NCBI GenBank assembly: GCA_017448245.1
Contig: JAFSLV010000007.1
Location: 1 to 64,000 of the forward strand
DNA length: 64,000 bases
Direction: 5' to 3'
Source of the DNA: Lachnospiraceae bacterium
GTDB lineage: Bacteria; Bacillota; Clostridia; Lachnospirales; Lachnospiraceae
A program made the translations under genes and the position numbers. Below, piece after piece: positions 1 through 64,000 of this stretch. Numbering within the stretch: the stretch's first letter is position 1; the number at the start of each line of letters is the position of its first letter. Below the pieces are notes generated by a model. The model did no database searches and was not told where the DNA came from. It saw only the letters and a list, made by a program, of their open reading frames with translations.

Positions 1-86
1 AAAGATGATGGCGGTTATGGGGTAGAGATACCTCATTTTTTATTCGATTGAATACGAAACAAAGAAAAAAGCGTTTTAAAACCATA

Positions 87-142
87 CCAGAACCTCCGAA
101 AACCCTTGTGTTTTATGAGTTTTCGGACGGTCTGGGGGGGGG
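87..142 (+). other. imperfect inverted repeat followed by a G9 run
   Basis: Positions 87-103 and 119-135 are inverted repeats that match at 15 of 17 positions around a 15-base loop. Nine consecutive G residues (134-142) run out of the right arm. The element lies about 55 bases before the first kinase gene. There is no T-run, so it does not look like a normal intrinsic terminator. It could be a leader structure of the kinase operon or the end of an upstream unit that is not in the window. Confidence 0.45.
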
Positions 143-197
143 TAAGAGCAGGCAGGATGCATGAGCGCAGGCGGATGATACCCTTTGAAAAAGACAC

Positions 198-3100
198 ATG
201 AGATTCTGGAAGGACTGGCTTGAAAAACTGAATGATCCGACGAGGGATCCGTACGAGCGCAGATTCCGGCTGTTTGCGCCGGTCGGCATGGTATCGGTAC
301 TGGTCTGGCTGGTCGTTATCAGCATCATTGATTTCGATCTGTTCCGTCTGCTCTTTTTTGCAGGGATGCTGTTTGCGTACGGTCTGACGGTTATGATCTC
401 TCTGCGCACGGGATATATACAGGCGGGAGCCGTACTGTGCGCCCTCGGTATGGCGATGGTACTCATGCCGTTTTGTTTTTTCCGGGAGGGCGGCGTGCAG
501 GGCGGTGCGTTTAATTATGCGGTTTCCTCCCTGATCTTTATTCTGACGTCCGCAAAGGGCAGGCTGCGCAACCTCCTGATCGTGATCGATCTGGTGACGG
601 TAAATGTCTGCTTTGTGCTGGCCTATCTGTATCCGGAGCTGTTATTCGAGCCGGACAGGATCGTGATCTATGTCAATGCGTACACGGAAATGGTGATTAC
701 ATTTATCCTGGCATTGGCGGCCATTTTATTTCAGCTGCACATGTTTTATCAGGAACGCGCCATACTGGAGCGGCAGCGCAATGAGATCGAGGAATTAAAC
801 ACCGCGCAGAACCGCTTTTTCTCGAGCATGTCCCACGAGATCCGCACGCCGATCAATACGATCATCGGCATGAACGAGATCGTGATGCGTGACAGGAGCT
901 TAAGCGACGAGACGCACTCGAGACTCTCATCCATCCACTCGGCGTCACAGATGCTTTTGTCCCTCATCAACGATATCCTCGACATGTCCAAGATGGAGTC
1001 GGGCAAGATGGATATCATTCCCGTGGAATACGAAACGGCCGGGATGCTCACGGAAGTCTCCGGCATGATTGCGGGGAGGGCCGCGGAGAAAAAACTGCAG
1101 TTTCATGTCGATGTGGACGACTCGTTACCCGCGCGCCTGTTCGGCGACGAGGTCAGAATCAAACAGGTACTGGTCAATCTTTTAAATAATGCCGTCAAAT
1201 ATACCGCGCAGGGGACGGTCACGATGTCGGTGCAGGGAGACAGGGAAGATGACAAACACATACGGCTGACCTTCCGCGTGGAGGACACCGGCATGGGCAT
1301 CAAAAAGGAAGCGATCCCGTATCTCTTTGAAGCCTTTAAGCGCGTGGATGAGGAAAAGAACCGCAACATCGAAGGCACGGGCTTAGGGCTCTCCATCGTC
1401 AAACAGATCGTCGATCTGATGCAGGGAGAGATCGGCGTATCGAGCGTCTATACCAAGGGAAGCACCTTTACCGTATCACTCGTGCAGGAAATCGTGGACG
1501 CGTCCCGGATCGGCGCATTGCAGCTGACGGATGACAGGAAGACGGACGCGAGGTCCTATTACCGGCAGAGCTTTGAGGCACCGGACGCGCATCTGCTCAT
1601 TGTCGACGATAATGAGATGAATCTTGCCGTGGAGACAGGACTGTTAAAGGATACCCGGATGCGCATCGATACGGCATCAAGCGGGAAGGAAGCGCTCGAA
1701 AAGACGCTGCGGACGGCCTACGACGTGATCTTCATGGATCATCTGATGCCCGGCATGGACGGCATCGAGTGTCTCAAGAGGATCCGTACGCAGGAAGGCG
1801 GCATGAATAAGGAAACGCAGGTGTTTGCGCTGACGGCCAATGCGGGTGCGGATAATCAGGCGCTGTACGCGTCAAACGGTTTTGACGGCTATCTCTTAAA
1901 GCCGGTCAGCGGGCAGCAGCTCGAAGCGGCACTCTTAAAGGCGCTGCCGGAGAATAAGGTCAACCTCACCGGCGCGGAGACCATCCAGGCGCAGGCGGAG
2001 ACGGTATTCGGACAGCTCGGACGCAAGAGGCGCATCCGCATCACGATGGACTCGGGCGGCGATCTGCCGCAGGCGTACACCGAAAGGCTCGATATCGGCA
2101 TCGTCAATTATTCCGTCATCACGGATACCGGCACCTTCCGGGACAATGCCGAGATCGACTCCGACGAGCTGATGCGTTATATGCGGGATCCTTCGCGCAC
2201 GGCAAGAAGTGAGCCGCCGAGCCCGCAGCATTTTGAGCGCTTCTTTGGCGCACAGCTCGCCAAGGCGCAGCAGGTGATCCACATCACGCTGTCGCCGGGC
2301 ATATCTTCGAGTTACAGACACGCGGTGGAAGCGGCGCGCTCCTTTGACAACGTGACGGTCGTGGACTCTCTTGCGCTCTCTTCCGGCACGGGTCTGCTCG
2401 CGCTGTATGCCGCGCGTCTTGCGGAGACGGAGTTGTCCGTTGCGGAGATTGTCAGACGGCTCGATGCCGTCAAAAAACAGATCCGTACCAGCTTTGTCAT
2501 GGATAACGGCGATTTCTTTATGCGCGGCGGCCGGATCTCGCCGGTGGTCAACGCGCTTCTGGACGCGTTTTTGCAGCATCCGGTCATCGAGATAAAGGAC
2601 GGCGGAACCCGTGCGCATACCGCGGGCTTTTCCGGCTACCGGAAGGATTATATCAAAAGGACGCTGCGCCGGTTCCGTCATCCGGATACGTCGCTTTTGT
2701 TCATCACCTATGTCGGCATGACGGAAAAGGAGCTGACGGAGGTAAAGGAGACGGTTGAAGAGATCGTGCACTTTGACCGCGTCGTATTGGTCAAGGCATC
2801 GAGCGCGATCGCCGTCAACTGCGGACCGGGGACATTTGGCCTGCTGTTCCGGACGCGCGGCGACGACAAGGAGACGTCGAAGAGGCTGTATGACTTTTTG
2901 CCGGAGATCATCGAAGAAAAGGAAGCGGTGAAGGAAGCGGACGAAGAGGAAACGCCTGCGGAGACGGCAACGGATACGGCAAAGCCTGTGGCGGACGCGG
3001 GCGCCGCGCATCCGGCAAAAGACGGGGCGGCGGATGTTCCCGCACAGAGCGCCCTGCCGGCAGCGCTCGATACCGCAGAGGCGCTGAAGGCCTGCGGTTC

Positions 3101-3311
3101 GCAGGCGGTCTTTGACAGCGCCTTACGGCTCTTTTACGAATCGGCCGCGCAGAAGGCGGACGAAATCGAACGGTATCTGGAAAACGAGGACTGGGAAAAC
3201 TACACGATCAAGGTACACGCCCTCAAATCGAGCGCCCGCCTGATCGGGGCGAGTGCGCTGTCGGAGGATGCGGCGCACCTTGAAGCGATGGGCAATCTGG
3301 CAAAAGGGTAA
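198..3311 (+). CDS. hybrid histidine kinase with a DegV domain between receiver and Hpt
   Basis: This 1037-residue membrane sensor opens a six-gene run. About six hydrophobic segments fill residues 28-182. HisKA follows with a normal SHEIRTP box (His213). The HATPase domain (about 310-430) has NLLNNAVKYT, DTGMGI and GTGLGL motifs. A receiver (about 463-585) has phosphoacceptor Asp514. Residues about 612-890 are a DegV (FakB-like, fatty-acid-binding) domain starting RIRITMDSGGDLP and ending CGPGTFGLLF. After an Ala/Glu-rich linker comes an Hpt domain with the HALKSSA box (His1007), and the protein stops about 30 residues later. Autophosphorylation, receiver and Hpt relay steps all look intact. 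DegV inside a kinase is unusual; lipid sensing is inference. The family's ligand motifs are altered here. No good Shine-Dalgarno precedes the ATG. Confidence 0.9.
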   Translation: MRFWKDWLEKLNDPTRDPYERRFRLFAPVGMVSVLVWLVVISIIDFDLFRLLFFAGMLFAYGLTVMISLRTGYIQAGAVLCALGMAMVLMPFCFFREGGVQGGAFNYAVSSLIFILTSAKGRLRNLLIVIDLVTVNVCFVLAYLYPELLFEPDRIVIYVNAYTEMVITFILALAAILFQLHMFYQERAILERQRNEIEELNTAQNRFFSSMSHEIRTPINTIIGMNEIVMRDRSLSDETHSRLSSIHSASQMLLSLINDILDMSKMESGKMDIIPVEYETAGMLTEVSGMIAGRAAEKKLQFHVDVDDSLPARLFGDEVRIKQVLVNLLNNAVKYTAQGTVTMSVQGDREDDKHIRLTFRVEDTGMGIKKEAIPYLFEAFKRVDEEKNRNIEGTGLGLSIVKQIVDLMQGEIGVSSVYTKGSTFTVSLVQEIVDASRIGALQLTDDRKTDARSYYRQSFEAPDAHLLIVDDNEMNLAVETGLLKDTRMRIDTASSGKEALEKTLRTAYDVIFMDHLMPGMDGIECLKRIRTQEGGMNKETQVFALTANAGADNQALYASNGFDGYLLKPVSGQQLEAALLKALPENKVNLTGAETIQAQAETVFGQLGRKRRIRITMDSGGDLPQAYTERLDIGIVNYSVITDTGTFRDNAEIDSDELMRYMRDPSRTARSEPPSPQHFERFFGAQLAKAQQVIHITLSPGISSSYRHAVEAARSFDNVTVVDSLALSSGTGLLALYAARLAETELSVAEIVRRLDAVKKQIRTSFVMDNGDFFMRGGRISPVVNALLDAFLQHPVIEIKDGGTRAHTAGFSGYRKDYIKRTLRRFRHPDTSLLFITYVGMTEKELTEVKETVEEIVHFDRVVLVKASSAIAVNCGPGTFGLLFRTRGDDKETSKRLYDFLPEIIEEKEAVKEADEEETPAETATDTAKPVADAGAAHPAKDGAADVPAQSALPAALDTAEALKACGSQAVFDSALRLFYESAAQKADEIERYLENEDWENYTIKVHALKSSARLIGASALSEDAAHLEAMGNLAKG

Positions 3312-3320
3312 CGGACGGAC

Positions 3321-5459
3321 ATGAACCACGAACCGCAAAACGTGAAAAACAAAACAGCGGGAAGCGGCAACAGTTTCCGCGTACGCAGAAGCAGCGCGCA
3401 GCGTACGCGCAGTGTCCATCTGAGCATCATACTCATCATGACGCTCACGCTGGCCGGAATGATCATGACCGGTCTGATGCTTTCATGGGAGATCTGGATG
3501 CTGCCGCTGTTTGCGGCCGGCACGGTGCTGTCCTGGATCTTACATATCAGCAAACGCTTTTCGGACCGGCAGCGTCTCTTTTTCTACATGACGGTTGTGT
3601 GGATGCTCGTGATCTATCACGGCGTGCACGCAACGAGCTTCTTTGATCTCGCGAGTGTGGCCGCGATCGAATTTGCGATGCTTGCGCTCACGGACGAGCC
3701 GCTTCTTTTGCACATCGGCCTTTTGGTATACTGGTTTACTTATTTCTGGAGCGGTTATCAGGTCGTTACCGCGGGGGATTTTGTGATTACGCCGCTCATC
3801 GTTGCGCGGATCATACTGCATTTCTGTGTGGTGGTCACGACCTATATCGTGGCCGGACGCATCATGAAAAACAGAAGGATGGAGATCGAGGACGACGCGC
3901 GCATCATCGAGGAACTCGAGGGCACACAGCGTCATGCGGAGGATTTCCTGATCAATGTCTCGCACGCCTTCCGCATGCCCGTCAACATCGTGACGGGCGT
4001 TACGCATGTGCTGGAGCACAGGGCAGGGGATACGGAAGAGATTGAACATCTGCAGTATGCCGGCAAGTATCTCTCCGACCGGCTCGAGGATCTGCTCGAT
4101 TATACGGAACTCGAGACCGGAAGGCTGGAGATATCTCATGAGCCCTACATGATCGCATCCATCCTCAATGACGTGCTGACCGCGCTCGGGCTCTACCGGA
4201 AGGAGAGCCGCGTGCAGGTGATCGTCGATGCGGATGCCGATATCCCCCGCGTGATCCGCGGCGATGCCAGGCGCGTCAAAAAGGTGCTGCATCATCTGAT
4301 TGACAATGCCCTGCGCTATACGGAGCGCGGCGGTGTCTATGTGCACGTCTACTGCGTAAAGGAAGACTACGGGATCAATCTGTGTATCGAGGTATCCGAT
4401 ACCGGCCGCGGGATACGCGCGGAGGAGATCTCCGCCATCAAGGAAGGACTCTATCAGAGTGCGGGCAGTCGAAAACGCGTGTCCGAGGGCTTCGGTCTCG
4501 GACTGCAGATCGTGTACGGCATCGTGCATGCGATGAACGGATTTGTGCGCATGGAGACCGAGCCCGGAAAGGGAACAAAGATCCATGTGACGATTCCGCA
4601 GGAAGTGGCGGAGGAAGGCCGGTGCATGGCACTCAGGAGCGACCGGCGCAGAAAGATGGCCTTTTACCAGCAGAGCGGCAAATTTGACGTGCCCGTCGTC
4701 CGTGAATACTATATGCGCCTGATCATGCACGTGATCCGCGCCTTTGACCTTGCGCTCGACCGCACGATGGAACTGGCGGAGCTGAAGGAAATGCTCAAAA
4801 AAGACGATTACACGCATGTCTTTATCGCGGATGAGGAATACGGGGAGGATCCGGATTATTTTGATGCGCTGTCCGGACAGCTCCACGTGATCGTGGTGTC
4901 AAAGCTCTCCTTTGAGCCGCGTGCGGGAAGCCTTGTCACGGTGCTGAGAAAACCGCTGTATGCGTTCCCGCTGGTGGAAACACTCAACGCGGAGACGGAA
5001 GCCGAGGCCAAGAAGGCGCTCTATGGAGAAGAAAGGACGCGCTATGACGGCGTCCGTGCGCTGGTCGTCGATGACGAGGAGATGAATCTCGTCGTCGCAC
5101 AGGGAATCTTTGCGACGCTCGGGATGTCGGTCGATACGGCACGGAGCGGCAAGGCGGCCATCGAAGCGGCAAGAAGAAACAATTACGATATCGTCTTTAT
5201 GGATCATATGATGCCGGGCATGGACGGCGTGGAATGCGCACACCGTATCCGCAGCATCCTCCAGTCGGAGGGACGGGAGGTAAAGATCGTGGCGCTGACC
5301 GCCAATGCCGTATCGGGGGCGCGCGAGATGTTTGCAAGAGAAGGCTTCCAGGGATTTATCGCCAAGCCCGTCGAATCGGCGGAGCTCCTCCGTGTGCTGA
5401 GGCGCGTGCTCGGAGATGAGGACGGAAGCGAAACGGTCATGACACGGGACGACGTATGA
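3321..5459 (+). CDS. hybrid histidine kinase with atypical H-box
   Basis: This 712-residue protein has hydrophobic segments over residues 34-180, then HisKA, HATPase (NALRYT, DTGRGI, GFGLGL), a weak pseudo-receiver region (about 455-560), and a good receiver at the C-terminus (LVVDDEEMN; acceptor in FMDHMMPGMDG). The H-box reads SHAFRMP (His215) instead of SHEIRTP. The acidic residue after the histidine, and the Thr/Asn four residues after it, normally support autophosphorylation and phosphatase activity, and both are replaced. There is no Hpt. The gene follows the first kinase by 9 bases and its stop overlaps the next ATG (ATGA). It may act as a regulator or partner kinase rather than a free-standing sensor; that is inference. 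Confidence 0.85.
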   Translation: MNHEPQNVKNKTAGSGNSFRVRRSSAQRTRSVHLSIILIMTLTLAGMIMTGLMLSWEIWMLPLFAAGTVLSWILHISKRFSDRQRLFFYMTVVWMLVIYHGVHATSFFDLASVAAIEFAMLALTDEPLLLHIGLLVYWFTYFWSGYQVVTAGDFVITPLIVARIILHFCVVVTTYIVAGRIMKNRRMEIEDDARIIEELEGTQRHAEDFLINVSHAFRMPVNIVTGVTHVLEHRAGDTEEIEHLQYAGKYLSDRLEDLLDYTELETGRLEISHEPYMIASILNDVLTALGLYRKESRVQVIVDADADIPRVIRGDARRVKKVLHHLIDNALRYTERGGVYVHVYCVKEDYGINLCIEVSDTGRGIRAEEISAIKEGLYQSAGSRKRVSEGFGLGLQIVYGIVHAMNGFVRMETEPGKGTKIHVTIPQEVAEEGRCMALRSDRRRKMAFYQQSGKFDVPVVREYYMRLIMHVIRAFDLALDRTMELAELKEMLKKDDYTHVFIADEEYGEDPDYFDALSGQLHVIVVSKLSFEPRAGSLVTVLRKPLYAFPLVETLNAETEAEAKKALYGEERTRYDGVRALVVDDEEMNLVVAQGIFATLGMSVDTARSGKAAIEAARRNNYDIVFMDHMMPGMDGVECAHRIRSILQSEGREVKIVALTANAVSGAREMFAREGFQGFIAKPVESAELLRVLRRVLGDEDGSETVMTRDDV

Positions 5460-7006
5460 AGAAATGGATCGAAAAACTCAAAGACCCGTCGCGGGATCTG
5501 TATGCACGCCGTTATGATCTGATGACGGTGTTTTCCTCCGCGGAACTCGTGTGTCTGGTGGCGGTGATGCTCATCTTCCGCTTCCCCGTGCTTCCCGTTG
5601 TCTTTTACGGGCTGTGCGCGGTGTTCAATACGATGGATTATCTGCGGGTCAGTAAGGGATCCGACGTGCAAAAGACCACGGTCAAGGGTGCCGTCTTCTT
5701 TGTATTTGTCTGTATTCCTTTCGGATTTATCGTGGGGGGCGGCATCGACGCCGGGGCCGTGCACTGGTGTATCATGGCGATGGCCTATATCTTTCTCACG
5801 GTCCGCTACACGGCAAGAACCGTTCTTTTGCTGTGTGATCTTTTTATCACGATCGCCGGTTTTGTCTATGCCTATCTGCATCCCGGTCTGTTTTATTCCT
5901 ATACGGCGGACCAGCTCTTTGCCAGCCAGGTCACGCTTCTGGTCATCGATCTGATCACGCTGGGGTCGGGCTTTGTCTTCCAGGTCTATACGTCCGACCA
6001 GGAGCGCAGGCTCCTTGAGGCGCAGAGGGACGAGCTGGACGCCCTGAACCGCGCGAGGGTCGCCGCCTCCTTTACGAACAATCTGCAGAGCAGTGCGGAC
6101 GCGCTTTTTAAGCCGAAAAAGAAACAGATCCGGATCACCTGCGACTCGGCGGCGGATCTCCCGCTGCCGTGGCGCAGGGAATGGGAGATCGCGGTGATCG
6201 CGCATACCGTCCATACGGAAAACGGCGCCTTTACCGACGGGGAGGAGATCGTGTGCGACGAGCTGATGCACTATATCCGCGACGGCGCACATACGGCAAA
6301 GAGCGAGGTGCCGGATGCCGCGGCATTTGAGCGCTTTTTTGCAGAACAGCTCAAAACGGCCGATGAGGTGATCCATATTTCGGTGGCGCAGGCCTCCTCT
6401 CCCGTGTATGCCAACGCGGAACAGGCCGCCAGATATTTTGACCGCGTGCGCGTGATCGACTCCGGATCGATGTCCGGCGGTGCCGGGATGCTTGCGCTCT
6501 ATGCCGCGCATCTGGCCAAAAAGACGGAACTCTCCGCGGAGGAAATCGAAGCGCGCGCGTTAAAAGTCAAGACGCATCTGACAGCGCACTTTGCGCTCGA
6601 GGGAACGGATTATCTGGTCCGGGGACACAGGATGCGTCCGCTGCTGGGGCGCTGGCTCGACGCGTTTTTGCTGCGTCCCGTCATCCATATGAAAAATGAT
6701 AAAATGAGGTTTTTCGTCGCCTTTGGCAGGAATCACCGCAGACGCTTTATACGCAGAACCCTGCTGTACGGGCGCAGAAATATCGATCCGTCCCTTCTTC
6801 TGATCACGTACGCCGGCATGACGGTGCCGGAGCTGAAGGCCGTGATGGAGGAGGCGGAAAGAATCATGCATTTCGACCGGGTCATCTGTATGCCCGCGTC
6901 GAGTGCCATCGGGATCAATACGGGTTCCGGGACCTTTGGCCTGATGTTCCATACGATGACAGGGGACAGGGAGACCGGCGGCAGACTGTTTGACTTTTTA
7001 CCCTGA
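5456..7006 (+). CDS. membrane-anchored DegV-domain protein
   Basis: This 516-residue protein begins with a sequence very like the N-terminus of the first kinase (KKWIEKLKDPSRDLYARRYD against RFWKDWLEKLNDPTRDPYERR). Hydrophobic segments fill about residues 25-180. A short helix (about 183-200) leads to a DegV domain (about 222-510, from QIRITCDSAADLP to TGSGTFGLMF). There are no kinase, receiver or Hpt domains. DegV/FakB proteins bind fatty acids and are normally soluble partners of fatty acid kinase; this one is fixed to the membrane and no FakA is in the window. The usual His before GPG is Asn here, as in the first kinase, so the ligand may differ. The gene overlaps its upstream neighbour by 4 bases. 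Confidence 0.85.
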   Translation: MKKWIEKLKDPSRDLYARRYDLMTVFSSAELVCLVAVMLIFRFPVLPVVFYGLCAVFNTMDYLRVSKGSDVQKTTVKGAVFFVFVCIPFGFIVGGGIDAGAVHWCIMAMAYIFLTVRYTARTVLLLCDLFITIAGFVYAYLHPGLFYSYTADQLFASQVTLLVIDLITLGSGFVFQVYTSDQERRLLEAQRDELDALNRARVAASFTNNLQSSADALFKPKKKQIRITCDSAADLPLPWRREWEIAVIAHTVHTENGAFTDGEEIVCDELMHYIRDGAHTAKSEVPDAAAFERFFAEQLKTADEVIHISVAQASSPVYANAEQAARYFDRVRVIDSGSMSGGAGMLALYAAHLAKKTELSAEEIEARALKVKTHLTAHFALEGTDYLVRGHRMRPLLGRWLDAFLLRPVIHMKNDKMRFFVAFGRNHRRRFIRRTLLYGRRNIDPSLLLITYAGMTVPELKAVMEEAERIMHFDRVICMPASSAIGINTGSGTFGLMFHTMTGDRETGGRLFDFLP

Positions 7007-7036
7007 CGGACACCGGGACGACGGAAAGGAGATACC

Positions 7037-7372
7037 ATGACCAGAGAGGAAGCGATTGCGGAGATCAAAGAAAAGACACCGAAACTCCTTGCGGATTACC
7101 GGGCGCTGGCGGAGTCCTTAAAGCCGGTACTCGGGATCACGGACGGGGAGGAGGATACGGACAAGCCCGAGATGGATCCGGAGGAACTGAAAGAACTCTA
7201 TGAGGCGGTGCTCGAATTTGCGGAAGGGTACGATCTCGATTCCATCGACATGCTGCTGCAGCAGGCAAAAGATTACCGGATTCCCGACGCGGAAAAGGAA
7301 CGCTTTACGCAGATGGAAAAAAAGGTGCGCGATTCCGACTGGGATGGCCTGAAAGAGGTCCTTTCTGACTGA
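7037..7372 (+). CDS. stand-alone helical protein resembling the tail of Lachnospiraceae Hpt kinases
   Basis: This is a 111-residue, acidic, all-helical-looking protein with an AAAGGAG ribosome site. It has no signal peptide or membrane segment. The KTPKLLADYRALAESLKP stretch, the linker rich in Asp/Glu, and the LEFAEGYDLDSIDMLL / DWDGLKEVL stretches resemble, from memory, the segment that normally follows the Hpt domain in hybrid kinases of this bacterial group. The three Hpt proteins in this operon all stop just before that segment would start. The inference is that this is the detached tail acting in trans. It lies 30 bases after the DegV protein and directly before the next signalling gene. 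Confidence 0.65.
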   Translation: MTREEAIAEIKEKTPKLLADYRALAESLKPVLGITDGEEDTDKPEMDPEELKELYEAVLEFAEGYDLDSIDMLLQQAKDYRIPDAEKERFTQMEKKVRDSDWDGLKEVLSD

Positions 7373-7406
7373 GAAAAAAGAAACCGCAAATAATACCATA
7401 TGGAGC

Positions 7407-9032
7407 GTGTTTCTGACGGCGACCGTGGTGCTGTTTGTCGCAACGGCCGCCTTCGGGCTGCTGTTGCACCGCCAGATCAGGCAGATGACGCTCCGGCAGA
7501 TCCGCAGCAATGCCATGGATATCGCGAGGATCGCCGCGGATCAGGTGGATGCGGAGGTATTCGGACGCCTTGTGCCGGGCGATGAGGACACACAGGAATA
7601 CGCGTCGGTGCTTCGTGTGCTCACAAGGATCCTCGAAAGCTCCGAAGTGGAATATCTGTATACGATCGCGCAAAATGACGCGGGAGATCTCGTCTTTATC
7701 GTCGACTCCGACCCCGAGGATCCCGGCCTGATCGGCGAGGCCTATACGGGATCGCCGGATGCGATGCGCGCGATCGAGGGGACGGCCGTTGCCGATGACG
7801 AGCCGTACAGGGACCGTTGGGGGATCCATATCAGCGCCTATGCCCCGGTGCTGCATGAGGGACGCGTCGTCGGCGCGGCGGTGGTGGACCTGCCCTATGA
7901 CTGGGTACAGCGCGAGCTGCGCCGCGTCACGGTGATGGTCGCAAGCCTCGCCTCCGCCTTTTTTGTCCTGAGCTTTTTGCTGCTGTTATTTGTGACGAGG
8001 CAGACGGAGCGCAATGCCTTAAGGCTCCGGGAGGCCAAGGAAAAGGCGGAAAGGAGCGACCGTGCAAAGAGCGAGTTCTTTGCGCGGATGTCGCACGAGA
8101 TCCGCACGCCGATCAACGCGATGCTCGGCATGAACGAGATGATCTTAAGAGAGAGCAGGACCGCGCACGCGACGGACGGGGTACTCGCCAATATCGCGGA
8201 CAGTGCGCGTCACGCACAGCATGCCGGAAGAGAACTGCGCGCGCTGATGGATGACATGCTCGACTTTGCCAAAATCGAAGCCGGCGTGGACGCAAAGGAG
8301 ACAGACACAGGGGATTCCGGCGGGGAAGACCCTGCGGCCCGTGCCGCGTATACGGCGCCCCGGGCAAGGATCCTCGCGGTGGATGACACGGAGATCAATC
8401 TGGACGTCGCGGAAGGGCTGCTTGCGGAGACCGGAATCACGGTGGAACGCGCCTTGAGCGGTGCGCAGGCGCTTTTACTGACGCTCGAAAAAAAGTATGA
8501 CGTGATTCTGATGGACCAGCGGATGCCTTACATGAACGGAACGGAAACGATGCAGACGATCCGTGAACAGAAGGGCGGGAAAAACAACGAAACGCCGGTG
8601 ATCTGCGTGACGGGTGATGTGCTTGCGGGTGCGAGAGAGAGGTATCTCGCGGAAGGCTTTGACGATTATATGGCCAAGCCGCTCGACGGCATACGGCTCA
8701 GGGCGCTGGTGCGCGGCTTTTTGCCAAAGGAGCTCGTGCAGGATGCGGGTGCGGGAGATGCGCGGGACATTGCGCAGACGGCGGGCGCGGGACACCCCGC
8801 GGATGTCCCGGTGACGGTGAATCCGAAGATCCTGCGCAGGTTTTATGATACGATCGAAGACAACGCCGCGGAGATCGAGCGTTTCTATGAAGAGGAAGAT
8901 TACGAAAACTATACGATCAAGGTGCATGCGCTCAAATCGAGTGCGCTGCTCATCGGCGAGGAGGCTCTGTCAAAGGACGCGGCCTATCTGGAAGCCTGCG
9001 GGTATGCGGCCTGTGGTGAAAAATGGGAGTAA
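7407..9032 (+). CDS. sensor with HisKA, receiver and Hpt but no ATPase domain
   Basis: This 541-residue protein (GTG start) has membrane segments at residues 3-22 and about 174-197. These enclose an extracytoplasmic Cache-like sensor region. Next comes HisKA with a perfect SHEIRTPINAM box (His230) ending in DDMLDFAKIEAG (about 292). Only about 25 linker residues separate that from a receiver (RILAVDDTEIN; acceptor in LMDQRMPYMNG), so the HATPase domain is absent. An Hpt follows with HALKSSA (His507), and the protein ends about 34 residues later. It cannot autophosphorylate by itself and may be phosphorylated by a neighbour. The reading frame is open upstream. A CTG at 7365, six bases after AAAGAGG and overlapping the previous stop, could be the true start and would add 14 residues. 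Confidence 0.85.
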   Translation: MFLTATVVLFVATAAFGLLLHRQIRQMTLRQIRSNAMDIARIAADQVDAEVFGRLVPGDEDTQEYASVLRVLTRILESSEVEYLYTIAQNDAGDLVFIVDSDPEDPGLIGEAYTGSPDAMRAIEGTAVADDEPYRDRWGIHISAYAPVLHEGRVVGAAVVDLPYDWVQRELRRVTVMVASLASAFFVLSFLLLLFVTRQTERNALRLREAKEKAERSDRAKSEFFARMSHEIRTPINAMLGMNEMILRESRTAHATDGVLANIADSARHAQHAGRELRALMDDMLDFAKIEAGVDAKETDTGDSGGEDPAARAAYTAPRARILAVDDTEINLDVAEGLLAETGITVERALSGAQALLLTLEKKYDVILMDQRMPYMNGTETMQTIREQKGGKNNETPVICVTGDVLAGARERYLAEGFDDYMAKPLDGIRLRALVRGFLPKELVQDAGAGDARDIAQTAGAGHPADVPVTVNPKILRRFYDTIEDNAAEIERFYEEEDYENYTIKVHALKSSALLIGEEALSKDAAYLEACGYAACGEKWE

Positions 9033-11359
9033 TGAATACATTAAGCGTTCTTGAAACGCTGCATGAACTGTATATTTCGCTGACGGCGCTGCTCTTCGAC
9101 ATCGCACTGTGTGCGGTGGTCGTGATGCTCGGCGGTGCGGGAAAAAACAAAAACAGCAGATTTTTCTTCGTGGCGCTTACGGTGACGCTGTCTTGTTTTC
9201 TGGCCTGTGTCAGTTACTTTTTCGGCCACGCGGATGTGGGGGCGCCGTTGCTGCCGGTGCTTTTTGTCAATCTCGCGTCCTACATGGGCAATATCTTTGT
9301 GACGTATTATCTGTCGGAGTATCTGAGTACCTTTTTCAGCGGCGATATCCTGGGAAAGAAGTGGCGCGCCTTTAACAAAGCGCTGCTTTTTGCGAGCGGG
9401 GTGTTGCTGGCCGTGTATTTCTTTTTACAGGTCCCGCATGCCGGTAATCCGGATGTCAATATCTTTCCGCACGGATGGTTTCGCGCGCTGGTCGGTTATA
9501 TCATTGAGATCTATTATATGGTGGTATGCCTGAGCTTCGCACGCAGGGGCAATGAGCTCAATCTGCGCGCGCGGATCACGATCATCGTCGCCTTTGTCAT
9601 CTCCATCCTGACCTTTGGCATGCAGGTGGCGCTGGGATCAAAGCCCCTGGTCAATTATCTGGGTGTTTCGGTGGCCCTTTTAATCTTTTATTTCTCCGCG
9701 GAGACACCGGATTATCACAAGCTGCAGCAGGCGATGAAGGAGCTCACGGAGGAAAAACAGATTGCGGAGGAGGCAAGGCGGCAGGCGGTCGCCGCAAACC
9801 GCGCCAAATCGGACTTTCTGGCCAATATGTCGCATGAGATCCGCACGCCGATCAATGCCGTGCTCGGCATGAACGAGATGATCCGGAGAGAGGGCGTCAA
9901 TCCCAATGTGCAGACCTACGCGCGCAATATCGAAAGCGCGGGTAAGAATCTTTTGTCCATCATCAATGACATCCTTGATTTTTCCAAGATCGAGGCGGGC
10001 AGGATGGAGATCGTCAACGCGACCTACAGCCTCTCGTCGGTTTTAAACGATGTCTGTAACATGATCCTCCTGCGTGCGCGCGGCAAGAATCTGACCTTTG
10101 ACGCAAAGGTGGATCCCGCGATTCCCGACCGGCTTCTCGGGGACGAGGTACGCGTGCGGCAGGTCATCACCAATCTGCTGACGAACGCGGTGAAATATAC
10201 GGACGAGGGAGGCGTGGTGCTCGAAGTCTCCGCGCGGGATGCCGCATCCGCACGGACAGAGGGCGTGCTGCTTGTCGTTTCGGTAAAGGATACGGGCATC
10301 GGGATCCGTGAGGAAGACCGGGCAAAGCTCTTTGCCAAATTTGAGCGCGTCGACATGGAGCATAACAAGACGATCGAGGGCACGGGCTTGGGTCTTGCCA
10401 TCACCGGTACGCTTGTGAGGATGATGGGCGGGGAGATCAGGGTGGAGAGCGAATACGGAAAGGGAAGCACCTTTACCGCAACCATTCCGCAGGAGGTGAT
10501 TTCCGTCGATCCGATCGGTGATTTCCGGGCGCGCCTGAAGCGGAGCATGGAGGAGGAAGAGGACTACCGCGAAACCTTCCGTGCGCCGGGCGCACGCATC
10601 CTCGTGGTGGACGATACGGAGATGAATCTGAACGTGATCGAGGGTCTTTTAAGGCAGACGATGGTGATTCTGGAACTGTCGTCGAGCGGCACACAGGCAC
10701 TCAGGCTCGCCAAGGATACGCCCTATGATCTGATCCTGATGGACCAGCGGATGCCCGGCATGGACGGCACGGAGGCGCTGAAACGCCTGCGGGAGCAGGA
10801 GGGCGGCATGAATCACAAGACGCCCGTGATCTGCCTGACGGCGGATGCCGTACAGGGGGCGAGGGACCGCTATCTGGAGGAGGGCTTTACGGATTATCTC
10901 TCGAAGCCCGTCGAGTCCGCCGCGCTCGAGCAGAAGCTCATGCGGTATCTGCCGCAGGATAAGGTGATCCGGATGAGCACGCAGGATATGGCGGACAAGA
11001 CGCCCGCGACGGATACGGCGCGGAACGCGGCAGCTGACGGCGTACCCGCAAAGGAAGCACCCGCAAAGGTGTCCTCTCTTGACGCGCATCCGCTTTTGGA
11101 TCTCAACGCCGCGCGCACCTACCTCGTGACCGACGAGCTGATCGAGAAGACAATCCGGCAGTTTGCGGAGAGCTGCGGGGAGAAGGCGGACGAGATCGAA
11201 AGACTCCTTGCGGCGGAGGATTATGAGAATTACACCATTAAAGTGCATGCACTCAAATCGAGTGCGCGGCTGATCGGCGCCGACGCCCTTTCCCGGGCGG
11301 CGGAGTATCTTGAAATGTGCGGAAACGCAGTCAGGGAGAGCGATTCCGGCAATCAGTGA
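9023..11359 (+). CDS. complete membrane hybrid histidine kinase (HK-REC-Hpt)
   Basis: This 778-residue protein starts with about seven hydrophobic segments (residues 17-226) and no recognisable extracellular domain. A coiled region and HisKA follow (SHEIRTPINAV, His271; DILDFSKIEAG). The HATPase domain has NLLTNAVKYT, DTGIGI and GTGLGL motifs. Then come a receiver (ILVVDDTEMN; acceptor in LMDQRMPGMDG) and an Hpt with HALKSSA (His742). All catalytic motifs look intact, so it could phosphorylate its defective neighbours. Its start overlaps the preceding gene, and a second in-frame ATG at 9032 sits in a TAATG stop-start overlap. The C-terminus ends shortly after the Hpt, as in the other two Hpt proteins of the run. 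Confidence 0.9.
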   Translation: MGVMNTLSVLETLHELYISLTALLFDIALCAVVVMLGGAGKNKNSRFFFVALTVTLSCFLACVSYFFGHADVGAPLLPVLFVNLASYMGNIFVTYYLSEYLSTFFSGDILGKKWRAFNKALLFASGVLLAVYFFLQVPHAGNPDVNIFPHGWFRALVGYIIEIYYMVVCLSFARRGNELNLRARITIIVAFVISILTFGMQVALGSKPLVNYLGVSVALLIFYFSAETPDYHKLQQAMKELTEEKQIAEEARRQAVAANRAKSDFLANMSHEIRTPINAVLGMNEMIRREGVNPNVQTYARNIESAGKNLLSIINDILDFSKIEAGRMEIVNATYSLSSVLNDVCNMILLRARGKNLTFDAKVDPAIPDRLLGDEVRVRQVITNLLTNAVKYTDEGGVVLEVSARDAASARTEGVLLVVSVKDTGIGIREEDRAKLFAKFERVDMEHNKTIEGTGLGLAITGTLVRMMGGEIRVESEYGKGSTFTATIPQEVISVDPIGDFRARLKRSMEEEEDYRETFRAPGARILVVDDTEMNLNVIEGLLRQTMVILELSSSGTQALRLAKDTPYDLILMDQRMPGMDGTEALKRLREQEGGMNHKTPVICLTADAVQGARDRYLEEGFTDYLSKPVESAALEQKLMRYLPQDKVIRMSTQDMADKTPATDTARNAAADGVPAKEAPAKVSSLDAHPLLDLNAARTYLVTDELIEKTIRQFAESCGEKADEIERLLAAEDYENYTIKVHALKSSARLIGADALSRAAEYLEMCGNAVRESDSGNQ

Positions 11360-11420
11360 CCGGGCGGGTCAACACAAAATAACAGACGATATTGCCCGGA
11401 TGCGGACCTCTTTTTTCATA

Positions 11421-11449
11421 TTGACACCCCTTGTAAACCTATGTATAAT
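11421..11449 (+). promoter_or_regulatory. sigma-A promoter of greA
   Basis: TTGACA at 11421-11426 and TATAAT at 11444-11449 are separated by exactly 17 bases. Both hexamers match the vegetative consensus perfectly. The start of transcription would lie about 60 bases before greA. Confidence 0.85.
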
Positions 11450-11515
11450 ACTTGATTAGTCTCTCTACATCTTTTTGAGGGAAGACAAAATGTATGTTGT
11501 CGGAGGTAAGCGGAT

Positions 11516-12004
11516 ATGGGTGAGAAGAAGAACATCCTCACGTACGAAGGACTCAAGGCGTACGAGGACGAGCTCGAGGACCTGAGGGTCAACAAGCGCA
11601 GGGAGATCGCGGAGAAGATCAAGGAGGCGGTCGCGCAGGGGGATCTGTCCGAGAATGCGGAGTATGATGCCGCCAAGGACGAACAGCGTGACGTGGAAGC
11701 CCGGATCGAGGAACTGGAAAACCTGCTCAAAAACGCGGAGGTGGTCGACGAGGACGAGATCGATGTCAAGACCATCGGGATCGGCTGCAAGGTCAAGCTC
11801 CAGGACGTCAAGAAAAAGACGGAGGTCGCTTACAAGATCGTGGGATCGAGTGAGGCCAACAGCATCAAGGGCAAGATCTCCAATGAGTCACCGGTCGGAA
11901 GAGCGCTGCTGGGCGCCAAGAAAAACGAGATCGTAGAGGTCGAGACACAGGCCGGCATCTTTCAGTACAAGGTGCTCAAGATCGAAAGGGCCAGCGCGTC
12001 CTGA
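11516..12004 (+). CDS. greA: transcription elongation factor GreA
   Basis: This 162-residue protein has the expected family length. GreA enters the RNA polymerase secondary channel and stimulates cleavage of backtracked transcripts. The N-terminal antiparallel coiled coil (residues about 10-80) includes the hallmark GDLSENAEYDAAK loop, whose acidic residues help coordinate the active-site magnesium. The C-terminal FKBP-like half contains SPVGRALLGAKKNEIVEV. The start has a GGAGG site (in gtcggaggtaag). It is transcribed from its own strong promoter and followed by an intrinsic terminator, so it appears monocistronic. Confidence 0.97.
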   Translation: MGEKKNILTYEGLKAYEDELEDLRVNKRREIAEKIKEAVAQGDLSENAEYDAAKDEQRDVEARIEELENLLKNAEVVDEDEIDVKTIGIGCKVKLQDVKKKTEVAYKIVGSSEANSIKGKISNESPVGRALLGAKKNEIVEVETQAGIFQYKVLKIERASAS

Positions 12005-12044
12005 GACGGTATCACAAAAAGACTCATACCGAAACGCAAAAATA

Positions 12045-12078
12045 AAACCCCCGATTGCTTTACGCAGCGGGGGTTTTT
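12045..12078 (+). terminator. intrinsic terminator after greA
   Basis: CCCCCG at 12048-12053 pairs with CGGGGG at 12068-12073, extended by A/T pairs. The right arm runs into TTTTT at 12074-12078. The A-rich left flank could make it work in both directions. Confidence 0.88.
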
Positions 12079-12082
12079 ACGT

Positions 12083-12088
12083 TACAAT
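12083..12088 (+). promoter_or_regulatory. putative -10 element of lysS
   Basis: TACAAT lies 28 bases before the lysS start, directly behind the greA terminator. The -35 region falls in the terminator loop and is poor (TTACGC at 12060-12065), so the promoter call is tentative. Confidence 0.45.
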
Positions 12089-12116
12089 AGCAGCAGATTA
12101 AGTTTTGGGAGGAATT

Positions 12117-13745
12117 ATGGGAGAGCATCAAAAGAAGCCGGCGGAGGCATCCGCCGTCACCGCGGAGGACATCGGGAGGCTGCGGCAGGTCAGGCGTGAC
12201 AAGCTGCGCGAGCTGCAGGAGGCCGGAAGGGATCCGTTTCTCATCGTCACCTACGATCAGACACATCACTCCGAAGAGATCAGGACACAGTTCGATACGC
12301 TTGAGGGACAGGAGGTCTCGGTTGCGGGCCGCATGATGAGCAAGCGCGTCATGGGGAAGGCAAGCTTTTGCCACGTGCAGGACGTGCAGGGCAGAATCCA
12401 GTCCTATGTCGCAAGAGACGATCTGGGCGATGAGGCATATGCCGCGTTCAAAAAGCTCGATGTCGGCGATCTCATCGGCATCCGCGGCACGGTCTTTCAG
12501 ACCAAAACGGGAGAGATCTCGGTGCACGCAAAAGAAGTGACGCTTCTTGCCAAGAGCCTGCAGACGCTGCCCGAAAAATTCCACGGTCTCACCGATCCGG
12601 ACCTCAGATACCGGCAGCGCTATGTCGATCTCATCATGAATGAGGAATCGAAGCGCACCTTTATCCTGCGTTCCAGGATCATCGCGGCGATCCGCCGCTT
12701 CCTCGACGAGAGGGACTTTCTCGAGGTCGAGACACCGATGCTCGTCGAGAACGCGGGCGGCGCGGCGGCCAGGCCTTTTGAAACGCACTACAACGCGCTC
12801 GACGAGGACGTCAAGCTGCGCATATCGCTCGAGCTCTATCTGAAGCGCCTGATCGTCGGCGGACTTGAGCGCGTCTACGAGATCGGCAGGGTCTTCCGCA
12901 ACGAGGGTCTCGATACCAAGCACAATCCGGAATTCACGCTCATGGAGCTCTATCAGGCCTATACCGATTATCACGGCATGATGGACCTGACGGAGGAGAT
13001 GTACCGTCATGTCGCGCGCGAGGTGCTCGGAAGCACGAAGGTGCGCGTGCGCATCAAAGAGGGCTCGATGGAGGAGCAAAAGATCAAAGCCTGCGGCATG
13101 GAGATCCTTAAGGATACGCCTTCCGCGGACGATGCCGCAGCGGGTGAGGAAGCCGCGGCAAAGGAAGGGTATATCGAGATCGATCTCGGGGAGCCGTTTG
13201 TGCGCATGACGATGCTCGACGCGATCAGGAAAGAGACCGGGATCGATTTTGATACGGTCGCGGATACGCAGGCGGCCAGGGAGCTTGCCGACGCGCATCA
13301 TATCCACTACGAGCCGCATCATAAAAAGGGAGACATCATCAATCTCTTCTTTGATACATACTGCGAAGACAAGATGATCCGGCCGACCTTTATCATGGAT
13401 CATCCGATCGAGATCTCGCCGCTGACCAAAAAGCATCCGGACAAGGAAGGCTATGTGCAGCGGTTTGAGCTCTACATCATGGGGCAGGAGATGTGCAATG
13501 CCTACTCCGAGCTCAACGATCCGATCGACCAGAGGGAGCGTTTTATCGAGCAGGAAAAGCTGCTTGCCGCAGGCGATGAAGAGGCCAATCACATCGACGA
13601 GGATTTTTTGAACGCACTCGAGGTCGGGATGCCGCCGACCGGGGGCATCGGCTACGGGATCGACCGTCTCGTCATGCTGTTGACGGGACAGACCACGATC
13701 CGCGACGTCATCATCCAGCCCATGATGAAACGCACGGGCGCATAG
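12117..13745 (+). CDS. lysS: lysyl-tRNA synthetase, class II
   Basis: The enzyme charges tRNA-Lys with lysine using ATP. An N-terminal OB-fold anticodon-binding domain (about residues 60-170) precedes the class II catalytic core. Motif 1 lies around FLEVETPMLV, motif 2 around RVFRNEGLDTKHNPEFTLMELYQAY, and motif 3 is GIGYGIDRLVMLL. GGGAGG directly before the ATG at 12117 fixes this start over a TTG four codons upstream. At 542 residues it is longer than the usual roughly 490-500. The excess is mainly an acidic/alanine-rich insert at about residues 305-360 between motif 2 and the region before motif 3. It ends 18 bases before the next gene. Confidence 0.97.
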   Translation: MGEHQKKPAEASAVTAEDIGRLRQVRRDKLRELQEAGRDPFLIVTYDQTHHSEEIRTQFDTLEGQEVSVAGRMMSKRVMGKASFCHVQDVQGRIQSYVARDDLGDEAYAAFKKLDVGDLIGIRGTVFQTKTGEISVHAKEVTLLAKSLQTLPEKFHGLTDPDLRYRQRYVDLIMNEESKRTFILRSRIIAAIRRFLDERDFLEVETPMLVENAGGAAARPFETHYNALDEDVKLRISLELYLKRLIVGGLERVYEIGRVFRNEGLDTKHNPEFTLMELYQAYTDYHGMMDLTEEMYRHVAREVLGSTKVRVRIKEGSMEEQKIKACGMEILKDTPSADDAAAGEEAAAKEGYIEIDLGEPFVRMTMLDAIRKETGIDFDTVADTQAARELADAHHIHYEPHHKKGDIINLFFDTYCEDKMIRPTFIMDHPIEISPLTKKHPDKEGYVQRFELYIMGQEMCNAYSELNDPIDQRERFIEQEKLLAAGDEEANHIDEDFLNALEVGMPPTGGIGYGIDRLVMLLTGQTTIRDVIIQPMMKRTGA

Positions 13746-13763
13746 ACCGGCGATGAGGTACCA

Positions 13764-14729
13764 ATGGCTGCAAGCGACAAGGAAAAACAGCTGAAAAAAG
13801 AGCTCAGGCAATTAAGGAAGCAGTATGACTTTCTGGTGGCCGCGCTCGACAATCTGCCCAATCCGATTTTTATGAAGGATGAGGAAGCAAAGTTTCTCTT
13901 CTTTAATAAGCGCTATGCGGAGGCTTTTGGCATGAAGCGCGAGGAGTATGTCGGAAAGAGCGTCCTGGACCTGGAGTACCTCCCTCCCGTCGACCGTGAG
14001 CGTTACCAGGAGGAGGACACCGCGCTCATCCGCTCGGGCGAAGAGGTCAGCTATGAAAAGGATTTTGACTTTGCGGACGGAGAGGTGCATCCTTCCCTCT
14101 ACTGGTCGAAGGGCGTGCACGATCCCGTCAGCGGCGCACAGGGACTGATCGGCGAGATCGTCGATATCTCCAAGGAGAGGCATCTGCGTGAATCGCTCAA
14201 CGAATCCCTCGAAAAGCTGCGCCTCACCAATCTCAAGCTCGAGGAGATGAACAAGATCGACGCGGGCACCGGCGTCTATAACCGCACGCTGCTCAACAAA
14301 AAATCCCTCGAGATGACGTACAGAAAGTCCAGGGGTGAGAGCTGTGCCCTGATGGCGGATCTCGATCATTTCAAGCGTGTCAATGATCTGTACGGGCATA
14401 TCAAGGGAGACGAGGTGCTCTCGCAGTTTGCCGAGATCTTAAAGAGCGAATGCCGCGAAAAGGACGTGCCGATCCGTTACGGCGGGGAGGAGTTTCTGCT
14501 CTTTTTGAATGACGCCTCGCTCGAGAGCGGCCTGCAGGTGGCGGAAAGGATAAGGGCGCGCTGCGAAAAGGAGATCCGTCTTCCCGACGGCGATCCGATC
14601 ACGGTATCGATCGGCGTGGCGCTGATGGACGCAAAGAAAAACTTACAGGACAATATCCGCAGACTCGACGACAATCTCTATCTGGCAAAACACCGCGGCA
14701 GAAACCGCGTGGTGGCGGAGGAGGGATGA
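13764..14729 (+). CDS. PAS-GGDEF diguanylate cyclase
   Basis: This 321-residue cytoplasmic protein would make c-di-GMP from two GTP. A short coiled N-terminus leads into a PAS domain (about residues 23-140), then a linker coiled coil (about 140-170) and a GGDEF domain. The active-site loop reads RYGGEEFLLF. REKD, five residues before GGEEF, fits the RxxD inhibitory site for product feedback. No membrane segments are seen, so the PAS domain would sense an internal ligand or redox signal. It follows lysS by 18 bases and may be cotranscribed with it. Confidence 0.92.
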   Translation: MAASDKEKQLKKELRQLRKQYDFLVAALDNLPNPIFMKDEEAKFLFFNKRYAEAFGMKREEYVGKSVLDLEYLPPVDRERYQEEDTALIRSGEEVSYEKDFDFADGEVHPSLYWSKGVHDPVSGAQGLIGEIVDISKERHLRESLNESLEKLRLTNLKLEEMNKIDAGTGVYNRTLLNKKSLEMTYRKSRGESCALMADLDHFKRVNDLYGHIKGDEVLSQFAEILKSECREKDVPIRYGGEEFLLFLNDASLESGLQVAERIRARCEKEIRLPDGDPITVSIGVALMDAKKNLQDNIRRLDDNLYLAKHRGRNRVVAEEG

Positions 14730-14733
14730 GAGG

Positions 14734-15420
14734 ATGTCTTTTTCCCCTCCGGCGGCGGCTTTTCTGATTCTGTTTCTTGCGGCAAGTGCGGTGCATCTGT
14801 ATCACAGCTATCTCGATGATGCAGGGAAACGGGCATATACCAAGCCGTTTCTTCTTTTGTTTCTGATTCTTTTTTATGTAAGCGCGGCCGGGACGCGCAA
14901 TCATGCGCTGCTCCTTGCGCTTGCCTGCGCGTGGGCGGGCGACGTGCTGCTGATCTTTCCCGGAAACCGTTTCTTTGTGCTCGGGGGGATCGCCTTTCTT
15001 TTTGCGCACTTTTTCCTGATGGCGGCCTTTGTACCGGGGATTCTTGCCGTGCGCGTGGAAGGAATCCTCCTTGCCGGCGCGGCGATCGCGTATCTTCTGG
15101 CAACGGCGTGGATCATCCGCAGGCTCTTCGGGATCGTCCCGAAAAAGATGCTGGTGCCGATGTGTCTCTACCTTGCCGCAAACGGCACGACCAATCTCTT
15201 TGCGCTGATGCAGCTCATGACACTGCGCAATACGGGAGCTTTTTTGGCCTTTTTGGGCGCTTTTTTCTTCTTTTTTTCCGATTGCGTGCTCTATCTGGTG
15301 CGGTATCATCCGGACCGGAATCTCATATATAAGCGCCATTTTACGGTCATGGCGGCGTATCTTGCGGGGGTTTTTCTGATCACCCTGGGCATGCTGCAAA
15401 TATCAGAAATAATCTCATAG
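14734..15420 (+). CDS. YhhN/TMEM86-family membrane protein (lysoplasmalogenase-like)
   Basis: This is a 228-residue polytopic membrane protein with about eight hydrophobic segments. Family marks seen are TKPFLLLF near residue 37, LACAWAGDVLLI near 63-74 and FFFFSDCVLYLVRY near 185-198, including the membrane Asp residues thought to be catalytic. Characterised members hydrolyse the vinyl ether bond of lysoplasmalogens. Plasmalogens occur in anaerobic clostridia, so the role is plausible but not proven. It begins 4 bases after the cyclase stop with a GAGAGG ribosome site. Confidence 0.82.
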   Translation: MSFSPPAAAFLILFLAASAVHLYHSYLDDAGKRAYTKPFLLLFLILFYVSAAGTRNHALLLALACAWAGDVLLIFPGNRFFVLGGIAFLFAHFFLMAAFVPGILAVRVEGILLAGAAIAYLLATAWIIRRLFGIVPKKMLVPMCLYLAANGTTNLFALMQLMTLRNTGAFLAFLGAFFFFFSDCVLYLVRYHPDRNLIYKRHFTVMAAYLAGVFLITLGMLQISEIIS

Positions 15421-15448
15421 TTTTTCCCTGATTTTTTGCCAAAATCGC

Positions 15449-15477
15449 GTGACAACCACAAAATATTGTGCTACAAT
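15449..15477 (+). promoter_or_regulatory. promoter of the HU gene
   Basis: GTGACA (15449-15454) and TACAAT (15472-15477) are 17 bases apart. TG one base upstream of the -10 makes it an extended -10 promoter. Transcription would start about 50 bases before the gene. Confidence 0.75.
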
Positions 15478-15533
15478 AGGCTTCGGACACAAGTCCGGAG
15501 ACCTTATCAACAATCGAAAGGAGAATGTAGGGT

Positions 15534-15812
15534 ATGAATAAGGCAGAACTCATCGAAGCAATGGCGAAGAGCAACAAGCTCTCCAAAAGGGAAAACGAAG
15601 AAGTCGTTAACGCGTTTGTCGACGTCGTTACCAAGGAGCTGAAGAAGGGCGGCAAGGTGCAGCTCGTCGGCTTCGGCACGTTCGAAGTGGGCAAGAGAGC
15701 GGCACGCACGGGCCGTAACCCCCAGACCGGCGAAGAGATCAAGATCAAGGCTTCGAAGGCTCCCAAGTTCAAGGCCGGCAAAGCGCTGAAGGATAGCGTC
15801 AACAAGAAGTAA
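15534..15812 (+). CDS. hup: HU-family DNA-binding protein
   Basis: This 92-residue protein matches the standard HU length. HU bends and compacts DNA as a dimer. It begins MNKAELIEAMAK and has the VQLVGFGTFEV core, the DNA-contact arm RAARTGRNPQTGEEIKIKA, and a C-terminal helix ending DSVNKK. AAAGGAG precedes the ATG. It has its own promoter and is followed by an intrinsic terminator, so it is expressed alone. Confidence 0.97.
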   Translation: MNKAELIEAMAKSNKLSKRENEEVVNAFVDVVTKELKKGGKVQLVGFGTFEVGKRAARTGRNPQTGEEIKIKASKAPKFKAGKALKDSVNKK

Positions 15813-15858
15813 GTATCGTTTACGGGGTAGTTTTTGGGGAGGATTATGTAACGATAGA

Positions 15859-15895
15859 AAAGGGCAGCGGCGGATTCCCGCGCTGCCCTTTTTCT
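15859..15895 (+). terminator. intrinsic terminator after hup
   Basis: AAGGGCAGCG at 15860-15869 pairs perfectly with CGCTGCCCTT at 15881-15890 around an 11-base loop, followed by further T residues. Confidence 0.88.
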
Positions 15896-15896
15896 G

Positions 15897-15913
15897 TGGT
15901 ATACTAATAGAAT
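15897..15913 (+). promoter_or_regulatory. extended -10 promoter placed for a leaderless transcript
   Basis: TGGTATACT (TG at 15897-15898, TATACT at 15900-15905) ends only eight bases before the ATG at 15914. There is no Shine-Dalgarno in the gap. Transcription would begin at or next to the start codon, which predicts a leaderless mRNA. Confidence 0.6.
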
Positions 15914-16942
15914 ATGAAGAAGCGTGCGCTCTGGACAATTGCGGCGATCATCATCGCCGCGTTGAGCATCTGGGCGGTATTTGCCAATGCCCATTCCCTG
16001 ACATTTGCGGAGATTGCGGATGCGATCCGGCACGGTCACACGGTGTTTTTATGCGCGGCCGTTCTGTGCATGCTCGGCTTTATCGTCTTTGAGGCGCTTT
16101 CTTTGCTCTGGATCCTCAGATACGCGGGATATCCGCGCTCTCTTGCGCAGGGCATTGTCTACAGCGCGGGAGACGTGTATTTCAGCGCCATCACGCCGTC
16201 GGCCTCCGGCGGACAGCCGGCCAGCATGTTTTTTATGCGGGAAAACGGGATTCCCGGCGCCGTGATTACGGTGACGCTCATCCTCAATCTCGTGATGTAT
16301 ACGCTGGCGATCCTGGTGATCGGCGTGCTGTGCCTCATTTTTAAGGCGGACGTGTTTTTCCATTTCAACGCGGTGTCGAAGACGCTGATCGTGATCGGAT
16401 TTGCCGCACTGACGGGGCTTGCGTGCATCTTTTACGGACTGCTGCGCAGAGGGGGCGTGCTGCGCGCGATCGGAAACCGCCTGATCACGCTCCTTGCCAC
16501 GATCCGGCTGATGCGCCATCCGGATAAGTGGCGCGAAAAGCTCGACCGCCTCGTCGAGGAATACCGGATGTGTGCCGCCACGGTTTCCGGAAAAAAGAGA
16601 GTGCTGTCGGTGGTGTTTCTGTTTGATTTTCTGCAGCGTGCCGCGCAGATCAGTGTCACGCTGATGATGTATTACGCGCTCGGGGGAGAGGCCGGCGGAC
16701 ACGGCGCGGATCTCTTTGCGATCCAGACCTTCAGCCAGATCGGCTCGAACTGCGTGCCGGTGCCGGGCGGCATGGGCGTCGCCGACTATCTGATGCTCGA
16801 CGGGTTTTCTTCGATTTTCGCGGGAGACTACGCGTTTCAGCTGGAACTGCTGTCGCGCGGACTTTCGTTCTATATATGTACGCTGCTGTCGGGACTGATC
16901 GTGGTTCTCGGCTATGTGGGGAGCAAAAGAAAACATGTCTGA
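15914..16942 (+). CDS. flippase-like integral membrane protein (UPF0104/LPG-synthase TM family)
   Basis: This 342-residue protein has about eight membrane segments. It carries signature stretches of the lysylphosphatidylglycerol synthase TM-domain family (TIGR00374-type), such as SAITPSASGGQPASMFFM and GSNCVPVPGGMGVADYLML. Known relatives include the flippase half of MprF and AglD-type proteins. There is no C-terminal aminoacyltransferase domain, so it would act as a lipid flippase or an unknown transporter. It overlaps the following methyltransferase gene by 8 bases and heads a phospholipid operon, which fits a lipid role. Confidence 0.85.
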   Translation: MKKRALWTIAAIIIAALSIWAVFANAHSLTFAEIADAIRHGHTVFLCAAVLCMLGFIVFEALSLLWILRYAGYPRSLAQGIVYSAGDVYFSAITPSASGGQPASMFFMRENGIPGAVITVTLILNLVMYTLAILVIGVLCLIFKADVFFHFNAVSKTLIVIGFAALTGLACIFYGLLRRGGVLRAIGNRLITLLATIRLMRHPDKWREKLDRLVEEYRMCAATVSGKKRVLSVVFLFDFLQRAAQISVTLMMYYALGGEAGGHGADLFAIQTFSQIGSNCVPVPGGMGVADYLMLDGFSSIFAGDYAFQLELLSRGLSFYICTLLSGLIVVLGYVGSKRKHV

Positions 16943-17519
16943 TTTTTTGAAAGAATATCTCAGGCACCCGCGCACGGTCGGCGCCGTCGCGCCGAGCGGG
17001 AAGGGGCTGGCAAAGAAGATGACAAAACCCGTGGACTTTGCGCGGGCGCGCGTCATCGTCGAATACGGACCGGGAACCGGCGCTTTTACGAAGCGTCTCT
17101 TCCGCCTGAAAAAAGAAGAGACAAAGCTCATCCTCATCGAACAGAACGATGTCTTTTACGAAAAGATGCGCAGCCTCTGCGACGGGAAGAAGAATACGCA
17201 CGTGCTGCACGGAAGCGCGGAGGAGGCGGACAGGCTCCTTGCGGAGCTCGGGATTGCGCACGCCGATGTCGTGCTGTCGGGGCTGCCGTTTGCTTCGCTT
17301 CCGGAAAAGACGTCGATCCGGATCTTTCAGGCGACAAAGCGCCTGATCGGCGCGGAAGGCATCTTTGTCACCTTTCAGTATACGATGTGGAAGAAGCGCT
17401 TTTTTGAAAAGTATTTCCGTATCGCAAAGACTCTGTTTGAGTGGCGCAATCTGCCGCCGGCCTTTGTCCTTGTCATGCGCACGAGACTGACGGCGGCCAC
17501 AGAAAGGGAAGACGGATGA
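16935..17519 (+). CDS. phospholipid N-methyltransferase-like SAM methyltransferase
   Basis: This 194-residue class I SAM methyltransferase begins MSDFLKEYLRHPRTVGAVAPSG, the characteristic N-terminus of PmtA-type enzymes. The SAM motif is VIVEYGPGTGAFT, and an acidic residue (LIEQND) follows strand 2. A start 21 bases upstream (16914) is possible but less family-like. The gene is coupled to pssA by an ATGA overlap, with psd after that. This context suggests methylation of phosphatidylethanolamine toward methylated or choline lipids. The family also includes rRNA dimethyltransferase relatives, so the substrate is inference. Confidence 0.75.
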   Translation: MSDFLKEYLRHPRTVGAVAPSGKGLAKKMTKPVDFARARVIVEYGPGTGAFTKRLFRLKKEETKLILIEQNDVFYEKMRSLCDGKKNTHVLHGSAEEADRLLAELGIAHADVVLSGLPFASLPEKTSIRIFQATKRLIGAEGIFVTFQYTMWKKRFFEKYFRIAKTLFEWRNLPPAFVLVMRTRLTAATEREDG

Positions 17520-18145
17520 TCGGTATCTATAATTATACGGTAATCCTGACCTATGTCGGGATGGTGGTATCCTTTGTCGGGATATCCTACGCGATCGACG
17601 GCAATACAAAGATCGCGGTGTTCTGCCTCCTGATTGCGGGCGTCTGCGACATGTTTGACGGCGCGGTGGCATCGATGCGCGAGCGCACAAAGAGGGAGAA
17701 GCGGTTCGGCATCCAGATCGATTCGCTCTCCGATCTCATCAGCTTTGGCGTGCTGCCTGTCATCATCGCGTGCAGGGAGGTGCCGCACAACCGCCTGGTC
17801 GCCACGGCATCCGGCGTCTATCTGTTGTGCGCGCTCATCCGTCTTGCGTATTTCAATGTGGACGAAGAGGAGAGACAGGAACAGACGGACGCGCCGAGGG
17901 AGTTTTATTACGGGCTGCCGGTGACGACCGCCGCGGTGATTTTGCCCTTCCTGTATTTTCTCGCGCACCGCACGAGAACGCCGATGCGCTTTGTGTGGCC
18001 GGGCAGCCTCTTTGTCGTCGCGATTGCCTTTATCTCGCCCTTTTATATCAGAAAGCCGCATTTTCTGATGCGGATCCGCAGGAACACGCAGGATGCCGCA
18101 ACGCGGGATGCGGACGATCCGGCGGGCGACGGGAGTGACCGATGA
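17516..18145 (+). CDS. pssA: CDP-diacylglycerol-serine O-phosphatidyltransferase
   Basis: This 209-residue membrane enzyme joins serine to CDP-diacylglycerol. The CDP-alcohol phosphotransferase motif is present as CDMFDGAVASMRER, then FGIQIDSLSD, with all the metal-binding Asp residues. The segment between the DG and the Gly is a few residues longer than the textbook spacing, and the usual Arg after Ala is not in its usual place. Several hydrophobic segments follow. The start at 17516 is chosen because it overlaps the methyltransferase stop (ATGA) and gives the family N-terminus. Its stop overlaps the psd start in the same way. Confidence 0.9.
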   Translation: MIGIYNYTVILTYVGMVVSFVGISYAIDGNTKIAVFCLLIAGVCDMFDGAVASMRERTKREKRFGIQIDSLSDLISFGVLPVIIACREVPHNRLVATASGVYLLCALIRLAYFNVDEEERQEQTDAPREFYYGLPVTTAAVILPFLYFLAHRTRTPMRFVWPGSLFVVAIAFISPFYIRKPHFLMRIRRNTQDAATRDADDPAGDGSDR

Positions 18146-19026
18146 GGAGAGACGGGATGAAAGACGGCGGCGTGGTGCGGATGCTGTATACGACGCGTGC
18201 GGGACATGCACTGTTAAGGTGTGCGATGCGTGCGCGTATCGACCGCGCGATCGTGTTGTTTTTGCGATCGCGATTGTCCGCTCCTTTCGTACCGCTCATT
18301 GCGAGAATGCAGGGCATCGACCCCGGGGAGTCTGCGGAGCGGGAGTTTGCGTCATACCGCGCACTGTTTCTGCGCCATAAAAAAAAGATCGTATTCGACG
18401 GCGAACCGCGCCATCTCGTCAGTCCCTGTGACGGATATCTGAGCGCCTTCAGGATCCGCATGGACGGGACGCTCGTCATCAAAGGGATGCGGTACCGCAC
18501 GGAGGAGCTTTTGGCGCAGGAAGAGCAGAGCGCTCTTTCCTCCGTTTCGCACAGGATGCGCACCGCGGCTCATCCGCGCGCCCTTCAAGGCGGACTTGCG
18601 CTCTTGCTGCGCCTGACCCCCGCGGACTATCATCACTATCACTATTTTGACGACTGTATCCAGCACCGGCATCATTATATCGAAGGCACGCTGCACAGCG
18701 TACAGGGCGCGGCGCTTTCCTCACAGCCGGTCTTTGCGCACAACCGCAGGACATGGAGCGTGCTCGATACCGCGCACTTCGGGTGCGTCAGAGAGGTCGA
18801 GGTCGGCGCGTTTGTCGTCGGCGGCATCGTCAACCGTTATGACCGGGGGAGGCATGCGCGCGGCGAAGAAAAGGGATTTTTTGATCTGGCAGGCTCTACG
18901 ATCGTGCTGCTCTTTGAGAGGGGACGTGTCAGACTGCGTGCGTCCATGCGTGAAAAGATCCTGCGCGGGGAAGAGGTGCGTGTGCGGACGGGAGAGCGGA
19001 TCGGCGTGGCGGGGAACGGACGGTAA
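18142..19026 (+). CDS. psd: phosphatidylserine decarboxylase proenzyme
   Basis: This 294-residue protein converts phosphatidylserine to phosphatidylethanolamine. The self-cleavage and pyruvoyl-forming site is visible as FDLAGSTIVLLF near residues 247-258, with Gly-Ser-Thr as expected (LGST or GGST in many relatives). The His-rich TPADYHHYHYFDD stretch is the conserved active-site region, and SPCDGYL is another family mark. It is the last gene of the flippase-methyltransferase-pssA-psd unit and is translationally coupled to pssA. It converges with mnmA. Confidence 0.92.
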   Translation: MRRDGMKDGGVVRMLYTTRAGHALLRCAMRARIDRAIVLFLRSRLSAPFVPLIARMQGIDPGESAEREFASYRALFLRHKKKIVFDGEPRHLVSPCDGYLSAFRIRMDGTLVIKGMRYRTEELLAQEEQSALSSVSHRMRTAAHPRALQGGLALLLRLTPADYHHYHYFDDCIQHRHHYIEGTLHSVQGAALSSQPVFAHNRRTWSVLDTAHFGCVREVEVGAFVVGGIVNRYDRGRHARGEEKGFFDLAGSTIVLLFERGRVRLRASMREKILRGEEVRVRTGERIGVAGNGR

Positions 19027-19050
19027 GAACCGTATGTCCGGACTCCTTTG

Positions 19051-20115
19051 TTACAGAATCGTGCCCCCGCCGAGGACCCTGTCCCCGTCATAGAGCACCA
19101 CCGCCTGTCCGGCTGCGGGAGCGCTCTGCTTTTCGTCAAAGACGACCTCCATCCGGTCCTCACCGGTCATGGTCACCGTACAGGGCGCATCCGGATAGCG
19201 GTAGCGGATCTTTGCCTTTGCGCGCAGCGAATCTTTCGGCCGTTCGATCGAAAGCCAGCAGACACCCTCCGCCGCCAGGCGGTCCTTCATCACCGCTTCT
19301 TTTCTGCCGAGCACCACTTCATTGGTCTGCGGGCGGATCTCAGAGACATAATACGGCGCATCCGAAGCGATGCCCAGACCTTTACGCTGTCCGATCGTAT
19401 AGCGGATGATGCCCCGGTGTGTCCCAAGCACGTGTCCTTCCGTATCGACGAAGGGGCCGGGCAGCGCTTTTTGTTGCAGATAGTCCTCGATGAAGCGGGC
19501 ATGATCGCCGTCCGGCACAAAGCAGATGTCCTGCGAATCCTTTTTTTCCGCATTGATGAAACCGTATTCCGCGGCAAGCGCACGTACCTCCTTTTTGTGC
19601 AGGTCTCCCAAAGGGAAGCGGATGTGCGAAAGCTGCTCCTGCGTGAGCATGTAGAGAACGTAGGACTGGTCGCGGGAGAGGTCGCGCGCCTTGAAGAGCT
19701 CGAAGCGCCCGCTTTCTTCGTTGAAGGAGACCCTCGCATAGTGGCCGGTTGCGAGGGTGTCGCACCCGTGTTCCTTTGCGGCGGTAAGCAGAGCGTCAAA
19801 TTTGAGATAACGGTTGCAATCGATGCAGGGATTGGGCGTGATGCCGGCCCGGTAGGCGCGGACAAACTTGTCGATCACGCTTTTGTGAAACTCTTCGACA
19901 AAGTGCAGCACGTAAAACGGCATGCCCATGCTTTCCGCGACCGTCCTTGCGTCGAGCGCGTCCGCGATCGAGCAGCAGCTCCTGGTGGTCACGGCGGCTT
20001 CCGGACCGGAAAAGAGGCGCATGTTGACGCCGATGCAGTCGTATCCTTTTTCCATCATGAGGGCGGCGGTGACGGAGGAGTCTACCCCGCCCGACATGGC
20101 GATGAGTGCTTTCAT
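19051..20115 (-). CDS. mnmA: tRNA-specific 2-thiouridylase MnmA
   Basis: This 354-residue enzyme makes the 2-thiouridine of the wobble base in tRNAs for Glu, Gln and Lys. The ATP-pyrophosphatase loop SGGVDSS is at residues 7-13. The catalytic cysteines are in NPCIDCNRY and DSQDICFV. The start MKALIAMSGG is chosen at 20115; a longer frame to 20157 would add 14 unlikely residues. A -10-like TACAAT ends seven bases before the ATG and there is no ribosome site, so the transcript may be leaderless. It is convergent with psd and divergent from the LytTR gene. Confidence 0.95.
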   Translation of the reverse strand: MKALIAMSGGVDSSVTAALMMEKGYDCIGVNMRLFSGPEAAVTTRSCCSIADALDARTVAESMGMPFYVLHFVEEFHKSVIDKFVRAYRAGITPNPCIDCNRYLKFDALLTAAKEHGCDTLATGHYARVSFNEESGRFELFKARDLSRDQSYVLYMLTQEQLSHIRFPLGDLHKKEVRALAAEYGFINAEKKDSQDICFVPDGDHARFIEDYLQQKALPGPFVDTEGHVLGTHRGIIRYTIGQRKGLGIASDAPYYVSEIRPQTNEVVLGRKEAVMKDRLAAEGVCWLSIERPKDSLRAKAKIRYRYPDAPCTVTMTGEDRMEVVFDEKQSAPAAGQAVVLYDGDRVLGGGTIL

Positions 20116-20122
20116 GTGTTCT

Positions 20123-20131
20123 ATTGTATCA
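20123..20131 (-). promoter_or_regulatory. extended -10 promoter of mnmA, leaderless spacing
   Basis: On the minus strand TGA-TACAAT is followed by AGAACAC and then the ATG at 20115. No good -35 was found at 17 bases. The geometry puts the transcription start at the start codon. Confidence 0.5.
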
Positions 20132-20257
20132 TGACGGGGACGGGAAAAGAATGACAAGATCGACGATCAGGCTTTTGACACGCGTCGTATGTCATGAATG
20201 GACAAAAAGCAAGGTTAACTTCCGCCCCCGGACGGCCGATATACATAGCAGCTAAGG

Positions 20258-20301
20258 AAGGCATCATCGCGCAGGGAAGAGCGCGGGGGATGCCTTTTTT
20301 T
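20258..20301 (+). terminator. strong intrinsic terminator or attenuator just upstream of the LytTR gene
   Basis: AAGGCATC (20258-20265) pairs with GATGCCTT (20289-20296), and CGCGC (20268-20272) with GCGCG (20281-20285), followed by seven T residues. It ends about 14 bases before the chosen LytTR start. No plus-strand gene lies upstream of it, so it terminates either a short leader or an unknown small RNA. Confidence 0.7.
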
Positions 20302-20314
20302 GAAAGGAATGCAC

Positions 20315-20689
20315 ATGCATACGGTAGGGGAACACGAAAAGCCCGCAACGGGTCCGTCCGGACGGCGGGAGCGGGAAGTTGTTGTCAAAAAAGAGAAGGA
20401 AGTATTTACCATACCGGCGTCACAGATCCTCTACGCCGAGTCCTTTGGCAGGAAGGTCGTGCTGCACTTAGAGAACGGACAGGTGGAATACTATGAAAGA
20501 ATCGGCCGGCTCGAACAAAATCTCGGCAGCAGTTTTTTCCGCGTACACCGCAGCTTCCTCGTCAATCTGCAAAAGATCGAGGACTACACACGTTCGGAGG
20601 TAAAGATCCGGGGCGGCGGAAGCGCATGGATCTCAAAATACAAGTATGCCGATTTTGTCAGACACGTCGCGGTGAGAGAGGCGGTCTGA
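20315..20689 (+). CDS. stand-alone LytTR DNA-binding regulator
   Basis: This 124-residue protein holds one LytTR domain (about residues 25-120), with IPASQILYAESFGRKVVLH, RIGRLEQNLGSSFFRVHRSFLVNL and a closing KYKYADF. LytTR domains bind short direct repeats and usually follow a receiver domain. Here there is no receiver, only a short charged N-terminus. AAAGGA sits six bases before the ATG at 20315; a TTG at 20300 and an ATG at 20309 are less well placed. A terminator hairpin lies directly upstream, so expression may depend on read-through. Targets are unknown. Confidence 0.88.
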   Translation: MHTVGEHEKPATGPSGRREREVVVKKEKEVFTIPASQILYAESFGRKVVLHLENGQVEYYERIGRLEQNLGSSFFRVHRSFLVNLQKIEDYTRSEVKIRGGGSAWISKYKYADFVRHVAVREAV

Positions 20690-20726
20690 GCCTTTAAAAA
20701 GTGCCTTGGAGATTGTGTTTCTTATA

Positions 20727-20766
20727 CGCAAAGAGGGTTTCATCCGTGATGGAATCCTCTTTTGCG
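20727..20766 (+). other. long near-perfect hairpin between the LytTR and epimerase genes
   Basis: The left arm 20727-20744 and right arm 20748-20766 pair over about 17 positions around a 3-base loop, with one or two bulges or G-U pairs. No T-run follows, so it may be a rho-independent terminator of unusual form, a processing site or a leader structure. Confidence 0.5.
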
Positions 20767-20824
20767 TGCCCGGACATCTCCGGCCGCGTGCCGCGACTGG
20801 CGAATAGAAAAAGTAAAGAAAACG

Positions 20825-20833
20825 TGGTAAGAT
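20825..20833 (+). promoter_or_regulatory. extended -10 promoter of the epimerase gene
   Basis: TGG-TAAGAT at 20825-20833 has a partial -35 (TAGAAA, 20805-20810) 17 bases upstream. The leader would be about 90 bases long. Confidence 0.5.
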
Positions 20834-20930
20834 GGTACGGATGCTCCGTATGTCGGAGCGGCTGCGGGCGTTTTTTGCGGGAAACGGAGCGACCCGCGTA
20901 TCCTGTACGGAATAAAGGGAGAGAGACATC

Positions 20931-22052
20931 ATGGAAGAAATCAATCTGCAGGGAAAAACGATTCTCATCACGGGCGCGGCGGGTTTTATCGGCTCACATC
21001 TGATCCTGCGTCTGATAAAGGAGGAAAAGAAACTCCGCATCGTCGGCTTTGACAGTGTCAACGATTATTATGACGTGTCGCTCAAGGAGCATCGTCTGCA
21101 GACGATTACGGAGGCGGCCCGGGAAGCGGACGGCACGGAGTGGATCTTTGTGAAGGGCAACCTTGCGGATAAGGAAACGGTGGATCGCACATTTGCCGGA
21201 TACCGCCCGGACATCGTCGTCAACCTGGCGGCGCAGGCGGGTGTCAGGTATTCGATCGATCATCCGGAAGCCTATATGGAAGCCAATATCACGGGATTTT
21301 TCCATATCCTCGAAGCCTGCCGTCACAGCTATGACGGGTCGGGAGGGAGCGCAACGGACGGCACGGCTTCCGCGGGATATAGAGGCGTTTTGCATCTCGT
21401 CTATGCCTCGTCCTCTTCCGTCTACGGCGGCAATACCAAGGTTCCTTTTTCGACGGACGATAAGGTCGATCATCCGGTTTCGCTCTATGCCGCAACCAAA
21501 AAGAGCAACGAGCTGATGGCGCACTGCTACGGCAAGCTCTACGATATCCCGACGACGGGCCTGAGGTTTTTTACCGTCTACGGACCGATGGGGCGTCCCG
21601 ACATGGCCTGCTTTCTCTTTACCAATATGTGGCGGGAAGGAAAGAAGGTGCAGATTTTTAACTACGGCGACTGCGAGCGTGATTTTACCTACGTCGATGA
21701 TATCGTCGAGGGCGTGTACCGCGTGATGAGAAAGGCGCCCGAACGGGGAAAGGACGCGTACGGACTGCCGAAGGCCCCGTATGCGGTCTACAACATCGGC
21801 AACCATCATCCGGAAAAGCTCATGGACTTTGTGCGGATTCTTTCGGAGGAGCTGGTCGCGGCAGGCGTATTGCGGGAGGACTTTGATCTCGAAGAGATGT
21901 CGGAGAAGGTGCCGATGCAGCCGGGCGATGTGCCGAGGACCTATGCCGATACCGCACCGCTCGAGAGGGACTTCGGATATAAGCCTGCGACGCCCCTAAG
22001 GGACGGTATCCGGCGTTTTGCGCAGTGGTATAAAGGGTATTATCTGCCCTGA
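20931..22052 (+). CDS. NAD-dependent epimerase, UDP-glucuronate 4-epimerase-like
   Basis: This 373-residue short-chain dehydrogenase has the NAD loop ITGAAGFIGSHL near residues 13-24. The catalytic triad is SSSSVYG (Ser) with YAATKKSNE (Tyr and Lys). The N-terminal VNDYYDVSLKEHRL, GVRYSIDHPEAY and GLRFFTVYGPMGRPDMA stretches are typical of UDP-glucuronate 4-epimerases, which make UDP-galacturonate for surface polysaccharide. Other UDP-sugar 4-epimerases cannot be excluded. Its end overlaps the convergent DUF2334 gene by 13 bases. It lies next to the glycan island and probably supplies it with sugar nucleotide. Confidence 0.88.
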   Translation: MEEINLQGKTILITGAAGFIGSHLILRLIKEEKKLRIVGFDSVNDYYDVSLKEHRLQTITEAAREADGTEWIFVKGNLADKETVDRTFAGYRPDIVVNLAAQAGVRYSIDHPEAYMEANITGFFHILEACRHSYDGSGGSATDGTASAGYRGVLHLVYASSSSVYGGNTKVPFSTDDKVDHPVSLYAATKKSNELMAHCYGKLYDIPTTGLRFFTVYGPMGRPDMACFLFTNMWREGKKVQIFNYGDCERDFTYVDDIVEGVYRVMRKAPERGKDAYGLPKAPYAVYNIGNHHPEKLMDFVRILSEELVAAGVLREDFDLEEMSEKVPMQPGDVPRTYADTAPLERDFGYKPATPLRDGIRRFAQWYKGYYLP

Positions 22053-22825
22053 ACGATGCGGCGTTTGGAATCCGCCATCCGGTAGTGAAGGGCATGCTTG
22101 AGACGAGAGAGCTTTTTGACCGGCAGATAATCCCAGGTCGTATAGGGGATGAAGGCCTTGGTCTGAAAGAGCTTTTCGTATTCCGCAAAATCCTTGTCCG
22201 TCAGCGTATTGGTATGCACGACGAGGGTCGTGACGCCGCCCATCGCCAGGGTGCACACGGGATGCGCAAGACGCGGCAGGGTGTCCGCGATCGCCTTTTG
22301 CCTGGAATACGCAATCGGATAGAAGGTCATGCCCCGGAAGGTATAGGGGGCCGCGCCGAAGCCGTCCGTGATTTTGGTAAAGCCGGTGTCTGAGAGCGCA
22401 CGGATCGTCGCCTCGTCAAAGGTGTGCGAGGGCGCCATAAAGAGATCCGTATCCAGCCCCGCTTCTTTAAAAATATTTTTTCCCTTTTGCAGGCGGTCAC
22501 GCTGTTCTTCGTAGGGAAGCCCCGCAAATTCACTGTCCTTGTTGAGCGGAAAGAGGCCGGATTCTTTTGTCGTATAGACATGGTCGAGTCCGTGCATCGC
22601 GATCGCAAAGCCCTGCTCCTTCAGGCGCACCATCTCCTCAAAGAAACGCGCGCGCGCAGCCCCGTCCGCCTTTTTCCCGTCCGCCATGAGGGAGGGGTCC
22701 CGAACGTCCGGCACGATGCCGAGCAGCGGCAGGATCCCGTAGTCTTCCATCAGCGAAAGGAAGCGGTCGAAGCGCTCCCGGTCCATTTCCGGCGTGATGT
22801 CATCGAGTCTGAGTGTCAGTAACAT
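22040..22825 (-). CDS. DUF2334 polysaccharide-deacetylase-like protein
   Basis: This 261-residue protein starts MLLTLRLDDITPEM, with the DD pair expected of NodB-fold metal-binding deacetylases. It has AMHGLDHVY (the His-x3-His metal site) and APSHTFDEATI further on. This pattern is typical of DUF2334, a divergent carbohydrate esterase 4 relative. No signal peptide is visible, so it would act inside the cell unless exported another way. The start at 22825 is preferred to one 12 codons upstream because it begins the conserved domain. CATAAT lies six bases ahead with no ribosome site, so the mRNA may be leaderless. Confidence 0.8.
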   Translation of the reverse strand: MLLTLRLDDITPEMDRERFDRFLSLMEDYGILPLLGIVPDVRDPSLMADGKKADGAARARFFEEMVRLKEQGFAIAMHGLDHVYTTKESGLFPLNKDSEFAGLPYEEQRDRLQKGKNIFKEAGLDTDLFMAPSHTFDEATIRALSDTGFTKITDGFGAAPYTFRGMTFYPIAYSRQKAIADTLPRLAHPVCTLAMGGVTTLVVHTNTLTDKDFAEYEKLFQTKAFIPYTTWDYLPVKKLSRLKHALHYRMADSKRRIVQGR

Positions 22826-22837
22826 GTCTCTATTATG
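22826..22837 (-). promoter_or_regulatory. putative -10 with leaderless spacing (DUF2334 gene)
   Basis: On the minus strand CATAAT (22837-22832) is followed by AGAGAC and then the ATG at 22825. No Shine-Dalgarno is present. The arrangement is like those before mnmA and the flippase gene. Confidence 0.4.
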
Positions 22838-22977
22838 CGCCAGGGGGAGGACATTTGGCAACCGGGATGCTATCTGAAAACTTGATGAATTATCTGTCTT
22901 TTTGGAGGGGGGTATGGTAAAATGAACATATGTAAAATGGGATTGGACGGATTGCGGGAATCTGCCGATATATACGA

Positions 22978-23103
22978 ATGGAGTACGTGCGGATCTTTGT
23001 CAGCGATGATGTCTCCGAACCGGTCCCGGAATCCGCTTCGTTTGATGCGCCTGCAGAGCGTGTGCACTTTGTCATACCGGAATTGTCGGGGACAGCCCGA
23101 TAA
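22978..23103 (+). pseudogene. HicB-like (DUF1902) remnant, copy 1
   Basis: A 41-codon frame reads VRIFVSDDV, then ESASFDAPAERVHFVIPEL. It aligns with the better-preserved copy at 26421-26645 (RIWIATSEDV, ESGSFDALVERVHFAIPEL). It has diverged and ends soon after the PEL position, so it looks like a decayed fragment. The bases before it do not match the other copies. Confidence 0.6.
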
Positions 23104-23181
23104 CTAAAAGACCTGTAACCGTAGATTCAAAAATAAAGTCACGCCATACAGCAAACGCAATTATGAAAGAAAGCGGCATAA

Positions 23182-23340
23182 ACTACAGGTTTTAACAGAA
23201 ATACTGTCCAGAAGGAGTTCGATGAAATAATCATATCAAAGATGGTCAAAGCTATTTCGGATTACTGCGATGCCGCAAGAAGGGTCGCGCCGGAGTACCG
23301 GGAGGAAGCAACGAGAAGTGTATTTTTACAGAACAGGTAG
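23182..23340 (+). pseudogene. unrecognised gene remnant before the first MNT gene
   Basis: An open frame without a good start ends at TAG 23338-23340. It encodes a helical-looking tail including VKAISDYCDAARRVAPEY. A GAAGGAG at 23211-23217 precedes an out-of-frame ATG. The rest of the interval 23104-23346 shows nothing clear. Confidence 0.35.
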
Positions 23341-23346
23341 AGATGG

Positions 23347-23739
23347 ATGTGTAAGCTTGTGCGAGTGAGGACAAATCAGAATAAATATATTAAGGTCGCT
23401 GCTCATAAGAAAAACTGCATAAAGGGTATTATTCGCATTGCAGAGAAATGCAATTACATAGACCAGATCATCGTGTTTGGGTCAACACTTGAAACCAGAT
23501 GCAAGAGAGGATCCGATATAGATCTGGCAATTGTAAGTAATGTGACAGGGTCCCGGCTTTATCGAACAACGGCATATCGTGATTTCAAGCGCAACCTGTA
23601 CGATTTGGACGAAGAGCAGACATACGATGTATTACAATTTCACACCAGATCGAGCATAGAAAAATCGCACGACCATATATGCCGGGAGATCCTTAATAAG
23701 GGCAAGGTTATCTTTCAGAGGGATGATGTGAATGTATAA
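23347..23739 (+). CDS. MNT-domain nucleotidyltransferase (MntA-like), pair 1
   Basis: This 130-residue protein has the minimal nucleotidyltransferase signature: FGSTLETRCKRGSDIDLAIV, with the GS and DxD metal ligands (residues about 43-63). A distal Asp is in TYDVLQF. In MntA-HepT systems such proteins AMPylate the HEPN toxin and so act as antitoxins. The gene overlaps the following HEPN gene by 8 bases, which is the expected pairing. It is AT-rich like its neighbours. Confidence 0.83.
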   Translation: MCKLVRVRTNQNKYIKVAAHKKNCIKGIIRIAEKCNYIDQIIVFGSTLETRCKRGSDIDLAIVSNVTGSRLYRTTAYRDFKRNLYDLDEEQTYDVLQFHTRSSIEKSHDHICREILNKGKVIFQRDDVNV

Positions 23740-24187
23740 TAATTATTTAAGGAATGCACTTGTTTCGATTGTGACTGCGAGACAGGCACTGCAATCCTAT
23801 GAATCAACAAAAATACGCAATTTCAAAAGCGTTGCCGCATATCATACACAACAGTCGGTGGAATATGTTTTGAAGTATTTGATTTATAATCAGACGGAAT
23901 ACCATAAAGGTAAGCCCGAACCGGATATTCCGCAATTATATAGTCACGATTTAGACTATATTATAACGAAGTATTGTGAAAAGTATAAGATTAGTGTTCC
24001 GGCAAAGATCAGGGATCATGCTGAAATGATTAGCAGGTGGGAAGCGGAGAGCAGGTATAAGCTCAGTTTCTCAGCCAGGATAAACAGCATCCTGTCGATT
24101 TTGAATGAAGCCGAAGAGTGGTTATGCAATATAAAACCTGCATATAAGAAAACGATCAGGTCCAAGAAACTGAAATATAGAATATGA
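23732..24187 (+). CDS. HEPN-domain protein, pair 1
   Basis: This 151-residue helical protein has the HEPN signature SVAAYHTQQSVEYVLKYLI (about residues 32-50) and a later SRWEAESRYKLSF. This HEPN subgroup pairs with MNT proteins. The R-x4-6-H catalytic motif of RNase-type HEPN toxins is not visible where expected, so it may not be a ribonuclease. It is translationally coupled to the MNT gene by the 8-base overlap. A very basic tail (KKTIRSKKLKYR) is present. Confidence 0.8.
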   Translation: MYNNYLRNALVSIVTARQALQSYESTKIRNFKSVAAYHTQQSVEYVLKYLIYNQTEYHKGKPEPDIPQLYSHDLDYIITKYCEKYKISVPAKIRDHAEMISRWEAESRYKLSFSARINSILSILNEAEEWLCNIKPAYKKTIRSKKLKYRI

Positions 24188-24277
24188 GTTGCCGTGCAGA
24201 TGCTCCGGGTGACAGGCGGTATCAGGCATGATCCGCTTACGGAGTAGCGGACGATGCTAATCCGCGCCTGAGAATGA

Positions 24278-24403
24278 AAACCGAACAGGTTATGGATCGC
24301 CACCGGCGATGATGTCCCCGGACTCGTCCCGGAATCCGGTTCGTTTGATGCGCTTGCAGGGCGCGTACACGTTGCAATACCAGAGTTGTTGGATATACGA
24401 TAA
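24278..24403 (+). pseudogene. HicB-like (DUF1902) remnant, copy 2
   Basis: The frame reads LWIATGDDVPGLVPESGSFD, then ALAGRVHVAIPELLDIR and stop. It is the same sequence as the copy at 26421-26645 but lacks a start (a TGA lies just upstream) and lacks the C-terminal end. The interval 24188-24277 before it holds nothing I can name. Confidence 0.65.
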
Positions 24404-24430
24404 TTGTGACATGCGGGCGGAGTCATAAAA

Positions 24431-24712
24431 ATGAGTAATGCCGGAAACACAGCATACCTGAGCAATGAGGGTCGATATACAGTATTTCGTTTTGGAGATG
24501 AGGAGTTACGATTCATAGGCCCTTATTCTCTGGAACGATATGATGTCGTGACAGAATGGGATAAAGGGTATATCGTGGTCATGACCAAGTACTCGCACAG
24601 CGAGCAACTGATAGAGGAATATATAGATTTGATTCCTGTCCTGAGGGATCTGATGATGGATGCAAAAACATTTTTGGATCCCATAGGAAAAGTGGAGGTT
24701 TCATATGTTTGA
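24431..24712 (+). CDS. small protein of unknown function
   Basis: This 93-residue protein is not recognised. It looks like a compact alpha/beta fold: a short beta-rich N-terminus (TVFRFGDEELRFIGPYSL), then KGYIVVMTKY and a helical stretch EQLIEEYIDLIPVLRDLM. It has no membrane segment or signal peptide. It lies between a HicB remnant and the DUF2442 gene, among toxin-antitoxin-like genes. It ends with GTGGAGG and a new ATG overlapping its stop, which suggests coupling to the next frame. Confidence 0.6.
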   Translation: MSNAGNTAYLSNEGRYTVFRFGDEELRFIGPYSLERYDVVTEWDKGYIVVMTKYSHSEQLIEEYIDLIPVLRDLMMDAKTFLDPIGKVEVSYV

Positions 24713-24773
24713 TGCATATGTAGTTGCGGACCGCGCGGAGGTCACTATTGAGGGATATGCTGCATATGCTTAG
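24705..24773 (+). other. 22-codon ORF with a strong ribosome site
   Basis: GGAGG at 24694-24698 lies six bases before an ATG at 24705 that overlaps the previous stop. The 22-residue product (MFDAYVVADRAEV and so on) ends at TAG 24771-24773, just past the candidate starts of the DUF2442 gene. It may be a leader peptide that couples translation into DUF2442, or the stump of a lost gene. Confidence 0.35.
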
Positions 24774-25008
24774 GCCCACTGCCGTAAAAGTGAAGCCGGA
24801 GAATGACTATACCTTAATCGTTGATTTTGATAATGGTGAAAAACGACGGTTTAATGTCATGCCTTATATACGTGGGGAGTGGTACGGACAGTTGTCGGAA
24901 AAAACGTATTTTATGAGTGTGCAAGCAGATGGATATACAGTTGCGTGGCCGGATGGCCAGGACATCTGTCCGGACGACCTGTATTACCTCAGCGTCCCGG
25001 CAGAGTGA
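24757..25008 (+). CDS. DUF2442 protein
   Basis: This protein of about 83 residues matches DUF2442 in pattern: P-x-AVKVKPENDYTLIVDFDNGEKRRFNVMPY, then W-x-L and GYTVAWPDGQDICPDDLYY. Members are small proteins of unknown biochemistry, often paired with DUF4160 in toxin-antitoxin-like loci. No DUF4160 is adjacent here, but a frameshifted one lies at 43.3 kb. The start could be ATG 24757 or 24766. It precedes the second MNT/HEPN pair by 13 bases. Confidence 0.75.
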   Translation: MLHMLRPTAVKVKPENDYTLIVDFDNGEKRRFNVMPYIRGEWYGQLSEKTYFMSVQADGYTVAWPDGQDICPDDLYYLSVPAE

Positions 25009-25021
25009 GGAAGCATAAATA

Positions 25022-25387
25022 ATGAAAGTTGAAGATACATTAAAGCTAAAAAGATTTCCGACTGTGGTACAGTCCGGCTGCCGCAACATCAACCGCATCC
25101 ACCCGCTGAAGCAAAAGCAGGTCGACCGGATTCATCATGCAGCCGCCAAATATCCGGAAATCAAAAGGGTGTATGTTTTTGGCAGTGCGGCGACCGCTCT
25201 GTGTAATGTTGACAGCGATCTGGATATTTGTATCGATGCCGACATGAGTGACGGATTGCGCATCTATGAAATGCAAAAGGAATTTGGTGAAGCCTGCGAC
25301 TGGAATTGTGACATGATCATGTACGGGCATCTCGGAGCAAGGCTCAAAAAGACGGTGGATGAGCAGGGGGTAGTGATTTATGAGTAA
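25022..25387 (+). CDS. MNT-domain nucleotidyltransferase (MntA-like), pair 2
   Basis: This 121-residue protein has YVFGSAATALCNVDSDLDICID, the GS-x-DxD nucleotidyltransferase signature at about residues 49-71. A second acidic site is in NCDMIMYG. It overlaps the next gene, a HEPN protein, by 8 bases, the same geometry as pair 1. The two pairs differ a lot in sequence, so they look independently acquired or anciently duplicated. Confidence 0.83.
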   Translation: MKVEDTLKLKRFPTVVQSGCRNINRIHPLKQKQVDRIHHAAAKYPEIKRVYVFGSAATALCNVDSDLDICIDADMSDGLRIYEMQKEFGEACDWNCDMIMYGHLGARLKKTVDEQGVVIYE

Positions 25388-25796
25388 TCTTTTAGTGAGA
25401 GCGGAGGCGGATATCAAGATAGCAAAACTGCTCATAAGCCCGGACGTAAACCCGACAAATGATGAGATGTTGACGGATCAGGCCGCATACCATGCACAGC
25501 AGGCCATAGAGAAGGCCTTGAAATACCAGACAGAAATGATGGGGGTGGATTATACAAAAACACATAACCTCACGGGGTTAATTGCCACACTGGAAAAACA
25601 AGGTTTTTCAGTGTCTGATGACTTAAAGGGAAAGGCATTTGAAATATCGGACTGGGAGGCGTCCGGCAGATACAAAGATGATTTCCTGGTGGTCAAATCC
25701 GAGATTGAGCATGCCATTGATATGTTTGAGGAGCTAAAGGGAAGAATACTGGAACATACAGAAAAAAGCACAGGTAAGGATAGTGAATCAGAATAG
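25380..25796 (+). CDS. HEPN-domain protein, pair 2
   Basis: This 138-residue helical protein has QAAYHAQQAIEKALKYQTE (residues about 34-52), then HNLTGLIATLEKQGF and SDWEASGRYKDDF, typical of MNT-partner HEPN proteins. As in pair 1, no clear R-x4-6-H ribonuclease motif is visible. It is translationally coupled to its MNT partner. The acidic/polar tail after residue 125 is probably disordered. Confidence 0.82.
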   Translation: MSNLLVRAEADIKIAKLLISPDVNPTNDEMLTDQAAYHAQQAIEKALKYQTEMMGVDYTKTHNLTGLIATLEKQGFSVSDDLKGKAFEISDWEASGRYKDDFLVVKSEIEHAIDMFEELKGRILEHTEKSTGKDSESE

Positions 25797-25816
25797 CTTG
25801 ATACAGAGCATTTTCG

Positions 25817-26023
25817 ATGTTGCGACGCCAGAATACTACGTGCACAATCAATCTCTTCAAAGATGATACAACGCGGCAGGTCTTCGCTAAGCTTGATGTC
25901 ATCGAATGCTTCGAAAACCCGGGCGACGCGCTCCGCGCCAGCGAAGTGCTAAAGAAGCAACACGACCTGTATAAAAAACCTGGCGTGGCACCGCCGGTGC
26001 CGTATCCGGAATCATCGTTATAA
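25817..26023 (+). pseudogene. unrecognised short ORF, probably a remnant
   Basis: The 68-codon frame (including KLDVIECFENPGDALRASEV and a proline-rich VAPPVPYPESSL end) has no ribosome site and no family I recognise. Its composition is more GC-rich than its neighbours. It sits between the second HEPN gene and the third MNT gene and may be the fragment of a lost gene. Confidence 0.3.
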
Positions 26024-26064
26024 TTTGTCGGGAATCCGGGATGATCGCCGGGAAGGGAGGCAGA

Positions 26065-26367
26065 ATGCGTCATCAGGTCAATACAAAAGAAGACATAATA
26101 CGGGTACTTCGGCCTGTTTTTGAACAGAACGTTACGGCCCGTGCGATTCTGTTTGGTTCCTTTGCCAGAGATGAGCAGGATGAGAAGAGCGATATTGACA
26201 TCCTGGTAGACAGTGGGCTGCATGGCTGGGATTTCTTTGGCCTCCTGGAGGAAGTGTGCGAGTCCGTAGATCGCAGGGTGGACTTGATCGATACGCAGGA
26301 TCTTCAAAGTGACTCGCCTATGGAAGCGGAAATCATGCGAACGGGGGTTTTGATCTATGAGCAGTAA
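26065..26367 (+). CDS. MNT-domain nucleotidyltransferase (MntA-like), third copy
   Basis: This 100-residue protein has ILFGSFARDEQDEKSDIDILVD, the GS-x-DxD signature, and a third Asp in RRVDLID. GGGAGG four bases before ATG 26065 fixes the start. This is the classic MntA type that partners a DUF86/HepT toxin. Its partner begins at 26357, overlapping its end by 11 bases, but is truncated. The antitoxin-like gene therefore seems to survive without its toxin. Confidence 0.83.
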   Translation: MRHQVNTKEDIIRVLRPVFEQNVTARAILFGSFARDEQDEKSDIDILVDSGLHGWDFFGLLEEVCESVDRRVDLIDTQDLQSDSPMEAEIMRTGVLIYEQ

Positions 26368-26521
26368 AGATGCGGAAGTGTTAAAAAAGATTCACGAACA
26401 CGCCGTAAGAGTCATAAAACATGGATCAGGCTGTAAAAGCAATCAGGACTTTGCGGATGCGGATATGGATCGCCACCAGCGAGGATGTCCCCGGACTTGT
26501 CCTCGAATCGGGTTCGTTTGA
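26357..26521 (+). pseudogene. truncated DUF86 (HepT-like) toxin gene
   Basis: The frame starts MSSKDAEVLKKIHEHAVRVI and continues through SNQDFADAD, which fits the first 35 or so residues of DUF86/HepT proteins. It then runs out of frame into the HicB-like sequence and stops at 26519-26521. The RNase-type core and its catalytic His are missing. The break coincides with the beginning of the repeated HicB-like segment. Confidence 0.65.
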
Positions 26522-26645
26522 TGCGCTTGTAGAACGTGTGCACTTTGCGATACCGGAACTGCCGGAGGAGAACGACAAAGTCACATCGCCGATCCGCCTT
26601 GTGTATCGATCGGAACGCCATGACCAGGTTGCGGTATATGGCTGA
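26421..26645 (+). CDS. HicB-like (DUF1902) protein, copy 3
   Basis: This 74-residue frame contains the DUF1902 pattern RIWIATSEDVPGLVLESGSF, then DALVERVHFAIPELPEEN, and continues to VYRSERHDQVAVYG. DUF1902 proteins are short HicB-type antitoxins. The conserved part starts at ATG 26457 (MRIWIATSED), and the first 12 codons overlap the truncated DUF86 frame. Its stop overlaps the start of a hicA-like remnant at 26638, the usual coupled layout. It is the best preserved of three copies in the island. No C-terminal DNA-binding domain is seen. Confidence 0.65.
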   Translation: MDQAVKAIRTLRMRIWIATSEDVPGLVLESGSFDALVERVHFAIPELPEENDKVTSPIRLVYRSERHDQVAVYG

Positions 26646-26735
26646 GTACGAGAAGAGGGTACGCGATATTATGTCGCAAAATGGATGTTACTTTAAGTGA
26701 CATGGAAAAGGCGATCATGATATATGGTACCTTTT
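26638..26735 (+). pseudogene. hicA-like toxin remnant with in-frame stop
   Basis: From ATG 26638 the frame reads MAEYEKRVRDIMSQNGCYFK, then TGA (26698-26700), then HGKGDHDIWY. HicA/YcfA toxins of this type normally read NGCYFVRHGKGDHDIWYSP, so the stop sits at the Arg position before the catalytic His. After WY the match is lost. The toxin would be inactive. Confidence 0.65.
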
Positions 26736-26832
26736 GCTGGTTACTTTAAGGAAATCCCATTTTGACTTGCGCTATTTATATACTACATGCAACTTGGTGG
26801 ACAGGGCGGAAGCCGTTGGAACAAGAATTATA

Positions 26833-26838
26833 TATAAT
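26833..26838 (+). promoter_or_regulatory. putative -10 of the glycan cluster
   Basis: A perfect TATAAT lies 38 bases before the first gene of the cluster, but no good -35 is found at 16-18 bases. This is the only promoter-like sequence seen before the long co-directional run. Confidence 0.4.
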
Positions 26839-26875
26839 AAACATACGAGTGTATTGATGGCTTTTTGGAGAGATA

Positions 26876-27916
26876 ATGCTTCGGAGAGAACGAGATAGTA
26901 TAATATTAGATGCCCAATGCGCATTAAGAATTGACAGAGATATTTATTTCTTTGCAAAATCCGCAAATGCGTTGTATGTCTATAATATTGATGAGAACAG
27001 GACGAGACTCTTGTCTGCAATCCCCGGCAAAGACTGCTTTGATAAGATGATGGTTTCTAAAATATTATTGTACAAAGATGATTTGATTCTTATCCCCTGT
27101 TTTGGGCATTCCGTATGGACGTATAACTTGTTAATTCAAAAGTGGAGGGAGATTAGAATAAATATCTCTAATAATAAAGGCATAGTTAGTATGCAGTCTT
27201 TTGTGTGGCAGGACAGGATACATATTATTGGATGCAACAATCCGTTCAGTGTAGTATTTGATATGAAATTAAATGAAGCATTCTATTGTCATCAACCTTA
27301 CGACATTCTTAAAGACAAAATGACCAACGATACTTTCTTCCATTCAGAATATATAAAAAAGAATACGCATACGGTCGTAATGGGGTGTTGTTGTGCGAAC
27401 TGGTTAATGGAATACAATCTTGACAGTGGTAAAGGAACATTAGTCAATACAGGCGTAGAGATTAGTGACGTGGAAGGAATTGCAATATGGGGGGATGAGA
27501 GAATTATTGCGGCAAGAACCACTCATGCCGTAAAGTATTTTCGAGATGGATTATGGAAAGACGTGGCGCTGCCGCAGGATCTCCTATTTGTCTATTTAGC
27601 TTCTGTAAAGTATCATGAAAATATAATGCTCTTAGGCAAGGAGAGAGGGGCCTCTTTGGTTTTCCGCGATGGAGAATTGGTTGAGACGATAGATAGGGCT
27701 TTCTATTTTTGTGAAAAGTCAGATGTTGGCTTTATAACAATGGATACAAATAATCAATTGATTATAGTTGACAAAAACACTGAAAGAACAGGTGAATGCA
27801 GAATATCGCTCGATGAATTTTTTAATATGACAGGAGAATTGATGACTGGTTATATAATATATGAAAATGAATCTGTGATGACGATTCGTGACATGATTGA
27901 CACAATTCTAAAATAG
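26876..27916 (+). CDS. beta-propeller-like protein at the head of the glycan cluster
   Basis: This 346-residue protein shows repeated beta-strand units (ILYKDDLILIPCFGHSVWTYNL, FVWQDRIHIIGCNNPFSVVFD, IAIWGDERIIAARTTHAV and others) typical of Kelch- or WD-like propellers. I cannot assign a family. There is no signal peptide or membrane segment, so it would be cytoplasmic. It carries no Rossmann-like module, unlike the nine genes after it. It may be a scaffold or ligand-binding partner of the cluster; that is inference. Confidence 0.6.
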   Translation: MLRRERDSIILDAQCALRIDRDIYFFAKSANALYVYNIDENRTRLLSAIPGKDCFDKMMVSKILLYKDDLILIPCFGHSVWTYNLLIQKWREIRINISNNKGIVSMQSFVWQDRIHIIGCNNPFSVVFDMKLNEAFYCHQPYDILKDKMTNDTFFHSEYIKKNTHTVVMGCCCANWLMEYNLDSGKGTLVNTGVEISDVEGIAIWGDERIIAARTTHAVKYFRDGLWKDVALPQDLLFVYLASVKYHENIMLLGKERGASLVFRDGELVETIDRAFYFCEKSDVGFITMDTNNQLIIVDKNTERTGECRISLDEFFNMTGELMTGYIIYENESVMTIRDMIDTILK

Positions 27917-27969
27917 AAGGGGGCGCTCATAAACATTGCGGAACACACGCCACTCAAAGGTGACTAATC

Positions 27970-29118
27970 ATGAAGAAGATTATTTTTGGTGCAGGCTATT
28001 ACGGAAAAAAAGCATTAATGGAATTGGGTGAGGAGCAAGTATATTGCTTTATCGATAATGATGAAGAAAAACAAGATAAAGGATTCTGTGACAAGCGAGT
28101 AATCAGTATTGATGAGTATAAGAATAGTTATAACGAGTTTGAAGTGATTATTGCATCTAGGCGTTTTAGGGAAATAGAGAGACAGCTTGAGAGTCATTGC
28201 GTTGGTTCGTTTTCTGTTTGGTTTCCAAGATACACACAGTTTTCAGATGATAGCAAACTCATAGTGAATAATTATGAAGATAGAAGTCCGACTCTTTCTG
28301 AGTCAGAGAAAGTTGATCCTGAAAAAGAACATATTCAGTTTTTAAATGACTGCACAGATGCATTATTTAAACAAAAGCCGTTATTTAACCATATTGAAAT
28401 TGAGACTTATAATCGTTGTAATGGAAGGTGTGCCTTTTGCCCGGTTCATGCAGGGCATGATCCCAGAGAAGAGTGTTATATGACGGAGGAGTTATTCTAT
28501 AGAATAGTAGATGAATTGTCAGAAATTGATTATAAAGGTTGCATGGCACTGTTTTCAAATAACGAACCGTTTCTCGATGAAAGAATAATAAAGTTTCATA
28601 GAATAGTACGAAGTAGAATACCCAAAGCAAGGATGCATTTATTCACAAATGGGACAAAGCTTACAATGGAGAAGTTTGTTGAGATTGTTCAATACTTGGA
28701 TGAATTGATAATAAACAACTATAACGAGAAAAATGAGCTGAATAATAATCAAAGATTAGTTGTGGAGTATTGTGCGAAACACCCGGAACTCATAAAAAAA
28801 GTCACGATTGTAATGAGACATCCATATGAGGTTTTAGAAACACGAGGGGGGACTGCTCCAAACAGAAAGAAGAGAGCTGTTTACAGTAATGCAAAATGCA
28901 CTCATCCTTTTAGACAGATGATTGTGAGATCAAATGGCAAGGTTTCGTTATGTTGCAATGATGCGATAGGGGTTACGGATATGGGAGATGTGGAAAGAGA
29001 GTCGTTGATAGATATATGGTATGGGGATAAGTTTAATGAGGCCAGAGAGATTCTTTGGAGTTGCGGGAGAGAGAGAATATCAATCTGTAAATATTGCGAT
29101 TCATTTAGGATAGTATGA
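27970..29118 (+). CDS. radical SAM/SPASM enzyme with N-terminal Rossmann-like module
   Basis: This 382-residue protein begins KKIIFGAGYYGKKALMEL (module about residues 1-90, with IDNDEEKQ and IIASRR further on). The radical SAM core follows with CNGRCAFC (C-x3-C-x2-C, about residues 151-158) binding the 4Fe-4S cluster. A short SPASM-like region near the end has C-THPF, LCCND and ISICKYC. Radical SAM/SPASM enzymes carry out epimerisations, dehydrogenations and peptide or sugar modifications. In this cluster it probably acts on a glycan precursor, but the substrate is unknown. AAAGGTG lies before the ATG. Confidence 0.85.
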   Translation: MKKIIFGAGYYGKKALMELGEEQVYCFIDNDEEKQDKGFCDKRVISIDEYKNSYNEFEVIIASRRFREIERQLESHCVGSFSVWFPRYTQFSDDSKLIVNNYEDRSPTLSESEKVDPEKEHIQFLNDCTDALFKQKPLFNHIEIETYNRCNGRCAFCPVHAGHDPREECYMTEELFYRIVDELSEIDYKGCMALFSNNEPFLDERIIKFHRIVRSRIPKARMHLFTNGTKLTMEKFVEIVQYLDELIINNYNEKNELNNNQRLVVEYCAKHPELIKKVTIVMRHPYEVLETRGGTAPNRKKRAVYSNAKCTHPFRQMIVRSNGKVSLCCNDAIGVTDMGDVERESLIDIWYGDKFNEAREILWSCGRERISICKYCDSFRIV

Positions 29119-29119
29119 T

Positions 29120-30712
29120 ATGAACAGAAGAGTTTTTCATGACAACAATGCTCGTATTATATGTGATTTAGTTAATCGGATCATGTGTAGCATGGAGCTT
29201 GACCTGTTGTTCGTATATGGAAATCCCCCAGAGCAATTGTCCGGGTTGTATTCGGCCATTACTGTTGAGTTTATTGACAATATTGAAATGGTTAATGATA
29301 ATAATTCTATGCTTCTCATGTATATAAACGAAGATGCTGACTATTCATTTGAACGAGAATGGCTTAGGAATAGATATATGAACATCACGGCGATCATATG
29401 GGGAAATGGAGGGATTGTTGACGCATATTTTAATAGTTTCGGAACGCTGCATAATCTAGAAATGCTGTCTGGGAATGAGGCAAAAATGGTATTGGTTGGT
29501 GGCGTGTTTAACATGCCCTTTTTAGTTTTTGCACCGGAAGATTTTCGGGTTTTAGCAATTATTCATATCTATAATGAAGAAGATGTAATAGAAAACACAA
29601 TTCGCCATCTGCGCGAACATGATGTGGATGTTTATTGTATTGACAATTGGTCTACAGACAAGAGTTATGAAAAGGTGTTAAAACTTGCAGAAAATGAAGC
29701 GGATCATGTCTTTGTTGAAAGGTTTCCAAAGGAGGGAGGGACCGAGTACTACGACTGGTATCATCAGTTGGAAAGGACAGAAGAGATTAGCAAAGAACTA
29801 AACTATCAATGGTATATTCATTATGATGCCGATGAGATTAGGATTCCCCCATGGAAACAGGTTAAGTTAAGGGATGCTATATACTATATTGATTCTCTGG
29901 GATATAACATAATTGAAAATTCTGTAATTGACTTTAAGCTTACCACAGAGAGTGATGACTCAATTTTTATGAGGGATAATACATTTTTTGTGTTTCGCAA
30001 CATGGGAAGACGTTCCAGACAGCTTAAAACATGGAAAAATGTAGGGGAGATTGATTTGAAAAGTAGCGGCGGACATGTTGCCAGAATTCCATACCCCAGG
30101 GTTTTTCCGTTAAAGATACTTAATAGGCATTATCCGTTTAGATTTTTGAACCAGGCAATGGATAAAGTATTTAAATATCGAAATCCCAGATATGAAAAGG
30201 AACATCGTGAGAGGGGTTGGCATGGGCACTATAATTGCTACGAAGAGAAACACAACTTTATTTATGATGCGGACGAGTGTTTTTTGTGGGATAAGAGCAC
30301 GTTTACAGCATACTATATTCCGTTGTTTTTTGAATGTGGATTTAAAACTGATATTGACCAAGAAGAATTAGCACCCATCGCCGAATGTGAGATTTACGAA
30401 GGCGAAACTGTTGCAATATATGGTGCTGGAAAATATGGAATGAACGTATATCGGAAGCTTTCTTTTTCACATAAGGTTATTGCGTGGGTCGATCAGGATT
30501 TCCGATATTTTCAAACCATGTACTGTAAAAGGATAGAATCGCCGGAAATTTTAAGCAAAACGGATTCGGACAAGGTTGTTATTGCTATTAAGGATTCAAA
30601 TACTGCAAAAAACGTAATGGCGGAATTAGTGTCAAACGGAATTGATAAAAACAAATTACTGGGAATTACTTCCGCAAGAGATGAGATAATAGTGGGGAGG
30701 ATTAGTCAATGA
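29120..30712 (+). CDS. GT2-type glycosyltransferase with C-terminal Rossmann-like module
   Basis: In this 530-residue protein, residues about 160-390 contain a family 2 type fold: VLAIIHIYNEEDVIENTIRH, CIDNWSTDKSYE and IHYDADEIRIPPW, where DADE is the metal-binding DxD. The N-terminal 150 residues are not recognised. The C-terminus (about 425-525) carries the cluster's module, starting VAIYGAGKYGMNVYRKL and including WVDQDF and KVVIAIKDS. It starts 1 base after the radical SAM gene and overlaps the next gene by 4 bases. Confidence 0.85.
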   Translation: MNRRVFHDNNARIICDLVNRIMCSMELDLLFVYGNPPEQLSGLYSAITVEFIDNIEMVNDNNSMLLMYINEDADYSFEREWLRNRYMNITAIIWGNGGIVDAYFNSFGTLHNLEMLSGNEAKMVLVGGVFNMPFLVFAPEDFRVLAIIHIYNEEDVIENTIRHLREHDVDVYCIDNWSTDKSYEKVLKLAENEADHVFVERFPKEGGTEYYDWYHQLERTEEISKELNYQWYIHYDADEIRIPPWKQVKLRDAIYYIDSLGYNIIENSVIDFKLTTESDDSIFMRDNTFFVFRNMGRRSRQLKTWKNVGEIDLKSSGGHVARIPYPRVFPLKILNRHYPFRFLNQAMDKVFKYRNPRYEKEHRERGWHGHYNCYEEKHNFIYDADECFLWDKSTFTAYYIPLFFECGFKTDIDQEELAPIAECEIYEGETVAIYGAGKYGMNVYRKLSFSHKVIAWVDQDFRYFQTMYCKRIESPEILSKTDSDKVVIAIKDSNTAKNVMAELVSNGIDKNKLLGITSARDEIIVGRISQ

Positions 30713-32265
30713 GAAACGTTGTTTTTATTCATTTAGAAAGTTTGAACCAACTGATATATCGAATGAATAAACACTTATTTCCTGTGATTCACGAATGGGA
30801 GAAACGATCGTGGGTTTTTGATAGGTATTATGCATCGGCAACTTCCACTCTAATGGTGTTATCGGATTTGATGAATGAAGGTGCATGTTTATTTGAAGAG
30901 TGTCAGACAACCCGATGGATACTAGATAAGCGACCTCGTCATGAAAGCCTATTAGATGAGTTTTTAAAAAAAGGATATAGTGTTTCAGCCCTTGCGTTTC
31001 CGAAATTAGGGGAAGAGACGGAATCGATGAATAGAAATGGTTTTTTAGGCATGGGTGTTAGGCTCATTGAATCAGACGACATCGCGGAATATCACAAAAA
31101 TATAAAGAAAACTATCAAAAGTGGAAATGGTTTTGTACTGCTGGCATATAATTTCATGAATAATATAACGTTCAACGGATGCGTAAAAAAAGATTTAAGC
31201 GGGCTTGACAGATGGGGACATGCTTTAAGAATGATGGATCAAGAAGTGAAGTACATTCTTGATCTTTTAAAAAATGAATCAGTATTAGATAACACAACGA
31301 TCGTTTTTTATGGTGATCATGGCGATGACTTTTTTTCTCATGGCATGCATGGCGGACTAACCCATGCGATTGAACCATATAATCAACTGATTCATACGCC
31401 ATTCTTTATTTATGACAAGCGCATAAAACCACATCATGATAATAGATTGTTAAGCACAGCCGATGTAGGAAAAATTGCGCGATTTCTTGCAGGCACCAAA
31501 GAGGAGTCAATAAAAGCGGATGAAGTAATCATATGCGAAAGAAATTATGTTTTTTCCAGAAATATGTTTGCAGCTGAACGAGTAATGCCACATTCATTTG
31601 AAAAGGGATATAGCGTTTGCGATGGAAGGTTTCTTCTATTGGCAAATACAAAAGGACTACGAATGTATGATACAGAGATGGATATGCTTTGTCAACATGA
31701 CTTACTACAATACTTTGAATTCTGTGATGGTAAACTGAAGACAAGCCAGTCTGTGTTAGAAAGGATAAGGTTTCATTTGTCTTCTATCATGGATCAGGCC
31801 ACAACAATTCAAATCAAAGAAGTTTTTGACAGACTATATCCGTGGCTGATAAGCGGGATTAAAGAAATGTACAAGAAGGGTATGTGTTCGAACAGAGAAT
31901 TTGAGATTAGTTATAGATCGCTATATCAGGAGGACGAGACGGGTAACCAGATAAAATTGCTGGATTTTACGGGGTTTGATTTATATGAAAGGTATTTTAT
32001 AGATAAAAGAGTGATTATTTATGGCGCAGGTAAATATGGGAAGTATTGCTACGACAGGATGCATGATAAGTGCGAGATCATTTGCTTTATTGATCAAAAT
32101 GCACATGAAGGAGATAAATACAAAGGATGTAGCATATTACCTCCGAATAGAGTGGGTGACTTAGTTTATGATATTATTTATATTGCAATCGCAAGTGCCG
32201 GTATAAGGCAGACCATATGGAACGATCTTGTTTGTAAAGGAATATGTCAGGATAGATTGATCTGA
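30709..32265 (+). CDS. alkaline-phosphatase-superfamily transferase with C-terminal Rossmann-like module
   Basis: Residues about 1-270 of this 518-residue protein resemble the sulfatase/alkaline-phosphatase superfamily, including phosphoglycerol and phosphoethanolamine transferases: VVFIHLESLN at the start, ASATSTLM near the nucleophile position, and VFYGDHGDDFFSHGMHGG with the metal-binding DH. There are no membrane segments, unlike LtaS, so it would work in the cytoplasm. The module at about 428-518 starts VIIYGAGKYGKYCYDRM and has FIDQNAHEGD. It probably transfers or removes a polar head group on the glycan. Confidence 0.8.
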   Translation: MRNVVFIHLESLNQLIYRMNKHLFPVIHEWEKRSWVFDRYYASATSTLMVLSDLMNEGACLFEECQTTRWILDKRPRHESLLDEFLKKGYSVSALAFPKLGEETESMNRNGFLGMGVRLIESDDIAEYHKNIKKTIKSGNGFVLLAYNFMNNITFNGCVKKDLSGLDRWGHALRMMDQEVKYILDLLKNESVLDNTTIVFYGDHGDDFFSHGMHGGLTHAIEPYNQLIHTPFFIYDKRIKPHHDNRLLSTADVGKIARFLAGTKEESIKADEVIICERNYVFSRNMFAAERVMPHSFEKGYSVCDGRFLLLANTKGLRMYDTEMDMLCQHDLLQYFEFCDGKLKTSQSVLERIRFHLSSIMDQATTIQIKEVFDRLYPWLISGIKEMYKKGMCSNREFEISYRSLYQEDETGNQIKLLDFTGFDLYERYFIDKRVIIYGAGKYGKYCYDRMHDKCEIICFIDQNAHEGDKYKGCSILPPNRVGDLVYDIIYIAIASAGIRQTIWNDLVCKGICQDRLI

Positions 32266-32412
32266 ATAGAAATAGGTGTTATTTGCTAGAGTTTCTGGAA
32301 TAAACGATTCATATGAGACGATTATGCATATATATCATATATTGAACTTGAAGAATACAACATAGATACCCGTTTGCCGACGGACTGTATTAACAACACT
32401 CAACACAGAAAT

Positions 32413-33648
32413 ATGAAAATGAAGAAAGCGGCAGTTTGTGTACCGGTTTATAAACCATTTCTTAATACTTTTGAAGAGGTGGCTTTGCGACAGATAAATG
32501 CTGTTTTGGGAGGCTATGACAGATACCTTGTCTTGCCTGCAAGCCTATCATACCACTATGGGGGGCTCTGTGATCAATTTAAGGAGATTCGTATAGATGA
32601 TTCATTTTTTGAGAGCAAAGAGTCATATAGTCAGCTGTTGTTATCAGTAGATTTCTACAGGAGCTTTGGCGATTACGAGTATATTTTAATTTGTCAGACC
32701 GATGCTTTGGTATTTAATGATAAGCTAAGCATGTTTTGTGATATGGGATATGACTATATAGGCGCCCCAAGCAGAGGTGGGATGTATGATGAAATGGGCA
32801 TGTATGTCGGAAACGGCGGATTATCATTGCGTAAGGTAGATAGTGTAACTAGAATCCTGCATGAACAAGAAGACGTATTAAAACATTCTACTATGGGAGA
32901 TGCATTCAGAAGCGCTGAGGATGTTTTCTTTACATATTGCGGGGGACGGGAGGATATTAAATTTGATGTGCCAGATATCATGATTGCACAAAGCTTTGCT
33001 GCAGAGCATAATTTCAATGAGTGTTTGCTGAAGTTATGCATTAATAATCTGCCGTTTGGAACGCACTATTGGCCGCAGTTTAATTACCAAGTCTGGTATC
33101 ATATAGTCAGAGAAATGGGGTATAGTGTTCCGGCTCCGTCAGCGGTGAAGTACATCGATTCTACATTGGACGACAGAGAGTGGTGGAAGGATTATTGCTG
33201 CAGAACGTACGCGATAAAGGCCAATGTGCATGACAAAAGACTGTTGCTAAAGGACAGCGGCATAGAACAAGAAGAGGCGTGTGCAATATGGGGAGGGGGC
33301 GTTATTGGTGTACAGTGTATAGAATTATTGACGGCGTTAGGAATACAGATAGAAAAGATAATAGACAAGAAGTCAAAAAGAAAGCTATTTCGGTATTCAG
33401 ATATACCGGTTATAAAGCCGGATATTGATTCGTTTAAGTCAAGCAGAATTGTAGTGATTTCATCTACTAAGTATGAAAGCGAGATGTGCAACGAGTTGGA
33501 CACAATGGGATTTGTTAGGGGGACATCATATTTTGTATATTCCGATTTATTAACATGTGTGAGACAAAACTATATACGCTTATTAAATGATGGCAAGATA
33601 GTTGATGGGCGAATGGATGCACTTCTTTCCATAGGATGTAATGAATGA
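32413..33648 (+). CDS. DUF5672-like glycosyltransferase with C-terminal Rossmann-like module
   Basis: The N-terminal 250 residues of this 411-residue protein match the DUF5672 pattern: AAVCVPVYKP, YILICQTDALVFNDKL (DxD-like), YDYIGAPSRGG and VGNGGLSLRKVDSV. DUF5672 is a glycosyltransferase-like family. The C-terminus (about 290-395) carries the module in the form ACAIWGGGVIGVQCIEL with IIDKKSKR and IVVISSTK. No good ribosome site is seen. Starts at 32374 (TTG), 32413 and 32419 are possible, and 32413 fits the domain best. The 147 bases before it show no clear promoter. Confidence 0.78.
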   Translation: MKMKKAAVCVPVYKPFLNTFEEVALRQINAVLGGYDRYLVLPASLSYHYGGLCDQFKEIRIDDSFFESKESYSQLLLSVDFYRSFGDYEYILICQTDALVFNDKLSMFCDMGYDYIGAPSRGGMYDEMGMYVGNGGLSLRKVDSVTRILHEQEDVLKHSTMGDAFRSAEDVFFTYCGGREDIKFDVPDIMIAQSFAAEHNFNECLLKLCINNLPFGTHYWPQFNYQVWYHIVREMGYSVPAPSAVKYIDSTLDDREWWKDYCCRTYAIKANVHDKRLLLKDSGIEQEEACAIWGGGVIGVQCIELLTALGIQIEKIIDKKSKRKLFRYSDIPVIKPDIDSFKSSRIVVISSTKYESEMCNELDTMGFVRGTSYFVYSDLLTCVRQNYIRLLNDGKIVDGRMDALLSIGCNE

Positions 33649-35308
33649 TAAAATGAACGGCTCCAAAAAGATTGGCAGGAAACAGATTACGGTGGTGAAC
33701 CATTTCTTTTTTTTGCCCCCGCAGATGGGCGGGAGTATTTATATCTATGATTTCTATCTGGAATTGTCACGTTGGTTTGATATTAATATCATTACTATAG
33801 TAATGGAGGATTTTTACCAGGAAAGAATAAGCATCAATGAACACTTGCATGTGTACCCGATGGCTTTGTCGCACAATATAATGCAGAGAAAGTCAAACTA
33901 TCAACTGCCAGAATTATTCGTTTCGAACGAATCCGTGCAGGATGAAGGAGTACTTAAAAAGGTATCGGAGATTGCAAGCGATTCTGTTATTGTGATTGCC
34001 GAACACTGCTATATGTGGAAACTCATAAAAAAAACATGTAAGAATTGCGACTATTGGTATAGGGCTCATAACGTGGAATATGATTTTGTTATTGGACGCT
34101 ATGGGATAAGGAGAGATGATGAAAGCGCAAGGTCTGTTTATGAGATTGAGAATGACTGCTGTAAGGGCTGTGACACAATACTAACTATATCGCAGGCTGA
34201 TCGTGAGAGGTTTATCGGACTGTACGCCTCAATTTCTCAACATAATAAGCAGGTGTATGTATTAGGAGTCGGGTATAATGTGGATAAAATAACGAAAAGC
34301 GCGAGTAATGAGTCGAAAAATGGTTTGAATAATCGTGTATATAGAGGGCTTTTTATTTCCTCTGTATCGCAGGATGCGATTTCGGCTGCTTATGCGTGCA
34401 TGGATATAGCAAAGAAATTCCCTCACATACAAATCATCGTTGCCGGAGGAGTTGGTGATGCGTTACAAAGAGAAAATGTTCCAAAAAATGTTTGTATTTT
34501 AGGAATAATTACGGACAGAGAAAAAGAATACCTACTTTCGAATTGTGATTTTGCGCTAAATATATTAGAGGCGGGGGCCGGCGTCAATATTAAAATGTTG
34601 GAATACATGGCATACAAGCTTCCTATAATCACGACAGATGCTGGCGCGAGGGGAATAATGCTAAAGGACGGAGTTCATTGCATTATCACAGAAAAAAATC
34701 GGTATGACGAAGATGTGAAACGATTCTGTTCGCTAAGCAGTGAGGAGAAGGAAAAGATGGCGGAAAATGCATATTCCCTGATTAATAAAGAATATAATTG
34801 GCGGAGTATAACAGAAAGACTTGTAGCTATGACAGAAAAAAGGTATTCATTTAGTTTTAATGATGTCGAAACAAATATTTTCGGAGGAGGAGTGTTTGAC
34901 AAGTGGTTTGATTTTAATGATTATCCTCAAAAACCGTATTATATCCGATGTGCGGGCAACATCGGAGTTAGATGCTATGAGTTATTAAAAAGACTCCGGA
35001 ATGAACCAATTGCTTTTGTTGACGAGTCCAAAGAAAAGAGAAGTACGGGAACGGCGGGAATCAAAACAATTTCGGTAGATGAATACATGGACGATCAAAG
35101 AGACACTGCCGTTATAATCGCATCTGTGAATGCGGTAGACAGGGCTGCTGAATTAATACGATTCGGGATTAATATAGATGACATGTTGGTGACAATCGAT
35201 GGAACCAATATTATCAGTCTGGACAACAATCGCAAGGAACATTACTTTATTTCAAAGGACAAAATACGAAGAAGAATACAAGAGCTGGTGGAGCGCGAGA
35301 GGAGATGA
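33641..35308 (+). CDS. GT4-type glycosyltransferase with degenerate C-terminal module
   Basis: This 555-residue protein has a GT-B fold. The N-terminal half includes HFFFLPPQMGGSIYIYDF and YRAHNVEYDF. The C-terminal half includes IIVAGGVGDALQR, CDFALNILEAGAGVNIKMLEYMA and PIITTDAGARG, typical of GT4/GT1 nucleotide-sugar binding. After residue about 420 comes the cluster's module in a weaker form (YYIRCAGNIGVRCYELL, AFVDESKEKRS, AVIIASVN). It overlaps the genes on both sides by a few bases, so translation is coupled. Confidence 0.83.
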   Translation: MNDKMNGSKKIGRKQITVVNHFFFLPPQMGGSIYIYDFYLELSRWFDINIITIVMEDFYQERISINEHLHVYPMALSHNIMQRKSNYQLPELFVSNESVQDEGVLKKVSEIASDSVIVIAEHCYMWKLIKKTCKNCDYWYRAHNVEYDFVIGRYGIRRDDESARSVYEIENDCCKGCDTILTISQADRERFIGLYASISQHNKQVYVLGVGYNVDKITKSASNESKNGLNNRVYRGLFISSVSQDAISAAYACMDIAKKFPHIQIIVAGGVGDALQRENVPKNVCILGIITDREKEYLLSNCDFALNILEAGAGVNIKMLEYMAYKLPIITTDAGARGIMLKDGVHCIITEKNRYDEDVKRFCSLSSEEKEKMAENAYSLINKEYNWRSITERLVAMTEKRYSFSFNDVETNIFGGGVFDKWFDFNDYPQKPYYIRCAGNIGVRCYELLKRLRNEPIAFVDESKEKRSTGTAGIKTISVDEYMDDQRDTAVIIASVNAVDRAAELIRFGINIDDMLVTIDGTNIISLDNNRKEHYFISKDKIRRRIQELVERERR

Positions 35309-36795
35309 TATTAGAGTCACTGAAACTGAAGAAAACGGTTGTATTGTACGGTGCGGGAAACTGTGCAGTATGGTGTATTTATGTACTGAAGCGCGAAGGA
35401 ATAGAAGTGAGTTTTATTGTGGATAATTCAATCAAAAAGCAGGGGGGGGACTTAAAGGGGATTCCCATAAAGAACCACACTGATTCAATAGGGCTCATAA
35501 ACGAAATGCCTGTATTGATATCGGTTGCCGACAAAAACGCAAATGAATCAATACGAAGATTACTGCTCGAATCCGGGATCAATGAAGGCCAGGTTTTAAG
35601 GTACCAGGATTTTAGAGAAGAGATGGTGATGCTTTATGCGTCAGATTATAGTGCTGATATGGTGATGGACGCTGATGAAAAGTCCGACAGGGAATTAGAT
35701 AGAAACATTTCAGTGTTGTATGATTGTCAGCTTTTCATGCTACAAAGACATGGGGGAATTTCCAGATACTTATACGAACTGATCACCAGAGAAACGGATA
35801 AGACCAACAATGTGGAGATGTTTCAAGGAATTCATGTCAGTGAGATATCTTTAGAAGGATATAAAGATAGGTTTAGGAGATACTATGCAACTAAAGCAGA
35901 AGATGATGTATTCCGTTGGAGTGATTTTTTAAGGGGGATAAATAAAAAATTATTAGATGTATTTGTCTCAGGCCACGAACCGTACGATATTTATCATCCA
36001 ACATACTATGAAGACTATGGAATAAACAACTATAGGAAAAAGGTTCTTACTGTTCACGACTTAATACAAGAAGTATATAATCTGGATAAAAAAACTATTG
36101 ATAATAAAAAAAACAGCATAGAGAATTCTGACGGTATAATTGCGGTTTCAAATAGCACAAAAAGAGATCTAATAGACATATTGGCAGTGCGTGAAGAGAA
36201 AATACGAGTGATATATCTTGCGAATTCGATGACGCTTACACCGACACAGGATCAAATGGTAGATGAGAATTATATTTTGTATGTTGGTAATAGAGGCGGG
36301 TACAAGAACTTCGCTACGTTGCTGGATGCATATTCACGTTCCTCGTATGTAGGTGATGTCGCGCTTGTGTGTTTTGGTGGAGAAGAGCCAAATGTTGAAG
36401 AGATAGCGCAAATTTGTGAATTGGGAATCGAAGATAGGGTATTCTTTCGGCGGGGCGGCGACCTGGAGTTGGCAAATTACTATAACCAGGCAGAAGTATT
36501 TATATATCCATCGCGGTATGAAGGATTTGGGCTTCCGGTTTTGGAAGCTATGCATTATGGAACGCCGGTTATTTCGTCTAATACATCATCATTACCGGAG
36601 GTAGCGGGAGATGCGGCAATAATGGTTTGCCCGGAGCGTGCAGATGAAATAGCATACCAAGTAGACCGGCTATTGAATGACGAATCTTTGAGGCGTCATT
36701 ATGCGCAGAAAGGCCGTGAACGGGAGAAATTGTTTTCGTGGGAAAGATGCTCATATGAAACGCATCGTTTTTATTGTGAATTAATAGCGGGATAG
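35305..36795 (+). CDS. GT4-type glycosyltransferase with N-terminal Rossmann-like module
   Basis: Residues 1-110 of this 496-residue protein are the module (KKTVVLYGAGNCAVWCIYVL, FIVDNSIKKQGG, PVLISVADK). A GT-B glycosyltransferase follows, with QRHGGISRYLYEL, TVHDLIQEVY, AVSNSTKRDLI, ILYVGNRGGYKNF, FIYPSRYEGFGLPVLEAM and PVISSNTSSLPEVAGDAA. The last motifs are classic for mannosyl- and related GT4 enzymes, with the ExFGxxxxE acid pattern (EGFGLPVLE). Here the module is N-terminal, while in the previous gene it is C-terminal. Confidence 0.87.
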   Translation: MILESLKLKKTVVLYGAGNCAVWCIYVLKREGIEVSFIVDNSIKKQGGDLKGIPIKNHTDSIGLINEMPVLISVADKNANESIRRLLLESGINEGQVLRYQDFREEMVMLYASDYSADMVMDADEKSDRELDRNISVLYDCQLFMLQRHGGISRYLYELITRETDKTNNVEMFQGIHVSEISLEGYKDRFRRYYATKAEDDVFRWSDFLRGINKKLLDVFVSGHEPYDIYHPTYYEDYGINNYRKKVLTVHDLIQEVYNLDKKTIDNKKNSIENSDGIIAVSNSTKRDLIDILAVREEKIRVIYLANSMTLTPTQDQMVDENYILYVGNRGGYKNFATLLDAYSRSSYVGDVALVCFGGEEPNVEEIAQICELGIEDRVFFRRGGDLELANYYNQAEVFIYPSRYEGFGLPVLEAMHYGTPVISSNTSSLPEVAGDAAIMVCPERADEIAYQVDRLLNDESLRRHYAQKGREREKLFSWERCSYETHRFYCELIAG

Positions 36796-36799
36796 CAGT

Positions 36800-37918
36800 A
36801 TGAAAGTATCTGTAATAACTGTTTGTATGAATGCGTCAATGACGATTGAACGATGCTTAAAGAGTGTCATTAAACAGAAAACTGGCAATGTGGAATATAT
36901 AGTGATTGATGGTGCGTCTGGCGACGGAACAGTGGATATTCTTCGTAAGTATGCGAAGTACATAACAAAAATGGTTTCAGAACCCGATCAGGGAATATAT
37001 GATGCTATGAATAAAGGCATCAGACTCTCGACAGGGGATTGGATTACGTTTATTAATGCGGACGATGAGTTGGCAGAGGGCGCAGTGGAAACTGTGGCAA
37101 ACTTTGTTGCTAAAAACGCAGATGTAGATGTTGTTTACGGAGATATTTGCTACGCGGATGGTTCGTCTATAACCAGAAACAAATACGATAGAATTGATTT
37201 GACGAGGATTTATTATGAAATGGCAATTGCACACCCGGGAACTTTTATTCGAGGGGGTGTTTGTAAAAGCCATCTGTTTAATACACAGTATCAGCTGTCA
37301 GCTGATTATGACATGTTGAGAAGATTATACGTTGAAGGATATAGATTCTACCATGTGCCGCACGTTCAGGCTGTTTTTTATAAAGGAGGAGCGACGTCCC
37401 AAAGACTTTATGATTCCGTTATGGAAACATGTGCTATAGCGCGTAGGGGAATAATGAAAGATGCGTATCTGCAAGAGAAGTATTTATCAATTATTGAATT
37501 GAGAGAGTATCTGGCATTTTTTTATTCTGTGCGCGATGAAATCCCCCAGTGTCGGGAGGTGTGTGATGCCATCAGAGAAGATTTGTTTTTGACTAAAGAT
37601 ATAGTAATATTCGGTGCAGGACGTGATGGCAGAGAATTTGCGTCCATTTTGAATTCTATTAATATCCCCATCAATGCGTTTACTGACAATAAAAGTGAGT
37701 TATGGGAAACAGAATGTATGGGGATCGATATAAAACCGCCGAGTGCACTTGAAGGGATAAGTAATACCGTTATTATAGCCGCATCAAAATTGTACTATTC
37801 CAGCATGAAGATGCAGATACATACCATTGTTTCTGATGAAAGTGTTGATGTTTTTGATATGCTGGAAGTAATGGGGCATATCGGTAGATTGTATTATGAA
37901 AGGACAAATTGTATATGA
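36800..37918 (+). CDS. GT2 glycosyltransferase with C-terminal Rossmann-like module
   Basis: In this 372-residue protein, residues 1-230 form a family 2 enzyme: VSVITVCMNASMTIERCLKSV, YIVIDGASGDGTVDIL, EPDQGIYDAMNKGI and FINADDEL (DxD). The EPDQGIYDAMNKG stretch is typical of WcaA-like colanic and capsule transferases. The module follows at about 270-365 (DIVIFGAGRDGREFASIL, FTDNKSELWE, VIIAASKLY). It starts 4 bases after the previous stop and overlaps the next start (ATGA). Confidence 0.88.
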   Translation: MKVSVITVCMNASMTIERCLKSVIKQKTGNVEYIVIDGASGDGTVDILRKYAKYITKMVSEPDQGIYDAMNKGIRLSTGDWITFINADDELAEGAVETVANFVAKNADVDVVYGDICYADGSSITRNKYDRIDLTRIYYEMAIAHPGTFIRGGVCKSHLFNTQYQLSADYDMLRRLYVEGYRFYHVPHVQAVFYKGGATSQRLYDSVMETCAIARRGIMKDAYLQEKYLSIIELREYLAFFYSVRDEIPQCREVCDAIREDLFLTKDIVIFGAGRDGREFASILNSINIPINAFTDNKSELWETECMGIDIKPPSALEGISNTVIIAASKLYYSSMKMQIHTIVSDESVDVFDMLEVMGHIGRLYYERTNCI

Positions 37919-39087
37919 GATTACGATCTAAAGAAATCGCTGATATTTGCAACAAGATGAATGACAGGGGTATTGTCGTATATGGAGCAGGTGCGAATGG
38001 AGTTTCTGCTATAGAGTCACTTCGTGCAGAAGGATATCGGATAAAGGCTGTTGCTGACAAAAGAGTTGGAGCTGACGTTATGGGATTTACAACGGTTTCA
38101 CTGGATGATCTATGTAATATGTCAGCGAATGAAGTGTGCATTGTCACCCCGAACACCGGTGTAAGTGACGAGAGGAATAAACTAAAAATGCACTATGATA
38201 CAGTAATAGATAATGAAATCATCACATGGATGAAATACTATTTACCAGCAGCATCATCCGGCTTTGCGGGCGCTAAAGCCACAAACCTGCACCCGTTTAA
38301 TCATTATGAGTCTCCTTATCCGTGCGAAAGCGAAGTGGAACAGATACGATACGATGCAGACGTTTTGGATATTCCATTCGATAGAAATAAGCAGGATTAC
38401 ATGATTGGGAATCTTATTTCATTTGGATCGGAGTATGTCTCTCTCATGGAGCGCAACAACACACGATATGTAACCAATAGCATGTATTCATTGGGGGACA
38501 CAATTGTTCTCCACTATATGTTAAGGGCATATAAGCCAAAGAACATTATCGAAATAGGGAGCGGTTTTTCCACATGTGTTATGTTGGATACAAATCAAAA
38601 CTGGCTCGATGGGGAAATGCACATCCGCTGTATTGAACCGTATCCGGCCCGCCTGTATGCGAATCTCAGGGATGGGGATGCAGAACGTTTATTAGTGGAT
38701 GAGACATATGTCCAGAATGTGGATTTGTCTGTTTTTGCCGAACTGAAAGAAAGTGATGTTTTGTTTATTGATTCGTCACACGTAGCCAAACATGGCGGTG
38801 ATGTTAATTATGAGCTGTTTGAAATATTGCCACGTCTTGCATCCGGAGTGTTGATCCACATACACGACATTTTCTGGCCGTTTCAATATCCTCTTGAGTG
38901 GATACATCAAGGCAGGGCTTATAATGAGCTTTATCTTTTGAGAGCGTTTTTAATGAACAATGACGCATATGAGATTCTTTGTTTCAACCATACGCTATTT
39001 GACGAGCGTGGAAAAGAGATAGCCGGAAAAATAGGGGCAGAAAGTGTGACGCTTCATGGGGGAAGTATTTGGTTAAGAAAGAAATGA
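37915..39087 (+). CDS. SAM methyltransferase with N-terminal Rossmann-like module
   Basis: Residues 1-105 of this 390-residue protein are the module (GIVVYGAGANGVSAIESL, VADKRVGAD, VCIVTPNTG). The rest is a class I methyltransferase of the Methyltransf_24 type: PKNIIEIGSGFSTCVML for SAM binding, RCIEPYPARL, DVLFIDSSHVAKHGGDV and IHIHDIFWPF. Such enzymes methylate sugars or other small groups on glycans. ATG 37915 overlaps the previous stop and is preferred to the TTG two codons upstream. Confidence 0.82.
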   Translation: MRLRSKEIADICNKMNDRGIVVYGAGANGVSAIESLRAEGYRIKAVADKRVGADVMGFTTVSLDDLCNMSANEVCIVTPNTGVSDERNKLKMHYDTVIDNEIITWMKYYLPAASSGFAGAKATNLHPFNHYESPYPCESEVEQIRYDADVLDIPFDRNKQDYMIGNLISFGSEYVSLMERNNTRYVTNSMYSLGDTIVLHYMLRAYKPKNIIEIGSGFSTCVMLDTNQNWLDGEMHIRCIEPYPARLYANLRDGDAERLLVDETYVQNVDLSVFAELKESDVLFIDSSHVAKHGGDVNYELFEILPRLASGVLIHIHDIFWPFQYPLEWIHQGRAYNELYLLRAFLMNNDAYEILCFNHTLFDERGKEIAGKIGAESVTLHGGSIWLRKK

Positions 39088-39136
39088 GCAGAGGGATGGT
39101 TTTTCCAATGGATAGTATGAAGGAGTATGAGACTGT

Positions 39137-40339
39137 ATGAAAGTTTCGGTCATTATTCCGGTCTATAACGCAGAATCGTCAATTACACGATGCCTTGACA
39201 GTGTTCTGGCGCAGACACTGGATGAAATTGAGATAATCTGTGTGGATGACGGCTCCACGGATGGCTCAGCTGCTGTTTTACTGGCATATGCAAAAAAGAA
39301 TATCAGAATAAAAGTTATCCGGCAAAAAAACAGCGGTGCCATGTCGGCGAGGAAAGAGGCATTGAAGTATGCACGTGGAGAGTATGTTGGTTTTGTGGAT
39401 TGTGATGACTGGATTGACCCGGGCATGTATCAGTCTCTTTTATCCATTGCAGAAAAAACAAGTGCAGACATGGTGACATCTGCCTATACGATTGAGGGAA
39501 ACTATCGTTCCATTCAACCGGATTCCGTTCCATCAGGCACATATACCGAAGAAAACATTAATACTCTTAGAGAAAATGCCCTTCTTGATTTAAGGAACAA
39601 TGATTTGGGAATCAGTGCTTCTATGTGTACAAAATTGTTTCGAAGAGGATTGATTCAGGAGGTTATAGAGAGAATACCGGATTCGCTTGTTTTTTCCGAA
39701 GATAAGATGTGTGTGTATACATTTTTATTGGAAGCGAAACGTGTGGTTATCACGAAGGAGGCCTACTATCACTATGTCATGAACCCTCATTCTGTCACGC
39801 ACAAACCGGATATGGACTATCTGGAACATGTCAATGATGTGTACAAATATCTGATGTCGCTTTATGAACGCGATGATTTTACCCCTGGCATGCGTATCCA
39901 GGCGGAGCTCTACGTCACGCAAATGCTGCTCAAGGGAATCAACACGCGCATGGGTTTTTCCTTCCGCAATCTGCTCTGGATCGATCCGTACTGGATGGAG
40001 AAGGTTCCGAAGGGGAGTCTTGTTGCGTTATACGGGGGGGGCGATCTTGGTCGTAAGTACTATGAGCAGCTTTGCGCGTCCAAAAGTCTGCGCTTTGCAG
40101 GATGCGTGGATTATGGATATGAGAGAATGCACGACGACCGATTTGAGATTGTATCGCCTGAGGCGCTTGCAGATATGCAATACGACTGCGTTGTCATCAC
40201 GATCAAGAACCTGGAGAAGGCGGAGGAAACCCGACGGCAACTCATAAGCGACGGCATCCCGCCGGAAAAGATCCTCTGGTTCAAGCAGGAAGAGATCTTC
40301 TGGAAATATGCGGAGGCCATGGGGCTGTTGGACGATTGA
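39137..40339 (+). CDS. GT2 glycosyltransferase with C-terminal module, compositional mosaic
   Basis: The N-terminal 230 residues of this 400-residue protein are family 2: VSVIIPVYNAESSITRCLDSVL, CVDDGSTDGSA, GYVGFVDCDDWIDPGMY-like DxD region, and a late SEDKMCVYTFLLEA. The module at about 296-395 starts LVALYGGGDLGRKYYEQL. The first 250 codons are AT-rich like the island. From about 39880 the gene becomes GC-rich (many C/G third positions) like the rest of the chromosome. This suggests a recombination joint inside the gene, just before the module. Confidence 0.85.
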   Translation: MKVSVIIPVYNAESSITRCLDSVLAQTLDEIEIICVDDGSTDGSAAVLLAYAKKNIRIKVIRQKNSGAMSARKEALKYARGEYVGFVDCDDWIDPGMYQSLLSIAEKTSADMVTSAYTIEGNYRSIQPDSVPSGTYTEENINTLRENALLDLRNNDLGISASMCTKLFRRGLIQEVIERIPDSLVFSEDKMCVYTFLLEAKRVVITKEAYYHYVMNPHSVTHKPDMDYLEHVNDVYKYLMSLYERDDFTPGMRIQAELYVTQMLLKGINTRMGFSFRNLLWIDPYWMEKVPKGSLVALYGGGDLGRKYYEQLCASKSLRFAGCVDYGYERMHDDRFEIVSPEALADMQYDCVVITIKNLEKAEETRRQLISDGIPPEKILWFKQEEIFWKYAEAMGLLDD

Positions 40340-40361
40340 TCGGGACAAAGGAACCGGACGA

Positions 40362-41579
40362 ATGACGCAGGCGGAAGCATACGAAAAAGAATATCGAAAC
40401 CGCTACAGGGATAAACCGCTCGAGGATATCATCGTCTTCCGTAGCGGTCCGATGCCTGAGTCCTATACGCCCGGAATGGATTTTGATGACAATGCCAGGG
40501 CGTTGTTTGAGTATGCGCTGCAGATACAACTCAATGACAGATACGCATTGGTCTGGTTTGTCAAAGACCCCGCGGAACGCAGCATACAATACAGGGAGTA
40601 TAAAAACGTATCCTTTATCTCTTACGAAGCAGCATGGTCAGAGGATCCGGCAGAGAGAGATGTCTACTACCGGTCTCTGTGTCTTGCACGCTACATTTTT
40701 ATGACGGACACCTACGGTTTTGCGTTGCAGGCAAGACCGGATCAGATCCGCGTGATGCTGTGGCACGGCTGCGGATTCAAGACGAGGCTCGGATTTGCGT
40801 CAAATGAGGACCACTACGAATACATGACGGTGACCGGGGACGAATATGCGCGGACGTACGCCAGGGTCTTTGGCCTGCGTGACGACCAGATGCTGGTGAC
40901 CGGCTATCCGAAGGCGGACTATCTCTTTCATCCGGTGAGGCGCTGGAAGGAGATGTTTGACATACCGGAGGCTGCCTCATATATCTTCTGGTTGCCGACC
41001 TTTCGGAACACAGACCGGGAGGATCTTGCAAGACATGATCATACGGCACCGAAGGGCGATCTCGGACTGCCGGTACTGCAATCCGCAAAAGACCTGGAAG
41101 AGGTCAACGCACATCTTGCGGCAAAGGACACGGTGCTGGTCATCAAGCTGCATCCGTTTCAAAACAGAAAGAGAATCCGGGATATCTCCAGGCTGTCCCA
41201 TATACGGCTTCTGGAAAATGCGGACATGCTGCGGCACGATATACAGATCAATCAGCTGCTCGGGCATGCGGAGGCGCTGATCAGTGATTATTCCTCGGCG
41301 GCCGTGGATTATCTCGTATTGGACCGTCCGGTAGCGATGACACTCGATGACATAGAGACCTATGAAAAGGAACGCGGTTTTTTCTGGGAGGATGTGAGAC
41401 CGTGGCTGCCGGGATATGAGATTTATGGCAAAGAAGATTTTGTGAGATTTCTGGATGGCGTCATGGGCGGCGCTGATCCGGGCAGTAAAAAGCGGCATGC
41501 CGTCATGGATCAGATGCAAAAGTATCGGGATGACAAAAGTGCGCAGCGGGTTCTGGAAGCGCTCGGAATAAGAGCATGA
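40362..41579 (+). CDS. CDP-glycerol glycerophosphotransferase family protein (TagB/TagF-like)
   Basis: The C-terminal half of this 405-residue protein has the polymerase family motifs: MLWHGCGFKTRLGF, TGYPKADYLF, WLPTFRNTDR, VIKLHPFQN and ALISDYSSAAVDYLVLDRPVAM. These enzymes transfer glycerol- or ribitol-phosphate from the CDP-polyol to a lipid-linked acceptor. It lacks an extra N-terminal glycosyltransferase and lacks the Rossmann-like module of its upstream neighbours. AAAGGA before ATG 40362 supports this start. It lies between the transferases and the TagD fusion, so a polyol-phosphate glycan is likely. Confidence 0.85.
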   Translation: MTQAEAYEKEYRNRYRDKPLEDIIVFRSGPMPESYTPGMDFDDNARALFEYALQIQLNDRYALVWFVKDPAERSIQYREYKNVSFISYEAAWSEDPAERDVYYRSLCLARYIFMTDTYGFALQARPDQIRVMLWHGCGFKTRLGFASNEDHYEYMTVTGDEYARTYARVFGLRDDQMLVTGYPKADYLFHPVRRWKEMFDIPEAASYIFWLPTFRNTDREDLARHDHTAPKGDLGLPVLQSAKDLEEVNAHLAAKDTVLVIKLHPFQNRKRIRDISRLSHIRLLENADMLRHDIQINQLLGHAEALISDYSSAAVDYLVLDRPVAMTLDDIETYEKERGFFWEDVRPWLPGYEIYGKEDFVRFLDGVMGGADPGSKKRHAVMDQMQKYRDDKSAQRVLEALGIRA

Positions 41580-41589
41580 GGAGCGGCAT

Positions 41590-42936
41590 ATGAAGACAGT
41601 GATTACCTACGGGACATTCGATCTGTTTCATGAAGGGCATTATAACATTCTCAAGCGCGCCAAGGAGCTGGGGGACTATCTGATTGTGGGTGTGACCACG
41701 GAAGGCTACGACATGTCGCGCGGCAAGCTCAACGTGGTGGAGCCCGTCATGGATCGCATCGAGCATGTGAAGCAGAGCGGCTTTGCCGATCAGATCATCA
41801 TCGAGGATCATGTCGGACAAAAAATCGAGGACATCCAGAAATACCATGTGGATACCTTTGTCATCGGCTCGGACTGGCTGGGCAAATTTGACTATCTGAA
41901 GGAGTACTGCGAAGTCGTCTATCTCGAACGCACCAAGGGCGTATCCAGCACCCTGAAACGGAGCGAGGAATACAAGCTGATCCGGATCGGCGTCGTCGGA
42001 AGCGGACGCATTGCGGGACGATTTGTCGCGGAGGCCAGATATGTCAGCGGTATCCACGTTGCTGGCGTCTTTAATCCTCATATGGAGAGTGCAAGGGCTT
42101 TTGCCAAAGAGTACGAGCTCGACATCTGCGAAGACGACTATGACAGATTTCTCAGGGAAGTGGATGCGGTCTATGTGGCGTCCCCGCACGGGACACATTA
42201 CGCCTATGCCTTGCAGGCGCTGGAGCAGGGAAAGCACGCGCTCGTCGAAAAGCCGATGGTGCTGAAAAAGGCGGAAGCGGAAAGGTTATTTTCTCTCGCA
42301 TATGCTAAGAAGCGCGTGTTGATGGAAGCGATCAAGACGGCCTATGCCCCCGGTTTTATCCGGATGATCACGATGGCCAAGAGCGGACTGATCGGGGAGA
42401 TCAGGGATGTGGAAGCGTGCTTTACCAAGCTGACGGGGGACAATACCAGAGAGTTTCTGGATACGGAGTACGGCGGGAGCTTTACGGAGCTTGCAAGTTA
42501 TACGCTGCTTTCGATATTCAAGATCTTCGGCTGCGACGAGCAGGGCGTGGAGTTCTCCTCCATGTTCACCGAAAAAGGGCCGGACGGTTATACCAAGGCC
42601 TATTTTACCTTTAAAAACGGCATTGCCACCTCCAAGACCGGACTGAAGGTCAAATCGGAGGGGGCGCTCGTCATCTCCGGAACGGGCGGCTATATCCGCG
42701 TGGAAGCACCCTGGTGGAAGACAAAGGAATTTGAGATTTGCTACGAAGATACATCCAAAAACGAAAAGGTCTATTCGCAGTTTCAGGGTGACGGTCTCCG
42801 CTATGAGATCAGCGATTTTGTGAACGCGATCAATCATTACGGCAACACCGGCTACAAGCTGACACAGGAAGAGTCCGTAAAGCTGGCGGAGATGATGGAG
42901 AGGTTCCTCGAATATCGCAAATCGAAGGGTTCATGA
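41590..42936 (+). CDS. glycerol-3-phosphate cytidylyltransferase (TagD-like) fused to a Gfo/Idh/MocA oxidoreductase
   Basis: Residues 1-130 of this 448-residue protein are a TagD-type cytidylyltransferase: TYGTFDLFHEGHYNIL (HxGH), VIGSDWLGKFDY and LERTKGVSSTLKR (the RTxGxST motif). From about residue 134 there is a complete NAD(P)-dependent oxidoreductase: IRIGVVGSGRIAGRF, YVASPHGTHYAYALQALEQGKHALVEKP (the EKP motif) and a C-terminal beta-sheet domain. The fusion suggests one protein that reduces or oxidises a polyol or sugar phosphate and activates it with CTP. The exact substrate is unknown. It ends the glycan run. Confidence 0.85.
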   Translation: MKTVITYGTFDLFHEGHYNILKRAKELGDYLIVGVTTEGYDMSRGKLNVVEPVMDRIEHVKQSGFADQIIIEDHVGQKIEDIQKYHVDTFVIGSDWLGKFDYLKEYCEVVYLERTKGVSSTLKRSEEYKLIRIGVVGSGRIAGRFVAEARYVSGIHVAGVFNPHMESARAFAKEYELDICEDDYDRFLREVDAVYVASPHGTHYAYALQALEQGKHALVEKPMVLKKAEAERLFSLAYAKKRVLMEAIKTAYAPGFIRMITMAKSGLIGEIRDVEACFTKLTGDNTREFLDTEYGGSFTELASYTLLSIFKIFGCDEQGVEFSSMFTEKGPDGYTKAYFTFKNGIATSKTGLKVKSEGALVISGTGGYIRVEAPWWKTKEFEICYEDTSKNEKVYSQFQGDGLRYEISDFVNAINHYGNTGYKLTQEESVKLAEMMERFLEYRKSKGS

Positions 42937-42994
42937 TTTCTTAAGTCCTGCAGTTTGCGGAGGCGGAGGGCCTGGCCGGAGCGGAGGCCATGCG

Positions 42995-43040
42995 TTGACA
43001 AGGGGATGTAGGCGTGCTATAATCAGAACACAAGTTCTGA
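42995..43040 (+). promoter_or_regulatory. consensus promoter with an operator-like palindrome at the start site
   Basis: TTGACA (42995-43000) and TATAAT (43018-43023) are 17 bases apart, a perfect vegetative promoter. The palindrome TCAGAAC-ACAA-GTTCTGA (43023-43040) begins at the last base of the -10 and covers the likely transcription start. This is where a repressor would block initiation, as in autoregulated toxin-antitoxin operons. Confidence 0.75.
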
Positions 43041-43073
43041 TAAGCCTTGTTTTTATTCAGGAGGATCCGAAAT

Positions 43074-43343
43074 ATGATGTATCCGTATATGACGCTTGGC
43101 GATGGGACAGAGATTGTGCATTCGCATTTGATTGAGGACAGCGGTGAGCAGAAGGTGATTGTTCATTTTGAGCGGCCGACGGCAGACGGTTTTGATGATG
43201 CGAGATGTGAGCTTCCGTCTTATACATGGACAGAGAAAAAAGGATTTAAGGATGAGGAAATAAAAATGTTTACTCATCTTTTGGAGAGTAATGCGCACCT
43301 TCTTTTCCGATATGCAGCCAGCGGGGGTGTAAAGATTGCCTAA
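43074..43343 (+). CDS. small protein of unknown function, partner of the DUF4160 gene
   Basis: This 89-residue protein starts MMYPYMTLGDGTEIVHSHL after a strong AGGAGGAT site. It has IVHFERPTADGFDDA, ELPSYTWTEKKGF and a C-terminal helix ending LLFRYAASGGVKIA. Similar small proteins occur, from memory, next to DUF4160 genes, but I cannot name the family. Its stop overlaps a TTG that would begin the DUF4160 frame, so the two were probably coupled. The strong promoter and palindrome upstream suggest an autoregulated two-gene module. Confidence 0.7.
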   Translation: MMYPYMTLGDGTEIVHSHLIEDSGEQKVIVHFERPTADGFDDARCELPSYTWTEKKGFKDEEIKMFTHLLESNAHLLFRYAASGGVKIA

Positions 43344-43609
43344 TCTCTTTACGATCAGCGGATACAAGATACTTCTGGTCCAATGAACAGAATGAGCCGA
43401 TACATGTGCATGTTTCAAAAGGGCATCCGGCGGAAAATGCCACGAAGATATGGCTGACAAAAAATGGCGGGTGTATCATTGCACATAATGCGAGTCGTAT
43501 ACCTGCGCATGAATTGAATCAGTGGATGGAGTTTATTTCTGCACAGTTCTTTTTTATCTGCTCTGAGTGGAAGCGCTTTTTAGTGATAGATGAGATTAAA
43601 TTCTACTGA
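43336..43609 (+). pseudogene. frameshifted DUF4160 gene
   Basis: Read from TTG 43336 the frame gives LPNLFTISGYKI. It must then shift by one base near 43366-43372 to continue YFWSNEQNEPIHVHVSKG, then KIWLTKNGG and SAQFFFICSEWKRF, to the stop at 43607-43609. The joined product matches the DUF4160 pattern. Without the shift, translation stops at TGA 43384-43386. It is either a recent inactivation, a programmed frameshift or a sequencing error. Confidence 0.7.
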
Positions 43610-43612
43610 TAG

Positions 43613-43786
43613 TGTTTTCATCCCGCAGATACGGAGGATGCGCTCTTTGACGCGTACCGTGATATTCCCGGGGTCTCCTTCATCGCTTATGAGTCGGGCC
43701 GGGGCTTTGTCTTTGACAACGTCCGCGACTGGAGGACCCTGCCGGGGTCGGCACGCAATGTACATATTTCCCCAAAACAGCACTAA
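43613..43786 (+). pseudogene. GC-rich gene fragment, unrecognised
   Basis: An open frame without a start codon encodes DTEDALFDAYRDIPGVSFIA, then YESGRGFVFDNVRDW and a stop at 43784-43786. Its codon use is GC-rich, unlike the AT-rich bases on both sides. It is probably the 3' end of a chromosomal gene cut by insertion of the flanking modules. Confidence 0.45.
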
Positions 43787-43847
43787 AAACATATATTTTG
43801 GGGAAATATAATCAATTATTGACATATAATTCCCCAAAATATATAAT
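43764..43847. repeat. three copies of a TTCCCCAAAATATAT-type motif
   Basis: Copies lie at 43764-43778 (plus orientation), 43791-43812 (minus) and 43824-43847 (plus). The second and third form an inverted pair with near-identical cores (TTCCCCAAAATATAT). The third fills the spacer of the promoter of the following ATPase gene. The arrangement is that of a multi-site operator. Confidence 0.7.
43819..43847 (+). promoter_or_regulatory. consensus promoter of the ATPase gene, overlapped by the repeat motif
   Basis: TTGACA (43819-43824) and TATAAT (43842-43847) are separated by 17 bases. The spacer is almost entirely the repeated CCCCAAAA motif, so a protein bound there would exclude RNA polymerase. 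Confidence 0.8.
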
Positions 43848-43872
43848 TATCACATAAAAATGGGGCACATGT

Positions 43873-45294
43873 ATGATCGGTAGAAAAGAAGAAATATCCG
43901 TCCTGGAAGACTGCCTGCGGAGCAAAAGACCGGAGTTTCTCATTGTATACGGACGCAGAAGAGTGGGAAAGACTTATCTGGTCCGGGAGTATTTCAACCA
44001 CCGGTTTTCTTTTTATGCAACGGGCATTTCCGGACAAAATACAAAAAAACAGATCAAGGTATTTCACGAGGCGCTTTCGGAATACGGGGATACATCCGAA
44101 AAACCTCCCGCAGACTGGATAGAGGCTTTTTCCAGATTGCGTAAGGTGTTGGAAAAAAAAGACGTCATCCGCGAACAGCAATCGGGAAAGAGAGTGATAT
44201 TTCTGGATGAGCTTCCGTGGATGGATACGGCAAGATCCGATTTTAAGAGTGCTTTGGACTATTTCTGGAACAGCTACGGGTCGGCACAAAAGGATCTGCT
44301 TCTGATCGCATGCGGTTCCGCCACGTCATGGATCATTGACAATATCGTGAGGGATACCGGCGGGTTTTATCACAGAATCACAAGGCAGATACATCTGCAA
44401 CCGTTTAGTCTTGGCGAGTGCATGCAGTTGCTGGAGGCAAACGGTATGCAGATGTCGCATCGACAGATCATCGAAAGCTACATGGTGTTTGGCGGGGTTC
44501 CGTATTACTTAAACTACTTAAAGCCCTCACTGAGTCTGGCACAAAACATTGACGTCCTTTTTTTTGGCGAGAACAGTCCGCTGAAGTACGAATTTGATCA
44601 TCTCTTTTCCTCCCTGTACAAAAACGCCGGCCGGTATACGGACATCATCAGGGCGTTGCACAAAAAAAGAGGCGGACTGACAAGGCAACAACTGGCGGGA
44701 ATCAGGGGGATCGTTCAGGGGAAAGAACTGACAAAGTGCCTGAAGGAATTGGAGCAATGCGGCTTTGTCCGGAAATACAACGATTTTACGACGCCGAAAA
44801 ACGGGTGCCATTTTCAACTGACGGATGCGCTGTCCCTGTTTCATCTGTCTTTTCTGGAACACCAAAAGGCAGAATCATGGCTTGAGTATATTCATACACC
44901 CGGATACTATGCGTGGTGCGGGCTTGCTTTTGAAAGAGTCTGTCTGCAGCACACGAGGCAGATCAAAAGTGCGCTCGGCATCGCCGGCATCAGCAGCCAT
45001 GAATACGCATGGAAAAGCAAGAAGGCGAGTCCCGGAGCGCAGGTGGATCTGCTGATCGACAGAAAGGATGATGTTATCAATCTGTGCGAGATCAAATACA
45101 CGGCAGAGGTTTTTCAAATCGATGTATCATATCACAGGGAACTGGTACATAAGACAGAAACCTTCAGAGAAGAAACCCGGACAAAGAAAGCGATACTGCT
45201 GACAATGATTTCATGCGAAGGCATCAGACAAAACAAGTACAGCAATATCGTCGTAAAGGAGTTGACGGGCAACGATTTGTTCGGGCACGACTGA
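43873..45294 (+). CDS. AAA-type ATPase with C-terminal DUF234 (PD-(D/E)xK-like) domain
   Basis: This 473-residue protein begins MIGRKEEISVLEDCL. The Walker A site is YGRRRVGKTYLV (about residues 28-39) and Walker B is VIFLDELPWMD. A winged-helix-like segment (about 255-310) precedes the DUF234 domain, which has GAQVDLLIDRKDDVINLCEIKYT, a D...ExK arrangement of the PD-(D/E)xK nuclease superfamily. Members are common in archaea and anaerobic bacteria, and their role is not established; defence or stress functions are possible. Its strong promoter carries repeated operator-like motifs, suggesting autoregulation or repression. It stands alone. Confidence 0.85.
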   Translation: MIGRKEEISVLEDCLRSKRPEFLIVYGRRRVGKTYLVREYFNHRFSFYATGISGQNTKKQIKVFHEALSEYGDTSEKPPADWIEAFSRLRKVLEKKDVIREQQSGKRVIFLDELPWMDTARSDFKSALDYFWNSYGSAQKDLLLIACGSATSWIIDNIVRDTGGFYHRITRQIHLQPFSLGECMQLLEANGMQMSHRQIIESYMVFGGVPYYLNYLKPSLSLAQNIDVLFFGENSPLKYEFDHLFSSLYKNAGRYTDIIRALHKKRGGLTRQQLAGIRGIVQGKELTKCLKELEQCGFVRKYNDFTTPKNGCHFQLTDALSLFHLSFLEHQKAESWLEYIHTPGYYAWCGLAFERVCLQHTRQIKSALGIAGISSHEYAWKSKKASPGAQVDLLIDRKDDVINLCEIKYTAEVFQIDVSYHRELVHKTETFREETRTKKAILLTMISCEGIRQNKYSNIVVKELTGNDLFGHD

Positions 45295-45342
45295 CCGGCA
45301 GCAATCGCGATGAGAACGAGTCTAAGGTGAAGGAGAATCATT

Positions 45343-46071
45343 ATGAAAAAATTTGAACTCATGGCCTCCATGATGTGCGCGGACTACGGACATCTCGCGG
45401 ACGAGGTGCACGCGCTCGATGAAGCGGGCATCGATTCCTTTCATATCGACATCATGGACGGCCGTTACGTCCACAATTTTGCGATGTCGCTCTATGACAT
45501 GGAATACATCGCCTCCGCGACGAAAAGGCCGCTCGACGTCCATCTGATGATCGAGCATCCGTCCAACAACATCAATCTTTTTTTGCAGGGATTGCGCGAG
45601 GGCGACACCGTCTATATCCATCCGGAGGCGGAATACCATCCCTCGACGACCCTGCAGCGCATCATCGACCACGGCTGCGTGCCGGGGCTTGCGATCAACC
45701 CTGCGACCAGCGTCGAGACGATCACGGAGATGCTGCGCATTGTCAAAAAAGTGCTTGTCATGAGCGTCAATCCGGGACACGCCGGGCAGATGTATCTGCC
45801 CTATGTCGGAAGCAAAATAGACCGTCTGCTGGAACTCCAGAAGACCATGGACTTTGGCCTCTACTGGGACGGCGCCTGCGGCGCGGACAAGATCGAGCAG
45901 TACGCGCCCAAGGGGATGGCCGGCTTTGTTCTCGGCTCGACCCTGCTCTTCGGGCAGCAGGAGTCCTATGCGGACATCCTCCGCAAGATCCGCGCGATGG
46001 ATCTGCACGGATTAAAAGGCAGGGCGTCGCAGCCGCACACGCAGCTGCGTGCGGGGAAAAAGAACCGCTGA
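45343..46071 (+). CDS. ribulose-phosphate 3-epimerase family protein
   Basis: This is a 242-residue TIM barrel. The family marks are ASMMCADYGHLADEV, FHIDIMDGRYVHNF (metal His and Asp), DVHLMIEHP, MSVNPGHAGQMY and a GSTLLFG end. Ribulose-phosphate 3-epimerases interconvert ribulose 5-phosphate and xylulose 5-phosphate; relatives act on allulose 6-phosphate. Next to tarI/tarJ-like genes, it most likely adjusts the ribulose 5-phosphate supply for CDP-ribitol synthesis rather than acting as the housekeeping Rpe. A basic C-terminal tail of about 20 residues is extra. Confidence 0.85.
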   Translation: MKKFELMASMMCADYGHLADEVHALDEAGIDSFHIDIMDGRYVHNFAMSLYDMEYIASATKRPLDVHLMIEHPSNNINLFLQGLREGDTVYIHPEAEYHPSTTLQRIIDHGCVPGLAINPATSVETITEMLRIVKKVLVMSVNPGHAGQMYLPYVGSKIDRLLELQKTMDFGLYWDGACGADKIEQYAPKGMAGFVLGSTLLFGQQESYADILRKIRAMDLHGLKGRASQPHTQLRAGKKNR

Positions 46072-46112
46072 CGGGCAGCCATCTGCGTACCGTCCATACG
46101 AAAGGAAACGCA

Positions 46113-46925
46113 ATGCATACAGCCATCATCCTCTCGGGAGGCAGGGGCGTCCGCACGGGACTGCATGCCCCCAAGCAATACAGCGTCACCCATGCGCGCA
46201 CGATGATCTCCCGTGCGATGGAGCCCTTCTTTCTCCATCCGGACATCGGAGCAGTCCGCGTCGTCGCGGACGAGGCGTGGCACGCGCAGATCCTCCAGGA
46301 CATCACCGCGATCGCAAACGGCAGCATCCACCCGGGCGGACGCCTGCGGAAGCAGGAAGACGCAGCTCCCATACGTGCGCGTTTCCGCGGTTTTTCCGCG
46401 CCGGGTGAGACCAGGGCGCTCTCCGTCGTCAACGGTCTGCGTGACTGCGCGGAAGAGTCGGGAGAGAACGATATCGTCATCCTCCACGATGCGGCACGTC
46501 CCTTTGTATCCGCGGAGCTGATCACGAGGCTGATCGAAGCCTGCAAAGAGCACGACGGCGCACTGCCCGTCCTTCCGATGAAGGACACCGTCTATCGCGT
46601 CCTGTCTGCGGATGCGTCGGGCGCGGGCGATACAGACCGCGCGGATCCCGCGCACGGGGGAGGCGGTCTCACACTCCTTCCGCGTGAGGAAATCGTTGCG
46701 GGACAGGCCCCGGAGGCCTTCCGCTTCGGACCGTATCTGAGAGCATGCGAAGCGCTCCTCCCGGACCGGATCGCCCGGATCAACGGATCGACCGAGGTCG
46801 CGCTCCTGGCCGGCATGGACGTCGTGACGGTGGAGGGAGAGGAGCGCAATTACAAGGTGACGAGTGCGCGCGACATGGCCCGTTATGCCGCGGACTGCCT
46901 GGCACAGGGAGAAAAACATCCGTGA
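46113..46925 (+). CDS. IspD/TarI-type cytidylyltransferase (probable ribitol-5-phosphate cytidylyltransferase)
   Basis: This 270-residue protein has the nucleotide loop AIILSGGRGVRTGLHAPKQY at the N-terminus, ILHDAARPFVSAELI in the middle and INGSTEVALLAGMDV near the end, the IspD-superfamily pattern. IspD makes CDP-methylerythritol, while TarI makes CDP-ribitol. The overlap with a TarJ-like dehydrogenase and the epimerase upstream favour TarI. The loop reads SGGRGVRTG rather than AGGxGxRMG, and two extra segments (residues about 80-100 and 165-190) make it longer than usual. Confidence 0.8.
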   Translation: MHTAIILSGGRGVRTGLHAPKQYSVTHARTMISRAMEPFFLHPDIGAVRVVADEAWHAQILQDITAIANGSIHPGGRLRKQEDAAPIRARFRGFSAPGETRALSVVNGLRDCAEESGENDIVILHDAARPFVSAELITRLIEACKEHDGALPVLPMKDTVYRVLSADASGAGDTDRADPAHGGGGLTLLPREEIVAGQAPEAFRFGPYLRACEALLPDRIARINGSTEVALLAGMDVVTVEGEERNYKVTSARDMARYAADCLAQGEKHP

Positions 46926-48004
46926 AAAATCATGTCTGGAATCTGCGGGGGATCGGCGACCTGCGGTATGAAGAAAAAGAGCTGCGTCCGTTAAAAGAAG
47001 AAGAGGTCCTTCTGCGCGTCGAAGCCTGCGGCATCTGCGGCTCGGACATCCCGAGGATCTTTATCCACGGCGCACACCGCATGCCGCTGGTACCGGGACA
47101 CGAATTTGCCGGAACGGTTATACAGACCGGACCCGGCGTCGACGCCGGATGGGAGGGAAAGCGCGCGGCCGTCTTTCCGCTCATCCCCTGCGGCGTCTGC
47201 GACAACTGCAAAAAAGAGCGCTTCGAGATGTGCACGGACTATGACTATCTCGGGAGCCGCACGGACGGGGGCTTTGCGGAATATGTGATTGTCCCCGCCG
47301 GATGCTTAAAGGAAATCCCGGACGGGGTCTCCGCGGAAGAAGCCGCGATGACGGAACCGATGGCGGTGGCGGTGCACGCGATGCGCACCGGCTTTCCGGA
47401 TATCGCGATCCCGGGCGACGGCGCGCGGGGAAAGAACGCGCTCGTCTACGGTGCGGGCACGATCGGACTGATGCTGGCGATGTTTTTGAAAGAAGCGGGC
47501 GCTGCGCATGTATGGATGGCCGGTAACAAGGACGCACAGCGCACGCAGGCGCGCACGGCGGGCATCCCCGATGAGGATTTCTGCGATGTCCGCGCGCGGA
47601 GTGTCGCGGAGTTTCTGGACGCAAAAGAAGCACGGGGGCTCATGGCGGATACGCTGTTTGAGTGCGTGGGATCCAACGCCGTGATCGCGGACTGTATCGC
47701 ACTTGCGCCCGCGGCATCGACCGTCGTCTTTGTCGGCAATCCGCTCTCCGACATGACGCTCGAAAGAGACATCTACTGGAAGATCCTGCGCCGCCAGCTG
47801 ACGATCCGCGGCGTCTGGAACAGCTCCTTTACGGGAAAGGACGATGACGACTGGTCCTGTGTCCTTTCGCGGACGGGAGCGGGCCGCATCCGCCCCGCGT
47901 CCCTGATCACACACCGGTTTGCGCTGCCTGATCTGGCGCAGGGGCTTGCGATCATGCGCGACAAAAGCGAGCCGTATGTAAAGATCATGATCATAAATAA
48001 ATAA
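46922..48004 (+). CDS. zinc-dependent medium-chain dehydrogenase (TarJ-like)
   Basis: This 360-residue protein starts at GTG 46922, overlapping the previous stop, with GGGAG nearby. The catalytic zinc site is in EACGICGSD and PGHEFAGTV. The structural zinc cysteines are in CGVCDNCKKERFEMC. The NAD(P) loop is VYGAGTIGLMLAMF. TarJ enzymes reduce ribulose 5-phosphate to ribitol 5-phosphate for CDP-ribitol. A galactitol- or sorbitol-phosphate dehydrogenase is the main alternative. The translational coupling to the cytidylyltransferase supports the TarIJ reading. Confidence 0.83.
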   Translation: MKNHVWNLRGIGDLRYEEKELRPLKEEEVLLRVEACGICGSDIPRIFIHGAHRMPLVPGHEFAGTVIQTGPGVDAGWEGKRAAVFPLIPCGVCDNCKKERFEMCTDYDYLGSRTDGGFAEYVIVPAGCLKEIPDGVSAEEAAMTEPMAVAVHAMRTGFPDIAIPGDGARGKNALVYGAGTIGLMLAMFLKEAGAAHVWMAGNKDAQRTQARTAGIPDEDFCDVRARSVAEFLDAKEARGLMADTLFECVGSNAVIADCIALAPAASTVVFVGNPLSDMTLERDIYWKILRRQLTIRGVWNSSFTGKDDDDWSCVLSRTGAGRIRPASLITHRFALPDLAQGLAIMRDKSEPYVKIMIINK

Positions 48005-48023
48005 TGATACATAGTAAATAATA

Positions 48024-48032
48024 TGTTATAAT
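48024..48032 (+). promoter_or_regulatory. extended -10 promoter of hom
   Basis: TGT-TATAAT at 48024-48032 is a perfect extended -10. The -35 region (TGATAC, 48005-48010) is weak. The start would lie about 35 bases before the gene. Confidence 0.65.
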
Positions 48033-48073
48033 ATTTTGTCACTTATACATGTCCGCACACGAAAGGTGCATCC

Positions 48074-49279
48074 ATGAAAGTCGCAATCCTCGGATACGGA
48101 ACCGTCGGCGGCGGCGTCGCCACGGTACTCGAGCAAAATGAAAAAAAGATCGCGCAATACCTCGGGGAAGATATGACACTCGCGCATATCCTCGACCTGC
48201 GCACCTTTCCGGGCGACCGCAACGAGGACCTCGTGACGGATGATTTTGAAAAAATCCTGGCGGACGAAAGTGTGCGCGTGATCTGCGAGGCGATGGGGGG
48301 CCTGCACCCCGCCTATGAATTTACCAAAAAGGCGCTGGACAAGGGCATCAGCGTATGCACCTCCAACAAGGAGCTCGTCTCCACGCACGGTCCCGAGCTC
48401 GTGCAGCTCGCAAAGGACCGTCACTGCAGCTATCTCTTCGAGGCGAGCGTCGGCGGCGGCATCCCCCTGCTCCGGCCCTTTTCGACGACACTCATGCATG
48501 AGCGCATCACGCGTGTCACGGGTGTCTTAAACGGCACGACCAATTACATCCTGACGCGGATGGAAGAGGGCGATGCCTTTGAGACGGCGCTTCTGCGCGC
48601 GCAGCAAAAGGGCTATGCGGAAAAGGATCCGACGGCGGACATCGAGGGGATCGACGCCTGCAGAAAGACCGCGATCCTCGCGTCCCTTGCGGGCGGCGCC
48701 TATGTCTCGCCGGACGAGATCCCGACGGAGGGGATCACCGGGATCACGTCGGTCGATTTTGATTATGCACGCACCAACGGATACGCGATCCGCCTGATCG
48801 GGCAGGTCACGCTCACGGGCGGTGCGACCGGCGCGCTCGTCGCGCCCTTCCTGGTACCCGAAGAGCATCCGCTCGCGGGTGTTCATGATGTGTTTAACGC
48901 CTGCATCGTACACGGTAACATGCTCGGCAATGTCATGTTCTTCGGCCCCGGTGCGGGCGATAAGGCAACCGCCTCGGCCGTCGTCAGCGACATGCTCGAC
49001 GCGGCATTGCATGACGGATCGCATGTCTTTGTCAATCTGACCAATGTGCCGGCGCTCCGGATGGATGACGAGGCGATGATGAACCGTTTCTTTGTCCGCG
49101 TGGACGAGACGGCCAAAAACGCGGCGGTACGCGCCTTCGGGGAGGACATCACCTTTATGGAGGCGAGGAGCGTGCGCGGCGAATGGGCGTTTATCACGCC
49201 AAAGATCAGCGAGCAGGCCTTCCGCGACGCGCTGCACTCCCTCGACGAGGTCAGGGGATATCTCAGAGTACTAAAATAA
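48074..49279 (+). CDS. hom: homoserine dehydrogenase
   Basis: This 401-residue protein reduces aspartate semialdehyde to homoserine for threonine, methionine and isoleucine. The NAD(P) loop is VAILGYGTVGGGVA. Substrate motifs are TSNKELVSTHG, EASVGGGIPLL, GVLNGTTNYILTRM and GYAEKDPTADIEGIDACRK, with the catalytic Lys and Asp. At this length it has little or no room for the C-terminal ACT domain seen in longer family members, so feedback by threonine may be weak. It is followed 38 bases later by lysC, forming an aspartate-pathway unit. Confidence 0.95.
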   Translation: MKVAILGYGTVGGGVATVLEQNEKKIAQYLGEDMTLAHILDLRTFPGDRNEDLVTDDFEKILADESVRVICEAMGGLHPAYEFTKKALDKGISVCTSNKELVSTHGPELVQLAKDRHCSYLFEASVGGGIPLLRPFSTTLMHERITRVTGVLNGTTNYILTRMEEGDAFETALLRAQQKGYAEKDPTADIEGIDACRKTAILASLAGGAYVSPDEIPTEGITGITSVDFDYARTNGYAIRLIGQVTLTGGATGALVAPFLVPEEHPLAGVHDVFNACIVHGNMLGNVMFFGPGAGDKATASAVVSDMLDAALHDGSHVFVNLTNVPALRMDDEAMMNRFFVRVDETAKNAAVRAFGEDITFMEARSVRGEWAFITPKISEQAFRDALHSLDEVRGYLRVLK

Positions 49280-49317
49280 AAAGGAGCCGCACATGGTTGC
49301 GACTGTAAGGAGCAGAC

Positions 49318-50673
49318 ATGAAAGTAGTTAAGTTTGGAGGCAGCTCCCTTGCGGATGCCGCCTCTTTTCGAAAAGTCATCGACATCGTGCACGCGGACAA
49401 AAACCGCCGGTATGTCGTGGATTCCGCGCCCGGAAAGCGCGGGGACGGCGATGAAAAGGTGACGGATCTGTTATACCGCTGCAAGAGGGAAACAGAGGAG
49501 GGGCAGGATTGCGCCTCAACGCTCGCCTTTGTGCGCGCGCGCTTTGAAGAGATCGCAAACGGGCTGGACATCGCGGACAAGGTACAGGTCGCGGACGAAT
49601 TTGCCGTGATCGAGAAAAACATCAAGGCGGGCGCAAGCGCGGACTATGTCGCCTCCCGCGGCGAGTACTTAAACGGCAAGCTTCTCGCCGCCGCCCTCGG
49701 CTTTGAATTTATCGACGCGGCGGAGGTCGTGCGCTTCCATGAGGACGGCACCTTTGACCAGGAGACGACCAATGTGCTGACCTCGATGCGCCTCGAGCAG
49801 ACGGAATACGCGGTGATCCCGGGCTTCTACGGCCTGATCGGCACGAGAGACGACGATGCCGACACGGCGGGCGATATCGCGCGCATCAAGACCTTTTCGC
49901 GCGGCGGAAGTGATATCACAGGCTCGATCGTCGCACGGGCGGTCGGTGCGGACGCGTATGAAAACTGGACGGACGTCTCCGGTTTTATGGTCGCGGACCC
50001 GCGCATCATCGAAGATCCGGCGCGGATCGAGACGATCACGTATCTCGAACTGCGGGAGCTTGCCTACATGGGCGCTTCCGTGCTGCACGAGGATGCGATT
50101 TTTCCCGTGCGCAAGCAGGGGATTCCGATCAATATCCGCAACACCAACGACCCCGACGACGAGGGGACCTGGATCGTCGAGTCCACCGCCAAAAAATCGC
50201 GGTATGTCATCACCGGGATCGCCGGCAAAAAGGACTTCTGCTCGATCAATATCGAGAAGGACATGATGAATTCCGAGATCGGCTTTATCCGCCGTGTCCT
50301 GCAGGCCTTTGAGGACCAGGAGATCTCCGTCGAGCACGTGCCCTCGGGGATTGACACGCTCACGGTCTTTGTCCATCAGGACGAGTTTATCGCCAAGGAG
50401 CAGGCGATCGTGTCGGAGATTCACCGGCTGGCGGCGCCGGACCTCCTCGAGATCGAGTCGGATCTCGCGCTGATCGCGGTCGTCGGCCGCGGCATGAAGT
50501 CGACGAGAGGTACCGCGGGCAGGATCTTTTCCGCCCTCGCCCATGCCGCCGTCAACGTACGTATGATCGATCAGGGCTCGAGCGAGCTCAATATCATCAT
50601 CGGCGTGGAGACACGGGATTTTGAAAAGGCGATCCGCGCGATATATGACATATTTGTCACCACGCAGATCTGA
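49318..50673 (+). CDS. lysC: aspartate kinase
   Basis: This 451-residue enzyme phosphorylates aspartate. The N-terminus KVVKFGGSSLADAASF is the ATP-binding start. Other marks are RGEYLNGKLLAAAL, FSRGGSDITGSIVARAV and ADPRIIEDPARIETITYLE. Two ACT domains occupy about residues 300-450 and would bind amino-acid effectors. It has the class III/monofunctional length. It lies directly after hom, so the two are probably cotranscribed and set the flow into lysine and threonine. Confidence 0.95.
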   Translation: MKVVKFGGSSLADAASFRKVIDIVHADKNRRYVVDSAPGKRGDGDEKVTDLLYRCKRETEEGQDCASTLAFVRARFEEIANGLDIADKVQVADEFAVIEKNIKAGASADYVASRGEYLNGKLLAAALGFEFIDAAEVVRFHEDGTFDQETTNVLTSMRLEQTEYAVIPGFYGLIGTRDDDADTAGDIARIKTFSRGGSDITGSIVARAVGADAYENWTDVSGFMVADPRIIEDPARIETITYLELRELAYMGASVLHEDAIFPVRKQGIPINIRNTNDPDDEGTWIVESTAKKSRYVITGIAGKKDFCSINIEKDMMNSEIGFIRRVLQAFEDQEISVEHVPSGIDTLTVFVHQDEFIAKEQAIVSEIHRLAAPDLLEIESDLALIAVVGRGMKSTRGTAGRIFSALAHAAVNVRMIDQGSSELNIIIGVETRDFEKAIRAIYDIFVTTQI

Positions 50674-50711
50674 AGATTCATGCCCGGCGGCCCTTTGACC
50701 GGCCCTACATC

Positions 50712-52240
<1,529 letters not shown>

Positions 52241-52255
52241 GAATAAGACAACGTG

Positions 52256-54904
52256 ATGCCTTCGATTTCGTCAAAGTATACGGAAGAACAGTTAAAGACT
52301 TTTAAGACCTGGCAGGACCGCTTCTGCAAGCTGACGGGGGTCTATGCCTTTTGTCTGGACGAAACGGGCAGGAGGATCACGACGCCGTCCGGCACGGGCG
52401 CGGACATCGAGGCGCTCTCCGGTGTCTTTGACGAAAAGCATGTGCGCGATCTGTATCTGCGCGTGGCGGAGTCGCCGATCGAGGACCAGGCGGTCGAGGA
52501 TACCGACTATCCCAATGTGCGGATTGCCGCGAGCGCAATCAAGGACCGCGACGGCAGACCGCTCCTTGTCTGGATCGTTTCCGCGGTCATCATGAACCGC
52601 GACACGGGCGCCAGGCGCTACAAGTATCCGATGCTCGACGGTGTCTCCCACCGCATCACGGAAGCCAGGATGTTTGACGCGCTCGACCTTCTGCGCGTGT
52701 CGATGCATACGCTCTTTGCGGTTGCGATCTCGAGGGATCAGGCGATCGAAAAGAGCAAGGAGAGCCAGCGGATCGAGCGCCGCATGACGGGAGAACTCTC
52801 CCGCGCGGAGGCGATGACGCAGATCGTCTCGCTCCTCGATTCCGATGACGCGATCGACGATATCCTGGAAAAAGAACTCAACTATATCAGCACCTACCTC
52901 AATATCTCGCATGCCTTCCTCGTGCATCTGCACAAGCTCGATGCGCTCGTGGACATCACGATGCAGTGGAAGGCCAGGGACGAGGAATACATCTTTACGC
53001 GTACCAAGGACATCGAGCGCTACTGGTTTCTCAACGGCGACACCGCGCAGGTCATCTCCTCGGACGCGCATATCCCGCCGGGCGAAAGGGAGCAGCTCGA
53101 TATCCTGGAGATCCGCGCGATCGCCGTTATGCCGATCTTTGTCAACAACGCGGTGGCCTTCTATGCCTGCTTTGCGGAGACGAGAAAGACCTACACGTGG
53201 CGTGTCGACGACGTCAAGTTTTTGTCGGACGCGATGCGCATCATCCAGTCGATCATCACCAAGCGCAACCAGAAGAATTCGCTGGTCGGCTCCTATGCCG
53301 CGCTCGAATCGATGCTCGACAACATCGGTTCCTCGATCTATGTGCGCGACATCCGCACGAACGGCCTGCTATTTGCCAACCGCTCCCTGCGCACGCATTT
53401 TTCCAGGGAACTGCGGGACGGCACCCTGGGCTCAATCTTTGAAGCCAGCGTACCGAACGGCTCGGACTCCGGCAACTATGAGATCTATCACCAGGACAGG
53501 GACCGCTGGTATGATCTGTATTATACGCACATCAAATGGGTGGATTTCCGCCCGGTATCGCTGTGCGCGATCTATGACATCACGGAGAAAAAGGTCTACC
53601 AGAAACGCATCGAGCAGCAGGCCTATACGGATTTCCTGACCGGGCTCTACAACCGTCTGTGCTTTGAAAGAGATCTCGCGCGTCATGTCGAGGAGGCCAA
53701 GCGCACGGGCAAAAAGGGTGCGCTCATGTACATCGACCTCGATGACTTCAAGCACATCAACGACGGACTCGGCCACCAGTACGGCGATATTCTCTTAAAG
53801 ACGATCAGCAAGGCGATGTCCTCCGTCTCGGGCCTCGAGGGGAGCTGCTACCGCATGGGCGGCGACGAATTCGTCGCGATCGTCACGAGCGAGCATTACG
53901 AGAGACTCGAACTCATCCTGGAGGACATCCAGGAGATCTTCAAAAAGCCCTGGTACTTAAAGGATGCCGACTATTACTGCACGATGAGCATGGGCACGGT
54001 CGAGTTTCCGACCGAGGGAGAGACCGTCACCGAGCTCATCCAGAAGGCGGACATCGCGATGTACGAGGCCAAAAAATCCGGCAAGAACCGGATCGCGCGC
54101 TATTCGGCCGATTTTGATACCGCCTCCGGCAGACGTCTCGACATGGAAAAGAACATGCGCGACGCGACGGTGGAGGGATACAGTGAATTCGAGATCTACT
54201 TCCAGCCGATCGTCAACACCGAGCTCGAGGGCAGTCCCTGCACGGGGGCGGAGGCGCTCGTGCGCTGGAATTCCAAGCTCGGATTTATCTCTCCCGCGGA
54301 GTTTATCCCGCTGGCGGAGTATCTCGGGCTCATCGGCCCGATCGGCAACCATGTGCTGGCGGAGGCCTGCAAGATCTGCAAGGAATGGAACGAAAACGAG
54401 CGTCCGGATTTTACGATCAATGTCAACCTCTCGGTCGTACAGCTTCTGCAGCCCGACATCGTCGATGTCGTGGGGGACGCGCTCCGCGAATCGGGACTCG
54501 ACCCCGACCACCTCACGCTCGAGGTGACGGAGTCGCTTGCGATCAACGATCTCGACCGCACCAAGGCGATCCTCATGAGCATCAAGCGGCTCGGTGTCCA
54601 TCTGGCACTTGATGATTTCGGTACGGGTTATTCTTCTCTCAACAATATCCGTGCGCTGCCCTTTGACATCATCAAGGTCGACCAGAACTTTGTCAAGGAT
54701 CTCACGGAGGACACCTATTCGCAGGCCTTTATCCGCATGATCGCGGAGCTTGCCGAGGCGATCGGCGCGGACGTCTGTGTGGAGGGAATCGAGACCGAGC
54801 AGCAGTTTAAGGTCGTCGAGCATATGAAGGTCAAGTTTATCCAGGGCTTCTACTTCAGTGAGCCGGTCAGCCGGAATCACTTCGAAGACAAATACGTCAG
54901 ATAA
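52256..54904 (+). CDS. PocR-like/GAF/GGDEF/EAL c-di-GMP enzyme
   Basis: This 882-residue cytoplasmic protein has an N-terminal domain (residues about 10-170, FCKLTGVYAFCLDETGRRI) that resembles PocR sensory domains. A GAF-like region (about 190-345) and a PAS-like region (about 350-445) follow. The GGDEF domain has YRMGGDEFVAIV. The EAL domain has EALVRW, LEVTES, DDFGTGYSSL, IIKVDQNFV and VEGIE, so the phosphodiesterase residues are intact. No RxxD inhibitory site is seen before GGDEF. It may be a net phosphodiesterase with GTP-controlled output. ATG 52256 is preferred to the GTG just before it. Confidence 0.93.
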   Translation: MPSISSKYTEEQLKTFKTWQDRFCKLTGVYAFCLDETGRRITTPSGTGADIEALSGVFDEKHVRDLYLRVAESPIEDQAVEDTDYPNVRIAASAIKDRDGRPLLVWIVSAVIMNRDTGARRYKYPMLDGVSHRITEARMFDALDLLRVSMHTLFAVAISRDQAIEKSKESQRIERRMTGELSRAEAMTQIVSLLDSDDAIDDILEKELNYISTYLNISHAFLVHLHKLDALVDITMQWKARDEEYIFTRTKDIERYWFLNGDTAQVISSDAHIPPGEREQLDILEIRAIAVMPIFVNNAVAFYACFAETRKTYTWRVDDVKFLSDAMRIIQSIITKRNQKNSLVGSYAALESMLDNIGSSIYVRDIRTNGLLFANRSLRTHFSRELRDGTLGSIFEASVPNGSDSGNYEIYHQDRDRWYDLYYTHIKWVDFRPVSLCAIYDITEKKVYQKRIEQQAYTDFLTGLYNRLCFERDLARHVEEAKRTGKKGALMYIDLDDFKHINDGLGHQYGDILLKTISKAMSSVSGLEGSCYRMGGDEFVAIVTSEHYERLELILEDIQEIFKKPWYLKDADYYCTMSMGTVEFPTEGETVTELIQKADIAMYEAKKSGKNRIARYSADFDTASGRRLDMEKNMRDATVEGYSEFEIYFQPIVNTELEGSPCTGAEALVRWNSKLGFISPAEFIPLAEYLGLIGPIGNHVLAEACKICKEWNENERPDFTINVNLSVVQLLQPDIVDVVGDALRESGLDPDHLTLEVTESLAINDLDRTKAILMSIKRLGVHLALDDFGTGYSSLNNIRALPFDIIKVDQNFVKDLTEDTYSQAFIRMIAELAEAIGADVCVEGIETEQQFKVVEHMKVKFIQGFYFSEPVSRNHFEDKYVR

Positions 54905-54916
54905 CAGGGGTATCTT

Positions 54917-56611
54917 ATGGAAACGGTATCGCGTAATTTTATCGAGGTTGAGATCGACAGGGATCTCAGGGAAGGCGTGTACGATCATGTTCAGACGAGG
55001 TTCCCGCCGGAGCCGAACGGCTTTCTGCATATCGGTCATGCCAAGTCGATCCTGCTCAACTACGGGATCGCGCGGCAGTATAAGGGAAAGTTCTGCCTGC
55101 GTTTTGACGACACCAATCCGTCCAAGGAAAAAGAAGAATTCATGCAGGCGATCATCAAGGACGTCAAATGGCTTACCGGGGACGACGACGTGGAGATCCG
55201 TTATGCCTCCGACTATTTTGACGCGATGTATGCGGCGGCCGTGCGCCTGATCAAAGAAGGCAAGGCCTATATCTCGACGCTGTCCGCGGAGGAGATCAGG
55301 TCCTACCGGGGAACGCTCACGGAGGGCGGAAAAGAGGATCCCGACAGGAACCGCGCACCGGAAGAAAGTCTCCGGATGTTTGAAGAGATGAAGAGCGGAT
55401 CGGTACCGGACGGCGCGATGACGCTGCGCGCAAAGATCGACATGCAGAGCGGCAACATCAACATGCGGGATCCCGTCATCTACCGCGTGGCGCATATCTC
55501 CCATCCGCGCACGGGAGACAAGTGGTGCATCTATCCGATGTATGATTTTGCGCATCCTTTGGAGGACGCGGTGGAGGGCACGACGCACTCCCTGTGCACG
55601 ATGGAATTTGAGGATCACAGACCGCTCTACGACTGGGTGATCAGGGAGAGCATGCCGGAGGGCGGAACGGGCGAGGGAAAGGAATGGGCCTCGACCCCGC
55701 GCCAGATCGAATTTGCCAAGATGTATCTCGAAAACATCGTGACCGGAAAGCGCTATATCAAAAAGATGGTGGAGGAGGGGATCGTCGACGGATGGGACGA
55801 CCCGAGACTCGTCGCGGTCGCGGCACTGCGCAGAAGGGGCTTTACGCCGGAAGCGATCCGGCAGTTTGTTGCGCTCTCGGGGATCTCCAAGGCACAGTCC
55901 GTGAGCGACTACGCGCTGCTCGAATACTGCCTCAGGGAGGATCTCAAATGCAAGGCGCCCCGTGTCTTTGCAATACTCGATCCCGTCAGACTCATCATCG
56001 ACAATTATCCGGAAGGGGTGACGGAGGAGATCGGGATCGAAAATAACAAAGAGGCACCGGAACTGGGCACGAGAAAGCTGCCCTTTTCCCGGGAGCTCTG
56101 GATCGAGCGCGAGGATTTCATGGAGGAGCCCGTCAAAAAATACCACCGGCTCTATCCCGGCAACGAGGTGCGCCTGATGAATGCCTATATCGTAACCTGC
56201 ACCTCCTGCGAAAAGGACGCGGAGGGAAGGGTTACGGCGGTGCACTGTACCTATGACAAGGACACAAAGAGCGGCATGCCCGGCGCCGACAAAAAGGTCA
56301 AGGGAACGATCCACTGGGTCGAGGCGTCATCGGCCTATACCGCAACCGTCCGTCTCTATGAGAATATCATCGACGAGGAGAAGGGCGTCTACAACGAGGA
56401 GGACGGTTCGCTCAATCTCAATCCCGATTCGGTAAGGGTCTGTGAGGGAGCCAAATGCGAGCCATCCTTAAAGGACGCGCAGGCCTTTGACCGCTTCCAG
56501 TTTGTGCGTGCGGGATATTTCTGCGTGGACGAAAAGGACCATACGCCGGGTGCGCCCGTTTTTCACAGAATCGTCTCGCTCAAGAGCTCCTTTAAACTGC
56601 CCGCCACATAA
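54917..56611 (+). CDS. glnS: glutaminyl-tRNA synthetase
   Basis: This 564-residue class I enzyme charges tRNA-Gln. The HIGH motif is in PPEPNGFLHIGHAKSIL. The KMSKS equivalent is VTGKRYIKKM, and VDGWDDPRL with RRRGFTPEAIRQF follows. The C-terminal beta-barrel anticodon domains cover about residues 350-564. The glutaminyl rather than glutamyl assignment rests on the HIGH context, the YPMYDFAHPLEDAVEGTTHSLCTMEF stretch (written here in part as a family mark) and overall length. It starts 12 bases after the EAL gene and may be cotranscribed with it. Confidence 0.95.
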   Translation: METVSRNFIEVEIDRDLREGVYDHVQTRFPPEPNGFLHIGHAKSILLNYGIARQYKGKFCLRFDDTNPSKEKEEFMQAIIKDVKWLTGDDDVEIRYASDYFDAMYAAAVRLIKEGKAYISTLSAEEIRSYRGTLTEGGKEDPDRNRAPEESLRMFEEMKSGSVPDGAMTLRAKIDMQSGNINMRDPVIYRVAHISHPRTGDKWCIYPMYDFAHPLEDAVEGTTHSLCTMEFEDHRPLYDWVIRESMPEGGTGEGKEWASTPRQIEFAKMYLENIVTGKRYIKKMVEEGIVDGWDDPRLVAVAALRRRGFTPEAIRQFVALSGISKAQSVSDYALLEYCLREDLKCKAPRVFAILDPVRLIIDNYPEGVTEEIGIENNKEAPELGTRKLPFSRELWIEREDFMEEPVKKYHRLYPGNEVRLMNAYIVTCTSCEKDAEGRVTAVHCTYDKDTKSGMPGADKKVKGTIHWVEASSAYTATVRLYENIIDEEKGVYNEEDGSLNLNPDSVRVCEGAKCEPSLKDAQAFDRFQFVRAGYFCVDEKDHTPGAPVFHRIVSLKSSFKLPAT

Positions 56612-56632
56612 ATGGCGAAAATGCGCGATCTG

Positions 56633-56641
56633 TGATACAAT
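56633..56641 (+). promoter_or_regulatory. extended -10 promoter of the DUF2225 gene
   Basis: TGA-TACAAT at 56633-56641 lies 36 bases before the start. The -35 region (TGGCGA, 56613-56618) is poor. Confidence 0.5.
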
Positions 56642-56677
56642 GGAAAGACCCACACATTTCCGAAAGGAAGAATGCCG

Positions 56678-57550
56678 ATGAGTATCTTTGAAGGTTTGGA
56701 AAAACTCGGGCTTGACGGTTTTGACGATCAGGCGCTCTATGCGGAAGAGGGAAAGGAAGCGCCGCCCCCTCCGCCCAAAAAGGAAGCGCCCAAGCCTCCG
56801 CCAAAGCTCGATAACGAAAAGGATTTTCTCTTTGACAAAAAGTATGTCTGCCCGATCTGCGCAAGGGAATTTACGTCCAAGACCGTGCGCACCGGCAAGG
56901 TGCATACCGAGCGGATCGATTATGACTTACGCCCCGTCTATGACACGGTCGACCAGGTCAAGTACGAGGTGATCGCATGTCCCAACTGCGGCTATGCGGC
57001 CCTCATCCGGTATCATGAAAAATCGACCGACAAGCAGCTGGCGCTGGTGCGCGAGGCGATCTCGTCGCGTTTCAAGGCGCTCGAGTGGGGCAAGGAGATC
57101 TATACCTACGACGAGGCCAAGCTGCGCTATCAGCTCGCGATCGCCAATGCCGTCGCGAGAAAGGCCAAGCCCAGCGAAAAAGGTTATCTGTGCTTAAAGA
57201 GTGCCTGGGTCATCCGCGGGGAGACCGACCGTCTGAAGGCCGACGGCGCGGATCCCGCAAAGATCGCGGAAAACGAGGCCGCGGAAAAGAAGCTCCTGGG
57301 CCAGGCGCTTGACGGATTTGAACAGGCAAGACAGACGGAGAATTATCCGATCGCCGGCATGGACGAGAAGACGCTCGACTATGTGATGTGTGCGCTGTAT
57401 CTGAGCCAGGACCGGTTCAAGGATTGCCAGCGGTTCCTCGGCGCGATCCTGATCAACCAGCACATCTCCGCCAATCTCCGATCCAAGGCGCAGGACTTAA
57501 AGACCAGACTCGACGAAAGAATGAAGGAAGTAAAAGCCGCGGGAGCTTAA
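56678..57550 (+). CDS. DUF2225 zinc-ribbon/helical protein
   Basis: This 290-residue protein has a proline/lysine-rich N-terminal stretch (residues about 24-45). A zinc-binding part follows (YVCPICAREFTSKTVRTGK, then VIACPNCGYAAL). A long helical, TPR-like C-terminal region covers about 110-290. This is the DUF2225 pattern, of unknown function and common in clostridia. The AAGGAA site favours ATG 56678 over the ATG two codons upstream. Its stop codon lies inside the loop of a terminator hairpin. Confidence 0.85.
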   Translation: MSIFEGLEKLGLDGFDDQALYAEEGKEAPPPPPKKEAPKPPPKLDNEKDFLFDKKYVCPICAREFTSKTVRTGKVHTERIDYDLRPVYDTVDQVKYEVIACPNCGYAALIRYHEKSTDKQLALVREAISSRFKALEWGKEIYTYDEAKLRYQLAIANAVARKAKPSEKGYLCLKSAWVIRGETDRLKADGADPAKIAENEAAEKKLLGQALDGFEQARQTENYPIAGMDEKTLDYVMCALYLSQDRFKDCQRFLGAILINQHISANLRSKAQDLKTRLDERMKEVKAAGA

Positions 57551-57566
57551 CCCCGCGGCTTTGTTC
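57533..57566. terminator. bidirectional intrinsic terminator overlapping a stop codon
   Basis: AAAGCCGCGGG (57533-57543) pairs with CCCGCGGCTTT (57552-57562), and the stop codon of the DUF2225 gene (57548-57550) is in the loop. The A/T ends allow termination of both the DUF2225 gene and the convergent small gene. Confidence 0.82.
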
Positions 57567-57595
57567 TTACAAGAAAGCGGTACACGGTTCCCCGG

Positions 57596-57892
57596 TCAGG
57601 CGTCCGTGTCGTCAAAAAAATCCTCGGTCTCCGCGGCGTCCTTGTCCGCTTCGTCCGTTGCGGCGTCCTTGTCCGCGGCATCGTCTGCCGGATGATCGAT
57701 GCTGACGTACTTGCGGTTTTCCTTTCCGGCATCCTCATCGTCCGCGTCGTCAAAGTCCCCGAAGTCGTCAAAATCATCATCAAAATCATCGGCAAGCGCC
57801 TTGTCGCGGCGGTTCATGTAATAGTAGGCGCCTGCGGCTGCCGCGCCGACCACCGTGCAAAATGCGACGAATTTACCGAATCCTTTTGCCAT
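57596..57892 (-). CDS. small membrane protein with an acidic tail
   Basis: This 98-residue protein begins MAKGFGKFVAFCTVVGAAAAGAYYYMN, one membrane segment followed by a short basic stretch. The rest is a very acidic tail (DDFDDDFDDFGDFDDADDED and onward), probably disordered and cytoplasmic. No family function is known to me. AGGAAAGG lies upstream on the minus strand. Similar small Gly/Ala membrane anchors with charged tails are common in Firmicutes. Confidence 0.75.
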   Translation of the reverse strand: MAKGFGKFVAFCTVVGAAAAGAYYYMNRRDKALADDFDDDFDDFGDFDDADDEDAGKENRKYVSIDHPADDAADKDAATDEADKDAAETEDFFDDTDA

Positions 57893-58014
57893 AATCCAAC
57901 CTGCCTTTCCTGTTGAAAAAAGATGCCGTCGCGTACTATTTTACCCCAAAGTACGTCCGAATGGAAGAAAAAGTTGAAAAAGCGCCGAAAAGCGTGGAAA
58001 AATCGGCGGACTGG

Positions 58015-58023
58015 TGGTATGAT
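58015..58023 (+). promoter_or_regulatory. extended -10 promoter of the TetR gene
   Basis: TGG-TATGAT at 58015-58023 precedes the gene by about 22 bases, with GGGAGG between. No strong -35 is seen (TGGAAA at 57995-58000). Confidence 0.55.
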
Positions 58024-58045
58024 AGTATAGACTGGGAGGGTCAAC

Positions 58046-58648
58046 ATGAACGAAAAGTTTTTTGATTTGCGTAAGGAAAAGCAGGACCGCATCATGGGCG
58101 CGGCGATGGAAGTATTTGCGCAGTGCGGTTACGAGCACGCATCCACCGATGACATGGTCAAGCGCGCACACATTTCCAAGGGTCTTTTGTTTCACTACTT
58201 CGGTTCCAAGCTGGGCTTGTATACGTTCCTCTACGATTACAGCGTGCGTTTTATGACGATGCAGTTTGCGCGTACGATTCCGGAGGGCGAGCGGGATTAC
58301 TTCCGTCTGCAGGAGTATCTTCTGGAGGCGTGGTCGGACGCGATGCGCCAGTATCCGTATATCCGCCTGTTCCTGATGGGGGCCGACGAGGAGACGGACG
58401 AGGAAGCGTTAAAGGAAATCACGGACAAGCGCGACGCCTATTCGCAGACGTTGTCCGATATCGCGGCGCGTTACGACGAAAAGCCCTTTAAGAGGGACGC
58501 GCCGGTCGAAATGGTGAGCAACATGGTCTGGTACGCACTGGCCGGTCTTTTGAAGGACATGGACAAGGAAGAGGAAGGCTGGCAGGACACCTATGTCGAA
58601 GTCGCCCGCGCCTACCTCGATATGATGCGGAGGATTTCCTGCCGGTAG
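58046..58648 (+). CDS. TetR/AcrR-family transcriptional regulator
   Basis: This 200-residue protein has an N-terminal helix-turn-helix at residues about 10-55 (RIMGAAMEVFAQCGYEHASTDDMVKRAHISKGLLFHYFGSK in family terms; the key recognition part is ISKGLLFHYFGSK). A helical ligand-binding domain of about 140 residues follows. The ligand and targets are unknown. It is 68 bases upstream of the PfkB-like gene, which has its own strong ribosome site. The pair may share a transcript. Confidence 0.92.
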   Translation: MNEKFFDLRKEKQDRIMGAAMEVFAQCGYEHASTDDMVKRAHISKGLLFHYFGSKLGLYTFLYDYSVRFMTMQFARTIPEGERDYFRLQEYLLEAWSDAMRQYPYIRLFLMGADEETDEEALKEITDKRDAYSQTLSDIAARYDEKPFKRDAPVEMVSNMVWYALAGLLKDMDKEEEGWQDTYVEVARAYLDMMRRISCR

Positions 58649-58716
58649 GGAACAGATACGGGAAGTGACCGGAACGCACAGGGTGTATGCGGACAGTCCG
58701 GAGAAACGGAGGAATT

Positions 58717-59637
58717 ATGAGCAAGGTAGTGGTTGCGGGAATCACGCAGGTCGAGACCATCGTCAAGGTGGACAGAATCCCGATCGAATTTCATCTGACG
58801 ACGGCAGGCAAGGACACGATCCACATGTCCGCGGGCGGCGACGCGTATAACGAGTCGCTGGCGCTGACGTGGCTCGGCAACGACGTGAAATTCTTCTCGA
58901 TCGTCGGAAAGAATATCGATGAGGGTCTGCTCAATCCGCCGGACCGCCGGATCACGCTCGATACGAAATACATGCTGCGTCTTCTGGAGGAGACGCCGCA
59001 GGTCGTCATCCTCTATGACAAGCAGCGCAGGCAGCAGCTCTTTGAGGACATCAAGAATCTGCGCGACGTGTCCTATGACATGGATCTCGCGGAGCCGGAG
59101 ATCAAAGACTGCGATCTGGTGGTGCTCGCCAATGCCAATTTCTGCCGCCCCTTTGTCAAGGCGGCCAAGGACCACAACAAAAAAATCGCGGTCAACATCC
59201 GCTCCTTCCGCAGGGAAAAAGAAAAATTCAACACGGACTTTTTGTCGAACGCCAACATCCTCTATTTCAGTGACGACGCGCTCGAAGAAGACCCGTACGA
59301 TTTTGTCAAATCGATCGAAAGCACCTACGGCACCGACATCATCATTCTGGGCCAGGGTGCCGAGGGCCTGATTCTGTTTGACCGCGAAAAGGACATCATC
59401 GCGCATTACAATACCGTCAAGACCAACGAGGTCGTCAACACGGCAGGGGCCGGTAACGCGCTGATTTCGTGCTTTTTGCACTTTTACATGGAGAACGGCG
59501 ATTCCGTTGCCGCAATCAAAAACGCATTGCTGTTCGCGTCCTACAAGATCGGCTACATGGGAACCTCCAACGGCTTTATGACGCCGGAGCAGGTCGAGCA
59601 GTGGCGCAATCTGATCTGGGGCATCAAGGGCGCATGA
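58717..59637 (+). CDS. PfkB-family protein with Asn in place of the catalytic Asp
   Basis: This 306-residue ribokinase-fold protein has SAGGDAYNESLALTWLG in the N-terminal signature region and VVNTAGAGNALIS in the C-terminal signature. Active PfkB kinases read DTxGAGD, where the last Asp is the catalytic base. Here it is Asn and the first Asp is also Asn. Kinase activity is therefore doubtful, and a sugar- or nucleoside-binding role is possible. GGAGG before ATG 58717 fixes the start. It follows a TetR gene and precedes malQ by about 20 bases, so a carbohydrate link is likely. Confidence 0.85.
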   Translation: MSKVVVAGITQVETIVKVDRIPIEFHLTTAGKDTIHMSAGGDAYNESLALTWLGNDVKFFSIVGKNIDEGLLNPPDRRITLDTKYMLRLLEETPQVVILYDKQRRQQLFEDIKNLRDVSYDMDLAEPEIKDCDLVVLANANFCRPFVKAAKDHNKKIAVNIRSFRREKEKFNTDFLSNANILYFSDDALEEDPYDFVKSIESTYGTDIIILGQGAEGLILFDREKDIIAHYNTVKTNEVVNTAGAGNALISCFLHFYMENGDSVAAIKNALLFASYKIGYMGTSNGFMTPEQVEQWRNLIWGIKGA

Positions 59638-59660
59638 TCCGAATCGGAGGTTGATGATTG

Positions 59661-61175
59661 ATGAGCAGGCACGGCCTGGGAAAAAGGGCATGCGGGATAC
59701 TGCTGCCCGTTTTTTCTCTCCCTTCCGCATACGGCATCGGTTCGCTTTCCAAGGAAGCGTTTGAATTTGTCGACTTTCTGAAGGACGCGGGCCAGTCGTA
59801 CTGGCAGATGCTGCCCGAGGGACCCACGGGCTACGGCGATTCTCCCTATGCGGCCTTTTCCACCTTTGCCGGCAATCCCTATTTTATCGATATCGAAGCG
59901 CTGATTGCGGACGGGCTCCTGACCAAAAGGGAAGCGGGCAGATACCGTTTTGGCGACGATCCCGTGCACATCGATTACGGACTGCTCTACAAAAACCGCC
60001 TGCGCCTCCTGCGCCTTGCGTATGAGCGCGGCAAAAGGGACGCGGCCCTGCAAAAAAAGATCAGCGCGTTTGAAAGAAAAAACCGCGCGTGGTTAAAGGA
60101 CTATGCGCTCTTTGCCGTGCTGAAGGAAAAAAACGGCGGAAAGAGCTGGGATACATGGGAAGACGGCGTGCGCCTGAGAAAACGCGCGGCGCTGCAAAGG
60201 GCATCCGCGGAATACAAAGACGGGATTTCGTTCCAGGTATTTTTGCAGTATCTCTTCGATACACAATGGCACCGCCTCAAGGCGTATGCCAACGAAAAGG
60301 GCATCGGGATCATCGGCGATCTTCCGATCTATGTCGCATTTGACAGCGCGGATACGTGGTCGCATCCGGAGCTCTTCTATCTCGATGACGACAGGCGTCC
60401 GATAGAAATCGCGGGATGTCCGCCGGATGATTTTGCCAGGCTCGGACAGCGCTGGGGCAATCCGCTCTACCGGTGGGACGTCCACAAAAAGACAGGCTAT
60501 GCCTGGTGGATTGAACGTTTCCGGCATGTTTTTTCGATGTATGACATCGTGCGCATCGACCATTTCCGCGGCTTTGAATCCTACTATGCGATCGATGCCT
60601 CGCACGAGACGGCCGAGCACGGTGTCTGGAGAAAGGGGCCGGGCGCGGATCTCTTTAAAAAGATGGAACAGGCACTCGGAAAAAAGCGCGTGATCGCGGA
60701 GGACCTCGGATTTCTCACACCGGCGGTCTACCGGATGATGCGCACGGTCGGCTATCCCGGAATGAAGGTATTGCAGTTTGCGTTTTATCCGGGAGAAAAC
60801 GACCATTACGAAAGCGAGTATCTGCCGTACCGCTACGCGCACAACTGTGTCGTCTATACCGGCACGCATGACAACGAGACGACGCGCGGATGGTTCGGGA
60901 CATTAAATAAAAAGGATCAGGCCTATACCAAACGGTATCTGGGCGCATCGACCGACCGCGATGTGACGCCGCAGATGATGCGCGCTGCGCTTTCTTCCGT
61001 CGCGGATACGGCGATCCTCCCGATGCAGGATATTCTGGGGCTTGGCAGATGGGCGAGGATCAACACGCCCTCGACGATCGGCGGCAACTGGTGCTGGCGG
61101 ATGAAGGACGGGGTCCTCACAAAAGCGCTTGCAAAGCGTTTGCGGCGCATGGCTGAGGATTACGGAAGGATATAA
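59661..61175 (+). CDS. malQ: 4-alpha-glucanotransferase
   Basis: This 504-residue GH77 enzyme transfers glucan segments between maltodextrins. It begins with GILLPVFSLPSAYGIGSLS and SYWQMLPEGPTGYGDSPYAAFSTFAGNP. The catalytic set is visible: VRIDHFRGF with the nucleophile Asp, VIAEDLGF with the acid Glu, and YTGTHDNETTRGW with the third acidic residue. GGAGG ten bases before ATG 59661 supports the start. It serves glycogen or maltodextrin use, and its neighbours on both sides include a PfkB-like protein and a DJ-1 protein. Confidence 0.95.
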   Translation: MSRHGLGKRACGILLPVFSLPSAYGIGSLSKEAFEFVDFLKDAGQSYWQMLPEGPTGYGDSPYAAFSTFAGNPYFIDIEALIADGLLTKREAGRYRFGDDPVHIDYGLLYKNRLRLLRLAYERGKRDAALQKKISAFERKNRAWLKDYALFAVLKEKNGGKSWDTWEDGVRLRKRAALQRASAEYKDGISFQVFLQYLFDTQWHRLKAYANEKGIGIIGDLPIYVAFDSADTWSHPELFYLDDDRRPIEIAGCPPDDFARLGQRWGNPLYRWDVHKKTGYAWWIERFRHVFSMYDIVRIDHFRGFESYYAIDASHETAEHGVWRKGPGADLFKKMEQALGKKRVIAEDLGFLTPAVYRMMRTVGYPGMKVLQFAFYPGENDHYESEYLPYRYAHNCVVYTGTHDNETTRGWFGTLNKKDQAYTKRYLGASTDRDVTPQMMRAALSSVADTAILPMQDILGLGRWARINTPSTIGGNWCWRMKDGVLTKALAKRLRRMAEDYGRI

Positions 61176-61217
61176 CGGCGACGCACGCCGAAAGGACAAG
61201 CAGACCGGAGGGACAGG

Positions 61218-61817
61218 ATGGCAATAGCGGTTTTTCTTGCGGAAGGATTTGAAGAGATCGAGGCGCTGACGGTGGTCGATCTCGCAAGGCGCGCGGGGAT
61301 TGAGACACGGATGGTCAGGGTCCCCGCCGGTGAAGAACACGGGGAGGCGGCATCGTGCTGTGAGGGCACAGATCCGTGCGTGACAGGCTCGCACGGGATC
61401 CGCGTCTGTGCGGATGAGGAGCTTTCGGAGACGGATCTGTCTTCTTTTGACATGCTGGTGTTGCCCGGGGGACTCCCCGGGACGACGAACCTCGCGTCCT
61501 GCGACGCGCTGACGGATGCGGTCAAATCGTTTCTGGACGCCGGAAAAAAAGTTGCCGCGATCTGCGCGGCTCCCGGGATCATCCTCGGCAGGAAAGGGTG
61601 GCTCAAAGGCCGCACGGCCGTCTCGCACCCGAGCGTGCGCTCCGACCTGAAGGACGCACAGGTCCCTGACGCGGACGCGGTGACGGACGACAATCTCATC
61701 ACCGCCTGCGGCATGGGATGCGCGATTCCTTTTGCGCTCGAGATCGTCAAAGCGCTGTGCGGGGAAGAAAAGGCGGAGGAGATCCGGCAGGCAATCGTTT
61801 ACAGGGCATACCAATGA
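61218..61817 (+). CDS. DJ-1/PfpI/ThiJ-family protein
   Basis: This 199-residue protein has the DJ-1 nucleophile elbow AAICAAPGIILG with the active Cys, and the supporting Glu in FLAEGFEEIEAL. LPGGLPGTTNL and the late TACGMGCAIPFALEIV complete the pattern. A Cys-containing insert (residues about 40-65: CCEGTDPC) is unusual. Members act as deglycases, chaperones or redox sensors; the specific role here is unknown. Its stop overlaps the next start (ATGA). Confidence 0.9.
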   Translation: MAIAVFLAEGFEEIEALTVVDLARRAGIETRMVRVPAGEEHGEAASCCEGTDPCVTGSHGIRVCADEELSETDLSSFDMLVLPGGLPGTTNLASCDALTDAVKSFLDAGKKVAAICAAPGIILGRKGWLKGRTAVSHPSVRSDLKDAQVPDADAVTDDNLITACGMGCAIPFALEIVKALCGEEKAEEIRQAIVYRAYQ

Positions 61818-62362
61818 TGGGCATCGAGATCGAGAGAAAGTTTCTGGTCAACCGCATACCGTTCCAGCTCGACCAGTATCCCGTGCGCGAGATCGAGCAG
61901 GGATATCTGAGCGTGTCGCCCGCGATCCGCGTGCGGCGCGACAATGACGCCTATTACATGACCTACAAGGAGATCCGCGCCTATCCCGGACAGATCGGAC
62001 AAAACGAATACAATCTCCCGCTGACCAAAGAAGCTTACGAGCACATGATCGCCAAGGCGGACGGCTATATCATCCGCAAGCAGCGATATCTTCTGCCGCT
62101 CAATTATGATGCCTACGATGATGTTTTTTTACAGGCGCATCCGGATCTGGCCAGGCGCATAGGGGACGGCTCGATGAAGATCGAGCTCGATGTCTTTGCG
62201 CCGTCCGCACCGGCACCCTTTGCGGATCTCGTGATCGCGGAGATCGAGTATCCGTCGTCGGACGCGTACGAGGCCTACCGTCCCGCCGCGTGGTTTGCCG
62301 CGGACGTCACGGGGGATCCGGCCTATTCCAATGCGCAGCTGTCGATGCTGAGGTACACATAA
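61814..62362 (+). CDS. CYTH-domain protein
   Basis: This 182-residue protein starts MMGIEIERKFLVN, the CYTH signature ExExK. It has the beta-barrel Arg/Lys positions: QGYLSVSPAIRVRRDNDAYY, YIIRKQRYLLP, KIELDVF and IAEIEYPS. CYTH enzymes bind triphosphates in a metal-lined tunnel. Bacterial members of this length are usually inorganic tripolyphosphatases or related phosphatases. The ATG at 61814 overlaps the DJ-1 stop. The next gene, an ABC ATPase, begins 6 bases later. Confidence 0.92.
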   Translation: MMGIEIERKFLVNRIPFQLDQYPVREIEQGYLSVSPAIRVRRDNDAYYMTYKEIRAYPGQIGQNEYNLPLTKEAYEHMIAKADGYIIRKQRYLLPLNYDAYDDVFLQAHPDLARRIGDGSMKIELDVFAPSAPAPFADLVIAEIEYPSSDAYEAYRPAAWFAADVTGDPAYSNAQLSMLRYT

Positions 62363-62368
62363 AGCGCC

Positions 62369-63070
62369 ATGGCCTATCTCGAGTTTCAGCACATCGTCAA
62401 GGAATACCAGACCGGGGAGACCGTGATCCGCGCACTCGATGACGCGTCCTTTACGGTGGAAAAGGGAGAGCTTGCGGTCATTCTCGGCACGTCGGGCGCC
62501 GGCAAGACGACCGCGCTCAACATCCTCGGCGGGATGGACACGGCGACGCAGGGACAGGTCATCGTCGACGGCAAAGAAGTGACGGGACTCTCCAAATACG
62601 ATCTGACGACCTACCGCAGAACCGATATCGGTTTTGTGTTTCAGTTTTATAATCTCGTACCCAATCTCACGGCGCTCGAAAATGTCGAGCTCGCCGCGCA
62701 GGTCAAGAGCGATGCGCTCGACGCCAGGGAAACGCTCGAAAAGGTGGGACTTTCGGACCGTCTCGGACACTTTCCGGCACAGCTCTCCGGCGGCGAGCAG
62801 CAGAGAGTCTCGATCGCGCGCGCACTCGCCAAGAATCCCAAGCTTCTTTTATGTGACGAGCCGACCGGCGCGCTCGATTACGTGACGGGCAAGCAGATCC
62901 TGACCCTGCTGCAGGATACCTGCCGTAACGAAAAGATCACGGTGCTGATCATCACGCACAATTCCGCGCTCGCGCCGATGGCGGACCGTCTCATCCGCTT
63001 CAAGAGCGGCAAGGTGACGCAGATCACGACCAACGATCATCCGACGCCGATCGCTGAGATTGAATGGTGA
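62369..63070 (+). CDS. ABC transporter ATP-binding protein (MacB/LolD-like)
   Basis: This 233-residue ATPase has Walker [14 protein letters not shown], the Q-loop [16 protein letters not shown], the signature [15 protein letters not shown] and Walker [13 protein letters not shown] with ITHN later. This spacing is typical of the MacB/FtsE/LolD group that works with FtsX-type permeases. Those permeases move lipids, peptides or drugs or act as mechanotransmitters. The permease begins 4 bases downstream. No clear ribosome site precedes the ATG, so coupling to the CYTH gene is likely. Confidence 0.95.
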
Positions 63071-63074
63071 CGCG

Positions 63075-64000
63075 ATGCACGCGTACGGGAAGGATATTCT
63101 GCGGACCCTCCGCAAAGAGAAAAAACGTTTCTTCGCCATCGCCGTGATCACGACGCTCGGCGTCATGATGTTTTCCGGCCTGCAGGCTTCCTGCACGGAC
63201 CTGCGGCGCTCCGCCGATCTCTTTTTTGACGGGCATACCCTGCATGATCTGGAAATCGTATCGACCCTCGGACTCACCGCGGACGACGTGGAGGCGCTGT
63301 CCGCGCTTTCCGATACGGAAGAGGTCGCCGGACGTTATGTGGAAAAGGTGACGGCTTCCTTTGCGGACAATACGATGGACATCGATCTCGAGCTGCTCTA
63401 TGACGACAGGATCGACCGTCCGTATCTGGCGCAGGGAAGGATGTGCGAGGCGCCGGACGAGACGATCGTATCGCAGCGCTTTGTCAGGGATACGGGGCTG
63501 GGAGTCGGTGATACCTTTACGATCACGGAAAATACCGCGGAGGAAGAGGACGCGGAGGAAGACGAAGAGGAGGCCGACTTTCTGGTGACGCGCTTTACGA
63601 TCACGGGGGTCTTCACCGATGTGCGGGATGTCAACAATCCGTACGGCGCAACGGCCTACCGGGGCGGCATGGACATCACGCCGCTCGCGTTCGTGCTGCC
63701 GGAAGCCGCCGCTCCCGATGTGTATACGTCGGTGGTGCTCACGGTCACGGACGCAAAGGAATTGTTTTGCTTTGATGATGCGTATGTGCAGAAGGTACGC
63801 ACCTTCCGCAGATATCTCGAAGAAGAGATCAAGGAACAGCGGGAGGAGGCCAGATATACTTCGGTTGTACAGGAAGCAACCGAAAAGGTCGACGAGGCCG
63901 AGGAGGATGTGAGGAAGGAGCTTGCGGATGCGCTGCGCGAGCTCGAAGAGGGAGAGGAAGAACTCAATGAGGAGCTCGCAAAGGCCCTGCAGGAGCTCGT
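63075..64000 (+). CDS. FtsX-type ABC permease, 5' part (runs off the window)
   Basis: The frame from ATG 63075 is open to the window edge, about 308 codons. It starts MHAYGKDILRTLRKEKKRFF, then one membrane segment (FAIAVITTLGVMMFSGLQA). A large extracytoplasmic domain follows, with a very acidic insert at about residues 155-172 (EEEDAEEDEEEA). From about residue 250 it becomes a highly charged heptad-like coiled coil (KVDEAEEDVRKELADALRE and onward). Clostridial FtsX permeases with a coiled coil between membrane parts fit this layout. The later membrane segments lie outside the window. Confidence 0.85.
   Translation, partial: MHAYGKDILRTLRKEKKRFFAIAVITTLGVMMFSGLQASCTDLRRSADLFFDGHTLHDLEIVSTLGLTADDVEALSALSDTEEVAGRYVEKVTASFADNTMDIDLELLYDDRIDRPYLAQGRMCEAPDETIVSQRFVRDTGLGVGDTFTITENTAEEEDAEEDEEEADFLVTRFTITGVFTDVRDVNNPYGATAYRGGMDITPLAFVLPEAAAPDVYTSVVLTVTDAKELFCFDDAYVQKVRTFRRYLEEEIKEQREEARYTSVVQEATEKVDEAEEDVRKELADALRELEEGEEELNEELAKALQEL

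Follow-up and report, generated by a model that had tools for sequence, protein, structure and literature searches.

Rex binds NAD(H), and a GxGxxG loop together with an Asp is the classical NAD fingerprint. The docking domains of PKS/NRPS systems are small add-ons at the ends of proteins in multi-enzyme pathways, where they pair selectively between neighbours. How the many enzymes that make one bacterial surface glycan are coordinated is an open question. For the DUF of the initiating transferase WbaP, a study reports that it is stabilised by UMP, UDP and UTP, that UMP inhibits WbaP with an apparent IC50 of 4.1 uM and that the majority of the inter-chain contacts lie within the DUF; its authors call it "tempting" to carry UMP feedback over to PglF-like dehydratases (PMC10942596). 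A study of Pcryo_0637 from Psychrobacter describes the N-domain as a UDP binding platform, in which Asp 40 is close to the ribose and Asp 41 lies at the uracil (PMC8040287). Here we describe a Rossmann-like module that tags most of the enzymes of a surface-glycan pathway; in the open-licence literature we found no published account of pathway-wide control based on such a module.

A module common to nine enzymes of one locus

The window is a stretch of 64,000 nucleotides from a Lachnospiraceae bacterium of the genus Butyrivibrio (contig JAFSLV010000007.1). An ORF check found nine ORFs on the + strand between 27970 and 40339, exactly where the earlier note had put them, and the spacing between successive ORFs (1, -4, 108, -8, -4, 4, -10 and 49 bases) makes them one tight run. 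Their Pfam families, in gene order Radical_SAM/SPASM, GT2, Sulfatase (alkaline-phosphatase superfamily), DUF5672, GT4, GT4, GT2, Methyltransf_24 and GT2, back the catalytic labels that had been assigned to them. The modules and the flanking genes, with E values from the iterated and the leave-one-out (LOO) profiles, are as follows.

26876..27916, +, propeller-like protein, no module, no Pfam match; 53 bases upstream of the first enzyme
27970..28251, +, module 1, N-terminal, radical SAM/SPASM enzyme (ORF 27970-29118); iterated 1.4e-18, LOO 2.9e-10
30395..30700, +, module 2, C-terminal, GT2-type enzyme (ORF 29120-30712); iterated 8.7e-21, LOO 4.9e-13
31996..32262, +, module 3, C-terminal, sulfatase/alkaline-phosphatase-superfamily enzyme (ORF 30709-32265); iterated 2.3e-20, LOO 1.1e-12; PglD_N 25.2 bits against a cut-off of 23.4
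33265..33555, +, module 4, C-terminal, DUF5672 enzyme (ORF 32374-33648); iterated 6e-17, LOO 1.8e-11
34922..35221, +, module 5, C-terminal, GT4-type enzyme (ORF 33641-35308); iterated 3.1e-16, LOO 5.5e-11
35323..35637, +, module 6, N-terminal, GT4 enzyme (ORF 35305-36795); iterated 3.9e-21, LOO 2.8e-14
37589..37879, +, module 7, C-terminal, GT2 enzyme (ORF 36800-37918); iterated 8.9e-20, LOO 1.7e-8
37957..38241, +, module 8, N-terminal, Methyltransf_24 enzyme (ORF 37909-39087); iterated 3.8e-13, LOO 9.4e-7, the weakest of the nine
40007..40306, +, module 9, C-terminal, GT2 enzyme (ORF 39137-40339); iterated 3.1e-21, LOO 8.4e-13
40308..41579, +, CDP-glycerol/ribitol glycerophosphotransferase (TagF/TarF-like), no module; PF04464 3.1e-50, TarF model 6.5e-16, under its cut-off; 32-base overlap with the ninth enzyme
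41590..42936, +, cytidylyltransferase (TagD-type) fused to a Gfo/Idh/MocA oxidoreductase, no module; PF01467 4.1e-18, PF01408 3.1e-25

For the leave-one-out searches a profile was built from eight modules and the ninth was sought among 52 ORFs of the window, which were selected mechanically by length, longest first. All nine modules were recovered; the best non-member was a zinc alcohol dehydrogenase (by Pfam) with E values of 1e-5 to 3.1e-3, and the iterated profile had no match at E<1e-3 among 353 composition-shuffled ORFs. As judged by sequence comparison, the nine enzymes, which are otherwise unrelated, share one homologous Rossmann module of approximately 90 residues. This bears out the earlier note, which had proposed such a shared module, N-terminal in three enzymes (ORFs starting at 27970, 35305 and 37909) and C-terminal in six; its size range of 90-110 residues is refined by the profile envelopes to 89-105. 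The alignment of the nine modules that it had called for succeeds at the sequence level, and no failure to align was seen there. Recent (tandem) duplication is rejected as the source of the modules because they have strongly diverged, with pairwise identities of 21-40% for BLAST matches at E<0.01 and identities of 14-33% to the first row of the nine-row alignment.

Within this genome the module is confined almost entirely to the locus. All five GT2/GT4 domain matches inside the locus bear it, compared with 0/46 elsewhere (Fisher p 4.3e-7), and the sole further clear match lies in a FlaA1/PglF-type dehydratase, at its PF13727 domain, where the iterated profile matches region 161-243 with an E of 1.1e-11 in a single-protein search. 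When the nine-row profile was used, this region scored 1.2e-8 and the protein's own catalytic NAD Rossmann domain only 0.13. This comparison and the scores of the window's alcohol dehydrogenase lead us to reject the idea that the module is an ordinary NAD dehydrogenase half. A search of viral contigs for the sulfatase-type protein gave 17 pattern matches and no relatives.

Known relatives and conserved residues

A profile of 118 modules (all nine window modules plus 109 of 133 listed reference modules; nearly all of the 24 dropped ones were from the weak end) was compared with solved structures. It matched Rex best (1.2e-10, profile positions 4-92), followed by the FlaA1-type accessory domain 3nkl (1.6e-10), VioB (2.1e-6), the WbaP chains (3.9e-6 to 4.3e-6) and a Psychrobacter PglD-type acetyltransferase (2.9e-4), while for the nine window modules alone the first PDB match was 3nkl (4.9e-9). 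By these profile scores, the best solved-structure matches are mostly non-catalytic nucleotide-binding domains. The earlier note had also considered that the module might be a described catalytic domain with its own activity; no such match accounts for it, although the catalytic reductase 7xdu (1.8e-6) does occur among the PDB matches, as does TrkA (2.3e-5). The commonest Pfam match is PglD_N (PF17836), found for 44/118 modules at E<=0.1; it was matched by five of the nine window modules at E<=1 and exceeded its gathering cut-off in one of the nine proteins (module 3). PF13727 is absent from the 16 Pfam families matched by the nine window modules at E<=1. The Pfam matches of the nine proteins include no acetyltransferase family at E<=1 and, by Pfam only, no membrane domain beside the modules, and domain searches of the nine proteins returned no winged-helix DNA-binding domain.

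The Rex match and the resemblance of the loop and Asp to the NAD fingerprint might suggest that the module binds NAD(H) as Rex does and adjusts the synthesis of surface glycans to the cellular redox state. We regard this as very unlikely, since within one chain the PF13727 domain scores better with the nine-row profile than an NAD-binding catalytic Rossmann domain does, the alcohol dehydrogenase of the window scores so weakly and the module-bearing neighbours are glycan enzymes.

Invariant in the nine-row alignment are one loop Gly and one Asp. Among the modules of the genus Butyrivibrio the most conserved positions are the loop G (141/145), a second G (127/144) and the Asp (113/146), and together with one core-like Leu the nucleotide loop and the Asp make up the strongly conserved positions. 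The Asp is missing from 33 of 146 modules, including six of seven of the DUF4422 class; some of the 33 are possibly misaligned. PglD_N has an Asp-Asp pair for ribose and uracil; judged from the motif, its first Asp would be the one present in 9/9 window modules, whereas the second is found in 0/9, the residue at that place being N, Q, Q, K, E, N, N, K and Y.

In view of the likeness to PglD_N, the module might present the nucleotide part of an NDP-sugar or CDP-polyol to the active site next to it, a task that the PglD N-domain performs for a UDP-sugar. Besides the Pfam matches, this would agree with the D-N that follows strand 2 in VioB and in many modules, and with the binding of UDP at that site by the Pcryo_0637 N-domain (PMC8040287). 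Such a role seems unlikely to us, as enzymes of the radical SAM, sulfatase-fold and Methyltransf_24 types would not be expected to use NDP-sugars, and the window's pair of GT4 enzymes has the module at opposite ends, an arrangement ill suited to a shared active site. In addition, GT2 and GT4 enzymes possess a donor site of their own.

Module loci in Butyrivibrio and other genera

In 16 loci of the genus the module is present on 136 of the 194 genes from the first to the last module, and 14 chosen loci of other genera gave a similar picture (94/137). At E<1e-5 we found 146 module domains in 145 proteins, 68 N-terminal, 61 C-terminal, seven internal and nine free-standing; a looser threshold gave 149 domains in 148 proteins, including three ORFs, two of them short and HAD-like and the third nucleotidyltransferase-like, that on visual inspection look spurious. 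One genome survey scored at most 12 candidates per genome, and its counts are lower bounds. The carriers in the genus span approximately 20 catalytic Pfam families among those listed (25 of 51 rows, with GT2, GT4 and carbamoyltransferase rows merged and two of the 20 in one protein). This tally covers 93 of the 145 proteins, that is, the 94 listed proteins that lay whole within one fetched piece, had at least 170 residues, were within the residue limit and came from outside the window, less one with a doubtful start. Catalytic clusters number at most 49, an upper bound because some split one family (the window's first GT2-type enzyme stands alone).

Large divergence, placement at either end and loss of the Asp from 33/146 modules would also fit a mobile folding or solubility domain that was spread by recombination in polysaccharide loci and has no common function. 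We think this most improbable, as the loop and Asp are kept in most modules, free-standing copies are retained and about 70% of the genes in the module spans carry the module in both sets of loci, yet it is absent from all 46 GT2/GT4 matches in the rest of the genome.

A quick tree of the 146 short modules from 16 genomes was compared with 200 label shuffles. Enzyme class required 31 changes (90 rows) against 45.7 +/- 1.1 shuffled and N/C position 28 (130 rows) against 43.9 +/- 2.9, while genome gave no signal, either overall (112 changes against 113.1 +/- 2.8, 146 rows) or within the largest catalytic cluster (34 against 34.0 +/- 1.4). In this tree, modules track enzyme type and protein end rather than genome. 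A locus-specific docking code is not supported by a tree lacking genome signal.

It is nevertheless conceivable that modules bind one another or the propeller-like protein and so gather the enzymes, with ligand binding secondary or lost. The module sits at either end of the enzymes and occasionally mid-protein, and five of the nine free-standing modules adjoin a module-less enzyme whose homologues elsewhere bear the module (DUF4422, WbsX, a methyltransferase and two GT4), while two adjoin a propeller-like protein. For the protein at 26876-27916 the propeller fold itself is weakly suggested. A profile of eight of the nine listed propeller-like proteins (the 846-residue one was omitted) finds the family in 13/61 genomes, all of this genus and near modules only, and each of the six sites outside the profile-building set has a module at a distance of 1.1 to 11.5 kb. 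However, seven of the 19 genus genomes with at least five modules (G001, G005, G011, G014, G020, G028, G031) had no match at E<=1e-6, so that the presence of the protein in every module locus is rejected and it is no general hub. As the tree has no genome signal and the strongly conserved positions are those of the nucleotide loop and the Asp, plus a single core-like Leu, we consider docking or scaffolding as the main role possible but rather doubtful. A generic module-module contact is kept alive by the free-standing modules and, by analogy, by the dimerising WbaP DUF with its inter-chain contacts (PMC10942596).

A proposed nucleotide-sensing accessory domain

We prefer the explanation that the module is a pathway-wide nucleotide-sensing, non-catalytic Rossmann accessory domain that probably dimerises, to which we give a probability of approximately 45%. 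It would be of the broad kind seen in the PF13727 DUF of large phosphoglycosyl transferases and PglF/FlaA1 and in the PglD/VioB N-domain, spread in these loci across most of a pathway. Every module would bind the same small ribose-containing ligand, most likely a pyrimidine nucleotide from the pathway itself (UMP, UDP or CMP of the transfer steps), and the ligand-bound state may set the activity of the module's own catalytic domain, with generic module-module dimers probably contributing to the control, such that all enzymes for a given surface glycan would slow down or work in concert. The preference of the tree for enzyme class over genome agrees with a module that serves the enzyme it is attached to. 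Since Rex binds NAD(H), a dinucleotide would suit the motif equally to a pyrimidine nucleotide. The earlier note had suggested a docking or common-ligand domain; the ligand half of this guess is the better one because nucleotides are bound by most of the solved relatives that match best and because conservation is highest in the loop and the ribose-type Asp, while its docking half, taken as a locus-specific code, finds no support in the tree. On the substrate carrier that it had also invoked, the results speak neither for nor against binding of a lipid-linked carrier by the modules.

Several observations count against a nucleotide sensor. The Asp that would read uracil is missing in all nine window modules and the first Asp in 33/146 genus modules, 7xdu and TrkA are among the PDB matches, and a pyrimidine nucleotide is not a necessary product of the radical SAM, methyltransferase and phosphatase-type enzymes. 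In the WbaP study, UDP-Gal destabilised the DUF, and its authors allow that UMP may compete in part at the active site (PMC10942596).

More broadly, one nucleotide-binding module fused to or encoded beside some 70% of the locus enzymes might provide pathway-wide control and assembly of a surface glycan, a single metabolite setting both activity and clustering, with a propeller-like partner in some loci; we offer this tentatively. If the sensor reading is true, the nucleotide feedback proposed for WbaP would widen to an entire pathway. The 90-residue fold is a handle for testing ligand, regulation and complex formation, and the module is a sequence flag by which, in Butyrivibrio and related bacteria, enzymes of unknown function (DUF5672, DUF4422, DUF1919, WbsX) can be assigned to this type of pathway.

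Among known systems, PKS/NRPS docking domains are likewise small terminal add-ons in a multi-enzyme pathway, but they pair selectively with neighbours, whereas the modules show no locus-specific tree signal and are Rossmann-type by profile. The NADH-sensing domain of Rex (PF02629 kin) resembles the module in profile, loop and Asp, but Rex has a DNA-binding domain, whereas the modules are attached to glycan enzymes. PglD_N of the NeuD/PglD/VioB sugar acetyltransferases shares the loop and the ribose-type Asp and differs in the second Asp and in its left-handed beta-helix acetyltransferase partner, which is absent from the nine proteins. The PF13727 (CoA_binding_3) DUF of WbaP and of the PglF/FlaA1/CapD dehydratases is related by profile homology, is non-catalytic and belongs to surface-glycan enzymes, and in WbaP it is nucleotide-responsive and dimerising, as the modules may be by analogy (PMC10942596); it is found in two enzyme types, where it follows a membrane domain of four helices, whereas the modules occur at the N or C terminus of a much wider range of catalytic families.

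Nine enzymes and their common module

The genome from which the window comes (48 contigs, 2.54 Mb) holds a run of nine successive ORFs, with intergenic gaps of -10 to 108 bases, each carrying a Rossmann-like add-on domain of about 90 residues, here called the module. The run and other features of the window are:

198-3311 and 5456-7006: histidine kinase or membrane part with a DegV-like domain (by eye)
23732-26367: toxin-antitoxin-like stretch upstream of the glycan run, with HEPN (23732) and nucleotidyltransferase (25022) matches by Pfam; small genes at 25380 and 26041 similar to this pair (by eye)
26876-27916: ORF of the propeller-like family, no Pfam match
27970-40339, + strand: the nine module enzymes, with catalytic parts in gene order radical SAM/SPASM, GT2, sulfatase fold, DUF5672, GT4, GT4, GT2, Methyltransf_24 and GT2 (Pfam)
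41590-42936: TagD-type cytidylyltransferase and Gfo/Idh/MocA oxidoreductase in a single chain, an unusual pairing
45343-48004: epimerase-like, IspD-like and alcohol dehydrogenase row, resembling a set for CDP-ribitol of TarIJ type that includes an epimerase

The claim of the earlier note that nine unrelated enzymes carry one common module stands: the modules can be aligned, a Gly and an Asp being identical in all nine rows, and in leave-one-out searches of the 52 window ORFs a profile of eight modules recovered the omitted one in 9/9 cases (E 9.4e-7 to 2.8e-14), the best non-member being an alcohol dehydrogenase ORF (E 1e-5 to 3.1e-3). In the source genome the module marks a single locus. There the nine-row profile found the nine modules plus one match at 0.23 and one at 1.3e-5, the latter in a FlaA1/PglF-type dehydratase, where the matched stretch (161-243) falls within the PF13727 match (106-256) and outside the catalytic NAD-binding domain. 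Genome-wide there are 33 GT2 (PF00535) and 18 GT4 (PF13692) domain matches; the locus accounts for three of the GT2 and two of the GT4 matches, all five in enzymes that bear the module, and none of the 46 elsewhere coincides with a module match (Fisher's exact p 4.3e-7, the units being domain matches, a few of which share one protein).

After the module enzymes the run goes on, according to Pfam, with a TagF/TarF-like transferase and then the chain that joins a cytidylyltransferase to a Gfo/Idh oxidoreductase; further along, starting at 45343, come proteins of ribulose-phosphate-epimerase type and IspD cytidylyltransferase type and then an alcohol dehydrogenase. Together these families suggest that the locus may make a phosphate-bearing surface glycan from a building block of the CDP-polyol (ribitol-like) kind. 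LicD, TagF-type and cytidylyltransferase proteins are among the module bearers of other loci.

Distribution in the genus, order and phylum

Searching other genomes with the profile revealed that the module is more widespread than had been noted, taking in whole loci of the genus, here taken as Butyrivibrio. At E<=1e-6, 19 of 37 genus genomes have at least five module matches (maximum 19). Counts in the remaining 18, a good number of which are incomplete, run from 0 to 4, and four is not exceeded in any of 24 genomes that represent other families of the order. We compared the window with loci from 15 further genus genomes, picked for their module matches, and found 146 modules in 145 proteins (E<1e-5), 68 being N-terminal, 61 C-terminal, 7 internal and 9 free-standing. 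Between the first and last module of these loci lie 194 ORFs with 170 or more residues; 136 of them bear a module, the share per locus running from 9/9 in the window to 4/8 in genome G025. The genus assembles whole glycan loci from module-bearing enzymes. In a Pfam tally covering 93 of the 145 proteins, the partners among the matches listed were GT2, GT4, DUF4422, radical SAM, LicD, cytidylyltransferase, FkbM methyltransferase, Gly_transf_sug, WbsX, RgpF, DUF5672, TagF-type, DUF1919, GT10, TOD1, capsule synthesis, carbamoyltransferase, citrate-lyase-ligase, pyruvyltransferase and FrhB. Three long proteins of the compared loci (L060:7613-9991, L047:5887-9171 and L043:11376-13589) have the module in mid-chain followed by a C-terminal cytidylyltransferase domain; the N-terminus of that in L047 is a GT2.

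In the phylum, at least 302 of 398 genomes have one or more module matches at 1e-5, and at least 43, by manual count, have four or more. Many lone matches, among those listed, belong to reading frames some 210-250 residues long, or about 650 in the genus, lengths which would fit PglD/Rex and FlaA1 types. One locus from each of 14 genomes of other genera, picked for several matches and hence no random sample, yielded 96 module proteins (2 to 15 per locus), with the module on 94 of 137 ORFs in span and again GT2, GT4, TagF, FkbM, radical SAM, methyltransferase and others as partners. That the modules are evolutionary ballast is, in our estimation, the least probable reading of all.

Proposed docking, and association with the own enzyme

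The earlier note had proposed a docking or common-ligand domain. A pairing code within each locus would be expected to leave some genome signal in a module tree; however, in a quick tree of about 90 residues per row, in which label changes were compared with 200 shuffles, there was none (112 changes vs 113.1 +/- 2.8), so that a code particular to one locus is not supported. We consider it rather unlikely that the modules are purely a docking device. Labels for enzyme class (31 changes vs 45.7 +/- 1.1; 90 rows, clusters of >=3) and for N- or C-terminal position (28 vs 43.9 +/- 2.9) did follow the tree, so a module tends to move together with the kind of enzyme that bears it. A generic contact surface between modules may nevertheless exist.

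Five of the nine free-standing modules in the genus loci adjoin a module-less enzyme whose homologues bear the module in other loci.

Free-standing modules by genome and neighbour
G004: DUF4422, homologues module-bearing elsewhere
G028 (two modules): WbsX and GT4, homologues module-bearing elsewhere
G012: methyltransferase, homologues module-bearing elsewhere
G020: GT4, homologues module-bearing elsewhere
G008 and G033: propeller-like protein
G001 and G012 (the latter beside a WbmS-like deacetylase): no such relation seen

The two GT4 cases weigh less because GT4 is a large superfamily, and a module-less neighbour is not telling by itself since about 30% of in-span genes lack the module anyway. 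Free-standing modules next to enzymes that are fused elsewhere imply that the module is able to persist as a separate protein.

The module-less ORF 26876-27916 ends 53 bases upstream of the first module enzyme. A profile of eight rows, all from module loci, found its family in 13 of 61 genomes, all of the genus (that of the window and G004, G007, G008, G012, G013, G024, G025, G027, G029, G033, G035 and G036), every place being within 12 kb of a module; the six places outside the profile lie at 1.1, 1.1, 1.2, 5.1, 7.2 and 11.5 kb. Weak relatives occur in 2 of the 14 loci of other genera. Since 7 of 19 module-rich genus genomes have no match at threshold, the protein is no general hub. Its PDB matches, Utp4, a quinoprotein and a kelch protein (all E 0.09 to 1), are, by their names, presumably propeller proteins, and a propeller fold is only suggested.

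Structural relatives, possible ligand and known accessory domains

Among solved structures, a profile of 118 modules matched Rex (1.2e-10), the FlaA1-type accessory domain 3nkl (1.6e-10), tetrahydrodipicolinate reductase 7xdu (1.8e-6), VioB (2.1e-6), WbaP (3.9e-6 to 4.3e-6), TrkA (2.3e-5) and a Psychrobacter PglD-type acetyltransferase (2.9e-4). The top place of Rex speaks for redox sensing, a role we hold to be very improbable. With the nine window modules, 3nkl came first (4.9e-9), followed by a designed protein, CoA disulfide reductase and then VioB and Rex at 1.7e-3. No single Pfam model spans the module: over the 118 modules (E<=0.1) the matches were weak and split between PglD_N (44), C2185-like_N (22), CoA_binding (17) and Methyltransf_14 (17), and when ten modules were inspected singly, two exceeded the PglD_N cut-off and one the CoA_binding and KARI_N cut-offs. 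In most of the structural relatives a Rossmann pocket accommodates a nucleotide or dinucleotide, the chemistry not being done by the domain itself.

In the 146-module set the loop retains its first Gly in 141/145 modules and the next Gly in 127/144, and the Asp is conserved in 113/146; in the separate alignment of 118 modules the Asp is present in 83%. As the Asp is dispensable for the fold, its conservation points to a ligand that carries ribose, and to this extent the common-ligand part of the earlier proposal gains ground. Its loss in 33 of 146 modules, with Val there in 22, argues against one uniform ligand. In the DUF4422 cluster 6 of 7 modules have Val instead; such modules (e.g. L051:1331-2437 and L060:10010-11455) may form a sub-class with another ligand or none. 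Substrate handling by the modules seems to us distinctly unlikely.

In the Psychrobacter protein Pcryo_0637 (PMC8040287), the N-domain binds UDP, with the ribose near Asp 40 and the uracil at Asp 41. The second, uracil-type Asp is absent from all nine window modules, and a UDP reading exactly as in Pcryo_0637 is therefore not supported.

We favour, with a probability of about 45%, an accessory domain that senses nucleotides throughout the pathway and whose copies probably contact one another. Searches of open-licence papers turned up no description of a domain of this kind distributed across an entire pathway. For the phosphoglycosyl transferase WbaP, one study (PMC10942596) states that UMP, UDP and UTP stabilise the corresponding domain and UDP-Gal destabilises it, that inter-chain contacts are mostly in this same domain and that the enzyme is inhibited by UMP; its authors find it 'tempting' that the same domains give feedback on PglF-like dehydratases. 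A non-catalytic Rossmann accessory domain of the same kind as the module is already known from glycan enzymes in WbaP and PglF.
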